The notes beneath the pieces are model-generated. The model saw only the letters and a list, made by a program, of their open reading frames with translations, ran no database searches and was not told the origin of the DNA. Source: Magnolia sinica (lineage: Eukaryota; Streptophyta; Magnoliopsida; Magnoliales; Magnoliaceae). Taken from it: a stretch of DNA of 64,000 nucleotides. Of the stretch, positions 1-64,000 are shown piece by piece; the first letter of the stretch is position 1; each line of letters begins with the position of its first letter. Made by a program: the position numbers and the translations under genes. Location of the stretch: contig NC_080583.1 in assembly GCF_029962835.1 (NCBI RefSeq), positions 69,053,158 to 69,117,157 on the forward strand. The letters run 5' to 3'.

Positions 1-578
1 GTGGCTAAACTAGCTAAAGCGTCTGCCCTTGCATTCTCGCACCGCGGTATATGTTTAATTTCAACATTTTAAAATTGTTCCAATAATTGTTGTGCTCGCC
101 GGTAGTACAATAGGAGTTCTTGCTTCCTTATTTCGAATTCAGTTGTCAATTGATTTATGACTAGTTTAGAGTCCCCATAAATATGAAGTGCTTTTATCTT
201 CATTTATTGTGTTATTTCCATTCCTATAATGAGAGCTTTGTACTCAGATTGATTATTGGTGCATGTTGTACCTAATGTGAAGGAATACGACAATAGATCA
301 CCTTCGGGGGTGATAAATATTACTCCGGCTCCTGCTCCCAAAGACCTAGAAGCACCATCAAAGTACATTTGCCAAAAATTAGGTGATTCAATCAACATTA
401 CTTGTTCATTAGGGAGATCATCACCAATCATTTCACTGTCTGCTACCTGATGAGTTGTTAAGAAGTCTGCTACTGCCTGCCCTTTTATTGCATTTGCTGG
501 ATCATAAGTAATTGTGTATTCTGAAAGTAATAGCATCCATTTAACCAGTTTTCGTGATAACATCGGTCTGATCATTAA
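1..578 (-). pseudogene. Tat-lineage gypsy second (archaeal-type) RNase H
   Basis: On the minus strand this reads as the additional RNase H domain that Tat-lineage Ty3/gypsy elements carry after the usual RT-RNase H. The visible landmarks are YFDGASR followed by GAGAGVIF near 400-330, TNNQSEYKALI near 240, GDSKLVINQL near 165, and the closing RCENARADALASLA near 30. The order and spacing fit this domain. The frame is broken by an in-frame stop just after MEITQ at about 200 and another near 70. The integrase that should follow lies outside the window. The domain would act on the RNA-DNA hybrid in the virus-like particle, but this copy is dead. The lineage call is from family knowledge of motif order and is fairly secure. 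Confidence 0.8.
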
Positions 579-1194
579 GAATTTTATGGGATCTGCTCAC
601 GAGATCAAAGTTATATTATGAGAAGACAATAATGTCTTAACTTTTGCACTACGAATATGAATGCCAAGAACACGTTCTCAATTGGCGAATAATTGCATTC
701 AGCGCCTATCAGGGTCCAGCTAAAATAATAAAGTGCGACTTCTTTTCCATGTTCATTCACCTGTGCCAGGAGAACCCCTAATGAATTCTCAGCTGCAGAT
801 ATATATAAAATGAATGGTTTACCTTTTACAGGAGCTACCAATACTGGGGGTTATTTGAGTAGTTCTTTGATCGAATCGAATGTATTCTGACATGACTTAT
901 CCCACACGAATTCTGTTCCTTTCTTCATTAGATGAGAGAGCGGCTGACATCTTCCGGCTAGGTTAGAGATAAAACGACGGATATATGCTAATTTTCCTTG
1001 CAAACTTTTTAATTTTTTCAATGTTTTTTTGTGGCGACATATCTTGAATAGCTTTGACTTTTCCCGGATTGATTTCAATTCCTCTGTGTCTGATGATGAA
1101 GCCGTGAAACTTTCCTGATGAAACACCAAAAGCACATTTGGTCGGATTCATTTTTAACTGTTTCTTTCTGAGCCGACGGAAGACTAAAGTCAGA
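579..1194 (-). pseudogene. Tat-lineage RT C-terminal end and RNase H
   Basis: Minus-strand remnant of pol. The C-terminal part of reverse transcriptase is recognised by LVFRRLRKKQLKMNPTKCAFGV at 1194-1130 and by the thumb/connection stretch ending at an RFISNLAGR-type motif near 960. RNase H follows at 841-611 (PFILYISAAENSLGVLLAQ). The pieces lie in different frames (963-1151 and 851-1135 overlap), so at least one frameshift separates them. The fingers and palm of RT, including the catalytic YxDD motif, are missing: the sequence passes from the protease tail to the thumb at about 1195. An intact element would have several hundred more bases here, so this is an internal deletion. Confidence 0.75.
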
Positions 1195-1951
1195 TGTTCA
1201 CTTTTCCAGACAGTTCCGTTTTTGCAATTTTACTCTCTATTATTTCTATGCAATTGTTTCTTGAGGTCTTGTTCTCATCATTCTCCACCCTATCTTCTGT
1301 TGTGAACCCATCATAGTAGCTGACTTTAGCGAAGAAAGCTTCTGCTTCTGTGTATGGTCTTACATCGGCCATTACCTTGTACTGAATTCCATCCTTACAA
1401 TACTTGAAACACTAGTGTAGGGTAGATGGTATGATGCCATACTGATGCATCCATGGCCTACCTAGCAGGAGATTATATGTCGTCACTGCATTGATGACAT
1501 GACAGATGACATTTATCATCAACTCTTCTATCTCTAGAGTTAATGTGATCTACCCTAATGCCCGTTGCCCAGCCTTATTGAAGCCCTGTATCATCATTCC
1601 ACTAGGGCGTATATGTGAATGGTGATACCCAAGTTTATTCAGCATTGTTAATGGTAACAAGTTCACCACTGACCCATTATCTAACATTATTCTCTTAACC
1701 AGTTTACCGCGAATGTGACCCATGATCATTAATGACTGTTATGCTCTTTATCACAAGTCAAGTCATCATCAGAGAAGGAAATGATAGGCATGCAACTGCT
1801 TTGTTTTTCTTGCTCCGTATTTTTCATTTTTACAAGTAAAGCTTTTCTAACTTCACTGTCAGACAAGGCTCGAATTAGAGTGTGTCTACACTCCTCTGAT
1901 AACTGTAGTGCATCGTACACACTTAATCGAGCTAGTATACCCTTCAGATGA
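1195..1951 (-). pseudogene. Tat-lineage gag-pol protease region
   Basis: Minus-strand aspartic protease region. The active-site motif reads LDNGSVVNLLP at about 1690-1660; Tat elements commonly have DGGS rather than the retroviral DTGA here, so Asp is kept and the second residue has changed. Downstream are NLLLGRPWMHQYG near 1470-1430 and a conserved tail (MADVRPYTEAEAFF) at 1372. The upstream leader (HLKGILARLSVYDAL) at 1950-1900 is typical of the linker before Tat protease. The hAT insertion at 1960 interrupts the frame immediately upstream, and reading resumes in frame beyond it once one copy of the target duplication is discounted. Stops are scattered through the region. Confidence 0.75.
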
Positions 1952-1959
1952 CTTATCAC

Positions 1960-2602
1960 TAGGGGTGTACACGAACCGAGCTAGCTCAGTTAGCTCGCTT
2001 GACTCAACTTGAAAAAGCTCGATTTAACTCGGTTTGAAGATGAGTTCGAGCTGATTTTTTGAGCTCGAAAATGAGTTCAAGCGGAGTTCGAACGGGCCCC
2101 AACTCGGCTCGGCTCGGATCGAATCCAACTCGAATCCAGCTCGAATTGAACTCAGATCGAACCAGTATGGTGACTCGGTTACTTTGCCATTGATGTTGCT
2201 CACCAACTGTTTGATAAAATGACTCAACGAAATGTGGCCGGTGGCAAGCAAGGTATGTACATTAAACAAATACCTTTTTTCTCTTTCTATTTTTTTTTTT
2301 AATTTTTTATGTTACTTAGAAGGTGTTGATAAAACACCTGTAAAACCATTGCCTCTATTTGTAAAATAGTGGGTTTTTAAAGTTGCAATTCAGGTGTTTG
2401 TGGAAATGCCTCAATGGCGAACTCGACTCGATCTTGGCTCGAACTCGGCCCGAGCTGGCCCGAGCTACTGACCGAACAGAGCCAAGCTGGCTAGTCAGGC
2501 TCGAGGACCGAACCGAGCCGAGTTCAAGCTGAGGTCAGCCAGTGTTCAAGTCGAGTCGAGCTAAGGCCAGCTTGACTCGGTTCAACTCGATGTACACCCC
2601 TA
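1960..2602. mobile_element. hAT-type MITE (643 bp)
   Basis: The element starts TAGGGGTGTACA at 1960 and ends with the exact inverse TGTACACCCCTA at 2591-2602, a perfect 12-bp terminal inverted repeat. It is flanked by an exact 8-bp direct repeat CTTATCAC (1952-1959 and 2603-2610). An 8-bp duplication with a YAGGG-like terminus is the hallmark of the hAT superfamily. It is too short for a transposase and has no credible reading frame, so it is non-autonomous. Both sides are dominated by degenerate GAGCTCGA/CTCGAACTCGG blocks in opposite orientation, giving strong fold-back potential. It inserted into the coding strand of the Tat element. Confidence 0.88.
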
Positions 2603-2610
2603 CTTATCAC

Positions 2611-4273
2611 ATTATAAGTTACTTTCTCAATCTTATTCTCTACTTCTTTTTTTGTTGTTATCGATATGTATCTCAGCTACTCTTTCCCGTATTGCTTCAA
2701 ATTTTTACTTTTGGAGAGGACTTGTTACTCTTTTCTCTGAACTTAATGTAATCACCGCGGCTTTACTTGTCTAATCTGTAGCATCATCAGTATTTGTGCT
2801 GTTACTTTCTTTCTTCTGTCCTTCCTTTTTCTTGTATATAATCTCTCGACTAAAGATCATGTTTATCATCACTTTTTTTCTTTTTTTCTTTCTCTTTTTC
2901 TATTTCCCCCTGTTTATCATCCTCTAAATTATACACTTCAGTGTAAAACAATTTTTTGTAGGATGTCCCAATAGATGGTGATAGTGGCAGAAATTTCTCT
3001 CCCTCGTCATTTCTGCTTCCTCGGACTATTTAGACGATAGTAACTTTATTGTCCCTACACTTAGCAGTTGTTTCATCATAGGGGCGACATCTTCTTTTCC
3101 AAACGTAAATCCTTCATGGGAATTAAGAGATCTTGGCCTTTTATTAATAAATCTGCCTCTATAATGATCTAGCTCTTCTCTCTTTTCTATTTTTTTTTAT
3201 CATGCGGGGCATCAATTTTCTTTTCTTTTTCTACAACATTTGTCATCAGTCTTCCATGTCCTCGTCTGCCCGTGTCATAGTGAAACGCTGGCATTTTCTT
3301 GGTCATTAATTCCAGTGCATGGGCTTTCATGGCTAAGTCGCAGAAAGTTCCTATATCAACATTGGTGAGACCAAACATGATTCCAGTCTCCATAGAATTT
3401 AAGCACATTTTTACTTGTTCTTTCTCTTCAGGTAACTGTCTGCACGAAGCACCCAATGTCTTCCACCCGTCTATGAAATTTTCTACGGGTTCCCCTTCTC
3501 TTTGTCGTACAGAAGCTAATTCCATAATACTGACATCGCGATCTGATGAAAAGAAGTTTGACATAAAGGCATCCTGCATTTGCTCCCAACTTTTTATTAA
3601 TTCCGGAGCTAAACTGGAATACCATCAGAACACATTTCCTGTTAACGAAGAGCCGAACAATCATAGACAGTATTGCAAAATGGTAGAGAAATTTCCCATG
3701 GTTGTAATGAAGTGCATAAGGTGTTTGTCTGGTGACCCATTCCCATTGAATTTTTGAAAATCAGGATGCTTGAAATTTGTTGGAAACGGTATATATACTA
3801 CTTCCTTAGGATACAGTGTTCTATAATGAAATCTACCAATATTTTCACATTCTCTTTCTGTTCTAACTGCTTCTACAATTACCTAGTGCACTTCTTCTTG
3901 AGTTATCATTCTCACCGCGGGGGTAGATCCATGTGACCCTACTCTTGGCAGTTGAGATCCTTCAGGCTACTGCTCTTGCTCATTCATAGCCGCCATCATT
4001 AGAGGGGCTACAATTTGAGCTACATTATGTGCTAAAGTTGCTAGGGCTTCTTTAAGATTTTGGTATATCTTCTGTTAATGCTTTCTATGCCTAGGCCATT
4101 TCGACTATGTAGTCTTCAGTAGTCGGACCTTGACTTGTCCCTACCATGCATATAGCCGCTTCTTTGTTTCCTGACAAAGCATTCATTGGAGTGGAACAGG
4201 AATTCATTGGTACTATGGGGCTTATTGAGAAAGGAGTTTCATTTGATTCTTCCGTACTTCCATGAAATTCTAT
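2611..4273 (-). pseudogene. Tat-lineage gag, decayed
   Basis: Minus-strand gag remnant. The clearest part is 3579-3187, with FMSNFFSSDRDVSIMELAS, VRQREGEPVENFIDGWK and ALELMTKKMPAF, the Retrotrans_gag pattern of a plant gypsy capsid. An overlapping frame at 3664-3428 shows a frameshift. More N-terminal gag lies at 4273-4091 and is cut at 4274, where the LTR of the Tekay-like element begins. The stretch 2611-3186 should hold the gag C-terminus and protease linker; it is T-rich on the plus strand and I see only short disconnected frames. In life gag would assemble the cytoplasmic virus-like particle. The LTR and PBS of this Tat copy are not visible. Confidence 0.72.
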
Positions 4274-7200
4274 TGTCAGACCCTTAACCGAGTATCTGTT
4301 TTGTTCTGTTAGGTCCCACGGTCCTACCGGTCGAATTCCGGTGACCCATGACCTATAGGTAGCATTTACGATCATCCTTAAATCTCATCTCATAAACCCA
4401 ACCCAGATCGACCCAAAACCTATACCTTTGCAACCGCGTCGATGCCACAGTTCCAACACTATGTCTCATGTGCAAATCCAATGTGTACATCAAAAGTTGT
4501 AGGCCGCGCTTCATATGGACCCTTGATCGTGTTTGTGGGACCCACCTAGCATGTGCACGTTCCCCCCTACAAGCATGACATCATCAAATTCCATAATTAC
4601 CTAGCTAGCCTAGCTAACCTAGCCCACGTATAGCCTACCTAGCTATCATGAGAATTCTCTTCTCAAGGCAATGATCACTCCCTCTCTCCCATGTGCCATC
4701 ATTGTTTCTCTTCTCAAAGCTCATCATGAGCTTACAAACCAACATTCTCTTGCTACATCTCTCCCTCTCTCTCATTTCTCTTCATTTTCCTTTCTTCCTT
4801 TCCATTTGCAAGAGAAAAAAACATTCACCATTCCAACAAATTTCAGCCCTCTTTTCTCTCATTTCTCCCTAAATCTAACCCCTAAAACTCAATCTCAACC
4901 GTTGATCTCTATCCCTTGGAGCTAGAGGAGCTTGGTGATAGGAGAAAGTAGTTCTTGTGAGGTGGGTGAGCATTTAGAATAATTTTCTTCTTTTCTTTCT
5001 TAGATCTTCCTTTTCTCATTCAAGAGAGCTTGTGGGGCCCATCAAAAGATGGTGAAGGTCCTCCATGTCTTCATGGGTGTGGCCAATGGCCCACCTTATG
5101 CATGCATGTTCCATAGATGGGGTCATTCTCCATGGACCCCATCATGGCAATTTTTCTTTGATAGATAGCTTATGGGGTCATCTAGACCCTAGATCCTTGG
5201 TGGGGATGGCATCCCCATCTTAGATTTGATTTTTTGATCCATGCATGTGTAAGATCTAGCTTGTAATATGTTATGATGAATGTTGTGAAGTTATGATGAT
5301 GGAAAGGGCCTCAATCATGGCGGAGCCCCCTCTCCTATGGCCGGATTTCCTTTCCTCTTTTTCTATTATTGCCTTCTGATGTGTGTGGCCCACTTAGGGA
5401 CCCTAGGATGTCTAGACCATCCAGCAAGGTGGGACGCCCCTTGCTGTCCATTTCCTGGACATTGGCGTCCCACTTGCTGCCTATTTGATGCATGCAAGGG
5501 GTTTTGAGAAGGGGTTTTGGTCTGGATGTTTGTGGGGCCCACTAAGGTGGACCATATCACCATTTTTGTGGAGTATTTCCCCTTTATTCAGCAGTTATGG
5601 ACTGATGTGTCCAGTTATATCTTGTTGTCCAAAAAATTTCTGGATTATTTTCTAGGTTGTCTTTCATTGATCTTGGCATGGAAGATTGGACTTATTGTGG
5701 GCATGTTTTATCCCTGTTAAGAGATGATTCTTGGAGGTGTGGACCCCACCTTGATGTATGTTAAATCCCACCTCTAACTGTTCATAAATGGATAGCTAAT
5801 GGAGCACGCCCAAGGGCGGGACAGTCTAAAATTCTGGACCATCCAGCCACACTTATTGGAGGGAAAACATACGTATTAGCTGATTTTGGGGATGATAGGT
5901 CAATTTTGTGGACCCCACCTTGTTGTACTTTGATAGGAGGGTTGGCCGGCTGTCCTCCCCTTGTGGCCCACCTTGATGTAGTATTTTATCCAAGCCGTCC
6001 TCCCTGGTGTGGCCCACTGAGATGTGGTTCAGCCCTGATGGGACGTCCACCAGTGGGGTCCACCTTGGGGTTTATTGTGGCTGGCCGTCCAAGCCTCTTG
6101 GGATGCCCAGGCCCACCTTGGACGTCCAGGATTTTTTTGGGTCACCTTTATTCTTGTGTCATATCCTCACCTTTCATCTATTGGGACCCACTATGATAAC
6201 TAAGGGCCATTATAAAATTTATTTTCTCCCAAAATTACTATTTGTTGGACCTCGGAGGGCCTAGGGAGCTGGGTGGGCTGAATGTCCAACAAGGGCCTTA
6301 AAATGTTGTAGATATAACTGGAAAATTTTTTGTTGTGAGGCCCACCAGATTGGGGTGTTGTATACTCCTTGAGTAGATATTTTTCCCAGAGATTTCTTTT
6401 TGGCTTAATTAGTGCCTTGTTAAGCCAACTTTTAGTTGATTGCTTGGGCCCAAAAAATTGGACCAGATTTCTTAGGATGTCTAGCAGGCCCAGATGGGTT
6501 GGGACGTCCAGCCTTAGCCTAATCCTTGTGCATGGACTGTTTTCACATTGTGCTGGAATTGGTGGGCCGAATTGTATGTGTGATTGGGTCCTTAATTGCC
6601 CACCTATTTTACCCAGATTTGGGTTGATATTGAAGGGCCCATTTGACCCAACTTGGATATGTTTTTGCCTATGTGCTTGGGGTTGCGTGCTACTTACTAG
6701 GTCCAACATAATGCATGAATTCGGTGGCCATTGTTCTTGGGCCATAGTTTGCCTTTTTGGGCCCATGATGTTGTGTGAGGGCTTTGGGCCATTTTCTTAG
6801 GGCCCATTATGTGATATGATATATATGTCTTGCTCCCATTTTATTTTTAAGGTAGTACTTGGGCCTTGGGCCTTGCTTTAGGTAGAATCTTTGTTGGGCC
6901 GCCTTCTAGGGGACAATAGTGGTTAAATGTCCCAATTGTGGACCCCTCTAGGCCTATTTGTTAGGCTCATTCTCATCTACTGGTGGTTGAATGTCCACCT
7001 TAGACCCTTTATTAGGCTCATTCTTATCATTTTAGGCCCATAGTATTGTTCTCTTAGTCTTTATGGGCTACCCCAAATTGTTGAGCCCCCACTAGTAGTT
7101 GTGCTCTTTTTATTCCACATAAAATTGTCTAAGTACCTAGATCCTACCTTGTTGAAAGGAGAGTATAATTTCAACGCATGATGTACTTAGTTATTTTTCA

Positions 7201-8491
7201 TGACCCATTCCCATGTACATCATATGTGTGCTTGGTTGAGATGTGATTGCTCATGGTTTATACCATTAGGCAAGTCGTTATGGGACTCCCTGAATGATAG
7301 AGTTACCCCTCTTGAGCACTCTGTATGCGAAGGACTGATGCATGGTTGATTTGCAGATTCATGCATCTTGCATTACATACGGTTGATATTTTTCCTAGCT
7401 TCATCAGGCCGTAGCCTCCACCGGCATATCATGGATGGCTAGATTTGGACACCAAAAATTTTAGTTTGAGCACTGTGGGCACGTAGGATGTCCTTGGGTG
7501 AAAGTCCTAGAACCTTCATAGTACCAGAAAATGCTCCAACATCAAGACCGAGTGGAAAACATGAGTGCCGGTGCCTTTACCATTAGGCCGCATCTTCCAC
7601 TACATCGTGGTTGTTTGAAAAGGGGTGTGGCCTTATCCACCCGAGTCAAGGGGCATTTAAGCTAGGCTGAGTTTAACCATGCATAAGAGCTAGGCTGAGT
7701 TCACTACCATGGAGCCTTGTTGGTGATTGGCCATCCACAAGCAGGTAGTGAGGTCTCTTATGCTAGCTAAGCTGTGCGGCTAGGGAGGCGGCAGTTTATG
7801 TGGAGTGTACTTGACCTTGGTGATTTCCCAGAGAGGAACAGTACTGATATGTGTACTTGATGAGGATTGGCATGATTTCATTACACATTGCATATGGCAC
7901 ATAGCTATATAGGCCCACATTGCTTAACCTTGGGATGGCTGATGGTATTTTGCATTGAGTTGCATAGCCTTTGGTTGGCAGATGGGATTCCTGCCTTGCA
8001 TTTGCATATCCTTGTTATGACTGTTGGTACTCATGATCTTGCCACATATTCCACATACTCTAACATTACATTCATGACACCTGTCCTACACACACTTAAC
8101 ACCACCCTCTAAGCTTTGTATAAGCTTATGCACGATTGATACGTGCAAGTGATTCTAGGCAGTGAGTAGGAGCAGGAGCAGGAGTTGCCGCGAATCTTTT
8201 GGAGTTTTGCTTTATAACCCTTGTATCTTTCCTTTATGCACCTTATAAAAAGTTTTTATTCTTAGTCGATTTTGTGATGATGCTCCTATGGTTATTATTT
8301 ATGGGTTATGATCTTGGCTATGCTGATTATGAAACAAACTTATGTTATAAAAATCCTCCTTGTAGGATCCCAGGATCGAAACCTGGTGTATGGGTGCTAG
8401 GAGCAGAGAATATGGTACTACGGAGGCTGTCGGCACCAGATTTGGTGATCGAGAATATTGTGAGCCCAGTTTCCGAGTCTGGGGCACAACA
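4274..8491 (+). repeat. Tekay-like 5' LTR (4218 bp)
   Basis: It starts TGTCAGACCCTTAACCGAG at 4274 and matches the second copy starting at 14580 with only scattered substitutions over about 1.7 kb. It ends in CACAACA at 8491, five bases before the PBS. It is non-coding. The many GTGGGGCCCACC-like phrases and long open stretches inside it (for example 6200-6800) are LTR sequence, not genes. Relative to the 3' LTR it lacks about 300 bases near 5939. Confidence 0.85.
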
Positions 8492-8496
8492 GGTGT

Positions 8497-8508
8497 TGGT
8501 ATCAGAGC
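8497..8508 (+). other. Primer binding site (tRNA-Met type)
   Basis: TGGTATCAGAGC lies five bases after the LTR end. This is the usual complement of the 3' end of plant initiator tRNA-Met and is the standard PBS of Tekay-type chromoviruses. It fixes the 5' LTR boundary. Confidence 0.85.
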
Positions 8509-8644
8509 ATAACCCAGGAATAACTCAGGACGACATCACATATCTGCTTCAAGCTTAAGACAAGTAATGTCCTGAATGCGTATTCTTTTGATTTGGTTCT
8601 CTAACGTCCATCAGCCTTGGACGTCTTTGTTGTTTTTGTAGACG

Positions 8645-9786
8645 ATGTCGCCTAGATGACGCACCCGTGGACGAGGCACGAGAGGTAGAGGCACCCGCGG
8701 TGCCCAATCAACCCGAGCGCATCCCGCTCCATTTATTGCAAATCCTAGTCCCGATCCTATTCTGGAGGTTCTTGTTTCACCTCCAGTTGATCCTACTCCC
8801 CCGCCGGAGCCTCCTATACCTATGTCAGAGGCCCTCACAATTCATGTGCCTCTGCACGAGGCCAACGCAGCCCCTGTATTTCCTACCATTCCAGTTGGAG
8901 CCAAGCAGTTACACCAGATGCTGCAGGCAGTCACCGCCGCCCTATAGGGATAGGGCAGACATCCAGTAAAGACTATTGAGCAGACAGACCAAATACGAGT
9001 AAGCGCTCTGTTACGAGATTTCCATTAACATGATCCCCCGTGTTTTAAGGGTGAGCTGGATCCTTCAACAGCTGAGTTATGGCGCTCCGAGGTGGAGAAG
9101 ATCCTTCAACAACAGCGAGTTCCATTGGCAGTGTTTCTTCTTCAGGGAGAGGCTCAACATTGGTGGGCATCCGTCTCCCGATCGGCCAGACCAGATTTTG
9201 TATGGACCTGGAAGGACTTCGTGGATCGATTCAACCAAAAGTTCTTCCCCGAGCACGTTCAGCAGCAACGATCGTTGGAGTTTGAGACACTTGGTTAGGG
9301 GGATACGACCGTGTCTCAGTATGAGGCGTGCTTCATCACTTTATCCCGATTCGCTACCTATCTTGTTGATGATGAGAGGCGGAAGGCCCGCCGTTTTATG
9401 AATGGCTTGCATCCCGCCCTCCGTAGCTGTTTGGTTGGACATTTACTTATTACGTTCGACCAGGTTGTTCAGAGGGCCTTGGTCTATGAGGATGATTGGG
9501 CTACCTTACAAAGGACCTGCAATCAGGGAGGAGACCAGAAGAGGAAGGCGCACTCCGGTAGCTCCCATCAGCTTCAGCACCGTCAGCATATGTGTCATCC
9601 AGGATTCTGAGCACCTGCAGCGCAGCCGGCATCATCTTCAGGTACATTCACTGGAGTTTGTTTTGGTTGTGGGGGCACGCGACATCATAGGCATGAGTGT
9701 CCCCATCCTCAGCAGTAGCAGTAGTAGAGGGCATCGTAGCAGGCCCCGCATCAGCCTCCATAGTAGCAGCAGCATCAACCTCTGAG
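8645..9786 (+). pseudogene. Tekay-like gag
   Basis: The likely start is the ATG at 8645, in the frame that carries all later conserved blocks; an in-frame TGA follows within five codons and more stops occur at about 8947 and 9296. The capsid core is FKGELDPSTAELW, EAQHWWASV, DRFNQKFFPEH (9048-9265), then SQYEACFITLSRFA and FMNGLHPAL (9311-9420). A CCHC zinc knuckle (C-x2-C-x4-H-x4-C) is intact at 9659-9700 and would bind the genomic RNA. After it the frame dissolves into glutamine-like CAG/TAG repeats. The element's protease continues in the same frame, so gag and pol were one polyprotein. Confidence 0.82.
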
Positions 9787-9799
9787 GCCTCCCCCACAG

Positions 9800-10616
9800 C
9801 ATCAGGGACAGCAGATTAGGCCGCCCCAGTGGCCACAGTAACAGAAGATTCTGCAAATGCAGAGGGGAAAGGCACCTCCCCCACCGGCCTAGGGCAGAAT
9901 TTATATTACGCAGCAGGTGCTGGACCCTCAGTCATTAGGTTTACTTCCCTTGCCAGCCCAGGGCAGATTCTATGGCACTCAGCAAGACCCTCAGTCTTCA
10001 AGAGGGGTAGTCGAGGGTATTCTTCCTATTTCCACTTGCATTGCACATGTGTTATTCGATTATGGAGCATCTCATTCTTTCGTGGCCAAGGAGTTCTGCC
10101 GATCAACCGGTCTACCGTTGGAGTCAGCTCATGAGGCCTTGTTAGTATCGGCTCCTTTGGGAAAGACTGATGTATTGGGTAGATTTTGCTCATCTTGCAC
10201 CATTCTGGTTGGGGATATGTTTCTGCCTGCTGATCTGTTTATGTTGCCGATTTCCGAGTATAACGTTATCATGGGCATGGATTGGCTTGCTGAGTATCAC
10301 GCTGTTTTGAACTGTATCATAAGGACAATCAAGTTCCGTATACTTGGCTTGCCACTATTCCAGTTCGTTGCTTAACCTAAAGGAGAGCCGCTGTCTAGTT
10401 TGATGGCATGTGCAGTAGAGGAGTCAGTGGCTGGGAGTGTCGATCAATTGCCAATTGTCTATGATTTCTCCGACATATTCCAGGAGATTCCAAGGTTGCC
10501 GCCGCATCGGCAGATAAAGTTTCAGATAGATCTTGTGCCTAGTACCGCGCCTATCTTAAAGGCCCTGTATCATATGGCACCGATGAAGTTACAAGAACTA
10601 CAGGCGCAGTTGGATG
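9800..10616 (+). pseudogene. Tekay-like protease and RT N-terminus
   Basis: Protease lies at about 9917-10375, in the same frame as gag. The catalytic motif reads LFDYGASHSF at about 10058-10087; related elements have DSGA or DTGA, so the catalytic Asp is present and the next residue is changed. The closing YNVIMGMDWLAEYHAVLNC is typical of Tekay protease. The N-terminal RT linker starts near 10400 (YDFSDIFQEI, IDLVPSTAPI, MAPMKLQELQAQL) and is cut at 10616 by the CACTA insertion. The reading frame before the break is largely open apart from a stop near 10374. Confidence 0.82.
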
Positions 10617-11726
10617 CACTACAATAAAAACGAGCAAAGGCTACGGCGAAAAACCATTGTTAAAGACCTTTTGCTACGGATCTAGTCCGTAGCACGTCCG
10701 TCGCTATTGGTGGGGTAACTAAAGGTCAAAAAACCAATTACTACAGATTATATCCGTAGCAATAGATATCAGTAGCTACAAACAAAAGCTGTAGCTATAA
10801 TTTCTATAGCAAAATGTAGCTACACCTATAGATTAAATACATAGCAATTGATATCACTAGCTACGGATAAAGGCCGTAGCTATACTTTCTATAGCGAAAT
10901 ATACCTACGGTTACAAATTAGATCCCTAGCAGTAGATATCATTAGCTACTGAAGAAAGCAGTAGCTATAATTTCTGTAGCGAAATGTACCTACGACTACG
11001 GATAATATCAGTAGCTAAAAGTGAAACAAAATTCATAGCAATATGTTGTAGTTAGCAATAGCTACAGTTTTCAGAACAATAGCTACGGCCAAAATTTGTA
11101 GCTATTTTTAAAAAAATTGTAATAATGATGCATGTTTCCATTACAAGAACCTGCTGTTATTGATAACTAATCTAAGCTTAATGCTGATAGGAATAGTACA
11201 TAAAATGCAATCAGGAAAAAAATGATGCATTTATTACAAATAGCAATCAAATCATACAATGCATCCCAAATTTGGGGGTCTTCTCATGGACGGACGCAAA
11301 CGGTCCGTTCAGGGGATCCATGGGGCCCACCATGATGTATTTCATTAATCCATCCCAATACATAATTTTAATAAATTATTTTAGTTTATGACACCAAATT
11401 TCAGGTATATTGGAGGCCCAAGTGGACCACACCATAAGAAGCAACTGTAATTTAATATCAATGTTTACTACCATCTGGTCCACTTGAGCCTTCGATCTAG
11501 CTGATTTTTTTTCATCCTCTAAAGTAATATTTACAAATATATAGACGGCTTAAATAGAACATATAGTTTTGTTTAGGCCTCATAGAGCCCCTTACAATGC
11601 TATTAATTATTAATGGTGTATCAACTTTTTAGCTACGAATTAAAACCGTAGCAACTATAGCTAAGGTTTATATCCGTAGCAAAAAACTAACGTGGTCTGA
11701 ATCCTTTGTCCCTTTTTTTGGTAGTG
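10617..11726. mobile_element. Non-autonomous CACTA element (1110 bp)
   Basis: It begins CACTACAATAAAAA at 10617 and ends TTTTTTTGGTAGTG at 11726; both termini give CACTAC followed by an A-rich stretch when read inward. An exact 3-bp direct repeat ATG flanks it (10614-10616 and 11727-11729), as expected for CACTA (CMC/EnSpm). Both subterminal regions carry repeats of GCTACGGA...TCCGTAGC, about ten copies on the left (10640-11100) and a few on the right (11630-11685); these are the usual transposase-binding type of array. The middle (11150-11620) has no coding potential. It splits the RT of the Tekay-like element. Confidence 0.9.
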
Positions 11727-12910
11727 ATGAGTTGTGGGAGTTAAGTTTTATTCGTCCTAGCAGTTCGCCGTGGGGAGCCCCGGTATTGTTCGTGAAGAAG
11801 AAGGATGGCTCGTTGAGGCTCTGCATGGATTACCGCGAGCTCAACAAAGTCACTATCAAGAACAGATACCTGCTCCCAAGGATTGATGATTTATTCGACT
11901 AGCTACAAGGTGCATAGTTCTTCTCCAAGATTAACCTGCAGTCTGGCTATCATCAGATAGGGGTCTGAGAAGAGGACATTCCGTAGACAGCTTTCCGAAT
12001 GCGCTATGGTCATTTCAAGTTTCTAGTCATGTTTTTTGGGCTTACCAATGCGCCCGCCGTCTTTATGTAGCTGATGAATGAAGTCTTCCAGCCCTACCTC
12101 GACCAGTTGTTGTAGTCTTCATCGATGACATTCTGATCTATTCGATGACTCAGGAAGACCATGAGGAGCATTTGCAAATTGTGTTAGAAACCCTCCGTGC
12201 CCACCAGCTATATACGAAGCTGGAAAAGTGCGAGTTCTGGCAGGAGGAGGTGAAGTTCCTCTGTTATGTGGTGATGAGGGAGGGTGTCGGTATGAACCCC
12301 TCAAAGATTGATGCATTGCGTCAGTGGGGCTATCCCACAAACGTGTCCGAGATCCGTAGTTTCCTTGGTCTAGCGGGATATTATCGGTGATTCATTGAGG
12401 GATTCTCCCGCATTACAGCACTGTTGACCTGGTTGACATGGAAGGGCACCGAGTTCATCTGGAGTGACACCTGTGAGGATGCATTTGTGGAGTTGAAGGA
12501 CCGCCTCACGTCCACTCCCATCCTCACTCTTCCCTCTGGGAGTGATGGGTTCGTTGTGTTTACCGATGCCTCAAGAGTTGGTTTGGGTGTTATCATGATG
12601 CTGCACGGGAAGCCAGTGGCATATGCCTCGCACCAGCTCAAGGTCCATGAACTGAACTACCCCACACATGATCTGGAGTTGGCAGTAGTTGTCTTCGCAT
12701 TGAAGGTGTGGAGGCATTATCTCTATGGGGTTAGGTTCGAGCTCTTCTCGGACCATAAGAGCCTAAAGTATTTATTTTTATAGTCGGAACTGAATATGCG
12801 ACAGAGGAGATGGAAGGAGCTCCTGAAGGATTATGATTTCGACCTTCAATACCACCCGGGCAGGAAAACGTGGTGGCGGACGCGCTCAGCCGTCAACCAC
12901 AAGGCCTAGT
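11727..12910 (+). pseudogene. Tekay-like RT and RNase H
   Basis: RT resumes after the CACTA insertion: [24 protein letters not shown] near 11770-11845, then KINLQSGYHQI near 11925, and the catalytic FIDDILIYS at about 12117-12143 after a frame change. The thumb ends SEIRSFLGLAGYYR at 12349-12387, followed by a stop. RNase H is at about 12424-12783, with [15 protein letters not shown] and [19 protein letters not shown], and a TAG after it. HPGRKTWWRTRSAV near 12855-12890 carries a further frameshift in the ADALSR region. At least eight stops or shifts show that it is inactive. Confidence 0.85.
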
Positions 12911-14443
12911 GGTGCAGATGATGGTTCGTGAATGGAGGATGCTCGAGGATGTAGCAGAGTTCGACTTTAAGTTTGGTCTGCAGTCTTCTATTGTTTAGCT
13001 TTCAAGCCTGTCAATTCAACCCTCTCTTATTGCAAGGGTGATAGAGGTTGAGCAGACAGACGAGTCGTTACAGGGTACCAAGCAGAGGATGCATCCGTGG
13101 AGTAGTCAGACTGGTAGATTGATTCCAATGGTGGACTTCATTTTAGAGGCTGATTATGTGTTCCAGACGTGCCAGAGTTGCATAGAGATCTAATGACCGA
13201 GGCACACCGATCATGACTTACTATTAACCTGGGCTCCATGAAGATGTATCGCAATGTAAGGAAGCAGTATTTCTGGTTGGAGATGAAGCATTGGTTTGCT
13301 AGCTTTGTGGCCGAGTGTGACACATGCCAGCGTGTCAAGGCCAATCACCAGAGACCCCCTGGTCCTTTACAGCCGTTGAGCATTCCAGTGTGGAAGTGGG
13401 AGCATGTATCCACTGATTTCATCATGGGCTTGCCAAAGACTCAGCGTGGTCACGACGCCATCTAGGTTGTCGTCAATCGTCTGACAAAGTCGACGCATTT
13501 TATTCCGATTCGTGCGACCTGGACATTAGATCGGCTTACGAAGGTATTCATCGAGGAGATTGTGAAACTACACGACATTCCTATTTCAATCATTTCTGAC
13601 TGAGACCAGAGATTCATGTCTCAGTTTTGGAAGAGCTTCCAGTTAGCTACGGGGTCCGTTTTAAAGCTTAGTACTGCGTATCATCCGCAGACCGATGGGC
13701 AGACCGAGAGGGTCAACCAGATTCTTGATGATATGCTCAAAGCTTACGTGATCGACTTCGTAGGTAGCTGGGATGAGCATTTGCACCTGGCAGAGTTTGC
13801 ATACAACAATGGTTATCAAGCGACTATAAGCATGGCTCCTTTTGAGGTACTATATGGCAGACCATGCAGATCTCCTATTCGTTGGACCGAGGTTGGAGAG
13901 TGTCGTCTCCTAGGTCCCAAGCTTGTGCAGTAGTCATTAAAGGTAATCAACATCATCAAGCAGATGATGCGCACAGCTTAAAGTCGGCAGAAAAGTTTTG
14001 CTGATTGTCAGTGTTGACCCCTCGAGTTTGCAGTTGGGGACATGGTGTATCTCAATGTCTCGTCCATGAAGGGCGTGGTGCGGTTTGTAACGAAGAGCAA
14101 ACTCGCCCCAAGATGACCTTTTGAGATCATTGGACGCGTAGGCGCTATGGCCTACAGGCTCGCCTTACCTTCTGAGTTGTCCGGTATCCACAACGTGTTC
14201 CATGTATCGATGTTGCCGAAGTGTGGGTTGGACATTATTCCAGTGATTGATTGGCAGCCTCTTGAGGTCCGTGAGGATGCTTTAAGTTGAGCACCCAATT
14301 CGTATCCTTGATCAAAAAGAGTAGGTTCTCCGGACGAAGGTTATTCCCCTAGTGAAGGTTCAGTGGAGTCATTATTCAAAGGCAGAAGCATCTTGGGAGC
14401 GTGAAGCAGAGATTAGGGAGCATTATCCTCATTTGTTCGATTA
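12911..14443 (+). pseudogene. Tekay-like integrase with chromodomain
   Basis: The zinc-binding N-terminus ends YFWLEMKHWFASFVAECDTCQR at 13265-13330. The DDE core is visible: first Asp in STDFIMGLPK (about 13410), second in IISD followed by a stop (about 13600), and Glu in GQTERVNQ (about 13700). QFWKSFQLATGS and YHPQTDGQTER are conserved chromovirus blocks. The GPY/F-like region and a chromodomain tail (VKVQWSHYSKAEASWERE...YPHLF) lie at 14340-14443. The chromodomain normally reads histone marks and directs insertion to heterochromatin. Several TAG/TGA codons and frame changes interrupt the protein. Confidence 0.85.
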
Positions 14444-14566
14444 ATTGTTTGTATTATATTATATATTGCTTTATGTTGATTTATATATATATATATGAGA
14501 TGATGTTTTGCCTTGATCCCTGTTTTGTCCTAGATGTGATAAATTTCGAGGACGAATTTTTTTTGT

Positions 14567-14579
14567 AGGAGAGGAGAGC
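14567..14579 (+). other. Polypurine tract
   Basis: A purine run (AGGAGAGGAGAGC-like) directly abuts the 3' LTR start at 14580 and follows the TTTCGAGGACGAATTTT block common before chromovirus 3' LTRs. It would prime plus-strand DNA. Confidence 0.7.
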
Positions 14580-15046
14580 TGTTAGACCCTTAACCGAGTA
14601 TTTGTTTTGTTCCGTTAGGTCTCGAGGTCCTACTAGTCGAATTCTGACGACCTACAACCTATAGTTAGCATTTGCGATCATATTTAAATCTCATCCTATA
14701 AACCTGACCCGGATCGACCCGAAACCTATACCTTTGCAACCGCATCGGTGCCGCGGTTCCAACACCGCATCTCATGTGTAAATCCGATGTCTACATCAAA
14801 AGTTGTAGGCCGCGCTTCATTTGGACCCTTGATCGTGTTTGTGGGACCCACCTAGCATGTGCACGTTCCCCCTAAGAGCATGACATCATCTATTCCATAA
14901 TTACCTAGCTGGCCTAGGCCACCTATAGCTTACCTAGCTATCACGAGAATTCTCTTCTCAAGGCAATGATCACTCCCTCTCTCCCATGTGCCATCATTGT
15001 TTCTCTTCTCAAAGCTCATCATGAGCTTACAAACCATCATTCTCTT

Positions 15047-15096
<50 letters not shown>

Positions 15097-16668
15097 CTCT
15101 TCATTTTCCTTTCTTCCTCTCCATTTGCAAGAGAGAAAAACGTCCACCATTACAACAAATTCCAGCCCTCTTTTCTCTCATTTCCCCCTAAATATAAGCC
15201 CTAAAACTCAATCTCAACCATTGATCTCTATCCCTTGGAGCTAGAGGAGCTTGGTGATAGGAGAAAGTAGGAGTTCTTATGAGGTGGGTGAGCATTTAAA
15301 ATAGTTTTCAGCTTTTCTTTCTTAGATCTTCCTTTTCTCATTCAAGAGAGCTTGTGGGGCCCATCAAAAGATGGTGGAGGTGCCCCATGTCTCCATGGGT
15401 GTGGCCAATGGCCCACCTTATGCATGCATGTTCCATAGATGGGGTCATTCTCCATGGAGCCCATCATGGCAATTTTTCATTGATCTATAGCTTATGGGGT
15501 CATCTAGACCCTAGATCCTTGGTGGCGATGGCATCCCCACCTTAGATTTGATTTTTTGATCCATGCATGTGTAAGATTTAGCTTGTAATATGTTATGATG
15601 AATGTTGTGAGGTTGTAATGATGAAGAGCGCCTCAATACTGGCGGAGCCCCCTTTCCTATGGCGGGATTTCCTTTCCCCTTTTTCAATTATTGCCTTCTG
15701 ATGTGTGTGGCCCACTTAATGACCCTAGGACGTCCAGACCATCCAGCAAGGTGGGACGCCCCTGTTGTCCATTTCCTGGACATTGGCATCCCACTTGCTA
15801 TCTATTTGATGCATGCTAGGGGTTTTGAGAAGGGGTTTTGGTCTAGATGTTTGTGGGGCCCACTAAGGTGGACCATATCACCATTTTTGTGGAGTATTTC
15901 CCCTTTATTTAGCAGTTATGGACTGATGTGTACAGTTATATCTTGCTGTCCAAAAAATTTCTAGACTGTTTTCTAGGTTGTTTTTCATTGATCTTGGCAT
16001 GGAAGATTGGACTTATTGTGGGCATGTTTTATCCCTGTTAAGAGATGATTCTTGGAGGTGTGGACCCCACCTTGATGTATGTTAAATCCCACCTCCAACT
16101 GTCCATAAATGGACAGCCAATGGAGCACGCCCAAGGGCGGGACGGTCCAAAATTCTGGACCATCCAGCCACGCTTATTGGAGGGAAAACATATGTATTAG
16201 CTGATTTTGGGGATGATAGGTCAATTTTGTGGACCCCACCTTGCTGTACTTTGATAGGAGCATGATCACCGCCCCTTTTTCCCTCTTTTGGTTGGGCCTG
16301 GGCCCACTCCATTGGATGTTCCATGCAAGGACAACAATATTTTTTCCTGCAGAATTTTATTTCTGGACCTTGCTATCCATTTTTGTAACTCATGTTTGTG
16401 TTTGATGGTGGCCTCCCCCTTCACCCATCTTGTGGCCCACCTTGTGGGGACCCACCTCAGGTGTTTGTTGGCCACCTGATTCACCGAATTTTGGGCCATT
16501 TTGGAGCTGAGCTAGTGACCCAACTACTGGACATCCAGCTGGGCTGGCGTCCTGCAATGGGCTTGCCAGCTGTCCTCCCCTTGTGGCCCACTATGAAGTG
16601 GTTCAGTCCCTGGTTGGATGTCCACCAGTGGGGCCCACCTTGGGGTTTATTGTGGCTGGCAGTCCAGG
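14580..16668 (+). repeat. Tekay-like 3' LTR, truncated
   Basis: It starts TGTTAGACCCTTAACC and is collinear with the 5' LTR from 4274 onward. About 300 bases at 16260-16560 have no counterpart in the 5' LTR, after which the match resumes (CTGTCCTCCCCTTGTGGCCC). The LTR stops at 16668 where a minus-strand LTR of another family begins. About half of the expected LTR length is missing. Confidence 0.82.
15048..15092. repeat. (CT)n microsatellite in 3' LTR
   Basis: About 22 uninterrupted CT units. The same place in the 5' LTR (near 4755) has only a short CT-rich stretch, so the tract expanded after the element inserted. Confidence 0.9.
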
Positions 16669-17295
16669 TGTAACGCCCCGTGTTTTTAAGACCTGAGTAT
16701 ATGACCCATTTCCCAAAAACCCGAGTGTTAACCTAAACAGAGCAGAATTCCATTTTTTTTCTTTTATCAGAGTTATTTCATTCAGAGTTAGCTGTTAGCG
16801 TAGAATGGACAAGTCATTATAAAGGAAAATTTTATTTACATTTAGGATATACGAGAGGCTGCCCATAATGACTTATACAAACCAAGTCTCAACATTAACA
16901 ATTATAAGATTATATACATAAGAAATTTAAAACCATATAAAACATATAAACGAAAGCTGCAAGATCGCACAACTTCCTTGACAGGTACAACCATGCACCC
17001 TTGACCACCATAACAGCTCCTCATCAGTCTGGACCTGCATACCACTTAAGCCACCTGTGCTACCTATACGGTTGTATATTTAATAGATAAGTGGTCAACT
17101 CAGTGTGAATTTCTCTCAAGATTACACACCGCTGCATTAGGTAAGCATAATTATGAAAACATACGAGGCATACAAAACAATAGATGATGCAATCTTATTA
17201 AATGCATGGATGTATGAGTGCACATTAACTGGGGATGCAAATCCAATTGGCTTTTGGGCAAGACCCATGCAATGTGGCCGGTCACCAGTGAAAAT
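16669..17295 (-). repeat. Minus-strand LTR fragment, U5 part (outer copy)
   Basis: It begins TGTAACGCCCCGTG on the plus strand, which is the inverse of an LTR end of the GGGGCGTTACA type. The following bases parallel those after 17296 (the CCCGAGTGTTAACC phrase, TAGAATGGACAA, CAACTCAGTGTGAATTT). It is interrupted at 17295 by a younger member of the same family and continues at 22738. No coding content. Confidence 0.75.
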
Positions 17296-20200
17296 TGTAA
17301 CGCCCCGACTTTTCAGGACCCGAGTACACGACTTGTTTCCTAAAAACCCGAGTGTTAACCTTAAAGGATGGTCAAATTCAAGTATATTTTTTTTTCAATT
17401 ATCAGAGTAAGCAGATGAGCGTAGAATGGACAAATCATACGTAATGTAAAATTTCATTTACATTTAGGATGTACAAGAAGTTGCCCATAATGACTTATAC
17501 AAACCAAAGCTCCCATTCTTACAATTACAAAATGAAATAATATTACATGTGAAATAAAATAAATTACAACAATTTTGGGATGTGAAATCCTTTAGCAGCT
17601 CTTAACAAATACAGTCATGCACCCCTATCAACCATAGCCTACTCCTCATCAATATGAACATGAATGTCATCTGGGCTACCTGTGCTACCTATACGGTTAT
17701 ATATTTGATGGATGAGTGGCCAACTCAGTGTGAATTTTTCTCAAGACTACACATTGTCATCTTAGCTAAGTATAGTTAAAATGACAAGGCAATAAAACAA
17801 TACATGATGCAGTCTTTTTATATGCATGGATGTATGAATGCACATCGACCTGGGGATGCACATCCAGTCGGACTTGGGCTCGTCACCCATGCAATCATCG
17901 ACCTGGGAATGATTATCCAGTCGGAACAAAAAGTCAATAGTCGGTTGTCTGGGAGCTAACGAAACGATACCCCAACAGCTCTAGGGCACGTGCTAAAGCA
18001 TCTAGAATTAGCCACCTGTTATTGTCGATGGTCCAGGAGCTAGCGAAACAATACCCAACAACTCTAGAGCACATGCTACAGCATCCAAAATTAGTCACCC
18101 GTTATCGCCAATATGCTATAAATGCATGATTAGCCAACCGTTATTAATCCAGTTACAATCAGCCAATTTAAGTAACTCAATGGTCACTACGGGAGGCTCG
18201 TCACCTAGCATAGGCCGACAGTTCGGGCATAGTGTCACATGACCACCATCCCCGGCTCATGAGATTCCCCACCTTAGGATGCTTAATGGAACCCATTGAT
18301 CAGTGGCCAATCAATTTTAATAAGTAGGGATTTCCACCGCATGGTATAGGCCATCAAAGACACGCAAGGAAATGATCAAACATAGAACAGACGTTAAATC
18401 GCAGCGGAAAAAGGGTGCTCGATACATTAAATCGAAATGGCAAAGGGGTCACATAAGATTAAACCAGGATCGTTAAAGAGATCATTTTTAGGCCACTTAA
18501 GCCATATGACCTCTAGATGGTAAATCCCATATTAATATTCCATGTCCCACATAACCTCCAATCTAGGGTCCATTCCATTCCACACTCCATCATGTTACAT
18601 CCTAAGTATGGGTTCACATACACAAGAGGGCTTACCCACTAATAAGTGTAGTGAATATAGGTCCATAATGACTTACAACAATTCATGTGAAAACATACCG
18701 TAATAGCATGGCAGGCATATGTTAAGCATAACAATCACAACAGGTCATGATGTGAACTATAAATCAAAATGAGAGCATCATGTAAGCAACTATCGCATGC
18801 AATCATGTTTCACAATTATCAACCGTAATTTAGATATAAATCATGTAAGAGATCGCATACAATGAATTAACAATTTTAACATTTAATAAAGACTATAACT
18901 TAAACCAATTTGGAAATAGAAAGCCTAAGGAGAAGAATCATCACCTAATGTATCGAATCGCCAACTGACGTTACTAGTGAGTGCGTGCGCCCTTAGAATT
19001 GAACCCTACCATGGATGGTGAAGTCGTACATGAGATCAATGTCCTACCAAACATCTATGGTCAAGATCAATACAACCTAGGGTTTGGATTACTTATTTTT
19101 AGGGTTTCACCCCAGGGGCTAAGTCTAGGCTTAAGTCTTAGGGTTTGAACCCTAGTTGATGTGCAATTGATTTTAGTGTTAATTTAGTAATATTTATTAA
19201 CATTAGTGTCATAGTCAATATGATGATAATTAGTATTTTGATCTGTTATTTATGATAAGACAATACATTAGTGTTTAATAATGATATTATTTTAATTTCT
19301 TGTATGTGATAACTATTATTAGAATAATTAATTTACTAATGGCCTTGTATTCTTGATATCTACAATCCTAATGATAATAGAAATGGTAACAAGTTAATTT
19401 AATAACTAGAAAATAATTGTTATTATTGGCGTTGTAATTAATAGTAGCTACCCTAGTAATAATGATAGTTATGATGACAGCAATCACTAGGACCTACCAT
19501 TAAGGACAATATTTGAGAGAGATCATTAAACTACTACCATTTGATAATTATGATTTTGTTTATCCTAACTAACTTGAGCACAAGTAACCTACTAATGACT
19601 AATCATGGTTAAGGTCTTAACATAAGGATTGGATTACCTAGGTTTAGAGTTTTAGAGTTTAAGATCTATTCCATACAGTTAATTTGTAACAATATGAGAA
19701 GTGAAGTAATGGTAAGTGGAAAATTATCAATTAATACTGTCAGCTCTAATCTTATCATAAATAATCTACTAATGACATTATAGAAATAATATAAATGTTA
19801 ATATCTAATACTAAATACCGAGTATTAGAATTTGTAGCGTCCATTAATAGTTTTTTTTTTTTTTAAAAAGAAGAAGAAGAATTAGTAAAGTATTGATAAT
19901 TTGATCTTCTTTTTTTTTTTTTTACAATTCTAATGAAAGAAGATGGGAGTTTGGCATACCTCCGATGGCCGGTTGGAATGTGGCCCATTGAGATTTGTAG
20001 TGGGGCCCACTGTAATACATGGTGAGGCCCATGTGCGGCCTACTGCAATAACTAGTGAGGCCCAACGGACGTGGCCCACTGAAATACACGGTGAGGCCCA
20101 TGGAAGACGTGGCCCACCTGGTTTGTTACCACACAGCTGGGGCCAATGCTCACTGCTCGTTGCCAGACCCAAGACTGAGCTGAACTTGGCCCACCTCACG

Positions 20201-21913
20201 CACCATCTATAAACTGATTCTCAGCCTGGTAGCGTCACAATCAACGGCCAGATTTCCGCTGTATTCAAACCGGATTTCAGCCCAGCACTGAGATGGATCT
20301 AATCACCCCTATCAGTTACTGTTTTCGGCCCACATCATGGCCTAAAACGGTCTGATTTTTGGCCTATTATCTGGACTAGCTGGAGGTCCGATTTATCTCC
20401 CCACATGGCCCATATCTCGGTCCCAGCATGGCTTGATCCCAATGCTGATTAACAGCACATCAGCGGTCCAAAAGATTGGCCGATTTGTTTGGCCCAGCAG
20501 CGAATTGCCGCTGACAGGGACGCACAGCTGGATCATTCCTATCACTAAACGCCACGAAATCTGAGTTGAATATTTACGAGTATCGATCAGGCATTGTTGG
20601 AATGTCCCACCTAACGAATGATATAGATTAGAGGTTTAAAACATTGGACCTGAATTCGTGGCTGCAACTGGAACGTTCGTCGGGGAAGGTGACGCTCATC
20701 AATGGTGGATTTCCTTCCGCTGCTCCCTTCTTTAATCCGAAGACATGGGAGGGTTCCTAGGGGTCCAACAGAGCTTGTGGATGCAGGAAACCGAAGATTT
20801 CAGGGCGTTTACTCGATGGGTTCAAAGGGAGAAAGAAACAGTTGTTTTCTTGGGTTGCTGCAGGAATGGTGGTAGGGTTTGTTTGAGCTCGATCCCAGCC
20901 CATCTTATGATGTTTCTGGCCCTACCTAGACCGTTGGATTGAACCCAAACGGTCAGGATTCATTCTATTTGAAACCGCCTGTGGTTTCTCTTTACTATGG
21001 GTAGAAAACCCTAGGGAGGTCTGGAATGGACGGTTAGGATCTGTTCAAATGGAGGGTTGAGAATGGAGGATCCGTCCTCACCCGGATCGCCAGACTGGCA
21101 ACAACAAGAGGTTGCCAAATCTGGAAAATATGTAGGTCGAACCTGTTTGCACCAGATCTCGTGCTCGCACGCGAACATCCCAACATGTGATATGGGTTGG
21201 GTTTTAGTCGAGCCTAATCCCTAAAGGTGATGGACGGTTTAGATTAGCCTAAGGTGGCCACAACAGGCTGATATTGGGGCGGCTAGAAGCACAAGAGGCT
21301 TGTACGTCTTCCCACTTGCGCCCGTCCCTGTGAGCACGTACGTGCGTTTCCACGTGCAGGTAAGGTGATTCTTGTAAGGCCCACGCCCTGAATACGATGG
21401 ACGGTTCAGATTGTCTTGATGGCTCTCATGGTGGGCCGCAGCGCAATCGAAACGGACGTCCTCCGTTTAATTCGTTGCTGGCGGGAGAAAAGCAGAATAG
21501 GCTTTTGCCTCTTTCGGTTAGACACGGGTCAGACCTGGTTTGACCAGGCTGGCACGTCCGGTGCACCACGGGTGTGCGCCCGCTTGTGCACACGTATCCC
21601 ACCATGTGGGGTCCACCTTGATGTCTGTGAAAAATCCACTCCGTCCATTCTGCTATACGCGTCATCTTAGGACGTTTGGCCAAAGATGAGGTGGATCCGA
21701 AGCTTTGGTGGGCCGTACCAATTGAGTCAAGGTCCTTAGGTGTTGATTACGTCGACCCGACGATCAGATCACCCTGAAATTGAACGTCAACGGTTGGAAA
21801 GGTCCAAGGGAACATTTTAGCTATAAATCAATGGCTAGCTTATGCATCATATAATCTTAAATATTATGTTATAATGTTTTTAATAATATCTTTTGTTATT
21901 ATTATTACTATTA

Positions 21914-21956
<43 letters not shown>

Positions 21957-22737
21957 TATATATTTTGTCATGTTGTGGGACACTTAAGCAGGGATGGGGC
22001 ATATCTAAACCACAGGTGGGCCATGCAACAAGGAGTTTAGTGCTTAGCTGATGGCCACGAAAAATTCAACGGTCAGTTTTTAGGATCCGATGGTTTGAGC
22101 ATTACCTATTTACTCCCTCAAGGTCTTAGGTATCGTTTGAGTGATCGGGACGCTTTATGGTCCGCCATGGGTGGTCAGATGGTTAAGCTTGTGATCAAGT
22201 AGGCCCATAACCCAAACTGTTGGATGACCTCAAGACTCAATAACTGATTTTTAAGGTTCAAATTATCGATCAATGACCTTGGATCGGTTCATACGATTAA
22301 CTACTTGACGATATCGGCCCCAAGGTGGATCATGTGGATAAGTAGGCCATAAATGATTCTAGTTTTAATCCTTAGTAATTGATTATAAGTTTTGGAATTC
22401 CACGGTCCCATAGATTTCAATTTGCTAATCCACACCAGCCCCATGGTTAAATAACTTTCACTGTTAGTTACGGATTACATGATTAGTAGATTTATGGGTT
22501 TAGTCCGATTCTGGTGAGTTGCATCCTAGCTTAGGTACGGCATGATGGTCCGCCCTAAGAGTCGATGGTCAAATGACTTAATATTAAAATGAGATTGTAC
22601 CAGATGGTCGAGATGGGTAGATTGAGGACCACTAGATGACCGATGTGTAAACTAAGTTACGTGTGTTCCTACACACGTTTTATTAAATCTATTTCTTCAT
22701 GACAATCACTCGAGTACTGAAAGTACGGGGTATTACA
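17296..22737 (-). repeat. Solo LTR, about 5.4 kb
   Basis: Plus-strand limits are TGTAACGCCCCGACTTTTC at 17296 and AAAGTACGGGGTATTACA at 22737. Both ends fit TG...CA and share an imperfect terminal inverted repeat of about 30 bases. Flanking 5-mers are AAAAT and AAAGT, a target duplication with one mismatch. There is no gag or pol inside; 19100-19930 is AT-rich and 19940-21800 is richer in GC with GGCCCAC phrases, both non-coding. Read on the minus strand the end GGGGCGTTACA resembles U5 ends of Tekay-type LTRs. The lack of a second LTR and of internal domains makes it a solo LTR, probably left by LTR-LTR recombination. Confidence 0.7.
21913..21955. repeat. (ATT)n microsatellite
   Basis: About 14 near-perfect ATT units inside the solo LTR. 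Confidence 0.9.
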
Positions 22738-23625
22738 AAAGTACATAATACATGCGTAGTGCCAAACTCACCGAAAGTGGGCCAATAGTCAGTGGTCTAG
22801 GAGCTAGCGAAACGATACCCCAACTAGCCACCCGTCATCGCCCGAATGCTATGAATGCATGATTAACCCAACCATTATTAATTCGTTTACAACCAGTAGG
22901 TTTAATGAGCTCAAAGGTCATTATGGGGAGCTCAGAGCCCAGCGTAGGCCAACAGTTCAGGCATAGTGTCTCATTCCACCATCCCTGGCTCATAAGGCTA
23001 CCACCTTAGGATGTCCAATGAAACCCAATCGACTAGAGGCCAATCATATTCAATATATGGGGCTTACCATTACATGGTAATACAAAATAAAACATCGAAC
23101 CCATCTAGAGTGAATACTAAAACAAAGTCATGTAGGGCGAATATCAAAACTAAGCCGCATAGGGCAATTATTAAGACTAAGCCACGTGTGCCAATATCAA
23201 AACCATGCGTTAAAAGACCATCATTAAAAATCACTTAGACATAACAGCCCTGGATGGTAGGCCCACATCAATGATTAATTTAAACCACTACTCAATAACC
23301 ACTAAGTCGAAAGCCCATTTTGATCACAATCAGTTGAGTTACATCCCAAGTATGGGTGTATATTCATGGGTGTAGGTTTCCCACTAATGTACCAGTTTCA
23401 GTCCCATAAACAATCCACAAGCACAAGATAAATATGCAGGATAAATATTAGGCATGTAATATAGCAATTCAATTCTAACAATTAACACATGTGATCATAA
23501 AATGGAGATATCAATTGTAAATAAAAATAAAAACTATAACTTAAGCTAATGGAAAAATGGAAAGCTAAAGGGGAAGAATCATCACCTGATGAACTGAATC
23601 ACCTTCTAGTGTTACTAACCTTGAC
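22738..23625 (-). repeat. Minus-strand LTR fragment (outer copy, continued)
   Basis: It continues the LTR broken at 17295. The GGAGCTAGCGAAACGATACC phrase, the TGAATGCATGATTA phrase and GAAGAATCATCACCT occur in the same order as at about 17950-18950 of the solo LTR. The match stops near 23625 within the GTTACTA phrase, so the U3 half is missing. No genes. Confidence 0.7.
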
Positions 23626-24685
23626 CGAACCTGTCGCCTTTATTGGAACATCATCAAGTGTTGCGAATCAAGGGAGCTGAAGAATCTTCATCATCAAGGA
23701 GGAGATCTTCATCAACGTGTTTAATGGGACTCATCTACTTATCTGTAAGTCATTAGAGTCCAGAGACCTTGTTGATCATTCCTTGTGTAGGATTGGGTCA
23801 CAGGTACATCTCACCCCTTATAATTCCTTATAAGAGGCCTCTGATGGGAGAGTACGTTTGGGTGTTGTGTGTTGACCCTTCCTCTTATGTAAGGCATAAA
23901 TTTAGGTCCTTTGTGTAGGTCATTGGCCTGTGTGACCTAAACCTAGGTTCCTTGTGTGGATCCTTGGCCTGTGTGGCCTAAAACGGAGGTTCCTTGTGTG
24001 GATTCTTTGCTCTTGTGTAGGGTATAAAACTTAGGTGTTTCGTGTTGACCTTTGCTCTTATGTAAGGCATAAACTTGTGTCTGGTGTAGGCACGTTTTAG
24101 GTACCTTATATAGTCCTAGAGTCAACCTTGTGTAGGTTGTAATGGTTTGAGGTGAACCTAATTTGAAACCTCCGTTAGTGAAATCTGGGACACTCATGGG
24201 ATGAGTACGTCTGCCGGGAGTGGAGTAGGCACATAACCAAACCACTATAAATGACTGTGTTTGGGATTAATTCTTACTTGATCTTTCATTATGTTAATCT
24301 TTTACATATAAGCTTGATAATATGAATGCTTTGATTTGAATCACATCTCACACACATTCACACTTCTCATCCATCTTAGACTATTTGTTGTATCATGCTT
24401 AATATTGAATAGTCTTGTGATTAGATCCTCTACTTGGCTTGGAAGCCATTAGAGTTAAACTGGGGATATCTTGATAGTTGCACATTAGATCACAATTAAG
24501 GTAATAGGATTTAAAATAAGGCATAAAATTTTATAAAGTATAAATGTCCATCTTTCCTTATCTATATTGTTAAGAAGCTGATATGCGGTGAGTTTCATCA
24601 TTTGAATGCATCACATCATATCTTAAATAGTAGATATCTTGCATGTCTTAACAACACTCCAAAAGTAATCATTCATTAAATCATC
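23626..24685. other. Unidentified non-coding segment
   Basis: No coding potential that I can support. 23800-24150 has loosely repeated phrases (CCTTGTGTGGATC, CTTATGTAAGGCATAAA, GTGTGACCTAAA), which look like an LTR or leader of an unrecognised retroelement. 24290-24680 is AT-rich. The junction with the outer LTR at 23625 and with the MULE relic near 24690 shows no clear target duplication. Confidence 0.4.
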
Positions 24686-24689
24686 CAAA

Positions 24690-25190
24690 TACACCTTCAT
24701 ATTCCCAAAATATGATGCATACAATATTTATAGATTGCATAAGGGAAGATGGTAGGGACTTCACTGACCAACCCTTTGTGATAATTTAATATAATAACAA
24801 GTCATAAAAGGATCTCGATTACTTTGTATAAATTGTAAAGGAATCACATCTAACTATTATTGTTCTTTGATTCTTCAATCCCTTATGCTACTGGGAGGAC
24901 ATGATTATTCACATCTAGTGTCATAGCCAAGAAGAGAACACCCTTGTACATTCCTGTCAAATGTGTTGCATCAACTCACAAAACCCTTCGAATATGCATC
25001 TGGAAGCTTCAGATGCACTGTCCAATTGCAATAAAGTATCATTCAAAATTGTTTATTTCTTCATTCACCTACAAATCCATCACAGTCCCTAAATTTATCT
25101 TTTTCAACTCATGAAGATACACTGGAAGCTCATTATAATAATCCTAATAAGATCTTAAGACTTCTTCCTTTGCGATCTCCTTACCTTTTC
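24690..25190 (-). pseudogene. MULE (Mutator-like) transposase fragment
   Basis: Read on the minus strand with small frame changes, this gives YLHELKKINLGTVMDL, then FEYFIAIGQCI, then VDATHLTGMYKGVLFLAMTLD (24977-24915), then VLPVAXGIEESKNNNSW, and near 24770-24700 IFPYAIYKYCMHH. This order matches the MULE transposase core: the first catalytic Asp in DATH-KGxYKG, the FPIAFGI-like block, and the FP-A-H--C--H block. Stops occur at several points. Only about 170 residues of a protein normally over 600 are present, and no terminal inverted repeats were found. It ends just before an Athila gag fragment on the same strand. Confidence 0.7.
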
Positions 25191-25204
25191 ATGCTTTTTT
25201 GAAG

Positions 25205-25543
25205 CTATGACTTGGTATTCTCCTTCAATGAAAATGGGAACAATTTTAGTATTAGGGTGTCATCTGGCACATTGTTGAAGTGTAGGGTAGATACAATCTC
25301 ATCAAACTCTTTGAGATATAGGTATGGACTCTCATAATCTAGCCCATGGAATTTCAAAAGCAATTGCATCACTCCCGATTTAAAATCCATGTTTTCTGTA
25401 TTATATGGAAAAATCATGCAAGAGCATGTACTCATCCTAGCCAGTTGTAAATGATCACATACGGTTCTAGCTAGAGGATCATTGTGTACATCGTTCTCAT
25501 CTTGTTGTTTTTTGGCACGACGATGGGGTTGATTCTCAACCAT
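25205..25543 (-). pseudogene. Athila-type gag N-terminus
   Basis: A minus-strand frame of 112 codons starting at 25543. FKSGVMQLLLKFHGLDYESPYLYLKEFDEI and DDTLILKLFPFSLKENTKS fit the gag N-terminal capsid domain of Athila-group Ty3/gypsy elements. It is upstream-connected on the same strand to a leader, a decayed PBS and an LTR, the expected order. It breaks off after SLKENTKS, where the MULE relic follows, so the rest of gag and all of pol of this copy are absent. Confidence 0.75.
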
Positions 25544-25935
25544 GTTCTTAGCTAATTTAAAGGATCTTACATGTTGTCTAATCTAACGATGGATAGGCGA
25601 TCCTTCAACTAGTCATCATTCACTTAAGAGACGAAGAGTGTTTTCATGAAACCACTTGGGCATGAACCACTCAAAAACTTAATTCTAAACCTAAACCTAT
25701 TTCTACAGAAATAAAAACTCTACATCGAAATAAGAAATCTGAAATAAACTAAAGCAAGAGGGTTAGAAGGATAGTACCCAATTGATGATTCTGGATTAAA
25801 TTTTGTGAAACAAACAAACAATGTTAGTATTAAAAAAATTTAAAAAAAAAATCATAATATAAAAACATAGAGAAAACTAATCCTAATCCTACACAAATTC
25901 TAGCCATAAGGTATTTTAGAAAAGTGCAGCCGAAG
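25544..25935 (-). other. Athila-type 5' leader
   Basis: Non-coding stretch between the PBS and gag start of the minus-strand Athila copy. A-rich on the plus strand; nothing else seen. Confidence 0.55.
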
Positions 25936-25953
25936 TCCTTGACAACAGTACCA
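25936..25953 (-). other. Decayed primer binding site
   Basis: The minus strand reads TGGTACTGTTGTCAAGGA. The usual Athila/Tat PBS is TGGCGCCGTTGCCGGGGA (tRNA-Asp type). The five or so differences are C-to-T or G-to-A, as expected from decay of methylated cytosines. Its position just after an LTR end and before gag supports the call. Confidence 0.65.
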
Positions 25954-25959
25954 AAAACT

Positions 25960-27425
25960 TGATCTATTTAAAAGGATGACAACCCCAACTACAGGGCTGC
26001 GATGTAGTTTTAACTCAATGAGACCAAGATCGAATCCATAGGAACTTATATTTATGTGTTCTCTAAAACACTTTACAACTAGAACTAGAAATAAAACTAA
26101 CTATGAAATTAGATTATAAGAAATAATGATTGAAACTAAGATAATTTAAAGAGAAAATCAAATAAAAGAAATCACTAGAGCATCAAAGATCCACTTCTAG
26201 TCATTCTTAATGCCTACTTCACTTAATTTAACTAGATAATTCGAAGTCCTATCATATCCAGTCAAATAATAGAAAAGTTAATTTATCATTAACAAACTAA
26301 AATAAATCTAAGCTTCAATTGATTCAGTTCCCTCATAAAGCACCAAAGTATTGATGCAGGGCATTCAAAGCATTTATCGTGCCCTTAGACTACGGTATAT
26401 TAATGGATTTTACATATCAATCCCTTTTAAAATAGATAAGCCATCAATCTTAGTCTTCTTAAGCATCCAAATTGTTCGGAGTTGACAATGGATCACAGCA
26501 AACTAAAAGTAAAAGCTTCATTCAAACCAATATCAATGAATTGTTTAACATTTAAACCAGCGACTTGAATCAAAGTAAACTACGACATTAAAAACCACTA
26601 CAAGCTTCACCTCTTAACCCTAGCTAAGATATTTAACCAACTATAGTCGTGATTGAACTGAACTCAAACAAATACCTGAAAAAATAACTTAGAACTGAAA
26701 GATTAAAGAGGAAGAACATCTCGTAGACGCTCCATTACTCCTTACTTTCTCTTCTAAACACTAAATCGTACCTAGAAGAGCCAAAATCACCCCTTTTCAA
26801 TAGACTTGATTTGCACCAACTTTGAGCCAACTTTGAATTTACGCAGTTGTGTGCACCGTCGATGGCATCAAACTCCCATCGAACACTAATCGATGGCATC
26901 GAAGCTCTCCTCAAGGGATCGAGTAGGAATACCAAAATTGTCCAGCAACAATTTTTCAAATTTTACAAATTTGTCGAAGGCATCAAAGATCTTTCGATGA
27001 CATCAAGTAGGAACACATATTTTTATCCAACAAGCTTCAAAGAAATTGCAAAATTTCTCAATTTATGCTCGATGGCATCGAACCCCCATCGAAGTCCACT
27101 AGCTGGCATTGACAGCCACTTAATAGGATCGAAAGTCTCTAAACTTCTTATGTTTGCAACTTTAACTTGTCTTTACTTTCCATTATTTTGTCCTTAGTTT
27201 TCTTGATCCTTTAGCACTTCAAACCCTCCTTTAAGACCTTGAATCTTTAATTCTTCATTCTATCTTCTTTTGAGATCTAATTCCATCACTTTAAGAACAT
27301 TTTCATCCTTGAGCTCTGAATCACCTCACATGCATAAAACACATATAAGTATATCAAATAAACACACTAATGCATATAAAATCAATGCACAATAAGAGAA
27401 AATATACAATATTTCACACTCAACA
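25960..27425 (-). repeat. Athila-type 5' LTR (about 1.47 kb)
   Basis: On the minus strand it starts TGTTGAGTGTGAAATATTG at 27425 and ends near AGATCA at 25960, before the PBS. The first 25 or so bases resemble the LTR start of the palindromic Athila element at 50893, but the rest differs, so it is a separate subfamily. Imperfect internal repeats of the CGATGGCATCGAA phrase occur near 26860-27130. Confidence 0.7.
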
Positions 27426-27749
27426 CTATTCCCTTGAGAAAAATCCTTACAAGCGTCGGAAACCCTCTCACCTCATGAAAACCCTCACCCCTTAAAGAGA
27501 ACACTCATATTTTTTCAAGAATATAAGCCCTAATTCAGAATTAGACTTATGTATCCCTTACGCAAAAGCTCACAAACTGGTGATCGCACCTTCAGTTGAC
27601 TGAGCTTTCAACAAAGACTTTCGATTGACTGAAAAAATCCTCGATCAATCGGGAACAACACGGTGAGGTTAGGTCAACCCCCAATTTTCCTAGTCGACCA
27701 AACCGCACTTACGTCCCAAAAGTTAAAATGCAAGGCATCCTGCACAACA
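27426..27749 (-). repeat. Copia 3' LTR fragment
   Basis: It follows the end of the copia coding region on the minus strand and starts TGTTGTGCAGG at 27749, immediately after a purine-rich tract (GTCAAGATGGAGAT, 27750-27764) that looks like a PPT. It is cut at 27426 by the Athila LTR. Non-coding. Confidence 0.55.
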
Positions 27750-27799
27750 ATCTCCATCTTGACTTGTATTCTGTCAAGTCACCCTGAAGATCTTGTTAT

Positions 27800-29330
27800 G
27801 TAATCTCCACTTGAGCATAGACCACTCCATGTACTCTCCACCTGGAACAAAGCTCCATCCGCACACATGTTCAAGGGTGCCCAATGTCATCAATGGGTAG
27901 TGAGATTGTTCAAGCCCAACCAATGCTTGAACTTCTCTATGATCACTAGCTTTGTCTACATTTCTGTAATATTTTGGTTCGTATGAATCTTCTAAAACAT
28001 AATCTCTTTTAAAGTAATGAGCTCACATATCTTGTTGAACCTTGCATCGATGTGCTTGGTTTCCGTATGATACACTTGATTCATCACCAAATGGATAGCA
28101 CTCTGACTATCGCAGTGCAACTGAATTGCATTTACTTTAACCTGAGTTCTCCTATCAAACCTTTCAACCACATGCCTCCTTTAACACCCCTATCGGAGTC
28201 ATATATTCTACCTCGATTGTAGACAACGTTATTGCATACTGAAGCGTAGATCTCCAACATATTGGTCTACCTACTAATGTGAAAGCATATCATGTGATGG
28301 ACATCTTGTTGTCTAAAACACCTGCATAATCCAAATCCACATAGCATATAACTTCACTTGAAGCTTTATGTCCCACAAACATGATTCCAATATTGACTGT
28401 GCCCCTGAGATATATAAGAATTCACTTGACAGCATTCCAATGCTTCTTCCCTAAATTTAATATATATCTATTAACCACATCGACTGTTTGTGAAAATTCA
28501 ACCTCGTGAAAACCATTGCATACATCAAACTCCCACTACATTAGTGTACAACACTACTGACATTTCTGAAATCTCTTCCTCTATACTTGGACACGATTGG
28601 GCTAATAGGTTAAAGTGAACTGCTAGAGGCGTGCTAACTGGCTAAGTACTTTCTATATGGAACCTATCTAACACCCTCTACACATAATCTTTTTGAGAAA
28701 GCTATAGCTTTCCAGACTCTCTATCTCTACTTATCTCCATTCCTATCATCATCTTCGCAGCGCCTAGATCCTTCATATCAAACTTCATGCTTAACGGAGA
28801 CCTAAGCAAGTGTATCTTTGTCTTGTCATTTGCAGTAATCAACATATCATCCTTGCACCCTATAGTTTTCTGACCTTTTAGAAGTTCCACTAACTCTCAT
28901 TATTGATTCCTATCTAGAGATTTCATCTCCTCTGTCACGGCCAACATCCACCCATCGCCATCCTTTCTAGATTTTACCTCTTGAAAGGTGGATGGATTTC
29001 CACTCCCTATGAACAATGTAAAAGACACCATGTCATCAAACTCGTATCAAATCGGAGCTCTAATGGTTCTTGTTTGCTTATTCATAGCTATACTTTCTTG
29101 GTTATCCTACTGATTATTTTGCTTAGTGTATTGCTCTTGTTGATTTTCACCTTTAATCATTGCTCAATTGAATCCACTTGCGCTGATAATCTCTCGGTCT
29201 TACCATGTGTATCTGACTGCCCTGTTGCAGAGTCCTCGTTGGTCTTCGGCATTAATACCTCATCGAAGATGATATTTCTGTTAATCACTACCTTTTGTGA
29301 AACTGGATCTTAAAGCTTATAGCCCTTGAT
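27800..29330 (-). pseudogene. Tork-like copia RT and RNase H, RT core deleted
   Basis: Minus strand. RT begins near 29010 (MVSFTLFIGSGNPSTFQE, EEMKSLDRNQ, ELLKGQKTIGCK) and then jumps at about 28857 directly to DDMLITANDKTKIHLLRS, so the palm between the GCKWVFK block and the first Asp of YVDD is gone (normally over 100 residues). The later part is well preserved: KFDMKDLGAAKMMIGMEISRDR (28800-28710), YLRGTVNIGIMFVG near 28400, and RNase H with YVDLDYAGVLDNKMS and ICWRSTLQYAITLSTIEVEYM near 28320-28190. The tail to 27800 is broken by stops. The protein would have been cytoplasmic in virus-like particles; this copy cannot be active. Confidence 0.8.
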
Positions 29331-30550
29331 ACCTTTCTCATACACGAAAAATATTCACTTTCTAGACTTTTGATCCAATTTTGACCTTTGTCCACTTTGC
29401 ACATGAACATATGTTGGACACCCGAACATTCTCAATCCTGAGTAATTGCCGTCCTTGCATATCAAGACTTCATCTACAACCTTAGAGTCTAGCACTGTAA
29501 ATGGTGGTCGATTTACTATGTAGCATGTCATATTTACCACTTCAGTCCAAAAGCTTTTAGGTAACCCCATGTGCAACCTCATACTTCTCTCCCTCTCCAA
29601 CAGAGTTCTATTCATCATCTCTATTAACCCATTCTATTATGGGGTTCCTAGAGTTGAGAAGTGCCTTGTAATGCCTTGATCCTTACAAAATTCCATGAAT
29701 TCTACCTCTTTGAATTCTATACCATTGTCTGACCTAAAATACTTAACATGTCTCTCGGTTTGCTTCTCTACTTATACATTCCATTGCTTAAACCTAGCGA
29801 ACACCTCAGATTTGTGTTTTAAGAAGTAGACCCAAACCTTCCTCAAGTAATCGTCTATGAAGGTCATGAAGTATCATGCCCCTCCCTTAGACGATACTGT
29901 TATTGGCCCCCAAACATCGAAATGAATACAGTCAAGCACCCCATTCCTAGTGTGTGTAGCAGTCTTGAACCTTACCCTACACTACTTCCCATAAATGCAA
30001 TTCTCACAAAAATCCACTTTTCTCGCCTTAAATTTCTTTAACAGTTTCCGTTTATAGAGTTCCATCATGACCCTCATGCTCATATGCTCTAGCTACATAT
30101 GTCATAAATTTGAGTCATTTGTGTAAGATTTTGCGTGTGAGGTGGTAATGGCCTCACCCATAACTGTGCTCCTAACCAACTTGTACATATTTTCAACCTT
30201 ACATCATTTCATCAACACCATTTCAGCTCTAGTAACCTTGATTACACTGCCCATTTCTTTAAACATGCAAATGTTCATATTTAAAACCCCCAAGGTATTA
30301 AGTTTTTCTTCAGATCTGAGGCATGCCTAACATCACCTAGAGTTTATACGACTTCGTCAAAACATCCTCACCTTGATGGTCCCTATTTCGATAGCCTTAC
30401 ATGCTACATCATTGTCCATCATAACACTCCTATCATCATAGGACTTGCAGGAATCAAACCAAATCCTATTCACGCACATGTGATATGAACATCCTAAATC
30501 TAGAATTCAAGTGTTTGAGAGACAACTCGTACTTGAACAAACTGAGAGGT
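29331..30550 (-). pseudogene. Tork-like copia protease end and integrase
   Basis: Minus strand. The protease motif appears as ILDLGCSYHMC near 30503-30472 (normal copia DSGASHHM; the Ser after Asp is changed). The integrase zinc-binding part ends FCENCIYGK near 30010. The DDE core shows DCIHFDVWGP near 29930, RSDNGIEFK near 29730 (second Asp) and ERERSMRLHMGLPKSFWTE at 29590-29530, followed by YSGLRMFGCPTYVHV at 29440-29396. The order PR-INT-RT is the copia order. The glutamate region (NGLIEMMNRTLLERE) is near 29630-29590. Stops and frame changes are frequent. Confidence 0.8.
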
Positions 30551-31358
30551 GGTCTCCTTCTGAGTTCTCTTTTGCTTCATTCACTGATTCACCCACGTTC
30601 TATTTTCCTTTCCTTTTCAGGTTATCCTTCCATTTTTTACAATCTCTCTTGAAATGCCCCTTAATGCTATAGTAAAAGCATCTGCCATTTACCTTCAATT
30701 TCAATCTACACTTTTTCTTCTTACCAGACCAAGATCACTCAATGGATCGCCCATGTCCCTTACTCCCTTTCGTGACTAACCCTTCCTCCTGAGAGTCCTC
30801 ATCGACCTACTTCTTCCTCATTTCGATGGAAACAAGAGATGCAGTAATGTCTTTAAGCTTCACTATATTCTTCCCATACAGTGGAGTAGTGACGAGATTG
30901 TCGTATGATGTGAGAAGTGATGCTAGTAATACCACTGCTTTATTTTCTTCATTGCCCTTTATTCTAAGCCTTAACAACTCGCCACATAGCTTTGTAAATC
31001 AGTTCATGTGCTACAAGAAATTGGATCCTTTCTTCATATATTGCTTGAAGAGTTGTTTCTTCACAGACAACTTGTTTGTAAGGGACTTCGCCATATATAG
31101 GTCTCCTAGCTTCTTCCACATCGTTACGGGATATTCCTCATCTAAGACATTGTACATAACTTGATCTAATAAACACAAACGGCTAGTGCTTATAGCTTTC
31201 TCCCTGAGATCGCTTCAATCATCATCCGGCATCCTCTTGGATTTTGTTTCGAACAATGCCTTGCTCAACCCTTGTAAAACTAGAATGTCATTAACATTCC
31301 ACTATCATAAACTAAAATTATTCTTCCCATCGAATTTTCATATGTTGAATTTTGATCA
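30551..31358 (-). pseudogene. Tork-like copia gag
   Basis: Minus-strand gag beginning at about 31340 with KFDGKNNFSL, then LCLLDQVMYNVLDEEYPVTMWKKLGDLY (31190-31110) and LTNKLSVKKQLFKQYMKKG, the UBN2/gag pattern of Tork-type copia elements. A zinc knuckle near 30682-30640 reads C-x3-S-x3-H-x4-C (CFYYSIKGHFKRDC), in which the second Cys has become Tyr, so it is defective. Several stops. The upstream leader and 5' LTR are absent because a CACTA-like terminus begins at 31359 almost at the gag start. Confidence 0.75.
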
Positions 31359-31560
31359 CACTACAAGAAAAGGGGGCTTTAGCCTCAGTTCAAAACTGTG
31401 GCTAAAAGGGTTAAAAACTGAGGCTAAAACCTTTAGCCTCGGTTATCCAAACTGAGGTTGAAACCCCAGGGCTAAAGGCTTTAGCCTCAGTTTTAGCAAT
31501 TGAGGCTAAAATGACTTTTATAGCCTCAGTTCTTCAAGTGAAGCTAAAAGAATCTAATTG
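31359..31560. mobile_element. CACTA-like terminus A
   Basis: It starts CACTACAAGAAAAGGGGGCT, a classic CACTA end, and carries about eight subterminal repeats of AGCCTCAGTT or its inverse AACTGAGGCT. Related ACTGAGACTA repeats occur at 57312-57430. No transposase seen. 31561-31697 holds nothing recognisable. Confidence 0.65.
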
Positions 31561-31697
31561 GATATGGCCAACTTGATGATAGGAATGGATATAATTGTTT
31601 GCGTGCCAACCCAGTACACAGAAGCATGTAGATAAGCTGCTTGTACATGCGTGTGATAATAGAAAAGCTGAATATGAACTATCAAATATTTATGCAA

Positions 31698-32215
31698 CAC
31701 TACATGAAAAATGGAAAAAAAAGGACGGATTTAGAGACGGTTCTGGACCGTCTCTAAAATTGCTTGGTTTAAAGACGCTTTAGAGACGGCCGTAAACCGT
31801 CTCTACAATTTTAGACGGCCCCTGACCGTCCTTAATATTGTCTTAAAAATTTGAACGTCCACAAATCATTTAAGACGGTCATTGACCATCTTATATGGGT
31901 CATCTAGGACGGTCATTGGCCATCGGCATTAGAGACGGTCCTTGATCGTCTTATATGAGGTCATCCGAGACGGTCATTGGCCATCTGCATTAGAGACAGT
32001 CATTAGCCGTCTTTTACTTCCAATCTGAGACTGTCAAAGACCGTCTCTATTAGAGACGGTCCTTAGCCGTCTTAAAGCCCTGTTAAAGACCGTCTCTGTT
32101 AGAGACTGTCAAAGACCATCTCTATTAGACATGGTCAAGGACCGTCTCTATTAGAGACGGTCCTAAACCGTCTTATAGCCCTGTCAAAGACCGTCTTTAA
32201 TGCTCAGGTCAAAAA
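31698..32215. mobile_element. CACTA-like terminus B (left)
   Basis: It starts CACTACATGAAAAATGG and reaches AAGGACGG about 22 bases in. About 15 subterminal GAGACGGTC...GACCGTCTC repeats follow to about 32205. The terminus and motif resemble the inverted end at 57311. The base triplet before it is CAA. Confidence 0.75.
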
Positions 32216-32794
32216 TGAAAAAGTTCAAAAAAAATATGAATTTCGAAAAAATTAATAGTTGAGAAGCTTAGAAAATTAATTAACAATGTTTAAGAAAATT
32301 TTAAATTTTGAAAAAAGAAAACTATAATTTTATAAAAATCTAGATTTTGAAAAAAAAAAAAAAACTAAGAACTTCGAATAATGTTGATAATTTTGAAAGA
32401 AAAAAAATTCGATAAAAATATGATATTTTGAAAACGAAAATTTAAAAAATTAAACAAAATTGTGAAAAAATTGATAAAATGTAAAAAAATATATATATTT
32501 TTTAAAAAAGAAAACTAGATTTTGTATTTTGACAACAAAAATTGAAAAGTTATATAACAAAAGTGAGATTAAAAAAATGATATTTTGAAAAAGAAAATTT
32601 AAGAAATTAAACAAAATTGTGAAAAATTGACAAATTGTAAAAAAATATATATTTTTAAAAAAAGAAAATTAGATTTTGTATTATGACAAGAAAAATTAAA
32701 AGTTATATAACAAAAGTGAGATTAAAAAAATGATATTTTGAAAAAGAAAATTTTTAAAATTAAAAAAAAAAATTGTGAAAAAATTGATAAATTG

Positions 32795-32798
<4 letters not shown>

Positions 32799-32828
<30 letters not shown>
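32799..32828. repeat. (TA)n microsatellite
   Basis: About 15 TA units in the A-rich stretch. Confidence 0.9.
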
Positions 32829-32832
<4 letters not shown>

Positions 32833-34528
32833 GAAAACTAAATTTGGTAAAAAAAATGTTAAATTTATTTAGTTAAAAGAGTTTTGGATGCGGTTGAAAC
32901 TTGGTCTGACCCCTCATCCAAGTGGGACACACATAATGAGTGGGTTGGATATGTGAATCACATTTAAGCAGGCCCAATATATGATTATGACTATTTTAAG
33001 GAAACCTTTCTCTACTACATTTAAATGAGTTACTCGTTACCTTTACTAGAGTAAACTCTGTGGGGTTCACCATTTTTTATTTATTTTATCCACTCCATTC
33101 ATCCATGTTAACAGATAATTTGAAGTCTAAAGAACAAAAAGGAAGCATATCCAAAGCTCAAGTGGACCACACCATAGGAAATAGTGTGATTGAACCTCTA
33201 CCATTTAAAATTTCTTAAAGGCCATAGAAGTTTTAGATCAAGCTGATGTTTGTGTTTTCTATTCATTTATATATTTTTGATATTATGAACAACCTTTAAC
33301 TATTTTTGGACAATCTGATCAGTCCGGACATGAAGAGTAAATAACTTCAGATGTTAAAATCAAAATTCACTCAAATTGTTGATCAATCTTGTTTGCCCAA
33401 TATATTTCTCATATGTAATATGATCGAGGCGAGTAACTAGTCAAATTGAGGGTAATGATCAGTAAAATAGAGTGAATGGACCAGACATGTAAAATGGGCC
33501 CATCATGATGTGTGTCGAACATCAACTCCGTGCATTTGATTTCTCCCCTTTAGCTTATGAGATATCTCAAAAATCATCCGTATACGAAACTCAAGTGTTA
33601 ATTACCATCTAAAACTATGTGAAGACATCTAAAAAAATATAAACAGTACAATATTAGATGTCATACCATTTTGGGGCCATAAACGTTTTGGATCAAGCTG
33701 ATTTTTGTTTTTTCCCTTCATCTGGCCCTGTATGACCTAATCAACATATTGGATGTCAAATAAACAGTACAGTAAGCCTTAGGAAGATTTTAATGATGGA
33801 TATCCAATTACTATTGTTTCATGTGGTGTGGTGCACCTAAGATATCTGTGGTAGGGTCCACTACAGATTTTTATCTGCCTCACTCTTTGGCTCATGACGT
33901 AAAATGATATTTCAAAATGGATGGACGGTGTGGATATAACAAATACATCATAGTGGGGCAGACAAAACTTTGTGGATGTTGGTCGGTGCTCTATGGGTCC
34001 CACCATGATGTATGTGTTTCATCCAAGTGGGACATATAATGAATGGGTTGGATCTATGAACCACATCTAGGTGGGCCCAATAAATGATTATTTTTAAGGT
34101 CGTGGCCCACCATGAAATGGTGCATCTGATTGATGGGGCAGATCCAAAGTTCAAGTGGACCCACCATAAAAAAGAGTGGGATAGTGACACCCACTATTGA
34201 AACCTTCTTAAGGCCCGCCACGATGTTTATTTGAGATCCAACCTGTTTATAAGTTAATACAGACATGGATGTAGTTGAAAATTGGTCTGACCCCTCATCC
34301 AAGTGGGACACACGTAATGATTGTGTTGGATATGTAAATCACATTTAGGCAGACCCAATATATGATTATGAATGTTCTAAGGAAACCCCTCCATTATATT
34401 ATGTGGTGTGACCCACATTTAGGATGATGTGTTATATATCCTTGCCGCCCCTATGTTTCTCCAACCCATTTTTGGACCGGGTAATAATGTAAAAATGTTT
34501 TAATTTTTAAAAAATTTTGTCAGTAAAA

Positions 34529-34529
<1 letters not shown>

Positions 34530-34586
<57 letters not shown>
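34530..34586. repeat. (GT)n microsatellite
   Basis: About 28 uninterrupted GT units. Confidence 0.95.
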
Positions 34587-34588
<2 letters not shown>

Positions 34589-36387
34589 TTTTTATAACAT
34601 ATGAATGGAAATTTTTTTTTATATAATTAAAAGGTAATATTTAAATGATTTGTAATATGACATGAAAAAGAATTTTGAAAAGTTTAGAAATTTTAACTAT
34701 GTTTAAGAAAAATTTGGAGAACAAAATAATGCTTTTGAAGAAAAAAAATAACATTTTGAAAATTTTGAGAAAGAATTAAAAATATGAGAAAATTTTTGAG
34801 ATTTTGAAAATAAAAATTCAAAATTTGTATTTTAAATATTTTTGAGATATTTTATAATAAAAATGATATTTAGTTAAAAGAGATAAAAAATATACATTTT
34901 GAAAAAAAAATGTTAAATTTATTTGTGAAAAATAAAATTACTAACTTATCAGGCACATCCACTAATTGAACCTTTAATCATTTTTGGACAATATAATCAG
35001 TTCAAATTGAAGAGTAAATAACTTCAGATGTTTAAATCAAATTTCACTAAAATTGTTGATCAATCTTGTATGCCCAATATCTTTCTCATATGTAGCCTGA
35101 TTGAGGCGAGTAACTAGTCAAATTGAGAGTATTGATTAGTAAAATAGAGTGAATGGACCATACATGTAAAATGGGCCAAATATTCTAGTTAAAATTGTGA
35201 CCCAACTTACTGACCTCGTGAGAACCTAAGAATTGATGTTACTAAGTTTTGTGGGGCCCATCATGATGTGTGTCGAACATCAACACCGTGGATTTGATGT
35301 GTCCCCTTTAGGTTATGAGATATCTCAAAAATCATCGGTAAACGAAACTCAAGTGGGCCATACCATTTAAAACTATGTGAAGGCATCCTAAAAAATATAA
35401 AAGCACTTGGTGCGGCCCACATGAGTTTTGGATGCGATTGAAACTTGATCTGACCCCTCATCCAAGTGGGACACACATAATGAGTGGGTTAGACATGTGA
35501 ATCACATTTAGGCAGGCCTAATATATGATTATGAATGTTTTAAGGAAACCTTTCTCCACTACATTTAAGTGAGTTACTCGTTACCTTTACAAATTGTGAA
35601 AAAATTGATCAAAATTGTGAAAAAATTGACAAATTATAAAAAAATTATATTTTTTTAAAAAGAAAACTAGTTTTTACATTTTGACAAGAAAAATTGAAAA
35701 GTTATATAACAAAAGTAAGATTAAAAAATTGATATTTTGAAAAAGAAATTTATGCTGGGCCCACTTCAGATTTTTATAGGCTTCATTTTTTAGCCTATGT
35801 AATAAAACTATATGTTAAAATGGATGGATGGAGTGGATAAAATGATTAAATCATGGTGGGCCCCATGGGATTGACTCAGTACGCTTGGGAACGGATTGGC
35901 TACTCCCCTGACACCAGCCAATGGCTGGTGGTCGATGCTCTGTGGCCCCCACCATGATGTATGTGTTTCAGCCATGCCGTCCATATATTTTTATAGATAA
36001 TTTTACAATATGAGACCAAAAATGAGATATATCCAAATCTCAAGTGGACCACATTACACGAAATTGTGTTGAATGAGCGTCGACCATTAAAAACATTTTG
36101 GTAGCCATAAAAGTTTTGGATCAAGCTGATTTTTGTTTTTTCCCTTCATCTGGTCCTGTATGACTAAATCAACAGATTGGATGTCAAATAAACAGTATAG
36201 TAGGCCTTAGGAGGATTTTAATGGTGGATATCCAATCACTATCGTTCTCATCTGGTGTGGACCACTTGAGATTTATATCCCTCTAATTTTTGCCATAAAG
36301 CTCTAAAATGATCTTTAAAAATGGATGAACGGAATGGATGAAACACATACATCATTGAACTACCCATGGAACACCGTCCATGGTCTC

Positions 36388-36423
36388 GCCCAAAATTGGG
36401 CGCGGTCTCGCCCAAAATTGGGC
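36388..36423. repeat. Two tandem 14-bp palindromes
   Basis: GCCCAAAATTGGGC occurs at 36388-36401 and again at 36410-36423, within a 22-bp tandem unit (GGTCTCGCCCAAAATTGGGC plus two bases). Each copy is a perfect palindrome. Confidence 0.9.
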
Positions 36424-36437
36424 ACCCAATCCCTCTG

Positions 36438-36439
<2 letters not shown>

Positions 36440-36496
<57 letters not shown>
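36440..36496. repeat. (CT)n microsatellite
   Basis: About 28 CT units shortly upstream of the first exon-like block; a CT tract is common in plant 5' leaders but also arises by chance. Confidence 0.95.
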
Positions 36497-36501
<5 letters not shown>

Positions 36502-36683
36502 TGTGCTCTGCCCTTTTTCCTTCATTTCCCTTATTTTTTCGGCCCCATTTTTTCCTCCATCTGCAGATGTAAAAAGCATCGTCCGCTCTCTCTGTCCTAT
36601 ATGTCCGATCTTTCCAAACCCTCCTTCCCTTTTTCCACCAGGGCCACATCCCCTCCACTTTCGACCCCCCCTCACCACCCCAT

Positions 36684-36881
36684 GTGCAAGATAGCACCGA
36701 CGGTGCAGTGGAGCGTCGGATCCGGGAGGCAGAGGACCAGCTTCGGGAGGCGATCGAGGAGCTGCAGCGCCAGCAGCGCCATCCCCGCGGCTGTCACCCA
36801 CCTTGCGAGTATGCCAATGAGTCATGCGTCTCCGTTTCCATCTGTCTCTGGATGTTTGATCCAAAGAAGGGAGGGAGCTGA
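36684..36881 (+). pseudogene. Captured first-exon-like block, coiled-coil
   Basis: The reading frame from ATG 36684 encodes a charged helix (ERRIREAEDQLREAIEELQR) followed by a Cys-containing stretch (PPCEYANESC) and then a poor tail to a stop at 36881. Local GC content is high compared with the flanks, as in a plant first exon. From memory the helix and the C-x-ESC stretch resemble the N-terminus of plant TMEM135/Tim17-like proteins, but I cannot verify this. A GT donor-like site lies at 36929. The continuation is not found downstream, where exons of a different gene occur. Confidence 0.35.
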
Positions 36882-36929
36882 GACGATGCCCTCCCTACCT
36901 ACGCACGCCCTGCTCAAGATCCAAAGAGG

Positions 36930-38062
36930 TATCTATCTCTCTCAATCTCTCTCAATCTATATGCTGATTTATGAATTTGGGGGATTTAGTAATTTGTGGA
37001 TTCCCGATTCGATATGGACCCCCATTTAGGGATTTGGGGATTTTAGGGCTTACAGATTTGAATGTGGACCCCGATTTGGGGATTTTCTGATATTACAAAT
37101 TAGGGATTTGGGGATTTTAGAATTTTTGGGATCTTGAGGATTTTGATGTCTCTTCTTGTCAATCTATTGGGTCCCAATGTGGAGGAAATATGGATATATG
37201 ATGTGGTTCCATCTGCTGGATGGTTTTTATTGCTTAATGGTGGGTGCCTTAAAACTTAGGTTAACTTCCATGTTATATGCTACATGGGGTGGCATTGTCC
37301 ATTTTGTATTTGATAAAATGCTTCATTATCTGGTCATTGTGGATATGTAGATTTCCATTGGACTCATTCCCTTGAAGCAATATTGATTGTGTGTCTTCTC
37401 CTCTCTATTAATAGCCTTCCCATTGGATGCGCTGTTGCAGGCCATTTTTTCCCCCTAGAACGGGCATTACAGTCCTGTAACGCGCAACTCTTCCCACTGT
37501 TACCGTTATGTAACGGCCTTTATGACTATTCCAGTACAATTTTTGAATACTTTGATCCCAATTGTATGCATATGCTCCATCAGCTCTCTATATGCTAGCA
37601 TGTGCATCTTCATCTTCTATTGAAAGGCTTCAGCCTGTGCTGGTTGGAAATACAGCCATGAAACTGTGTCCCTTACACATGAGAAAAAAGTAGGTACTTG
37701 AAAGTAACAATATTAGCATCCTTTGAACATTCTCTTTGATGAATACTTCTGGCACCACATTTTTTGGTGTACCTAGAACAAATACTTATCCAGTGCATAT
37801 GATATGGCTTGCAAGTTGTAATGTAAGTGTCCATATCAGTAGCCCAACAAGTGCTCCTCACAACTTGAAGCTTATTCAGTGCCTGGCATTACTCATGTGG
37901 GTTAGACTTATGAACTATTTTTCATGTCATGTTTTCTGTGTTTGGTATATGTGGACCCAAAAGTGATTTCTTAATGTGCCCCTTCATGGTCACAATTAAT
38001 ATATTTTCAGTCCAAAGAAGATGATGGCCATGTAATTGATGGTATCTTCTCTTCAACTCCAG
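36930..38062. other. Intron-like spacer
   Basis: T-rich sequence typical of plant introns with several GATTTGGGGATTTT-type phrases near 37020-37140. I see no supported exon. A possible acceptor (TTTTCAG) is at 38003-38009. Confidence 0.4.
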
Positions 38063-39621
38063 AATGTAAGGCTTGCAAAGGTAGCACTTAGGCCTGGTGC
38101 GAGTAACATGGTGAACGGAATTCTGTGGAAGCTACTTTTACTGAAGGTTTGTCATTTTCTGTAACATTCACTATACTCAAATTTAGGGGTCACTAGAAAC
38201 TAGGTTCATTTGAATGCCTTAGCCCTTTCATATATATTGATTCAGGGAAAAAACTCACGTCCACTACCCAAACTGGAGGGTGATGAACGTGCAAAAGCAC
38301 GCTCTCTGGCAACTATTTATTCACATCTTGTGGTATGTTTGTCATTGCACCTTCCCTTATTATTATTATTATTATTCTAGAAATTTTACTTCAGGAAGAA
38401 GGGTTTTCACATTTTCATTTGCTAATATTTATTATTGAGGAATTCTACCACGGTAGCATGCTTCATTGAGTTCTGTGAAGTGTACATCGGAATATGTCCA
38501 ATTGACATGTGGTGCCTGTGCATGGTGATCAGCTCATCGATTTTGTGGACCTGAAAAGCAATGGTATCTGACTGTTCTAGCCAAGCATCTGCTCAGTGGT
38601 CTGAAGCAGACAATTAACCCAAAAAGAGCAACTGTACGTACATGTTCAGTGGGCAAAACTTGCAATAATTTGGTGGTCAAACTCTAGCCCACATGCGACA
38701 GATATGCCGAGAATATAGGACATACGCCTCACACACTGCCTGAAAGTGACATTGTCAAATGATACCTTGCCAACTTAATCAGCGCCTGAATTTGATACAT
38801 GACGGATTTCGGACGCCAATCTGATTCCTAAGTTTTAATCAAGTTTACAACTAGTGTGGATGCACTTTTTCTTTTTCTAAATGAACAAGAAAGAGCATGT
38901 TTCCTCGCCCCAACAATGTTTTACTGTGCTTGATATTTCTGCCTTGTTTTATCATTAATAATGCTTTTCTTGAACTTCAGGTTCCTCATGAACCATCCTT
39001 GCATATGGATGATTTTGTCCGCATCAAAACCGGCATGCAGGTGTGTGTTAAAATCTATAACACAACAAAAAGGGTATTGCTATTACCTATTTCCTTTTCA
39101 TAGGACTTAATATTTTGTCCGTTTAAGGGTCTGGATGGTTATTCAATTCAAACTAAATTGATCTTCATCACAAAGAATACCAAGTACATGGTTAATGCAT
39201 GGGACTGGGGGCAGTGTGGTACAATTTTAGCTTACTCAGATCATAGGGCTGTGTGCACTTTGATACATGTCCAAAAACCATTGACCCCTTGCCATCAATG
39301 TTTCCATTGTTGTTTGAGTCAGTTATTCTTTACTTAGTGTCTATCAGAAAAGGAATTGTGGCTTTCCTATTGAAGGAAATTTGAGTTCGCAATTCCTCAT
39401 GTTACGCTAATAGCTTTTCTTAAGAATGAAATGCAACATTCTTCAAACAGTTGATCATAAATCTTCGTCATTGTTATTAACCACTTTTTACTTCAATTGT
39501 TTTATCAAGTATGCTAATGAGTTCAACATTTTATTTTATTTTATTTTTTCCGCTTCTCAGACTTTCATATAAGCGGGGTTATTGAAAGACAGTCCATGTT
39601 CAGTTCAGGATGAGAGTGCAG
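38063..39621 (+). pseudogene. NSUN/RsmB-type rRNA m5C methyltransferase fragment
   Basis: Four exon-like blocks with splice sites. 38063-38146 encodes NVRLAKVALRPGASNMVNGI plus WKLLLLK; 38246-38332 GKNSRPLPKLEGDERAKARS plus LATIYSHLV; 38981-39040 VPHEPSLHMDDFVRIKTGMQ; 39561-39621 TFI-stop-AGLLKDSPCSVQDESA. All four are bordered by AG acceptors and GT donors, and the first three are exact codon multiples. The order matches the NusB-like domain and linker that precede the SAM-binding methyltransferase domain of plant NOL1/NOP2/Sun (RsmB-like) proteins, which methylate a cytosine of small-subunit rRNA. An exon normally between blocks 2 and 3 (after SHLV) is missing, block 4 has a TAA, and the whole catalytic domain is absent. 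It is a captured or decayed piece. Confidence 0.72.
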
Positions 39622-39900
39622 GTCAGTTCTTTTTCCAGACCCTACCCCAGCCATTTTTCTAAAATAGGGTTTGAAGGCTATGCCTATTACATATAATTTT
39701 ATTACATATATAATCTTATTCCTTATATTGTTTCCCAGTTATATTTGTGTTGGTTTCAGAGTACAGGTAGCGAATAGAAATTGTTGGTCAATTGTGGCTT
39801 ATAGACAAAGGGATGGGTAACCAATAATACAAATATGGGAGGCATTCCCCAGGTATCCAGATGCTTTTAGATATATTTATGTTGTTTTTAAATGTATTAG
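39622..39900. other. Intron-like spacer
   Basis: T-rich and non-coding; ends in a TATTAG acceptor-like site before the duplicated exon block. Confidence 0.4.
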
Positions 39901-40236
39901 CTCGAAATTGATGAAGCAGACCCGGATGTGCGTCGGAGCTATCCGGATGTTGAGCGGGGGTCCCTAGAAGGTGGGAACCGCTGTTATGACCATGATGAAG
40001 CTGTCCATTTTCTATGGACAGCATTGGAGTGGCCTAGCCATTTGGACAGGCCATGTTTATGTATTTACTCAAAATTGATGGAGCAGACCCGGATGTGCGT
40101 CGAAGCTATCCAGATGTTGAGCGGGGGTCCCTGAAAGATGGGAATCGCTGTTATGACTATAATGAAGCTGTTCATTTTCTATGGATGGCATTGGAAGGGC
40201 CTGGCCAATTGGAGCAGGCCGTGTTTATATTTGTAT
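39901..40236 (+). pseudogene. Exon-like block duplicated in tandem (167-bp period)
   Basis: Two copies start at 39901 (CTCGAAATTGATGAAGCAGA) and 40068 (CTCAAAATTGATGGAGCAGA). Each encodes a version of ADPDVRRSYPDVERGSL followed by NRCYD and EAVHFLW. The period of 167 is not a multiple of three, so the second copy is in a different frame. I do not recognise the protein; it is not part of the NSUN/RsmB protein described upstream. Copy 2 runs on to GQLEQAVFIFVFAG and then meets the satellite. Confidence 0.6.
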
Positions 40237-40246
40237 TTGCAGGGAC

Positions 40247-43200
40247 CATACCCTTAACCTATAACCTAAACCTTTTCTCAAATTCCAAAGCCTATAACTA
40301 CAACCTAAACCTATAACCTAAACCAATAACCTAAACTCAATTCCCTAAACTTTAACCTACAACCTAACCTAAACCTATACTTATTCCCTAAACCTATTCT
40401 CAAATCCCAAAACCTATAACCTAAACCATACCCTAAACTTATAACCTATAACCTAAACTCAATTCCCTAAACCTTAACTTATAACCTAACCTAAACCTAT
40501 ACTTATAACCTGAACCTATTGTCAAATCCCAAAACCTACAACCTATAACCTATAACCTGAACTTATAACCTAACTTATACCTATACTTATAACCTAAACC
40601 TATTCTCAAATCCCAAAACCTATAACTATAACATAAACCTTAACCAAAAACCTATAACCTAACATAAACCAAAACCTATAACCTTAACCTAAACCTAAAG
40701 CTATAACCCTAACCTTAACATATAACCTAAACCTAAAACTAAACCTAAACCTAAACCTATTCTCAAATCCCTAAACCTAAACCTAAACCTAAACCTAAAC
40801 CTATAACCTAAACCTATACTCAAATCCCTAAACCTAAACCTAAACCTTAATGTATTCTCAAATCCCTAAACATAAACCTACACCTAATCCTAATCTAAAC
40901 TCCCTAACTTAAACCTAAACCTAAACTAGAAAACCCAAACCTAAACCTGATCCTGAACCCGAACCCGACTTCATAAACCTATACATATACCTAAACCTAT
41001 TCTCAATTCCCTAAACCTATATCTTATAACCTAAACCTAAACTTGTAACCTATAACCTAAACCTAAATGTATTCTCAAATCCCTAAACCTCAACCTACAC
41101 CTAATCCTAATCTCAACTGTCTAACCTAAACCTAAACTAAAACTTGAAAACCAAAACCTAAACCCGATCCCGAACCGAACCTGATTTCCTAAACCTAAAC
41201 CTTAACCTATTCTCAATTCCCTAAACCTATATCTTATAACCTAAACCTTAGCCTAAACCTAAACCTAAACCTGTAACCAATAACCTAAATATAAACCTAA
41301 AACCTAAATGCATTCCCAAAACCCTAAACCTATACCTACACTTAATCCTAATCTCAACTCCCTAACCAAAACCTAAACCTAGACTTGAAAACCAAAACCT
41401 AAACCCAATCCCGAACATGAACCCGATTTCCTAAACCTAAACCATAACCTATTCTCAATTCCCTAAACCTATATCTTATAACCTAAACCTAAGCCTAAAC
41501 CTAAACCTTAACCTAAACCTAAACCTAAACCTGTAACCTATAACCTAAACCTAAACCTAAAACCAAAATGTATTCTTAAATCTTTAAACCTAAACCTACA
41601 CCTAATTCTAATCTCAACTCCCTAACCTAAACCTAAACCTAAACCAAAACTTGAAAACCAAAACCTAAACCCAATCTCAAAACTGAGCCCGATTTCCTAA
41701 ACCTAAACCTTAACCTATTCTCAATTCCCTAAACCTATAGCTTATAACCTAAACCTAAACCTAAACCTAGACTAAAACCTAAACCTATAACATATAACCT
41801 AAACCTAAACCTAAACCAAAACCTAATCCTATAACATATAACTTAAACCTAAACCTAAACCTATACCTTAACCTAAACTTAAACCTAAACCTATAACCTA
41901 TAACCTAAACATAAACGTAAAACCTAAATGTATTCTCAAATCCCTAAACCTAAACCTACACCTAATCCTAATCTCAACTCCCTAACCTAAACCTAAACCT
42001 AAACTTGAAAACTCAAACCTAAACCCGATCCTGAATCCGATTTCCTAAACCTAAACCTTAATGTATTCTCAAATCCCTAAACCTAAACCTACACCTGATC
42101 CTAATCTCAACTTCCTAAACTAAACCTAAACCTAAACTTGAAAACCAAAACCTAAACTCGATCCCGAACCCGAACCCGATTTCCTAAACCTAAACCTTAA
42201 CCTATTCTCAATTCCCTAAACCTATAGCTTATAACCTAAACCTAAACCTAAACCTTAACCTAAACCTAAACCTAAACCTAAACCAATAACCTATAACCTA
42301 AACCTAAACCTAAACCCTAAATGCATTCTCAAATCCCTAAACCTAAACCTACACCTAATCCTGATCTCAACTCCCTAACCTAAACCTAAACCTAAACCTA
42401 AACTTGAAAACCAAAACCAAAACCCGATCCTGAACCAAACCCGATTTCCTAAACCTAAACCTTAACCTATTCTCAATTCCCTAAACCTATATCTTATAGC
42501 CTAAACCTAAGCCAAAAGCTAAACCTTAACCTAAACCTAAACCTAAACCTATAACCTATAACCTAAACCTAAACCTAAAACCTAAATGTATTCTCAAATC
42601 CCTAAACCTAAACCTACACCTAATCCTAATCTCAACTCCCTAACCTAAACCTAAACCTAAACTTGGAAACCAAAACCTAAACCCGATCCCGAACCCAAAC
42701 ACGATTTCCTAAACCTAAACCTTAACATATTCTCAACTCCCTAAACCTATAGCTTATAAACTAAACCTAAACCTAAACCTGTAACCTATAACCTAAACCT
42801 AAACCTAAAACCTAAATATATTCTCAAATCCCTAAACCTAAACCTACACCTAATCCTAATCTCAACTCCCTAACCTAAACCTAAACCTAAACTTGAAAAC
42901 TCAAACCTAAACCTGACCCCGAACCCGAACCCGATTTCCTAAACCTAAACCTTAAAGTATTCTCAAATCCCTAAACCTAAAACTACACCTGATCTTAATC
43001 TCAACTTCCTAAACTAAACCTAAACCTAGACTTGAAAACCAAAACCTAAACCCGATCCCGAACCCGAACCCGATTTCCTAAACCTAAACCTTAACCTATT
43101 CTCAATTCCCTAAACCTATAGCTTATAACCTAAACCTAAACCTAAACCTTAACCTAAACCTAAACCTAAACCTAAACCAATAACCTATAATCTAAACCTA

Positions 43201-44967
43201 AACCTAAAGCCTAAATGTATTCTCAAATCCCTAAACCTAAACCTACACCTAATCCTAATCTCAACTCCCTAACCTAAACCTAAACCTAAACCTAAACTTG
43301 AAAACCAAAACCTAAACCCGATCCCGAACCGAACCCGATTTCCTAAACCTAAACCTTAACCTATTCTCAATTCCCTAAACCTATATCTTATAACCTAAAC
43401 CTAAGTCAAAAGCTAAACCTTAACCTAAACCTGTAACCTATAACCTAAACCTTAACGGAAAGCCTAAATGTATTCTCAAATCCCTAAACCTAAACCTACA
43501 CCTAATCCTAATCTCAACTCCCTAACCTAAACCTAAACCTAAACTTGGAAACCAAAACCTAAACCCGATCCTGAACCCAAACACGATTTCCTAAACCTAA
43601 ACCTTAACATATTCTCAACTCCCTAAACTATAGCTTATAACCTAAACCTAAACCTAAACCTGTAACCTATAACCTAAACCTAAACCTAAAACCTAAATGT
43701 ATTCTCAAATCCCTAAACCTATACCTACACTTAATCCTAATCTCAACTCCCTAACCTAAACCTAAACTTAGACTTGAAAAACAAAACTTAAACCCGATCC
43801 CAAACATGAACCCAATTTCCTAAACCTAAACCTTAACCAATTCTCAATTCCCTAAACCTATATCTTATAACCTAAACCTAAGCCTAAACCTAAACCTTAA
43901 CCTAAATCTAAACCTAAACCTATAACCTATAACCTAAACCTAAACCTAAAACCTAAATGCATTCTCAAATCCCTAAACCTAAACCTACACCTAATCCTAA
44001 TCTCAACTTCCTAACCTAAACCTAAACCTAAACTTGAAAACCAAAACCTAAACCCAATCCCGAAACCGAGCCCGATTTCCTAAACCTAAACCTTAACCTA
44101 TTCTCAATTCCCTAAACCTATAGCTTATAACCTAAACCTAAACCTATAACATATAACCTAAACCTAAACCTAAACCTATACCTATACTTTAACCTAAACT
44201 TAAACCTAAACCTATAACCTATAACCTAAACATAAACGTATAACCTAAATGTATTCTCAAATGCCTAAATCTAAACCTACACCTAATCCTAATCTCAACT
44301 CCCTAACCTAAACCTAAACCTAAACTTGAAAACTCAAACCTAAACCCGATCCCGAACCCGAACCCGATTTCCAAAACCTAAACCTTAATGTATTCTCAAT
44401 TCCCTAAACCTAAGCCTACACCTGATCCTAATCTCAACTTCCTAACCTAAACTAGAAAACCAAAGCATAAACCCGATCCCGAACCAGAACTCGATTTCCT
44501 AAACCTAAACCTTAACCTATTCTCAATTCCCTAAACCTGTAGCTTATAACCTAAACCTAAAGCTAAACCTAAACCTTAACCTAAACCTAAACCAATAACC
44601 TATAACCTAAACCTAAAGCTAAAACCTAAATGTATTCTTAAATTCCTAAACCTAAACCTACACCTAATCCTGTCTCAACTCCCTAACCTAAACCTAAACC
44701 TAAACTCGATCCCGAACCGAACCCAATTTCCTAAACCTAAACCTTAACCTATTCTCAATTCCCTAAACCTATATCTAATAACCTAAACCTAAGCCTAAAC
44801 CTAAACCTTAACCTAAACCTAAACCTAAACCTGTAACCTATAACCTAAACCTAAACCTAAAACCTAAATGTATTCTCAAATCCCTAAACCTAAACATACA
44901 CCTCATCCTAATCTCAACTCCCTAACCTAAACCTAAACCTAAACTTGGAAACCAAAACCTAAACCCG
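40247..44967. repeat. Telomere-like hexamer satellite, left block
   Basis: About 4.7 kb of CCTAAA (TTTAGG) hexamers mixed with CCCTAAA, CCTATAA and CCTTAA variants. On top of this is a longer unit, marked by CTACACCTAATCCTAATCTC, CCCGATCCCGAACC, TTCTCAATTCCCTAAACC and AACCTAAATGTATTCTC. The landmark TTCTCAAATCC recurs at about 40855, 41070, 41311, 41571, 41931, 42063, 42325, 42588 and so on, giving units mostly of 220-290 bp, with a few of about 130 and one of about 360. The hexamer differs from the usual plant telomere heptamer. No genes. Confidence 0.9.
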
Positions 44968-44972
44968 ATCCC

Positions 44973-46704
44973 TATTGAGGGTCAAATATTATATATTAGA
45001 CCCCATTTATTAGCTGGATTTACGAGCATGATACTGTTTAACGCTTTCTTTTTAATCATGTTGTGATGCAAGGTGAATCTACGAGCCTAGACCGAAAAGG
45101 GTACTTAAAGCATGGATTTAATGCTCTGATGACACCAGAGCATGGGACGGACTCCAGAGAACCAAGATCAATAGAATTACACACCAAGGACCTGGAAAAA
45201 TTGAGAAACTGAAGCTCAAACGGCCTGAAAGTCAGCCAGAATGCAAGATCACTGGGTTTCCACCATCTGTTCAGCTTGAAACTTTATACATGGCTCGAGG
45301 ACCAAAAACTAACAGTACATGTCAAATTTCAGCCATTAGATCCTTCTAAAAGTGGCCCAACGGACAGATCAGGCCATAAATCAGTGATTTGGGGCCCGCC
45401 TGGTATCTGGAAATGCGTCAATTTTGCACTCAACGCCTTAAATGAGGCGAAAAAATGGATGGATGGCACAGATTTCTCTCGAACATCATGATGAACCCAT
45501 ATGTACATTGCATGTACATAGGGTACATGTGCACGAGAAGTGCACCGGACGGAGAGTCCGGTCAAACAACGAACTAACCCGAAGTTTTTTTTTTTTTTTA
45601 AAAAGGAAACAGCGTCCAACGCTGTTTCGACGGATGATCGCTGTGGGCCCCACTCGCTCCCCAGAATGCTGATCCTGACCATACACTCGAACTCCATGGT
45701 CCATATTACCAAGCCCTAGGTGACAAAATTCCAAGAAACAGTACAGATAGGTTCCTGGCAGTTCAAACGGAAGATGGATGGTGGACTGAACCGGCTTGTG
45801 GGCCACACCAAAATCAAACTGAAACTGTCCCTTCCCGAACGGTTCTTCGTCCTGAATCCAATGGACAGCTTGGATTTCTCAAAACAACAGTGAAGTGGGC
45901 CACACCATCGTCACAGCGTCAATGACGCTACTCTGTTTCGTGGTCCGGAAGAACCGGACGTTCATAGGGAACTCTTTCATTTTCCTTATTTTCTTTTTCT
46001 TTTTCTTATTCTCTTGCTGTTGTTTTTTGTTTCTTTCTTTCTCTCATGACTCTTAAGGTTTTTAGCCTAATCATGTTTGGCTAAAACCTCTTAGCTAGGG
46101 CTAAGAGGTGAAGCTTGTAACATGATGGGAGACTTTACCTTATGCCGTTAATTTAATTTATATTGAACTACCTTGATTGCGGTTGAATTAAGGGAATACT
46201 TTTAGTTTTTAATAGTTTGTTGTGACTGAAATTACAATAGATTTGCAATGGCTTTGAGTATTTCTTTATCCTTTTTATGTTTATGACGTCAGGAAGCCCT
46301 GTTGTTCGCCATCGTCTCATGGGCATGGTCGGATGACGGTACCCTTCATAACCTTCATGCATTGTTGATTGGTTGGTAATTAATGTAATTCTGTTGTTTA
46401 CTTTGTCTCCTGGGCATGGTTTGGTAATGGAATCCATTCTAATTCATATGCCTTTCACTTCTTGACAACTATATCAAAGGAAGTTCAGTTTAAATTTCAT
46501 AATTCTTGATGCAGGAATAAGATCTCCCTGATCTCTACAAGTGGATCCTCTGAATCCCTAGTTTCCCTTCCCTGAATTGTTTAAAGTTTTAGACAATTAT
46601 TCCTTAAATTCTATTTGATTTAGATTACATCTTAGTCTAAGTTCTAGTTCTACTTAGTTTCAGATAACGTACAGGTATCAGTTCCTTGGGATTCGGTCTG
46701 GACA
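44973..46704 (+). repeat. Athila LTR, left arm
   Basis: It begins TATTGAGGGTCAAATATT (TG mutated to TA) and ends GGATTCGGTCTGGACA at 46704, 1732 bases. The direction U3 to U5 is inferred from the start, shared with the Athila LTR at 27425, and from the U5-like CCTTGGGATTCGGTCTGG phrase near the end. The next base already belongs to pol sequence, with no PBS. Confidence 0.85.
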
Positions 46705-48942
46705 ATATTTAAATAAATAAGGATCATCCCAGAAAAAGTTGCGCACCTCGGTGAAGAATTTCTTCTTATCTTGCGTAGTCCATTGTGTCGGTATGGTACC
46801 TGTAGCAAGATAATTAGCAATATCAGCGAACCAAGGTGAATGGGAGACTCTGAACAGTTGTTCATCAGGGAACATGTCGTTGATATGGGTCGTCTCAAGG
46901 GAATCAGAGGTATTAAGGCGAGAAAGGTGATCGGCCACAACATTTTTTACTCCCTTTTTATCTTTAATTTCCAATCAAATTCTTGGAGTAAAAGGATCCA
47001 TCGTATCAGGCGGGGCTTAGAATCATTCTTAGAAAGAAGATATTTCAATGCTGCATGATCTGTATAAATAATGATCTTGGATCCAATCAGGTAGGACCTA
47101 AATTTGTCCAAGGCGAACACTACGGTTAAGAGTTCTTTTTCCGTAGTTAAGTAGTTCACTTGGGCTGGATTTAAAGTCCTACTCGCGTAATGGATGACGT
47201 AGGGTCTCTTGTCTTTTCTCCGGCCTAGAACCTCTCCAAGAGCATAATCAGAAGCATCGCACATAAGCTCAAAAGGAAGGCTCCAGTCGGGTGGCTGCAT
47301 GATAGGTGCAGTGGTTAACGTGCCCTTAAGCTTGGTGAAAGCATCCTGGCATTGCTCAGTCTACTTATACGAAACATCCTTTTGAAGAAGACTACATAAA
47401 GGACGAGAGAGGAGACTAAAGTCCTTTATAAATCGCCTGTAAAATCCTGCGTGTCCTAAGAAGGATCGCACGTCTCTGATGTTCTTGGGTGGAGGTAGGT
47501 TAGAGATAAGATCGATTTTTGCCTTATCTACCTCGATTCCCTTGGACAAGATGATATGCCCAAGGACAATTCCCTTCTAAACCATGAAATGGCACTTCTC
47601 CCAAGTAAGTACCAAGTTCCTTTCTTCACATCTTTTCAGCACACATTTAAGACTTTCCAAGCACTTGCTGAAAGATGGACCGTAAACAGAGAAATCGTCC
47701 ATGAAGACCTTTAGATATTGCCCCACCATATCAGAAAAGATACTAAGCATACATCGCTGAAAGGTGGCAGGGGCATTACATAGTCCGAATGGCATCCTTC
47801 GGTAGGCAAAGGTGCCGTAGGGACATGTAAATGTGGTCTTTTCCTGGTCTTCAGGGGCTATCTCTATCTGGTTGTAGCCCGAATACCTGTCAAGGAAACT
47901 GTAATAGGAATGACCAGCTAACCTTTCCAGGATCTGATCAATGAATGGTAAAGGAAAGTGGTCTTTCCTCGTAACGGTATTCAACTTTCTGTAGTCAATG
48001 CACATTCTCCAACCAGTAGTGACTCTAGTTGGCACGAGTTCATTATTAGCATTGGCTACGATGGTGATTCCGGACTTCTTAGGGACCACTTGAGTTGGAC
48101 TCACCCATTGACTATCAGATATAGCGTATATGATACCCACGTCCAATAGTTTAAGAACCTCGGCCTTAACCACTTCCTTCATGTTTGGATTTAGTCTACG
48201 TTGCGGTTGCCGAGCGGTTTTTGCATTATCCTTAAGATATATGCGGTGAGTACAAATCAAGGGATCGATTCCCTTGAGGTCCGCTATCGTCCATCCCAGG
48301 GCTCCTTTATGCTCAATGAGAGTAGATATGAGCATACTCTCCTGATCTTTCTCCAGGTGGGCAGAGATCACCACCGAGTATGTCTCATCTTGACCTAAAT
48401 AGGCATATTTTAAATCAGAGGGCAAAGGTTTTAGGTCAAGCTTCGACGGCTTGAGGTTAGATGGTAGAGGCACTACATCGGTTTGTGGCAATTCTTCAAA
48501 TTGTGGCCTCCACCAGTTAACTTCAAGTACCGGTGCAGTATCAAGCAAGGCACACATCTCCCTAATCATGTCATCATCAAAATCATGGGAGTGGGCCAGG
48601 CATGTCTCTAGATGGTCGGAGGATAAGGTCAGAGGTGTCGTATCTTCCACGAAAGAGTCAATCATGTTAATGTCGTGAAAATCGTCATCATCCTCTGAGT
48701 TGCTGCGGTTATTGAAAAAGATGTTTGACTCCAATGTCAAATTTCCAAAAGACATAGTCATAACACCATTCCTGCAACTGATAATTGCATTTGACGTGGC
48801 AAGGAATGGGCGACCAAGAATGACGGGAATCTAAGTGCTCATGTTATTGATGGGTTCGGTGTCCAGGATGATTAAATCTACAGGGTAGTAAAATCTATCG
48901 ACCTAGACTAACACATCCTCAATTATCCCTCTTGGTACACGA
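46705..48942 (-). pseudogene. Athila-type protease end, RT, RNase H and connection
   Basis: Minus strand. The protease C-terminal part (RGIIEDVLV, PVILGRPFLAT) lies at 48935-48790; the catalytic DSG would be upstream and is absent. RT runs through 48761-47577: WRMCIDYRKLNTVTRKDHFP, FLDRYSGYNQI, MPFGLCNAPATFQRCM and the catalytic FMDDFSVYG near 47695. It ends WEKCHFMV with a stop, and the thumb DVRSFLGHAGFYRRF is at 47440-47480. RNase H is at 47300-46970 with [17 protein letters not shown] and [15 protein letters not shown]. The linker to integrase (HSPWFADIANYLATG) ends at KKFFTEVRNFFWDDPYLFKY, where it meets the left LTR end at 46704. Only a few stops, so this is one of the best-kept pol cores in the window. 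Athila motifs (FSDMV, RCEERNLVL) are clear. Confidence 0.9.
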
Positions 48943-49161
48943 TTCTCGCCTTAATACCTCTGATTCCCTTGAGACGGCCCATATCAATGACATGTTCCCT
49001 GATGAACAACTGTTCAGAGTCTCCCATTCACCTTGGTTCGCTGATATTGCTAATTATCTTGCTACAGGTGCCATACCGACACAATGGACTGCGCAAGATA
49101 AGAAGAAATTCTTCACCGAGGTGCGCAATTTTTCTAGGATGATCCTTATTTATTTAAATAT
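48943..49161 (+). pseudogene. Inverted copy of the RNase H-integrase linker
   Basis: Encodes on the plus strand SRLNTSDSLETAHINDMFP, HSPWFADIANYLATGAIP and KKFFTEVRNF, the same segment found on the minus strand at 46924-46705, with a few substitutions. It joins at 49161/49162 to the right LTR end exactly where the left copy joins its LTR, and at 48942/48943 to the protease end of the core in the opposite direction. Confidence 0.88.
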
Positions 49162-50893
49162 TGCCCAGACCGAATCCCAAGGAACTGATACCTGTACGTT
49201 ATCTGAAACTAAATAGAACTAGAACTTAGACTAAGATGTAATCTAAATCAAATAGAATTTAAGGAATAATTGTCTAAAACTTTAAACAATTCAGGGAAGG
49301 GAAACTAGGGATTCAGAGGATCCACTTGTAGAGATCAGGGAGATCTTATGTCTGCATCAAGAATTATGAAATTTAAACTGAACTTCATTTGATATAGTTG
49401 TCAAGAAGTGAAAGGTATATGAATTAGAATGGATTCCATCACCAAACCATGCCCAGGAGACAAAGCAAACAACAGAATTACATTAATTACCAACCAATCA
49501 ACAATGCATGAAGGTTATGAAGGGTACCGTCATCCGACCATGCCCATGAGACGATGGCGAACAACAGGACTTCCTGACGTCATAAACATAAAAAGGAGAA
49601 AGAAATACTCAAAGCCATTGCAAATCTATTGTAATTTCAGTCACAACAAACCATTAAAAACTAAAAGTATTCCCTTAATTCAACCGCAATCAAGGTAGTT
49701 CAATATAAATTAAATCAACGGCATAAGGTAAAGTCTCCCATCATGTTACAAGCTTCACCTCTTAGCCCTAGCTAAGAGGTTTTAGCCAAACATGATTAGG
49801 TTAAAAACCTTAGGAGTCATGAGAGAAAGAAAGAAACAAAAAATAACAGCAAGAGAATAAGAAAAAGAAAAAGAAAATAAGGAAAATGAAAGAGTTCCCT
49901 TTGAATGTCTGGTTCTTCCGGACCACGAAACAGAGTAACGTCATTAACGCTGTGACGATGGTGGGGCCCACTTCACTGTTGTTTTGAGAAATCCAAGCCG
50001 TCCATTGGATTCAGGACGAAGAACCGTTCGGGAAGGGATAGTTTCAGTTTGATTTTGGTGTGGCCCACAAGCCGGTTCAATCCACCATCCATCTTCCGTT
50101 TGAACTGCCAGGAACCCATCCGTACTGTTTCTTGGAATTTTGTCACCTAGGGCTTGGTAATATGGACCATGGAGTTCGAGTGTATGGTTAGGATCAGCAT
50201 TCTGGGGAGTGAGTGGGGCCCACAGCGATCATCCGTCGAAACAGCGTCGGACGCTATTTCCATTTTTTTTTAAAAAACGAACTTCGGGTTAGTCCATTGT
50301 TTGACCAGACTCTCCGTCCGGTGCACTTCTTGTGCACATGTACCCTATGTACATGCAATGTACATATGGGTTCATCGTGATGTTCGAGAGAAATCTGTGC
50401 CGTCCATCCATTTTTTTGCCTCATTTAAGGCGTTGAGTCCAAAATTGACGCATTTCCAGATACCAGGCGGGCCCCAAATCACTGATTTATGGCCTGATCT
50501 GTCCGTTGGGTCACTTCTAGAAAGATCCAATGACTGAAATTTGACATGTACGGTTAGTTTTTGGTCCTCGAGTCATGTATAAAGTTTCAAGCTGAACAGA
50601 TGGTGGAAACCTAGTGATCTTGCATTCTAGCTGACTTTCAGGCCATTTGAGCTTCAGTTTCTCGATTTTTTCGGGTCCCTGGTGTGTAATTCTATCGATC
50701 TTGGTTCTCTGGAGTCTGTCCCATGCTCTGGTGTCATCAGAGCGTTAAATCCATGCTTTAAGCACCCTTTTCGGCCCAGGCTCGTAGATTCGCCTTACAT
50801 CACAACATGATTAAAAATAGAGCGTTAAACAATATCATGCTCGTAAATCCAGCTAATAAATGGGGTCTAATATACAATATTTGACCCTCAACA
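49162..50893 (-). repeat. Athila LTR, right arm
   Basis: 1732 bases, same length as the left LTR. On the minus strand it starts TGTTGAGGGTCAAATATTG at 50893 and ends GGTCTGGGCA at 49162. It is in the right orientation for a 5' LTR of the minus-strand pol core, but the PBS, gag and first part of protease are replaced by the inverted linker. Confidence 0.87.
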
Positions 50894-53800
50894 ATCCCGA
50901 ACCTGAACCCGATTTCCTAAACCTAAACCTTAACCTATTCTCAATTCCCTAAACCTATAGCTTATAACCTTAACCTAAACCTAAACCTAAACCTAAACCT
51001 GTAATCCATAACCTAAACCTAAACCTAAAACCTAAATGTAGCCTAGAATCCCTAAACCTATACCTACACTTAATCCTAATCTCAACTCCCTAACCTAAAC
51101 ATAAACCTATACTTGAAAAACAAAACCTAAACCCGATCCCGAACATGAACCCGATTTCCTAAACCTAAACCTTAACCTATTCTCAATTCCCTCAACCTAT
51201 ATCTTATAACCTAAACCTAAGCCTAAACCTAAACCTTAACCTAAACCTAAACTTGTAACCTATAACCTAAACCAAAACCTAAAACCTAAATGTATTCTTA
51301 AATCCCTAAACCTAAACCTACACCTAATCCTAATCTCAACTCCCTAACCTAAACCTAAACCTAAACTTGAAAACCAAAACCTAAACCCAATACCGAACCG
51401 AACCCGATTTCCTAAACCTAAACCTTAACTTATTCTCAATTCCCTAAACCTATATCTTATAACCTAAACCAAAGCCTAAACCTAAACCTTAACTTAAACC
51501 TAAACCTAAACCTGTAACCTATAAGCTAAACCTAAACCTAAAATCTAAATGTACTCTCAAATTCCTAAACCTAAACCTACACTTAATCCTAATGTCAACT
51601 CCCTAACCTAAACCTAAACCTAAACTTGAAAACCAAAACCTAAACCCGATCCCGAACCGAACCCGATTTCCTAAACCTAAACCTTAACCTATTCTCAATT
51701 CCCTAAACCATTAGCTTATAACCTAAACCTAAGCCTAAACCTAAACCTTAACCTAAACCTAAACCTAAACCTGGAACCTATAAGCTAAACCTAAACCTAA
51801 AACCTAAATGTATTCTCAAATCCCTAAACCTAAACCTACACCTAATCCTAATCTCAACTCCCTAACCTAGACCTAAACCTAAACTTGGAAACCAAAACGT
51901 AAACCCGATCCCGAACCCGAACCCGATTTCCTAAACCTAAACCTTAACCTATTCTCAATTCCCTAAACTTATAGCTTATAACCTTAACCTAAACCTAAAC
52001 CTAAACCTATACCTGTAACCGATAACCTAAACCTAAACCTAAAACCTAAATGTATTCTCAAATCCCTAAACCTATACCTACACTTAATCCTAATCTCAAC
52101 TCCCTAACCTAAACCTAAACCTAGACTTGAAAATCAAAACCTAAACCCGATCCCGAACATGAACCCGAATTCCTAAACCTAAACCTTAACCTATTCTTAA
52201 TCCCCTCAACCTATATCTTGTAACCTAAACCTAAGCCTAAACCTAAACCTTAACCTAAACCTGTAACCTATAACCTAAAACCTAAATGTATTCTCAAATC
52301 CTTAAACCTAAACCTACACCAAATCCAATCTCAGCTCCCTAACCTAAACTAAAACCTAAACTTGAAAACCAAACCCTAAACCCAATCCCGAAACCGAACC
52401 CGATTTCCTATACCTAAACCTTAACCTATTCTCAATTCCCTAAACCTATAGCTTATAACCTAAACCTAAACCTATAACATATAACCTAAACCTAAACGTA
52501 TACCTTAACCTAAACCTATAACCTATAACCTAAATATACATGTAAAATCTAAAAGTATTCTCAAATTCCTAAACCTAAACCTACACCTAATCCTAATCTC
52601 AACTCCCTAACCTAAACCTAAACCTAAACTTGAAAACTCAAACCTAAACCCGATCCCGAACCCGAACACGATTTCCTAAACCTAAACCTTAATGTATTCT
52701 CAAATCCCTAGACCTAAACCTACACCTGATCCTAATCTCAGCTCCCTAACCTAAACCTAAACCTAAACTTGAAAATTCAAACCTAAACCCGATCCCGAAC
52801 CCGAACCCGATTTCCTAAATCTAATCCTTAACCTATTCTCAATTCCCTAAACCTATAGCTTATAACCTAAACCTTAACCTAAACCAAAACCAATAACCTA
52901 TAACCTATACCTAAATCTAAAACCAAAATGTATTCTCAAATCCCTAAACCTAAACCTACACTAAATCCTAATCTCAACTCCCTAACCTAAACCTAAACCT
53001 AAACTTGAAAACAAAAACCTAAACCCGATCCCGAACACGAACCTAATTTCCTAAACCTAAACCATAACCTATTCTTAATTCCCTAAACCTAAACCTTACC
53101 CTAAACATAAACCTAAACCTCTAACCTATAACCTAAACCTAAACCTAAAACCTAAATGTATTCTCAAATCCTTAAACATAAACCTACACCTAATCTTAAT
53201 CTCAACTCCCTAACCTAAACCTAAACTTAAACTTGAAAACCCAAACCTAAACCCAATCCCGAACCGAACCTGATTTCCTAAACCTAAACCTTAACCTATT
53301 CTCAATTCCCTAAACCTATATCTTATAACCTAAACCTAAGCCTAAACCTAAACCTTAACCTAAACCTAAACCTAAACCTATAACCTATAACCTAAACCAA
53401 AACCTAAAACATAAATGTATTCTTAAATCCCTAAACCTAAACCTACACCTAATCCTAATCTCAACTCCCAAACCTAAACCTAAACCTAAACTTGGAAACC
53501 AAAACCAAAACCCGATCCCGAACCGAACCCGATTTCCTAAAGCTAAACCTTAACCTATTCTCAATTCCCTAAACATATATCTTATAACCTAAACCTAAGC
53601 CTAAACCTCAACCTTAACCTAAACCTAAACCTAAACCTATAACATATAACCTAAACCTATACCTAAAACCTAATGTATTCTCAAATCCCTAAACCTAAAC
53701 CTACACCTAATCCTAATCTCAACTCACGAACCTAAACCTAAACCTAAACTGGAAAACCAAAACCTAAACCCAATCTCGGACCTGAACCCGATTTTCTAAA

Positions 53801-56425
53801 CCTAAACATTAACCTATTCTCAATTCCGTAAACCTATACCTTATAACCTAAGCATAAGCATAAACCTAAACCTAAACCTAAACCTAAACCTGTAACCTAT
53901 AACCTAAACCTAAACTTAAAAGCTAAATGTATTCTCAAATCCCTAAACCTATACCTATACTTAATCTTAATCTCAACTCCCTAACCTAAACCTAAACGTA
54001 AACTTGAAAACCAAAACCTAAACCCGATCCCGAACCTGAACCCGATTTCCTAAACCTAAACCTTAACCTATTCTCAATTCCCTAAACCTATTGCTTATAA
54101 CCTAAACCTATACCTTAACCTAATCCTAAACCTAAACCTATAACCTATAACCTAAACATAAACCTAAAACCTAAATGTATTCTCAAATCCCTAAACCTAA
54201 ACCTACACCTAATCCTAATCTCAACTCCCTAACCTAAACCTAAACCTAAACTTGAAAACTCAAACCTAAACCCAATCCCTAACCTAATTTTCTAAACCTA
54301 AACCTTAATGTATTCTCAAATCCCTAAACCTAAACCTAGACCTAATCCTCAACTCCCTAAACTAAACCTAAACCTAAACTTGAAAATCCAAACTTAAACC
54401 CAAACCCGATTTCTTAAACCTAAACCTTAACCTATTCTCAATTCCCTAAACCTATAGCTTATAACCTAAACCTAAACCTAAACCTAAACTAATAACCTAT
54501 AACCTAAACCTAAATGTATTCTCAAATCCCTAAACCTAAACCTACACCTAATCCTAATCTCAACTCCCTAACCTAAACCTAAACCTAAACTTGAAAACCC
54601 AAACCTAAACCCGATCTCAAACCCGAACCCGATTTCCTAAACCTAAACCTTAACCTATTCTCAATTCCCTAAACCTATATTTTATAACCTAAACCTAAAC
54701 CTATATAACATATACCCTAAGCGTAAACCTAAACCTTAATGTATTCTCAAAACCCTAAACCTACACCTACACTTAATCCTAATCTAAACTCCCTAACCTA
54801 AACCTAAACCTAAACTTGAAAACCCAAACCTAAACCCGATCTCGAACCTGAACCCGATTTCCTAAACCTAAACCTATACCTATTCTCAATTCCCTAAACC
54901 TATATCTTATAACCTAAACCTAAACCTAAACCAATAACCTTTAACCTATAACCTAAACCTAAACCTAAACCTTAACCTAAACTTGTAACCTATAACCTTA
55001 ACCTAAACCTAAACCTAAACCTGTAACCTATAAACTAAACCTAAACCTAAAACCTAAATGTATTCTCAAATCCTTAAACCTAAACCTACACTTAATCCTA
55101 ATCTCAACTCCCTAACCTAAACCTAAACTTAAAGTTGAAAACCCAAACCTAAACCCAATCCCAAACCGAACCCGACTTCCTAAACCTAAACCTTAACCTA
55201 TTCTCAATTCCCTAAACCTATATCTTATAACCTAAACCTAAGCCTCAAGCTAAACCTTAACCTAAACCTAAACCTAAACCTGTAAACCTTTAACCTAAAC
55301 CTAAACCTAAAACCTAAATGTATTCTCAAATCCCTAAACATATACCTACACCTAATCCTAATCTCAACTCCCTAACCTAAACCTAAATCAAAACTTAAAA
55401 ACCAAAACCTAAACCCAATCCCGAACCCGAACCCGATTTGCTAAACCTAAACCTAAACCTTTACCTATTCTCAATTCTCTAAACCTATAGCTTATAACCT
55501 AAACCTAAATCTTAACCTATTCTCAATTCTCTAAACCTATAGCTTATAACCTAAACCTAAACCTATACCTAAAACCTAATGTATTCTCAAATCCCTAAAC
55601 CTAAAACTACACCTAATCCTAATCTCAACTCCCTAACCTAAACCTAAACCTAAACTTGAAAACCAAAACCTATACCTGACCCCGAACCCGAACCCAATTT
55701 CCTAAACCTAAACCTTAACGTATTCTCAATTCCCTAAACCTATAGCTTATAACCTAAACCTAAGCCTAAACTTAAACCATAACCTAAACCTAAACCTAAA
55801 CCTATAACCTATAAACTAAACCTAATCCTAAAACCTAAATGTATTCTCAAATCCCTAAACTTAGACCTACACTTAATCCTAATCTCAACTCCCTAACCTA
55901 AACCTAAACCTAAACTTGAAAACCAAAACCTAAACCTGATCCCAAACTTGAACCCGATTTCCTGAACCTAAACCTTAACCTATTCTCAATTCCCTAAACC
56001 TATTGCTTATAACCTAAACTGAAACCTAAACCTATACCTTAACCTAAACCTATAACCTATAATAAACTTAAAACTTTAATGTATTCTCAAATCCCCAAAC
56101 CTAAACCTACACCTAATCCTATTCTCAACTCCCTAACCCTAACCTAAACCTTAACTTGAAAACTCAAACCTAAACCCGATCCCGAACCCGAACCCGATTT
56201 CCTAAACCTAAACCTTAATGTATTCTCAAATCCTTAAACCTAAACCTACACCTAATCCTAATCTCAACGACCTAACCTAAACTTAAACCTAAACTTGAAA
56301 ACCCAAACCTAAACTCGATCCCGAACAAGAACCCGATTTCCTAAACCTAAACCTTAACCTATTCTCAATTCCCTAAACCTATAACTTATACCTAAACCTA
56401 AACCAATAACCTATAACCTAAACCT
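50894..56425. repeat. Telomere-like hexamer satellite, right block
   Basis: Continuation of the array split by the palindromic insertion, about 5.5 kb, same landmarks and orientation as the left block and same unit length of about 250 bases. It ends at about 56425 in AACCTATTCTTAG and gives way to T-rich sequence. No genes. Confidence 0.9.
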
Positions 56426-56844
56426 ATTCTTAGTTTTATTTTTTTTAAAAAAAGTGCCTACTTTTTTGGAAGAAGTTTATGCAATTCTTCATGATTCTGA
56501 ATTATAATGTTTTGTTGGTTTAATATTTTTTTTCAAATGAAAGACACAGAGAAAATTGTTGGTGATTTTTTTTTCTTTTTTTATTTATGATGTTAAACTT
56601 ATATGTATTTATGCGTAGATGAATGTAATGTGGATAAGATTGTTTGTGTTTGGATGGATGTAGTTTATGTTTGGATGAATGTAGTTTAGGTTGGATTTAC
56701 ATAGTTTGGGTTTAGATGGATATGAATGTGAATATGATGAAATAGATTATATAACAGGTGTATATCAGGAAGATTACGATGAAATATATTGTAACAGGTG
56801 TATATTGATCTTCTCAAATCTGAAAATGTGCTTTGAAGGCTCAT
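56426..56844. other. AT-rich non-coding spacer
   Basis: Short phrases such as GTTTGGATGAATGTAGTTTA recur around 56640-56710. Nothing coding. Confidence 0.5.
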
Positions 56845-57311
56845 AAGGGACGGTCCATGACAGTCCTTTTTAAGGACGGTCTGTGGCCGTCCTTTGAAGG
56901 CTCATAAGAGAGTCCATGACAGTCCTTTTGAAGGACGGTCCATGACCGTCCTTTTAAAGGACGGTTTATAGCCGTCCTTTCAAGGGCCATAAGAAACAGT
57001 CCATGACAGTCCTTTTTAAGGACGGTCCATGGCTGTCCTTTAAAGGCTCATAAGAGACGGTCTATGACAGTCCTTTTTAAGGACAGTCCATGACCGTCCT
57101 TTTAAAGGATGGTCGATGGCCGTCCTTTGAAGGCTCATAAGAGACGGTCCATGACAGTCCTTTTTTCGTCAATAAGAACGACGGTTTTTGACCGTCCTTT
57201 AAGTAATACGACACATCAAAATTTGACGACCCATGCGACGGTCCATGACCGTCCTTTTTGGTCATTTGAGATGGTTTTGGACCGTCCTTTTTTCACAGTT
57301 TTGGCGTAGTG
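56845..57311. mobile_element. CACTA-like terminus B (right)
   Basis: About twelve AAGGACGGTCCATGACCGTCC-like units, some preceded by ATAAGAGACGG as in the left array, then TTTTTTCACAGTTTTGGCGTAGTG ending at 57311 (the last 14 bases read inward as CACTACGCCAAAAC). The triplet after it is TAG. Confidence 0.75.
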
Positions 57312-57430
57312 TAGCCACAGGAGTTGTAGTCTCAGTTTAGGTAACTGAGGCAAAACTGAGACTACAGATAGATTTAACCTTTACTGGCATCAACTGAGAC
57401 TAAATCTAGTTTCTATTAACAAAAGCTAAC
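57312..57430. repeat. ACTGAGACTA subterminal-type repeats
   Basis: Five or so copies of AACTGAGRCTA or its inverse, related to the motif after the CACTA terminus at 31359. May be the far part of that element. Confidence 0.45.
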
Positions 57431-57996
57431 AATATTATAATCAACCAATGATTGAACCTATGCATGTTTCACCCATTTAACATCCATCAAGACAAAAATT
57501 AGCACAGTACCAACCAAATAATTAATGGTCTATTTAAAGTTTTCAAAACGCAAACTGTCATTGCTGCTGCTGCTGTACATCCAGGATTTCTGTCATTGCT
57601 GCTGCTGCTGGCTTCATTAAGAGATTTTTTACTTGGTTGTGTTTTTTGGGAATTGCACCATAGGGCACTGACACTGGGACTTCTTCTTTTTCCAGAGATC
57701 TTGTTTCCTTCTTCTTTTTCCATAGGAAGACAAGCATTTACTATTCATGGCAGCTTGATTATGAATCCCGTTTGTTTTATGAATCCTGTTTGTTTGTCAA
57801 AGCAGACAGTGGATTGAATGTTCTAGCATGAGTCACAGTGGGTTGTAAAGAAAGGCAATTAAGACCACTCAGTGAGAATAGAACCAAACATTGAAGTGTG
57901 GTTAATGTTTCTGTTTGAATTTTAATAGATCTTTTTATAAACTAAAGGCATGTTTTCATACACTGTTCAAATGAATTGCAATTAGAGGTTGGCTTG
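57431..57996. other. Non-coding stretch next to gene fragment
   Basis: Contains two short GCTGCTGCTG runs near 57560-57615 and otherwise AT-rich sequence; no supported exon. Could be intron or 3' region of the decayed gene that follows on the minus strand. Confidence 0.4.
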
Positions 57997-58633
57997 TATA
58001 AATTAAGAATAGAAAAGGCGGTTAACCCAAAAAATAAGTGGCAGATGTACCATAGGGGAAGCAATCTCAACGGCTGGATCACCCATATCAATAATTGCTC
58101 TGTCATTATCAATGTCAGCCGCTACATCACCAGGCTCACCCAAGCTATCGTCAGGTTCCATGTCCATCATGCCTGCCACATCAACACTGTCTTGTGGTTG
58201 GGCCCCATCTGGCACCAGCTCTCCTTCTTCCCTCTCACTTTCGACTTCTCTAGTGGACTGTTGTGGATCATGATTTACTTCGCTAACTTGAAGATGCCCA
58301 TCAAACATTTCAATTGTTTCTCTTGGCTTCTCTGAGAGCTCTTTTAAGTTACATCGGATGCGTTCTGTAGTATGGGTTCATTAGGCTCCTCTGCCAGCTC
58401 CTTCATAGTATCCATCTCTTCATCCTTGGCAGCATCAACAGCCTCATCATTTCAACCATGAACTGGGTCATCCATGGCATCACGCATCTCTACAACTGGA
58501 AGCAATTCAAGATTTTCAGGAGGGTGGGTGGGTTCTACATTACCATCTTGAGGGGAACATGAACCTTTCGGCTTCTTCATCAGAAGTGCCACATCAGAGC
58601 AGGCTTCTTGTGTGTTTGGATAGGCTCTATGAC
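57997..58633 (-). pseudogene. Nuclear-pore anchor (TPR/NUA)-like C-terminal fragment
   Basis: Minus strand. An AG acceptor at 58635-58634 opens an exon reading HRAYPNTQEACSDV, then MKKPKGSCSP and ENLELLPVVEM, with a TGA near 58452. The same frame continues with NDEAVDAAKDEEMDTMKELA, and after a frame change near 58330 comes STREVESEREEGELVPDGAQ. The acidic composition and the EREEGELVPD and KKPKGS phrases resemble, from memory, the C-terminus of plant nuclear-pore anchor proteins, large coiled-coil proteins at the nuclear basket. Two stops and a frameshift make it a pseudogene or a badly decayed last exon. Another acidic nuclear protein is possible. Confidence 0.45.
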
Positions 58634-58664
58634 CTTTTTTTTTTGTCAATCAGACCAAGTTTAT

Positions 58665-59019
58665 TGATAGGTCCCAACACAGAGAATATACACACTAATA
58701 CAATTGTTCTCTTCGGGTGAGAACGTACCACACTTTTGAATGCAAATACTTGATATCCATTAACAAAAACAATGGCTGCTTAAATAGGCAAAGCCACGTA
58801 CCACAACCGAAATACAAGAAAAACGGGAAACTGCAACTAACAAATGTATAACAGAATGCCAATAACAGAGCATAATGAACGGAAGATAAATGACGTAAAA
58901 CTCGCAACAACCCATTCCACTTCTGCACGTTGAGCTACGACCCAGTCATGTATGCAACTCACGTCCCCAAATATTTGGGATTCGGTTTACCCTCCCTCTC
59001 AGATCGTCGTGGCTTAACA
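58665..59019 (-). repeat. Reina-like 3' LTR
   Basis: 355 bases; starts TGTTAAGCCACGACGATC at 59019 on the minus strand and ends GGTGTTGGGACCTATCA-like at 58665. Nearly the same as 63424-63791. Confidence 0.9.
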
Positions 59020-60905
59020 ATCCCTCCCCCATCAAGCGGAACCTTGTCCCCAAGATCTAAATGCGGAAATTGCTCAAGCAACGACTGAGTTGATTCCCAT
59101 GTGGCCTCTTCCGCTAGTAGACACTTCCATTGAACCAAGCTCTCTTCTTCAAACCTGTTTCCTCGTTTGACCCAGCGAGTGTCCAAAATCTGTTGAGGTT
59201 CCAGTAAAATTATGCCTTCATCGTTCACTGGTGACAGTTCCGTAAAAGGTACCACGAGATCTCCCACGAAATTTTTTAGCAGTGAGACGTGGAAGACTGG
59301 ATGAATTCGTGCTCCGTCCGGCAGCTAAAGCTTGTAAGCAACCGTTCTGATTTTCTATACAATTGGATAGGGCCTGTAAAAGCGACTAGCAAGCTTCTGG
59401 TGTACACGTTTGAAAATTGATTGCTGCCGATAAGGATGCAACTTGAGAAACACCATATCACCCACTTCGAAAGTCACATCCCTTCTGCTTTGATCAGCTG
59501 TCTGCTTCATACGATTAATGGAAGATTCCAATTTTGCTTTAAGTTGACGCAGCAACTCATCTCTGGACACGAGACTCTGGTCTACCTCATGTACCAAAGA
59601 ATCACCACTTCGGTAATTATGAAGGAGAGGAGGTAAACAACCATACAATGCCTGAAATGGAGTTATGTCAGTAGATGCATGGAATGTTGTATTATACCAT
59701 AGCTCAGCCCATGGAATATAAGTGCTCCACTTACGCGGCCATTGATGAACAAAGCAACAAAGATATTGTTCGACACAACGATTGACCACTTCCGTCTGAC
59801 CGTCGGTTTGCGGATGATAGGCGGAGCTGAGTTTTAGTTGAGTACCTGACATTTGAAAGAATTCCTGCCAAAACCAACTAATAAAAATTGGATCCCGATC
59901 GCTAATGATCGATTTCGGAAGGCCACGCAACTTGATAACTCCTTCCAAAAAATTTTCAGCCACACTCTTAGCAGTAAATGGATGGGACAAAGTTAAGAAA
60001 TATGCAAATTTACTTAACTTGTCAACGACTACTAAGATTGCATCCCTGCCGTGAGAGGTTGGCAATCCTTCAACGAAGTCGAGAGTAATATCATCCCAAA
60101 CTTGGCAGGGGATGGGTAACGGTTGTAGTAATCCAGCAGGGGAAAGTGTCTCAGACTTCATTTTTTGGCATATCTCACAGTGCTTGACATACTCCTGGAC
60201 GGATTGGTGCATTTTAGGCCAATAAAATTGTTGAGCTAGCCGTTTGAATGTCCATAAGACGCCCGAGTGTCCACCAATTTTGGTGTTGTGTGCCTCATGC
60301 AGGAGCTTAGTGCGCAGCGTCACACATGAAGGAATAACCACCCTTCCCTTAAATAACCAAAGTTCATGGAGCCGAGAATAGGGACCATCGGTTTGATCTT
60401 TTGCCACCTGAGCTACGGGCTGAATATAAGAATTCCCTTCGTAAGCAGCTTTAATCTTGTCCCACAAGGTAACAGCGGCTGTGTGCAGATGATGAAGTAC
60501 TGGACTATTTGGCTGGCGTGAAAGGGCATCTGCTACTGAGTTCTCGCGTCCTGGACAATAAATAATTTCGTAGTCGTAGACCATTAATTTGGCTACCCAC
60601 TTTTGCTGCTCCGGCGTTGCTACACGTTGATCCAGAAAATACTTCAAGCTGCGCTGGTCGGTTTGAACGAAGAATTTCCTCCCCAATAAATAAGGTCGCC
60701 ACATGCGTATGGCTTCTACAATTGCAAGCATCTTCTTGGCGTAGGTTGACCATGATTTTTTGGTAACTCCAAGTGCACGACTCATAAAGGCAATGGGCTT
60801 GCCTTGCTGAGTTAGAACTGCGCCAATCCCATCTCCAGAGGCATCGGTCTCAATGGTGAAAGAGTCATTGAAGTTAGGCATAGCCAAAGTGGGAGTGGTG
60901 GTCAT
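58959..60905 (-). pseudogene. Reina-like RNase H, integrase and chromodomain
   Basis: A long open frame, 60905-59355 (516 codons), starts in RNase H (SFTIETDASGDGIGAVL, FFVQTDQRSLKYFLDQR, ENSVADALSRQP). Integrase follows: zinc-binding H-H-C-C (HNTKIGGHSGVLWTFKRL to HCEICQKMK, 60290-60160), first Asp in ITLDFVEGLP (60080), second in IISDRDPIF (59910), Glu in GQTEVVNR (59795). The GPY-like region runs into a stop near 59355. Beyond a short break, 59267-58959 carries ILDTRWVKRGNRFEEESLVQ, WKCLLAEEATWES and FPHLDLGDK, a chromodomain, ending in a basic tail that overlaps the 3' LTR. The only clear lesions are between the two frames. Confidence 0.9.
59020..59033 (-). other. Polypurine tract
   Basis: The minus strand reads GATGGGGGAGGGAT directly before the 3' LTR start. 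It also lies inside the end of the pol frame. Confidence 0.8.
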
Positions 60906-61937
60906 TGCTCGCCTAAGAGCAGAGAAAGCTGTTTCGGCCTCTTCATGCCATCCGAACTTCCCCTTCTTGAGTAGGTTGGTGAGGGGTTGAGCGATAATGC
61001 CGTAATTTTAAATGAACTTCCGGTAGTAACCTGTCAAGCCTAAAAACCCACGTAATTCAGAAATATTAGCAGGTCGGGGCCATGTGAGCATGGCTTCAAT
61101 TTTTTTATCATCAACCTTCACTCCTTGCGGCGTGATGATATGCCCCAGATACTCCAATTCTTATTGGCCAAAAACACACTTGCTTGCCTTAGCAAAAAAC
61201 TTATGCTGTCGCAAAATTTCCAGAGTTTGTGCAACATGTATCACATGCTTCTCCCAAGTGGGACTATATATGAGAATATCATCAAAAAAGACCAAAATGA
61301 ACTTTCGAAGATGAGTTCGAACTATTGAATTCATGATGGCCTGAAATGTGGAGGGTGCATTACAGTGGCCAAAAGGCATTACGAGATATTCGTAATGACC
61401 ATTATGAGTACGAAAAGCAGTCTTAAAAATATCAGGAGGATTTACCCTTACTTGGTGGTATCCGGCTCGCAAATCTAGCTTCGTAAAATATGCGGCACCG
61501 TGTAATTCATCCAACATGTCTTCCATTGTTGGGATGGGGAAACGATCTTTGATGGTGGCGTTATTGAGTGCACGGTAGTCTGTGCAAAATCACCAGCTAC
61601 CATGTTTTTTTTTTACCAGTAGTACCGGTGATGAAAATGGACTGGTGCTAGCACGAATATGTCTGGAATCCAGCATCTTCTGCACCTGCTTCTCTGTTTC
61701 TTCTTTCTGGAAGTGAGCATATCTGTAAGGGCGTACATTAATAAGTTCGGTTCCCTCTTTTAATGTAATGCAGTGGTCTATCTCACGCACATGTGGTACG
61801 CATGAGGGGTCATGGAACACGTCTGCATACTCCTGTATTACCCGCTGCATGTCTTGATGATTAATACCATGAACTGCACCCTGTAAGACTTCCTCTGTAG
61901 CCGAAGGAAAACATACTGCAAAAAACGTCTGGCTTTG
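60906..61937 (-). pseudogene. Reina-like reverse transcriptase
   Basis: Minus strand. The N-terminal linker is at 61850-61590 (YADVFHDPSCVP, SRHIRASTSPFSSPVLLVKKK) and has one in-frame TGA after KHGSW. The palm continues in the same frame: [28 protein letters not shown], then [17 protein letters not shown], where His replaces the usual Leu or Thr, and the catalytic [15 protein letters not shown] near 61275. A TAA follows CVFGQ at about 61161, and the thumb ([18 protein letters not shown]) is at 61060-61010 with a further stop. Few lesions. Confidence 0.9.
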
Positions 61938-62590
61938 TCAGCAATCCTTTAAGAGTTCTTTTAACGTAGCCTCCCAAATGGACTGCTTGCCCAGTCCTTG
62001 CAACCGTCGGGCTTGGTTATTCCAAATGAAATCCATGGTTAATTGCTTCCAATTACAAACCACGGAACCCAGCATTTCCAACCATTGTATGCCAAGCACT
62101 AGATCAAGACCTGATAACGGCAGTGAGAAGAGGGTGAGATAAAACTCAGTTCCTTGTAAATTCACTATTACCTTATCAAAACACCCTTGACACTTCAATC
62201 GCTCGCCATTTGCAACCCGAACAGTAAAAGTTTCCGTTGGTACCACTGTTAACCGCAACATGCTTGCCAGACGATCACTAATAAAGTTGTGTGTTAACCC
62301 ACTGTCGATCAGCACCACTACTTCAAGAGAACCCATTGTTGCCATCATATGCATTGTTCTTGGAGCAGTCCATCCTGTCAATGTGTGTAACGTAATTTCA
62401 GGTTCAAGTTCAGGTTCCTGCACCTCTGCCGCATCTTCTCCTGGGTCAAATTCTCCCGTTTGTTGGTCAATGACATCCTCACAGACCACATTACCAGCAC
62501 CTGCGTTGCCTTCCAAGAGTAATAGCTGAGTTTTTTGGCATCGATGCCCAGCCGTAAATCGCAGTTAAAGCAGAGGCCTTGCACTCGTCT
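61938..62590 (-). pseudogene. Reina-like protease with split zinc knuckle
   Basis: Minus-strand frame 62516-61938 contains the protease: VVVLIDSGLTHNFISDRLA (about 62320-62260) with catalytic Asp-Ser-Gly, then LVLGIQWLEMLG near 62090-62060. Upstream at 62590-62530 the zinc knuckle is divided between two frames: GLCFNCD in one, FTAGHRCQ in the other, so a one-base frameshift lies between its second Cys and His. A long acidic linker (EDAAEVQEPELEPE) separates knuckle and protease, as usual for Reina-group elements. Confidence 0.88.
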
Positions 62591-63400
62591 CCTCTACATC
62601 TCCTCCTAGGATAAACGCCTGATTGTAGCAGCCGGAGTAGCAGGAGCAACACGAGTGGGTTGTGGAAGAGCTAGAGGAGCTCTCATAAGTGGTGGTCACA
62701 TGAACCGCCGCTGTCGTGCAAGCTACTCATCTCTCATTCGTGCTAAATTGATGGCCTCCTTGAGGGATTTCGGTTTAAACATCCGAATCCCATCAGAAAT
62801 TTCAGCCTTCAAGCCGCCCATGAACGTCCCCACCAACGCCTTCTGCGTCCATCCACTTACTTTGTTGCCGAGCTTCTCGAATTCACGTTGATAGTCTCTC
62901 AACGTCCCCAGTTGCTTGATTCTTGAGAGAGCTTCATCAAAGTCTTCACAGCCTGATGGTCCGAAGCGAGCCCATAATTCCTCTTGGAATCTTTCCCATA
63001 AAATCACCTGTCCTTCTTTCGGTAACGTCTTACGAAGCCACTGCCACCACTGGTTGGCCTCCCCTTCAAGGTGATAAGAAGCCATGGGAACCTTTTGGTG
63101 TTCTGCCGTGCCTTGGTATTCAAAGAATTGTTCCACATGATTGAACCATACGGTTGGGTCATCTCCTGAAAATCGTGGGAATTCCAGCCTCGCCGTTTTG
63201 GAGGAAATGATCTGCCGACCCCCATTATCGCCTTCTTGGTGATAGTTGTCGTGGTTAGGATTCTCCTGGGTAGGATTTTCCTGGTTTACGATCACTATAC
63301 TCGAAAGTCGATTGATAGCTTCCTCCATTCGCTGAAGTCCTGCGTGAACTACACCAAGTCTAGATTTCAAGTGCTCAATACACTCTTTGTTAGTACCCAT
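62591..63400 (-). pseudogene. Reina-like gag
   Basis: The likely start is the Met at 63400 (MGTNKECIEHLKSRLG), just inside the PBS; the open frame extends further upstream only because it reads through the PBS and LTR. The capsid domain is clear: KTARLEFPRFSGDDPTVWF, EGEANQWWQWL, LWARFGPSG, LRDYQREFEKLG, FMGGLKAEI, LKEAINLARMRDE (to 62723). Stops at 62720, 62690 and near 62610 break the link to the zinc knuckle. Confidence 0.9.
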
Positions 63401-63409
63401 TAGTAACCT

Positions 63410-63422
63410 GGCTTTGATACCA
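63410..63422 (-). other. Primer binding site
   Basis: The minus strand reads TGGTATCAAAGCC one base after the 5' LTR end, the tRNA-Met type PBS. Confidence 0.85.
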
Positions 63423-63423
63423 A

Positions 63424-63791
63424 TGATAGGTCCCAACACAAAGAATATACACACTAATACAATTATTCTCTTCGGGTGAGAACGTACCACACTTTTAAAT
63501 GCAAATACTTGATATCCATTAACGAAAACAATGGCTGCTTAAATAGGCAAAGCCACGTACCACAACCGACATACAAGGAAAATGGGAAACTGAAACTAAC
63601 AAATGGAACTTAACAAATGTAAAACAGAATGCCAATAACAGAGCATAATGAACGGAAGATAAATGACGTAAAACTCGCAACAACCCATTCCACTTCTGCA
63701 TGTTGAGCTACAACCCAGTCCTGTATGCAACTCACGTCCCCAAATATTTGAGATTCGGTTCCCCCCCCTCTCAAATCGTCGTGGCTTAACA
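63424..63791 (-). repeat. Reina-like 5' LTR
   Basis: 368 bases; about 13 bases longer than the 3' LTR owing to a small indel near 63600-63615. Followed by the second TTTAT copy. Confidence 0.9.
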
Positions 63792-63796
63792 TTTAT

Positions 63797-64000
63797 AATC
63801 ATTCTCTTTTTGGGTTGAGCTCCTTTCTGATTTGCTTAGTTGTTTTGTAATGACTATCATTTCATGATTATCTGAAATTTAACCATAATCCACATGCCTA
63901 AGTGACTTGTCAAACTGCTGATTTTTCAACCAAAGTACAATCAAGCACTAGCATTGGTATAGATGCATTCCAAAATCAAATTGCGGAAAATACTTTTTTT
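63797..64000. other. Intron-like flank
   Basis: T-rich sequence without coding potential; probably the intron of the decayed nuclear-pore-like gene continuing beyond the Reina-like insertion. Confidence 0.4.

Follow-up and report, generated by a model that had tools for sequence, protein, structure and literature searches.

The locus described here raises the question of how a retrotransposon came to lie in a genome with its two long terminal repeats (LTRs) facing each other, between exact copies of a 5-bp sequence. It occupies positions 44973–50893 of the window, by which we mean the whole 64,000-nt stretch of Magnolia sinica DNA that was analyzed. An initial annotation had described a mirror-image unit at this place, consisting of two full-length 1732-bp LTRs with U3 at both outer ends, and had proposed aligning one side with the other. 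In this alignment, 44975–46924 and the reverse complement of 48943–50891 were 96.0% identical over 1951 columns, with 75 mismatches and three gap openings. The mirror image was thereby borne out: two arms of about 1.95 kb each face each other, with U3, the start of the LTR, outermost on both sides. The left outer end of the unit reads TATTGAGGG, and the right outer end, reverse-complemented, reads TGTTGAGGG. The LTR starts with TG in 27 of the 32 rows listed for the unit and related loci (some loci appearing twice), with TA in four (two of which are the unit's left end), and with GG in one.

We compared the unit with normal relatives. The LTR of copy C2 (L012, L013) measures 2132 bp (L012:994–3125); the copy has a flush TTACA on both sides and a primer binding site (PBS), putatively for tRNA-Asp, beginning 6 nt past the LTR end. 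With C2 as reference, the arms stop about 57 bp before the LTR end, and each consists of antisense pol over its innermost ~229 bp; contrary to the initial annotation, the LTRs are not full-length. In unit coordinates, positions 1–1723 correspond to the LTR in the plus direction (compared with C2 and C9, the middle being diverged in several relatives), positions 1711–3970 are a single contiguous stretch of minus-direction pol (2261 columns, 94.0% identity, L010), and plus-direction pol linker occupies positions 3971 to about 4209, with the inverted LTR after it.

In the window, the LTR part of the left arm (44973–46695, plus strand) comprises U3, R, and most of U5, and is followed by an antisense fragment of the RNase H–integrase linker of pol (46696–46924, minus strand) that is common to the right arm. 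The loop (46925–48942, minus strand) consists of about 2.0 kb of antisense pol, extending from upstream of the reverse transcriptase (RT) domain to RNase H and collinear with the normal copy C9 (L010); its start falls inside the gag-protease frame of C2. The RT and RNase H frames are interrupted, and the ORFs bearing the RT domain (PF00078) and the RNase H domain (PF17917) lie at 47577–48761 and 46947–47300, respectively, both on the minus strand. The right arm begins with a sense linker fragment (48943–49170, plus strand) and continues into the inverted LTR part (49171–50893, minus strand). Each arm is thus U3, R, and most of U5 running into one and the same antisense piece of pol. Alignment to C2 revealed no match to its gag, PBS, integrase core, or U5 end anywhere in the unit.

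In its domain order, LTR length, and PBS, the source element appears to fit the Athila clade, and we call it 'Athila-like'. The order RT–RNase H–integrase was found, with RVT_1 and RNase H present in both the unit and L013 and the integrase core downstream in L009. In Diaspora and Calypso, a PBS that pairs with tRNA-Asp starts 5 bp past the LTR (PMC1142308). The element shares with the Athila clade (Athila, Calypso, and Diaspora) this domain order, a long LTR, and a PBS a few bp after the LTR, whereas the unit differs in its inverted, U5-truncated LTRs and inverted pol. Athila differs from Tat in lacking an archaeal-type RNase H (PMC6317226), and none was reported in the scanned ORF pieces, which represent part of pol. 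In a search for an envelope-like or Athila ORF-1 domain, the two short ORFs downstream of integrase yielded no Pfam family; because this domain is present in 16% of Athila elements (PMC6317226), it is not a defining requirement.

The unit sits inside a CCTAAA-rich satellite array, which extends over 40291–44965 on its left and 50916–56426 on its right. As initially annotated, exact ATCCC sequences flank it, flush with both ends (44968–44972 and 50894–50898), and represent a putative 5-bp target duplication. An empty site was reconstructed by joining 300 bp of each flank at a single ATCCC. This sequence matched 51630–52212 over 583 bp with zero gaps and 95.2% identity, whereas its next-best match had 91.1% identity and 13 gap positions, confirming that removal of the unit rebuilds satellite sequence. 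When the flanks were searched individually, the left had two best matches with equal scores (51630–51912 and 42408–42690), and the right had its best match at 51908–52207. Since the best matches of the two flanks (51630–51912 and 51908–52207) are contiguous, the flanks were most likely adjacent at one time. Chance recurrence of ATCCC had been named as a test of the integration reading. There are 65 copies of the motif in 10,270 bp of array sequence (0.63% of positions), and the chance that random 5-mers, one from each side of the array, are equal is p = 0.029, so the match is weak on its own; only together with flush LTR ends and in-phase flanks is the duplication good evidence, and in that combination it is strong.

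We then focused on the two junctions. At junction 1 (46685–46695), the LTR sequence CTTGGGATTCG and the antisense linker sequence CTTAGGATTTG have 9 of 11 bases in common, and in both arms the LTR sequence is kept through the final G, with the linker thereafter. A 100-bp query over this junction had full-length matches at the two arms only, among the 40 scored of 2245 candidates. No special hairpin was found at junction 1 (fold z +1.10). At junction 2 (48942/48943), where the antisense pol meets the sense linker, the transition is nearly blunt, with little homology; among the 40 scored of 2353 candidates in the 1.84-Gb genome, the query matched in full at the unit only, and the other 39 places matched one half. 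The presence of the same abnormal junction in both arms, and its absence elsewhere among the scored candidates, means that, before integration, one arm served as template for the other or both were copied from a single chimeric molecule. As neither junction had another copy among the scored candidates, the unit looks like a single event, not a family.

We located matches to the U3 start with up to two mismatches, of which there were 6933 on the plus strand and 7010 on the minus strand, and looked among the listed places, which are not random samples, for pairs of facing U3 starts no more than 20 kb apart. A first list of 40 places contained two facing pairs, the unit and C16:11254958/11257126; a second list of 40 contained one, C14:64025167/64042849; and a third list of 40, sharing 33 places with the first, contained the unit only. 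No facing pair was seen by eye among 100 listed of the 13,943 places, all on C1, and the listed matches to inner LTR pieces included none within 20 kb besides the unit. The C14 pair was set aside as two separate elements: its left LTR follows a polypurine tract and is complete to the end, and its right U3 runs into gag in its own direction. At the latter place (L047:8952 down to 4756; C14, about 64.04 Mb), a 923-bp U3 leads almost directly into gag, without R, U5, or PBS.

The C16 locus (C16:11250479–11257638; L021 from 7480, L009 to 5139) holds an element whose truncation lies within RT or upstream of it. A polypurine tract is followed by an LTR and then by the first 13 bases of the PBS in damaged form, 12 of them remaining; after this PBS stub comes about 1.08 kb of inverted U3, whose end coincides exactly with the LTR start. 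Over its outer 546 bp, the inverted U3 is 97.4% like the LTR of the same locus, the inner part reaches 93–94% identity to other copies, and the whole inverted arm is collinear with the U3 of five other copies at 78–80%. ATATT is present at both ends of the locus, but the left end is internal and falls within a run of T, which makes it doubtful that this is a true duplication. The succession of polypurine tract, LTR, and PBS has the look of a plus strand with failed transfer, although a tandem element could also produce it. We regard C16 as a related inverted-U3 fold-back and a partial case. The initial annotation had suggested looking for other insertions with inverted LTRs; apart from this partial one, the listed U3-start places held no further full case.

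Taken together, these findings indicate that the unit probably arose in one event, in which integrase inserted an aberrant fold-back cDNA derived from an Athila-like Ty3/gypsy retrotransposon. Given the structure and flanks observed, the junctions suggest four steps of DNA synthesis. Plus-strand DNA would have been primed normally at the polypurine tract, giving the exact 5′ end of U3, and would have copied U3, R, and most of U5. Its 3′ end, still short of the LTR end, would then have slipped at the imperfect homology of junction 1 onto a plus-sense pol template, most simply a second packaged RNA, to yield about 2.25 kb of antisense pol; a plus-sense template is needed because it is antisense pol that extends U5. 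Next, the strand's own 5′ part, or a sister copy of that part, would have become the template, and synthesis would have continued through linker, U5, R, and U3 to run-off at the 5′ end of U3. The sense linker and antisense LTR complement the strand's own start and end exactly at U3, as they would upon run-off. Second-strand synthesis would finally have turned this strand into linear double-stranded DNA terminating in U3 on both sides. From the flush 5-bp repeat, we infer a fifth step, in which integrase joined both U3 ends to satellite DNA 5 bp apart. Concerted joining with two identical ends has been carried out in vitro with U5-end DNAs, and 26 concerted products with a 5-bp duplication were obtained for Rev-A (PMC3790719).

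This course of events accounts for the flush LTR starts with ATCCC and the in-phase, ungapped 583-bp empty site, and for a junction 1 that lies in 9/11 homology, is common to both arms, and is found in full length only there among the scored candidates. The flush 5-bp duplication of C2, a normal family copy, and the inverted-U3 turn of C16 argue for it as well, as does the sister relationship of the arms over LTR positions 1000–1723 (see below). Counting against it are the slight homology at junction 2 and the chance probability of the 5-bp match, as well as three features of the arms: LTR positions 1–690 are not grouped, the U3 gradient is somewhat steeper than in C2 and C9 taken together, and 30 of 72 differing sites have both states among relatives. 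The earlier proposal that a palindromic cDNA with two U3 ends was accepted by integrase is the best supported by termini, flanks, junctions, and the C2 duplication, but the molecule was not whole LTRs back to back; it appears to have been a product of template switching and fold-back that carried inverted pol.

We next considered the history of the arms. They have diverged by 4.0%, about as much as the direct LTRs of C2 (4.7%) and those of C9 (4.2%, measured over part of the LTR). When nine LTRs of relatives were set beside them, 42 of the 72 differing LTR sites carried a change confined to a single arm (23 in the right, 19 in the left), and 27 of these 42 changes were G>A or C>T; the near-normal divergence and this bias fit decay after insertion. 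At the other 30 sites, both states were present among the relatives. With eight nearer relatives, 21 sites were unique per arm, 29 had both states, and 10 had arm-only shared states. In LTR positions 1000–1723, the arms were sisters with an ultrafast bootstrap of 95 in a tree of 23 sequences, and were 98.1% identical to each other (next best, 97.7%). By contrast, in positions 1–690 they were 93.3% identical, no closer than to several other copies, and were not grouped in a tree of 14 sequences. Self-copying is the simplest reading of these data, but the U3 of one arm could come from another molecule. A different cDNA, for example one made from the other packaged RNA, would then have supplied the U3 of the second arm, if not that whole arm, and the arms would have been unlike at birth. 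This intermolecular origin is a minor possibility. Arm positions 1–690 resemble unrelated copies, arm differences are concentrated in U3 (6.65% versus 2.54% in the rest), and at C16 the inner part of the inverted U3 differs from that locus's own LTR. However, grouping of the arms over positions 1–690 is not rejected when forced (AU p 0.30), and a like gradient is seen in the direct-LTR pairs C2 (5.60% versus 3.31%) and C9 (5.31% versus 3.24%), that of the arms being somewhat steeper than these two jointly (p = 0.059 and 0.076 at two cut points). In a same-strand LTR pair on C11 (61019493 and 61034719; L004 and L002), the pattern is reversed, with differences of 1.57% in U3 and 4.78% in the rest, possibly through gene conversion.

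The remaining alternatives concern events other than fold-back copying. Two Athila-like insertions in opposite orientation in neighboring satellite units could have been joined by deletion or recombination. The family is abundant, as the U3-start matches show, ATCCC is found repeatedly in the array, and the phase could survive a recombination of satellite units with each other; yet two insertions would not supply the common abnormal junction, absent elsewhere among the scored candidates, and the best satellite matches of the flanks are contiguous, making this origin quite improbable. The initial annotation had rejected it on the ground that two insertions would not leave a matching duplication; we agree with the rejection, but the identical abnormal junction is the better basis for it. 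The nearly blunt junction 2 would suit ordinary cDNAs that were broken and end-joined before integration, a route we hold to be very improbable, because an identical junction 1 in both arms requires copying rather than joining. A false fold-back in assembly or reads predicts nearly identical arms, which is at odds with the 75 mismatches and their decay-like bias, as well as with the flush 5-bp repeat and in-phase flanks; such an artefact is extremely improbable. Long inverted terminal repeats and a 5-bp duplication might also suggest a mobile family with inverted ends, either DIRS-like or a foldback DNA transposon. We give this next to no credence: neither junction was found twice among the scored candidates (40 each), pol is collinear with direct-LTR relatives, and a Pfam scan of the unit's four ORFs detected no recombinase or transposase domain. 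Autointegration was rejected by reasoning, as it predicts whole ends and not an identical cut junction twice.

Aberrant cDNA has been studied previously in retroviruses and Ty1. Compared with a normal LTR insertion, the unit has the flush 5-bp duplication but lacks direct LTRs with one U3 and one U5 end. Inverted 2-LTR circles of Ty1 and retroviruses arise by autointegration (PMC4751563); their LTRs are likewise inverted through an aberrant fate of cDNA, but the circles have whole ends, whereas the unit is linear, integrated, and carries the truncated junction twice. Among HIV-1 proviruses, one inversion plus deletion and one inversion have been described, and aberrant proviruses and asymmetric LTRs were attributed to misaligned or switched templates in reverse transcription (PMC9278108). 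The unit resembles these in being an inversion that would stem from template errors, but it is old and fixed in the assembly, and two U3 ends or palindromic arms are not described in the accessible part of that report. DIRS-1 is also a retroelement with inverted LTRs, but it uses a tyrosine recombinase and its circles are thought to integrate (PMC5633606), whereas the unit has a flush 5-bp repeat, no tyrosine recombinase in its four scanned ORFs, and no second copy among the scored candidates. Head-to-head VANDAL21 DNA transposons (PMC12312487) are a separate matter. In the mostly non-subscription literature consulted, we recognized no description of a genomic U3/U3 or palindromic retroelement insertion, and we do not claim that none has been reported.

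The finding is real and best explained by aberrant reverse transcription followed by ordinary integration; the unit is unusual and instructive, not a new kind of system. If the explanation is correct, the unit is natural evidence that a plant retrotransposon integrase can insert DNA ending in U3 on both sides and lacking a U5 terminus, and that a plus strand can move to a plus-sense template and then turn back to copy itself. More speculatively, failed plus-strand transfer and turn-back copying may be recurrent in this family, with integrase accepting U3-ended fold-backs and the inverted copies, with their facing promoters, acting as sources of hairpin RNA that silence the family; we consider this unlikely. 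If it were recurrent, the path would be a source of genomic inverted repeats, and these can give rise to hairpin RNA and to small RNAs directed at the parent family. Mu killer in maize provides an analogy. With 13,943 U3-start matches, the rate of this path would be measurable in the genome.

Some further observations were made on LTR history and on the rest of the window. In a comparison of U3 and R–U5 that took in L024–L031 and the arms, L024 was 97% like the arms in R–U5 and 72% in U3. L002–L006 are near the arms in U3 and about 83–86% in the inner LTR. These patterns suggest that U3 and R–U5 may have separate histories, through recombination between copies. Elsewhere in the window, 4274–5939 and 14580–16260 form a direct repeat pair of ~1.7 kb whose copies are 91% identical and probably represent the LTRs of a further element of about 12 kb. 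Several interspersed direct repeats of 122–210 bp with 89–94% identity are present in 32879–36260, and a short tandem array of GGACGGTCCATGACCGTCC-like self-complementary units lies at 56828–57165.
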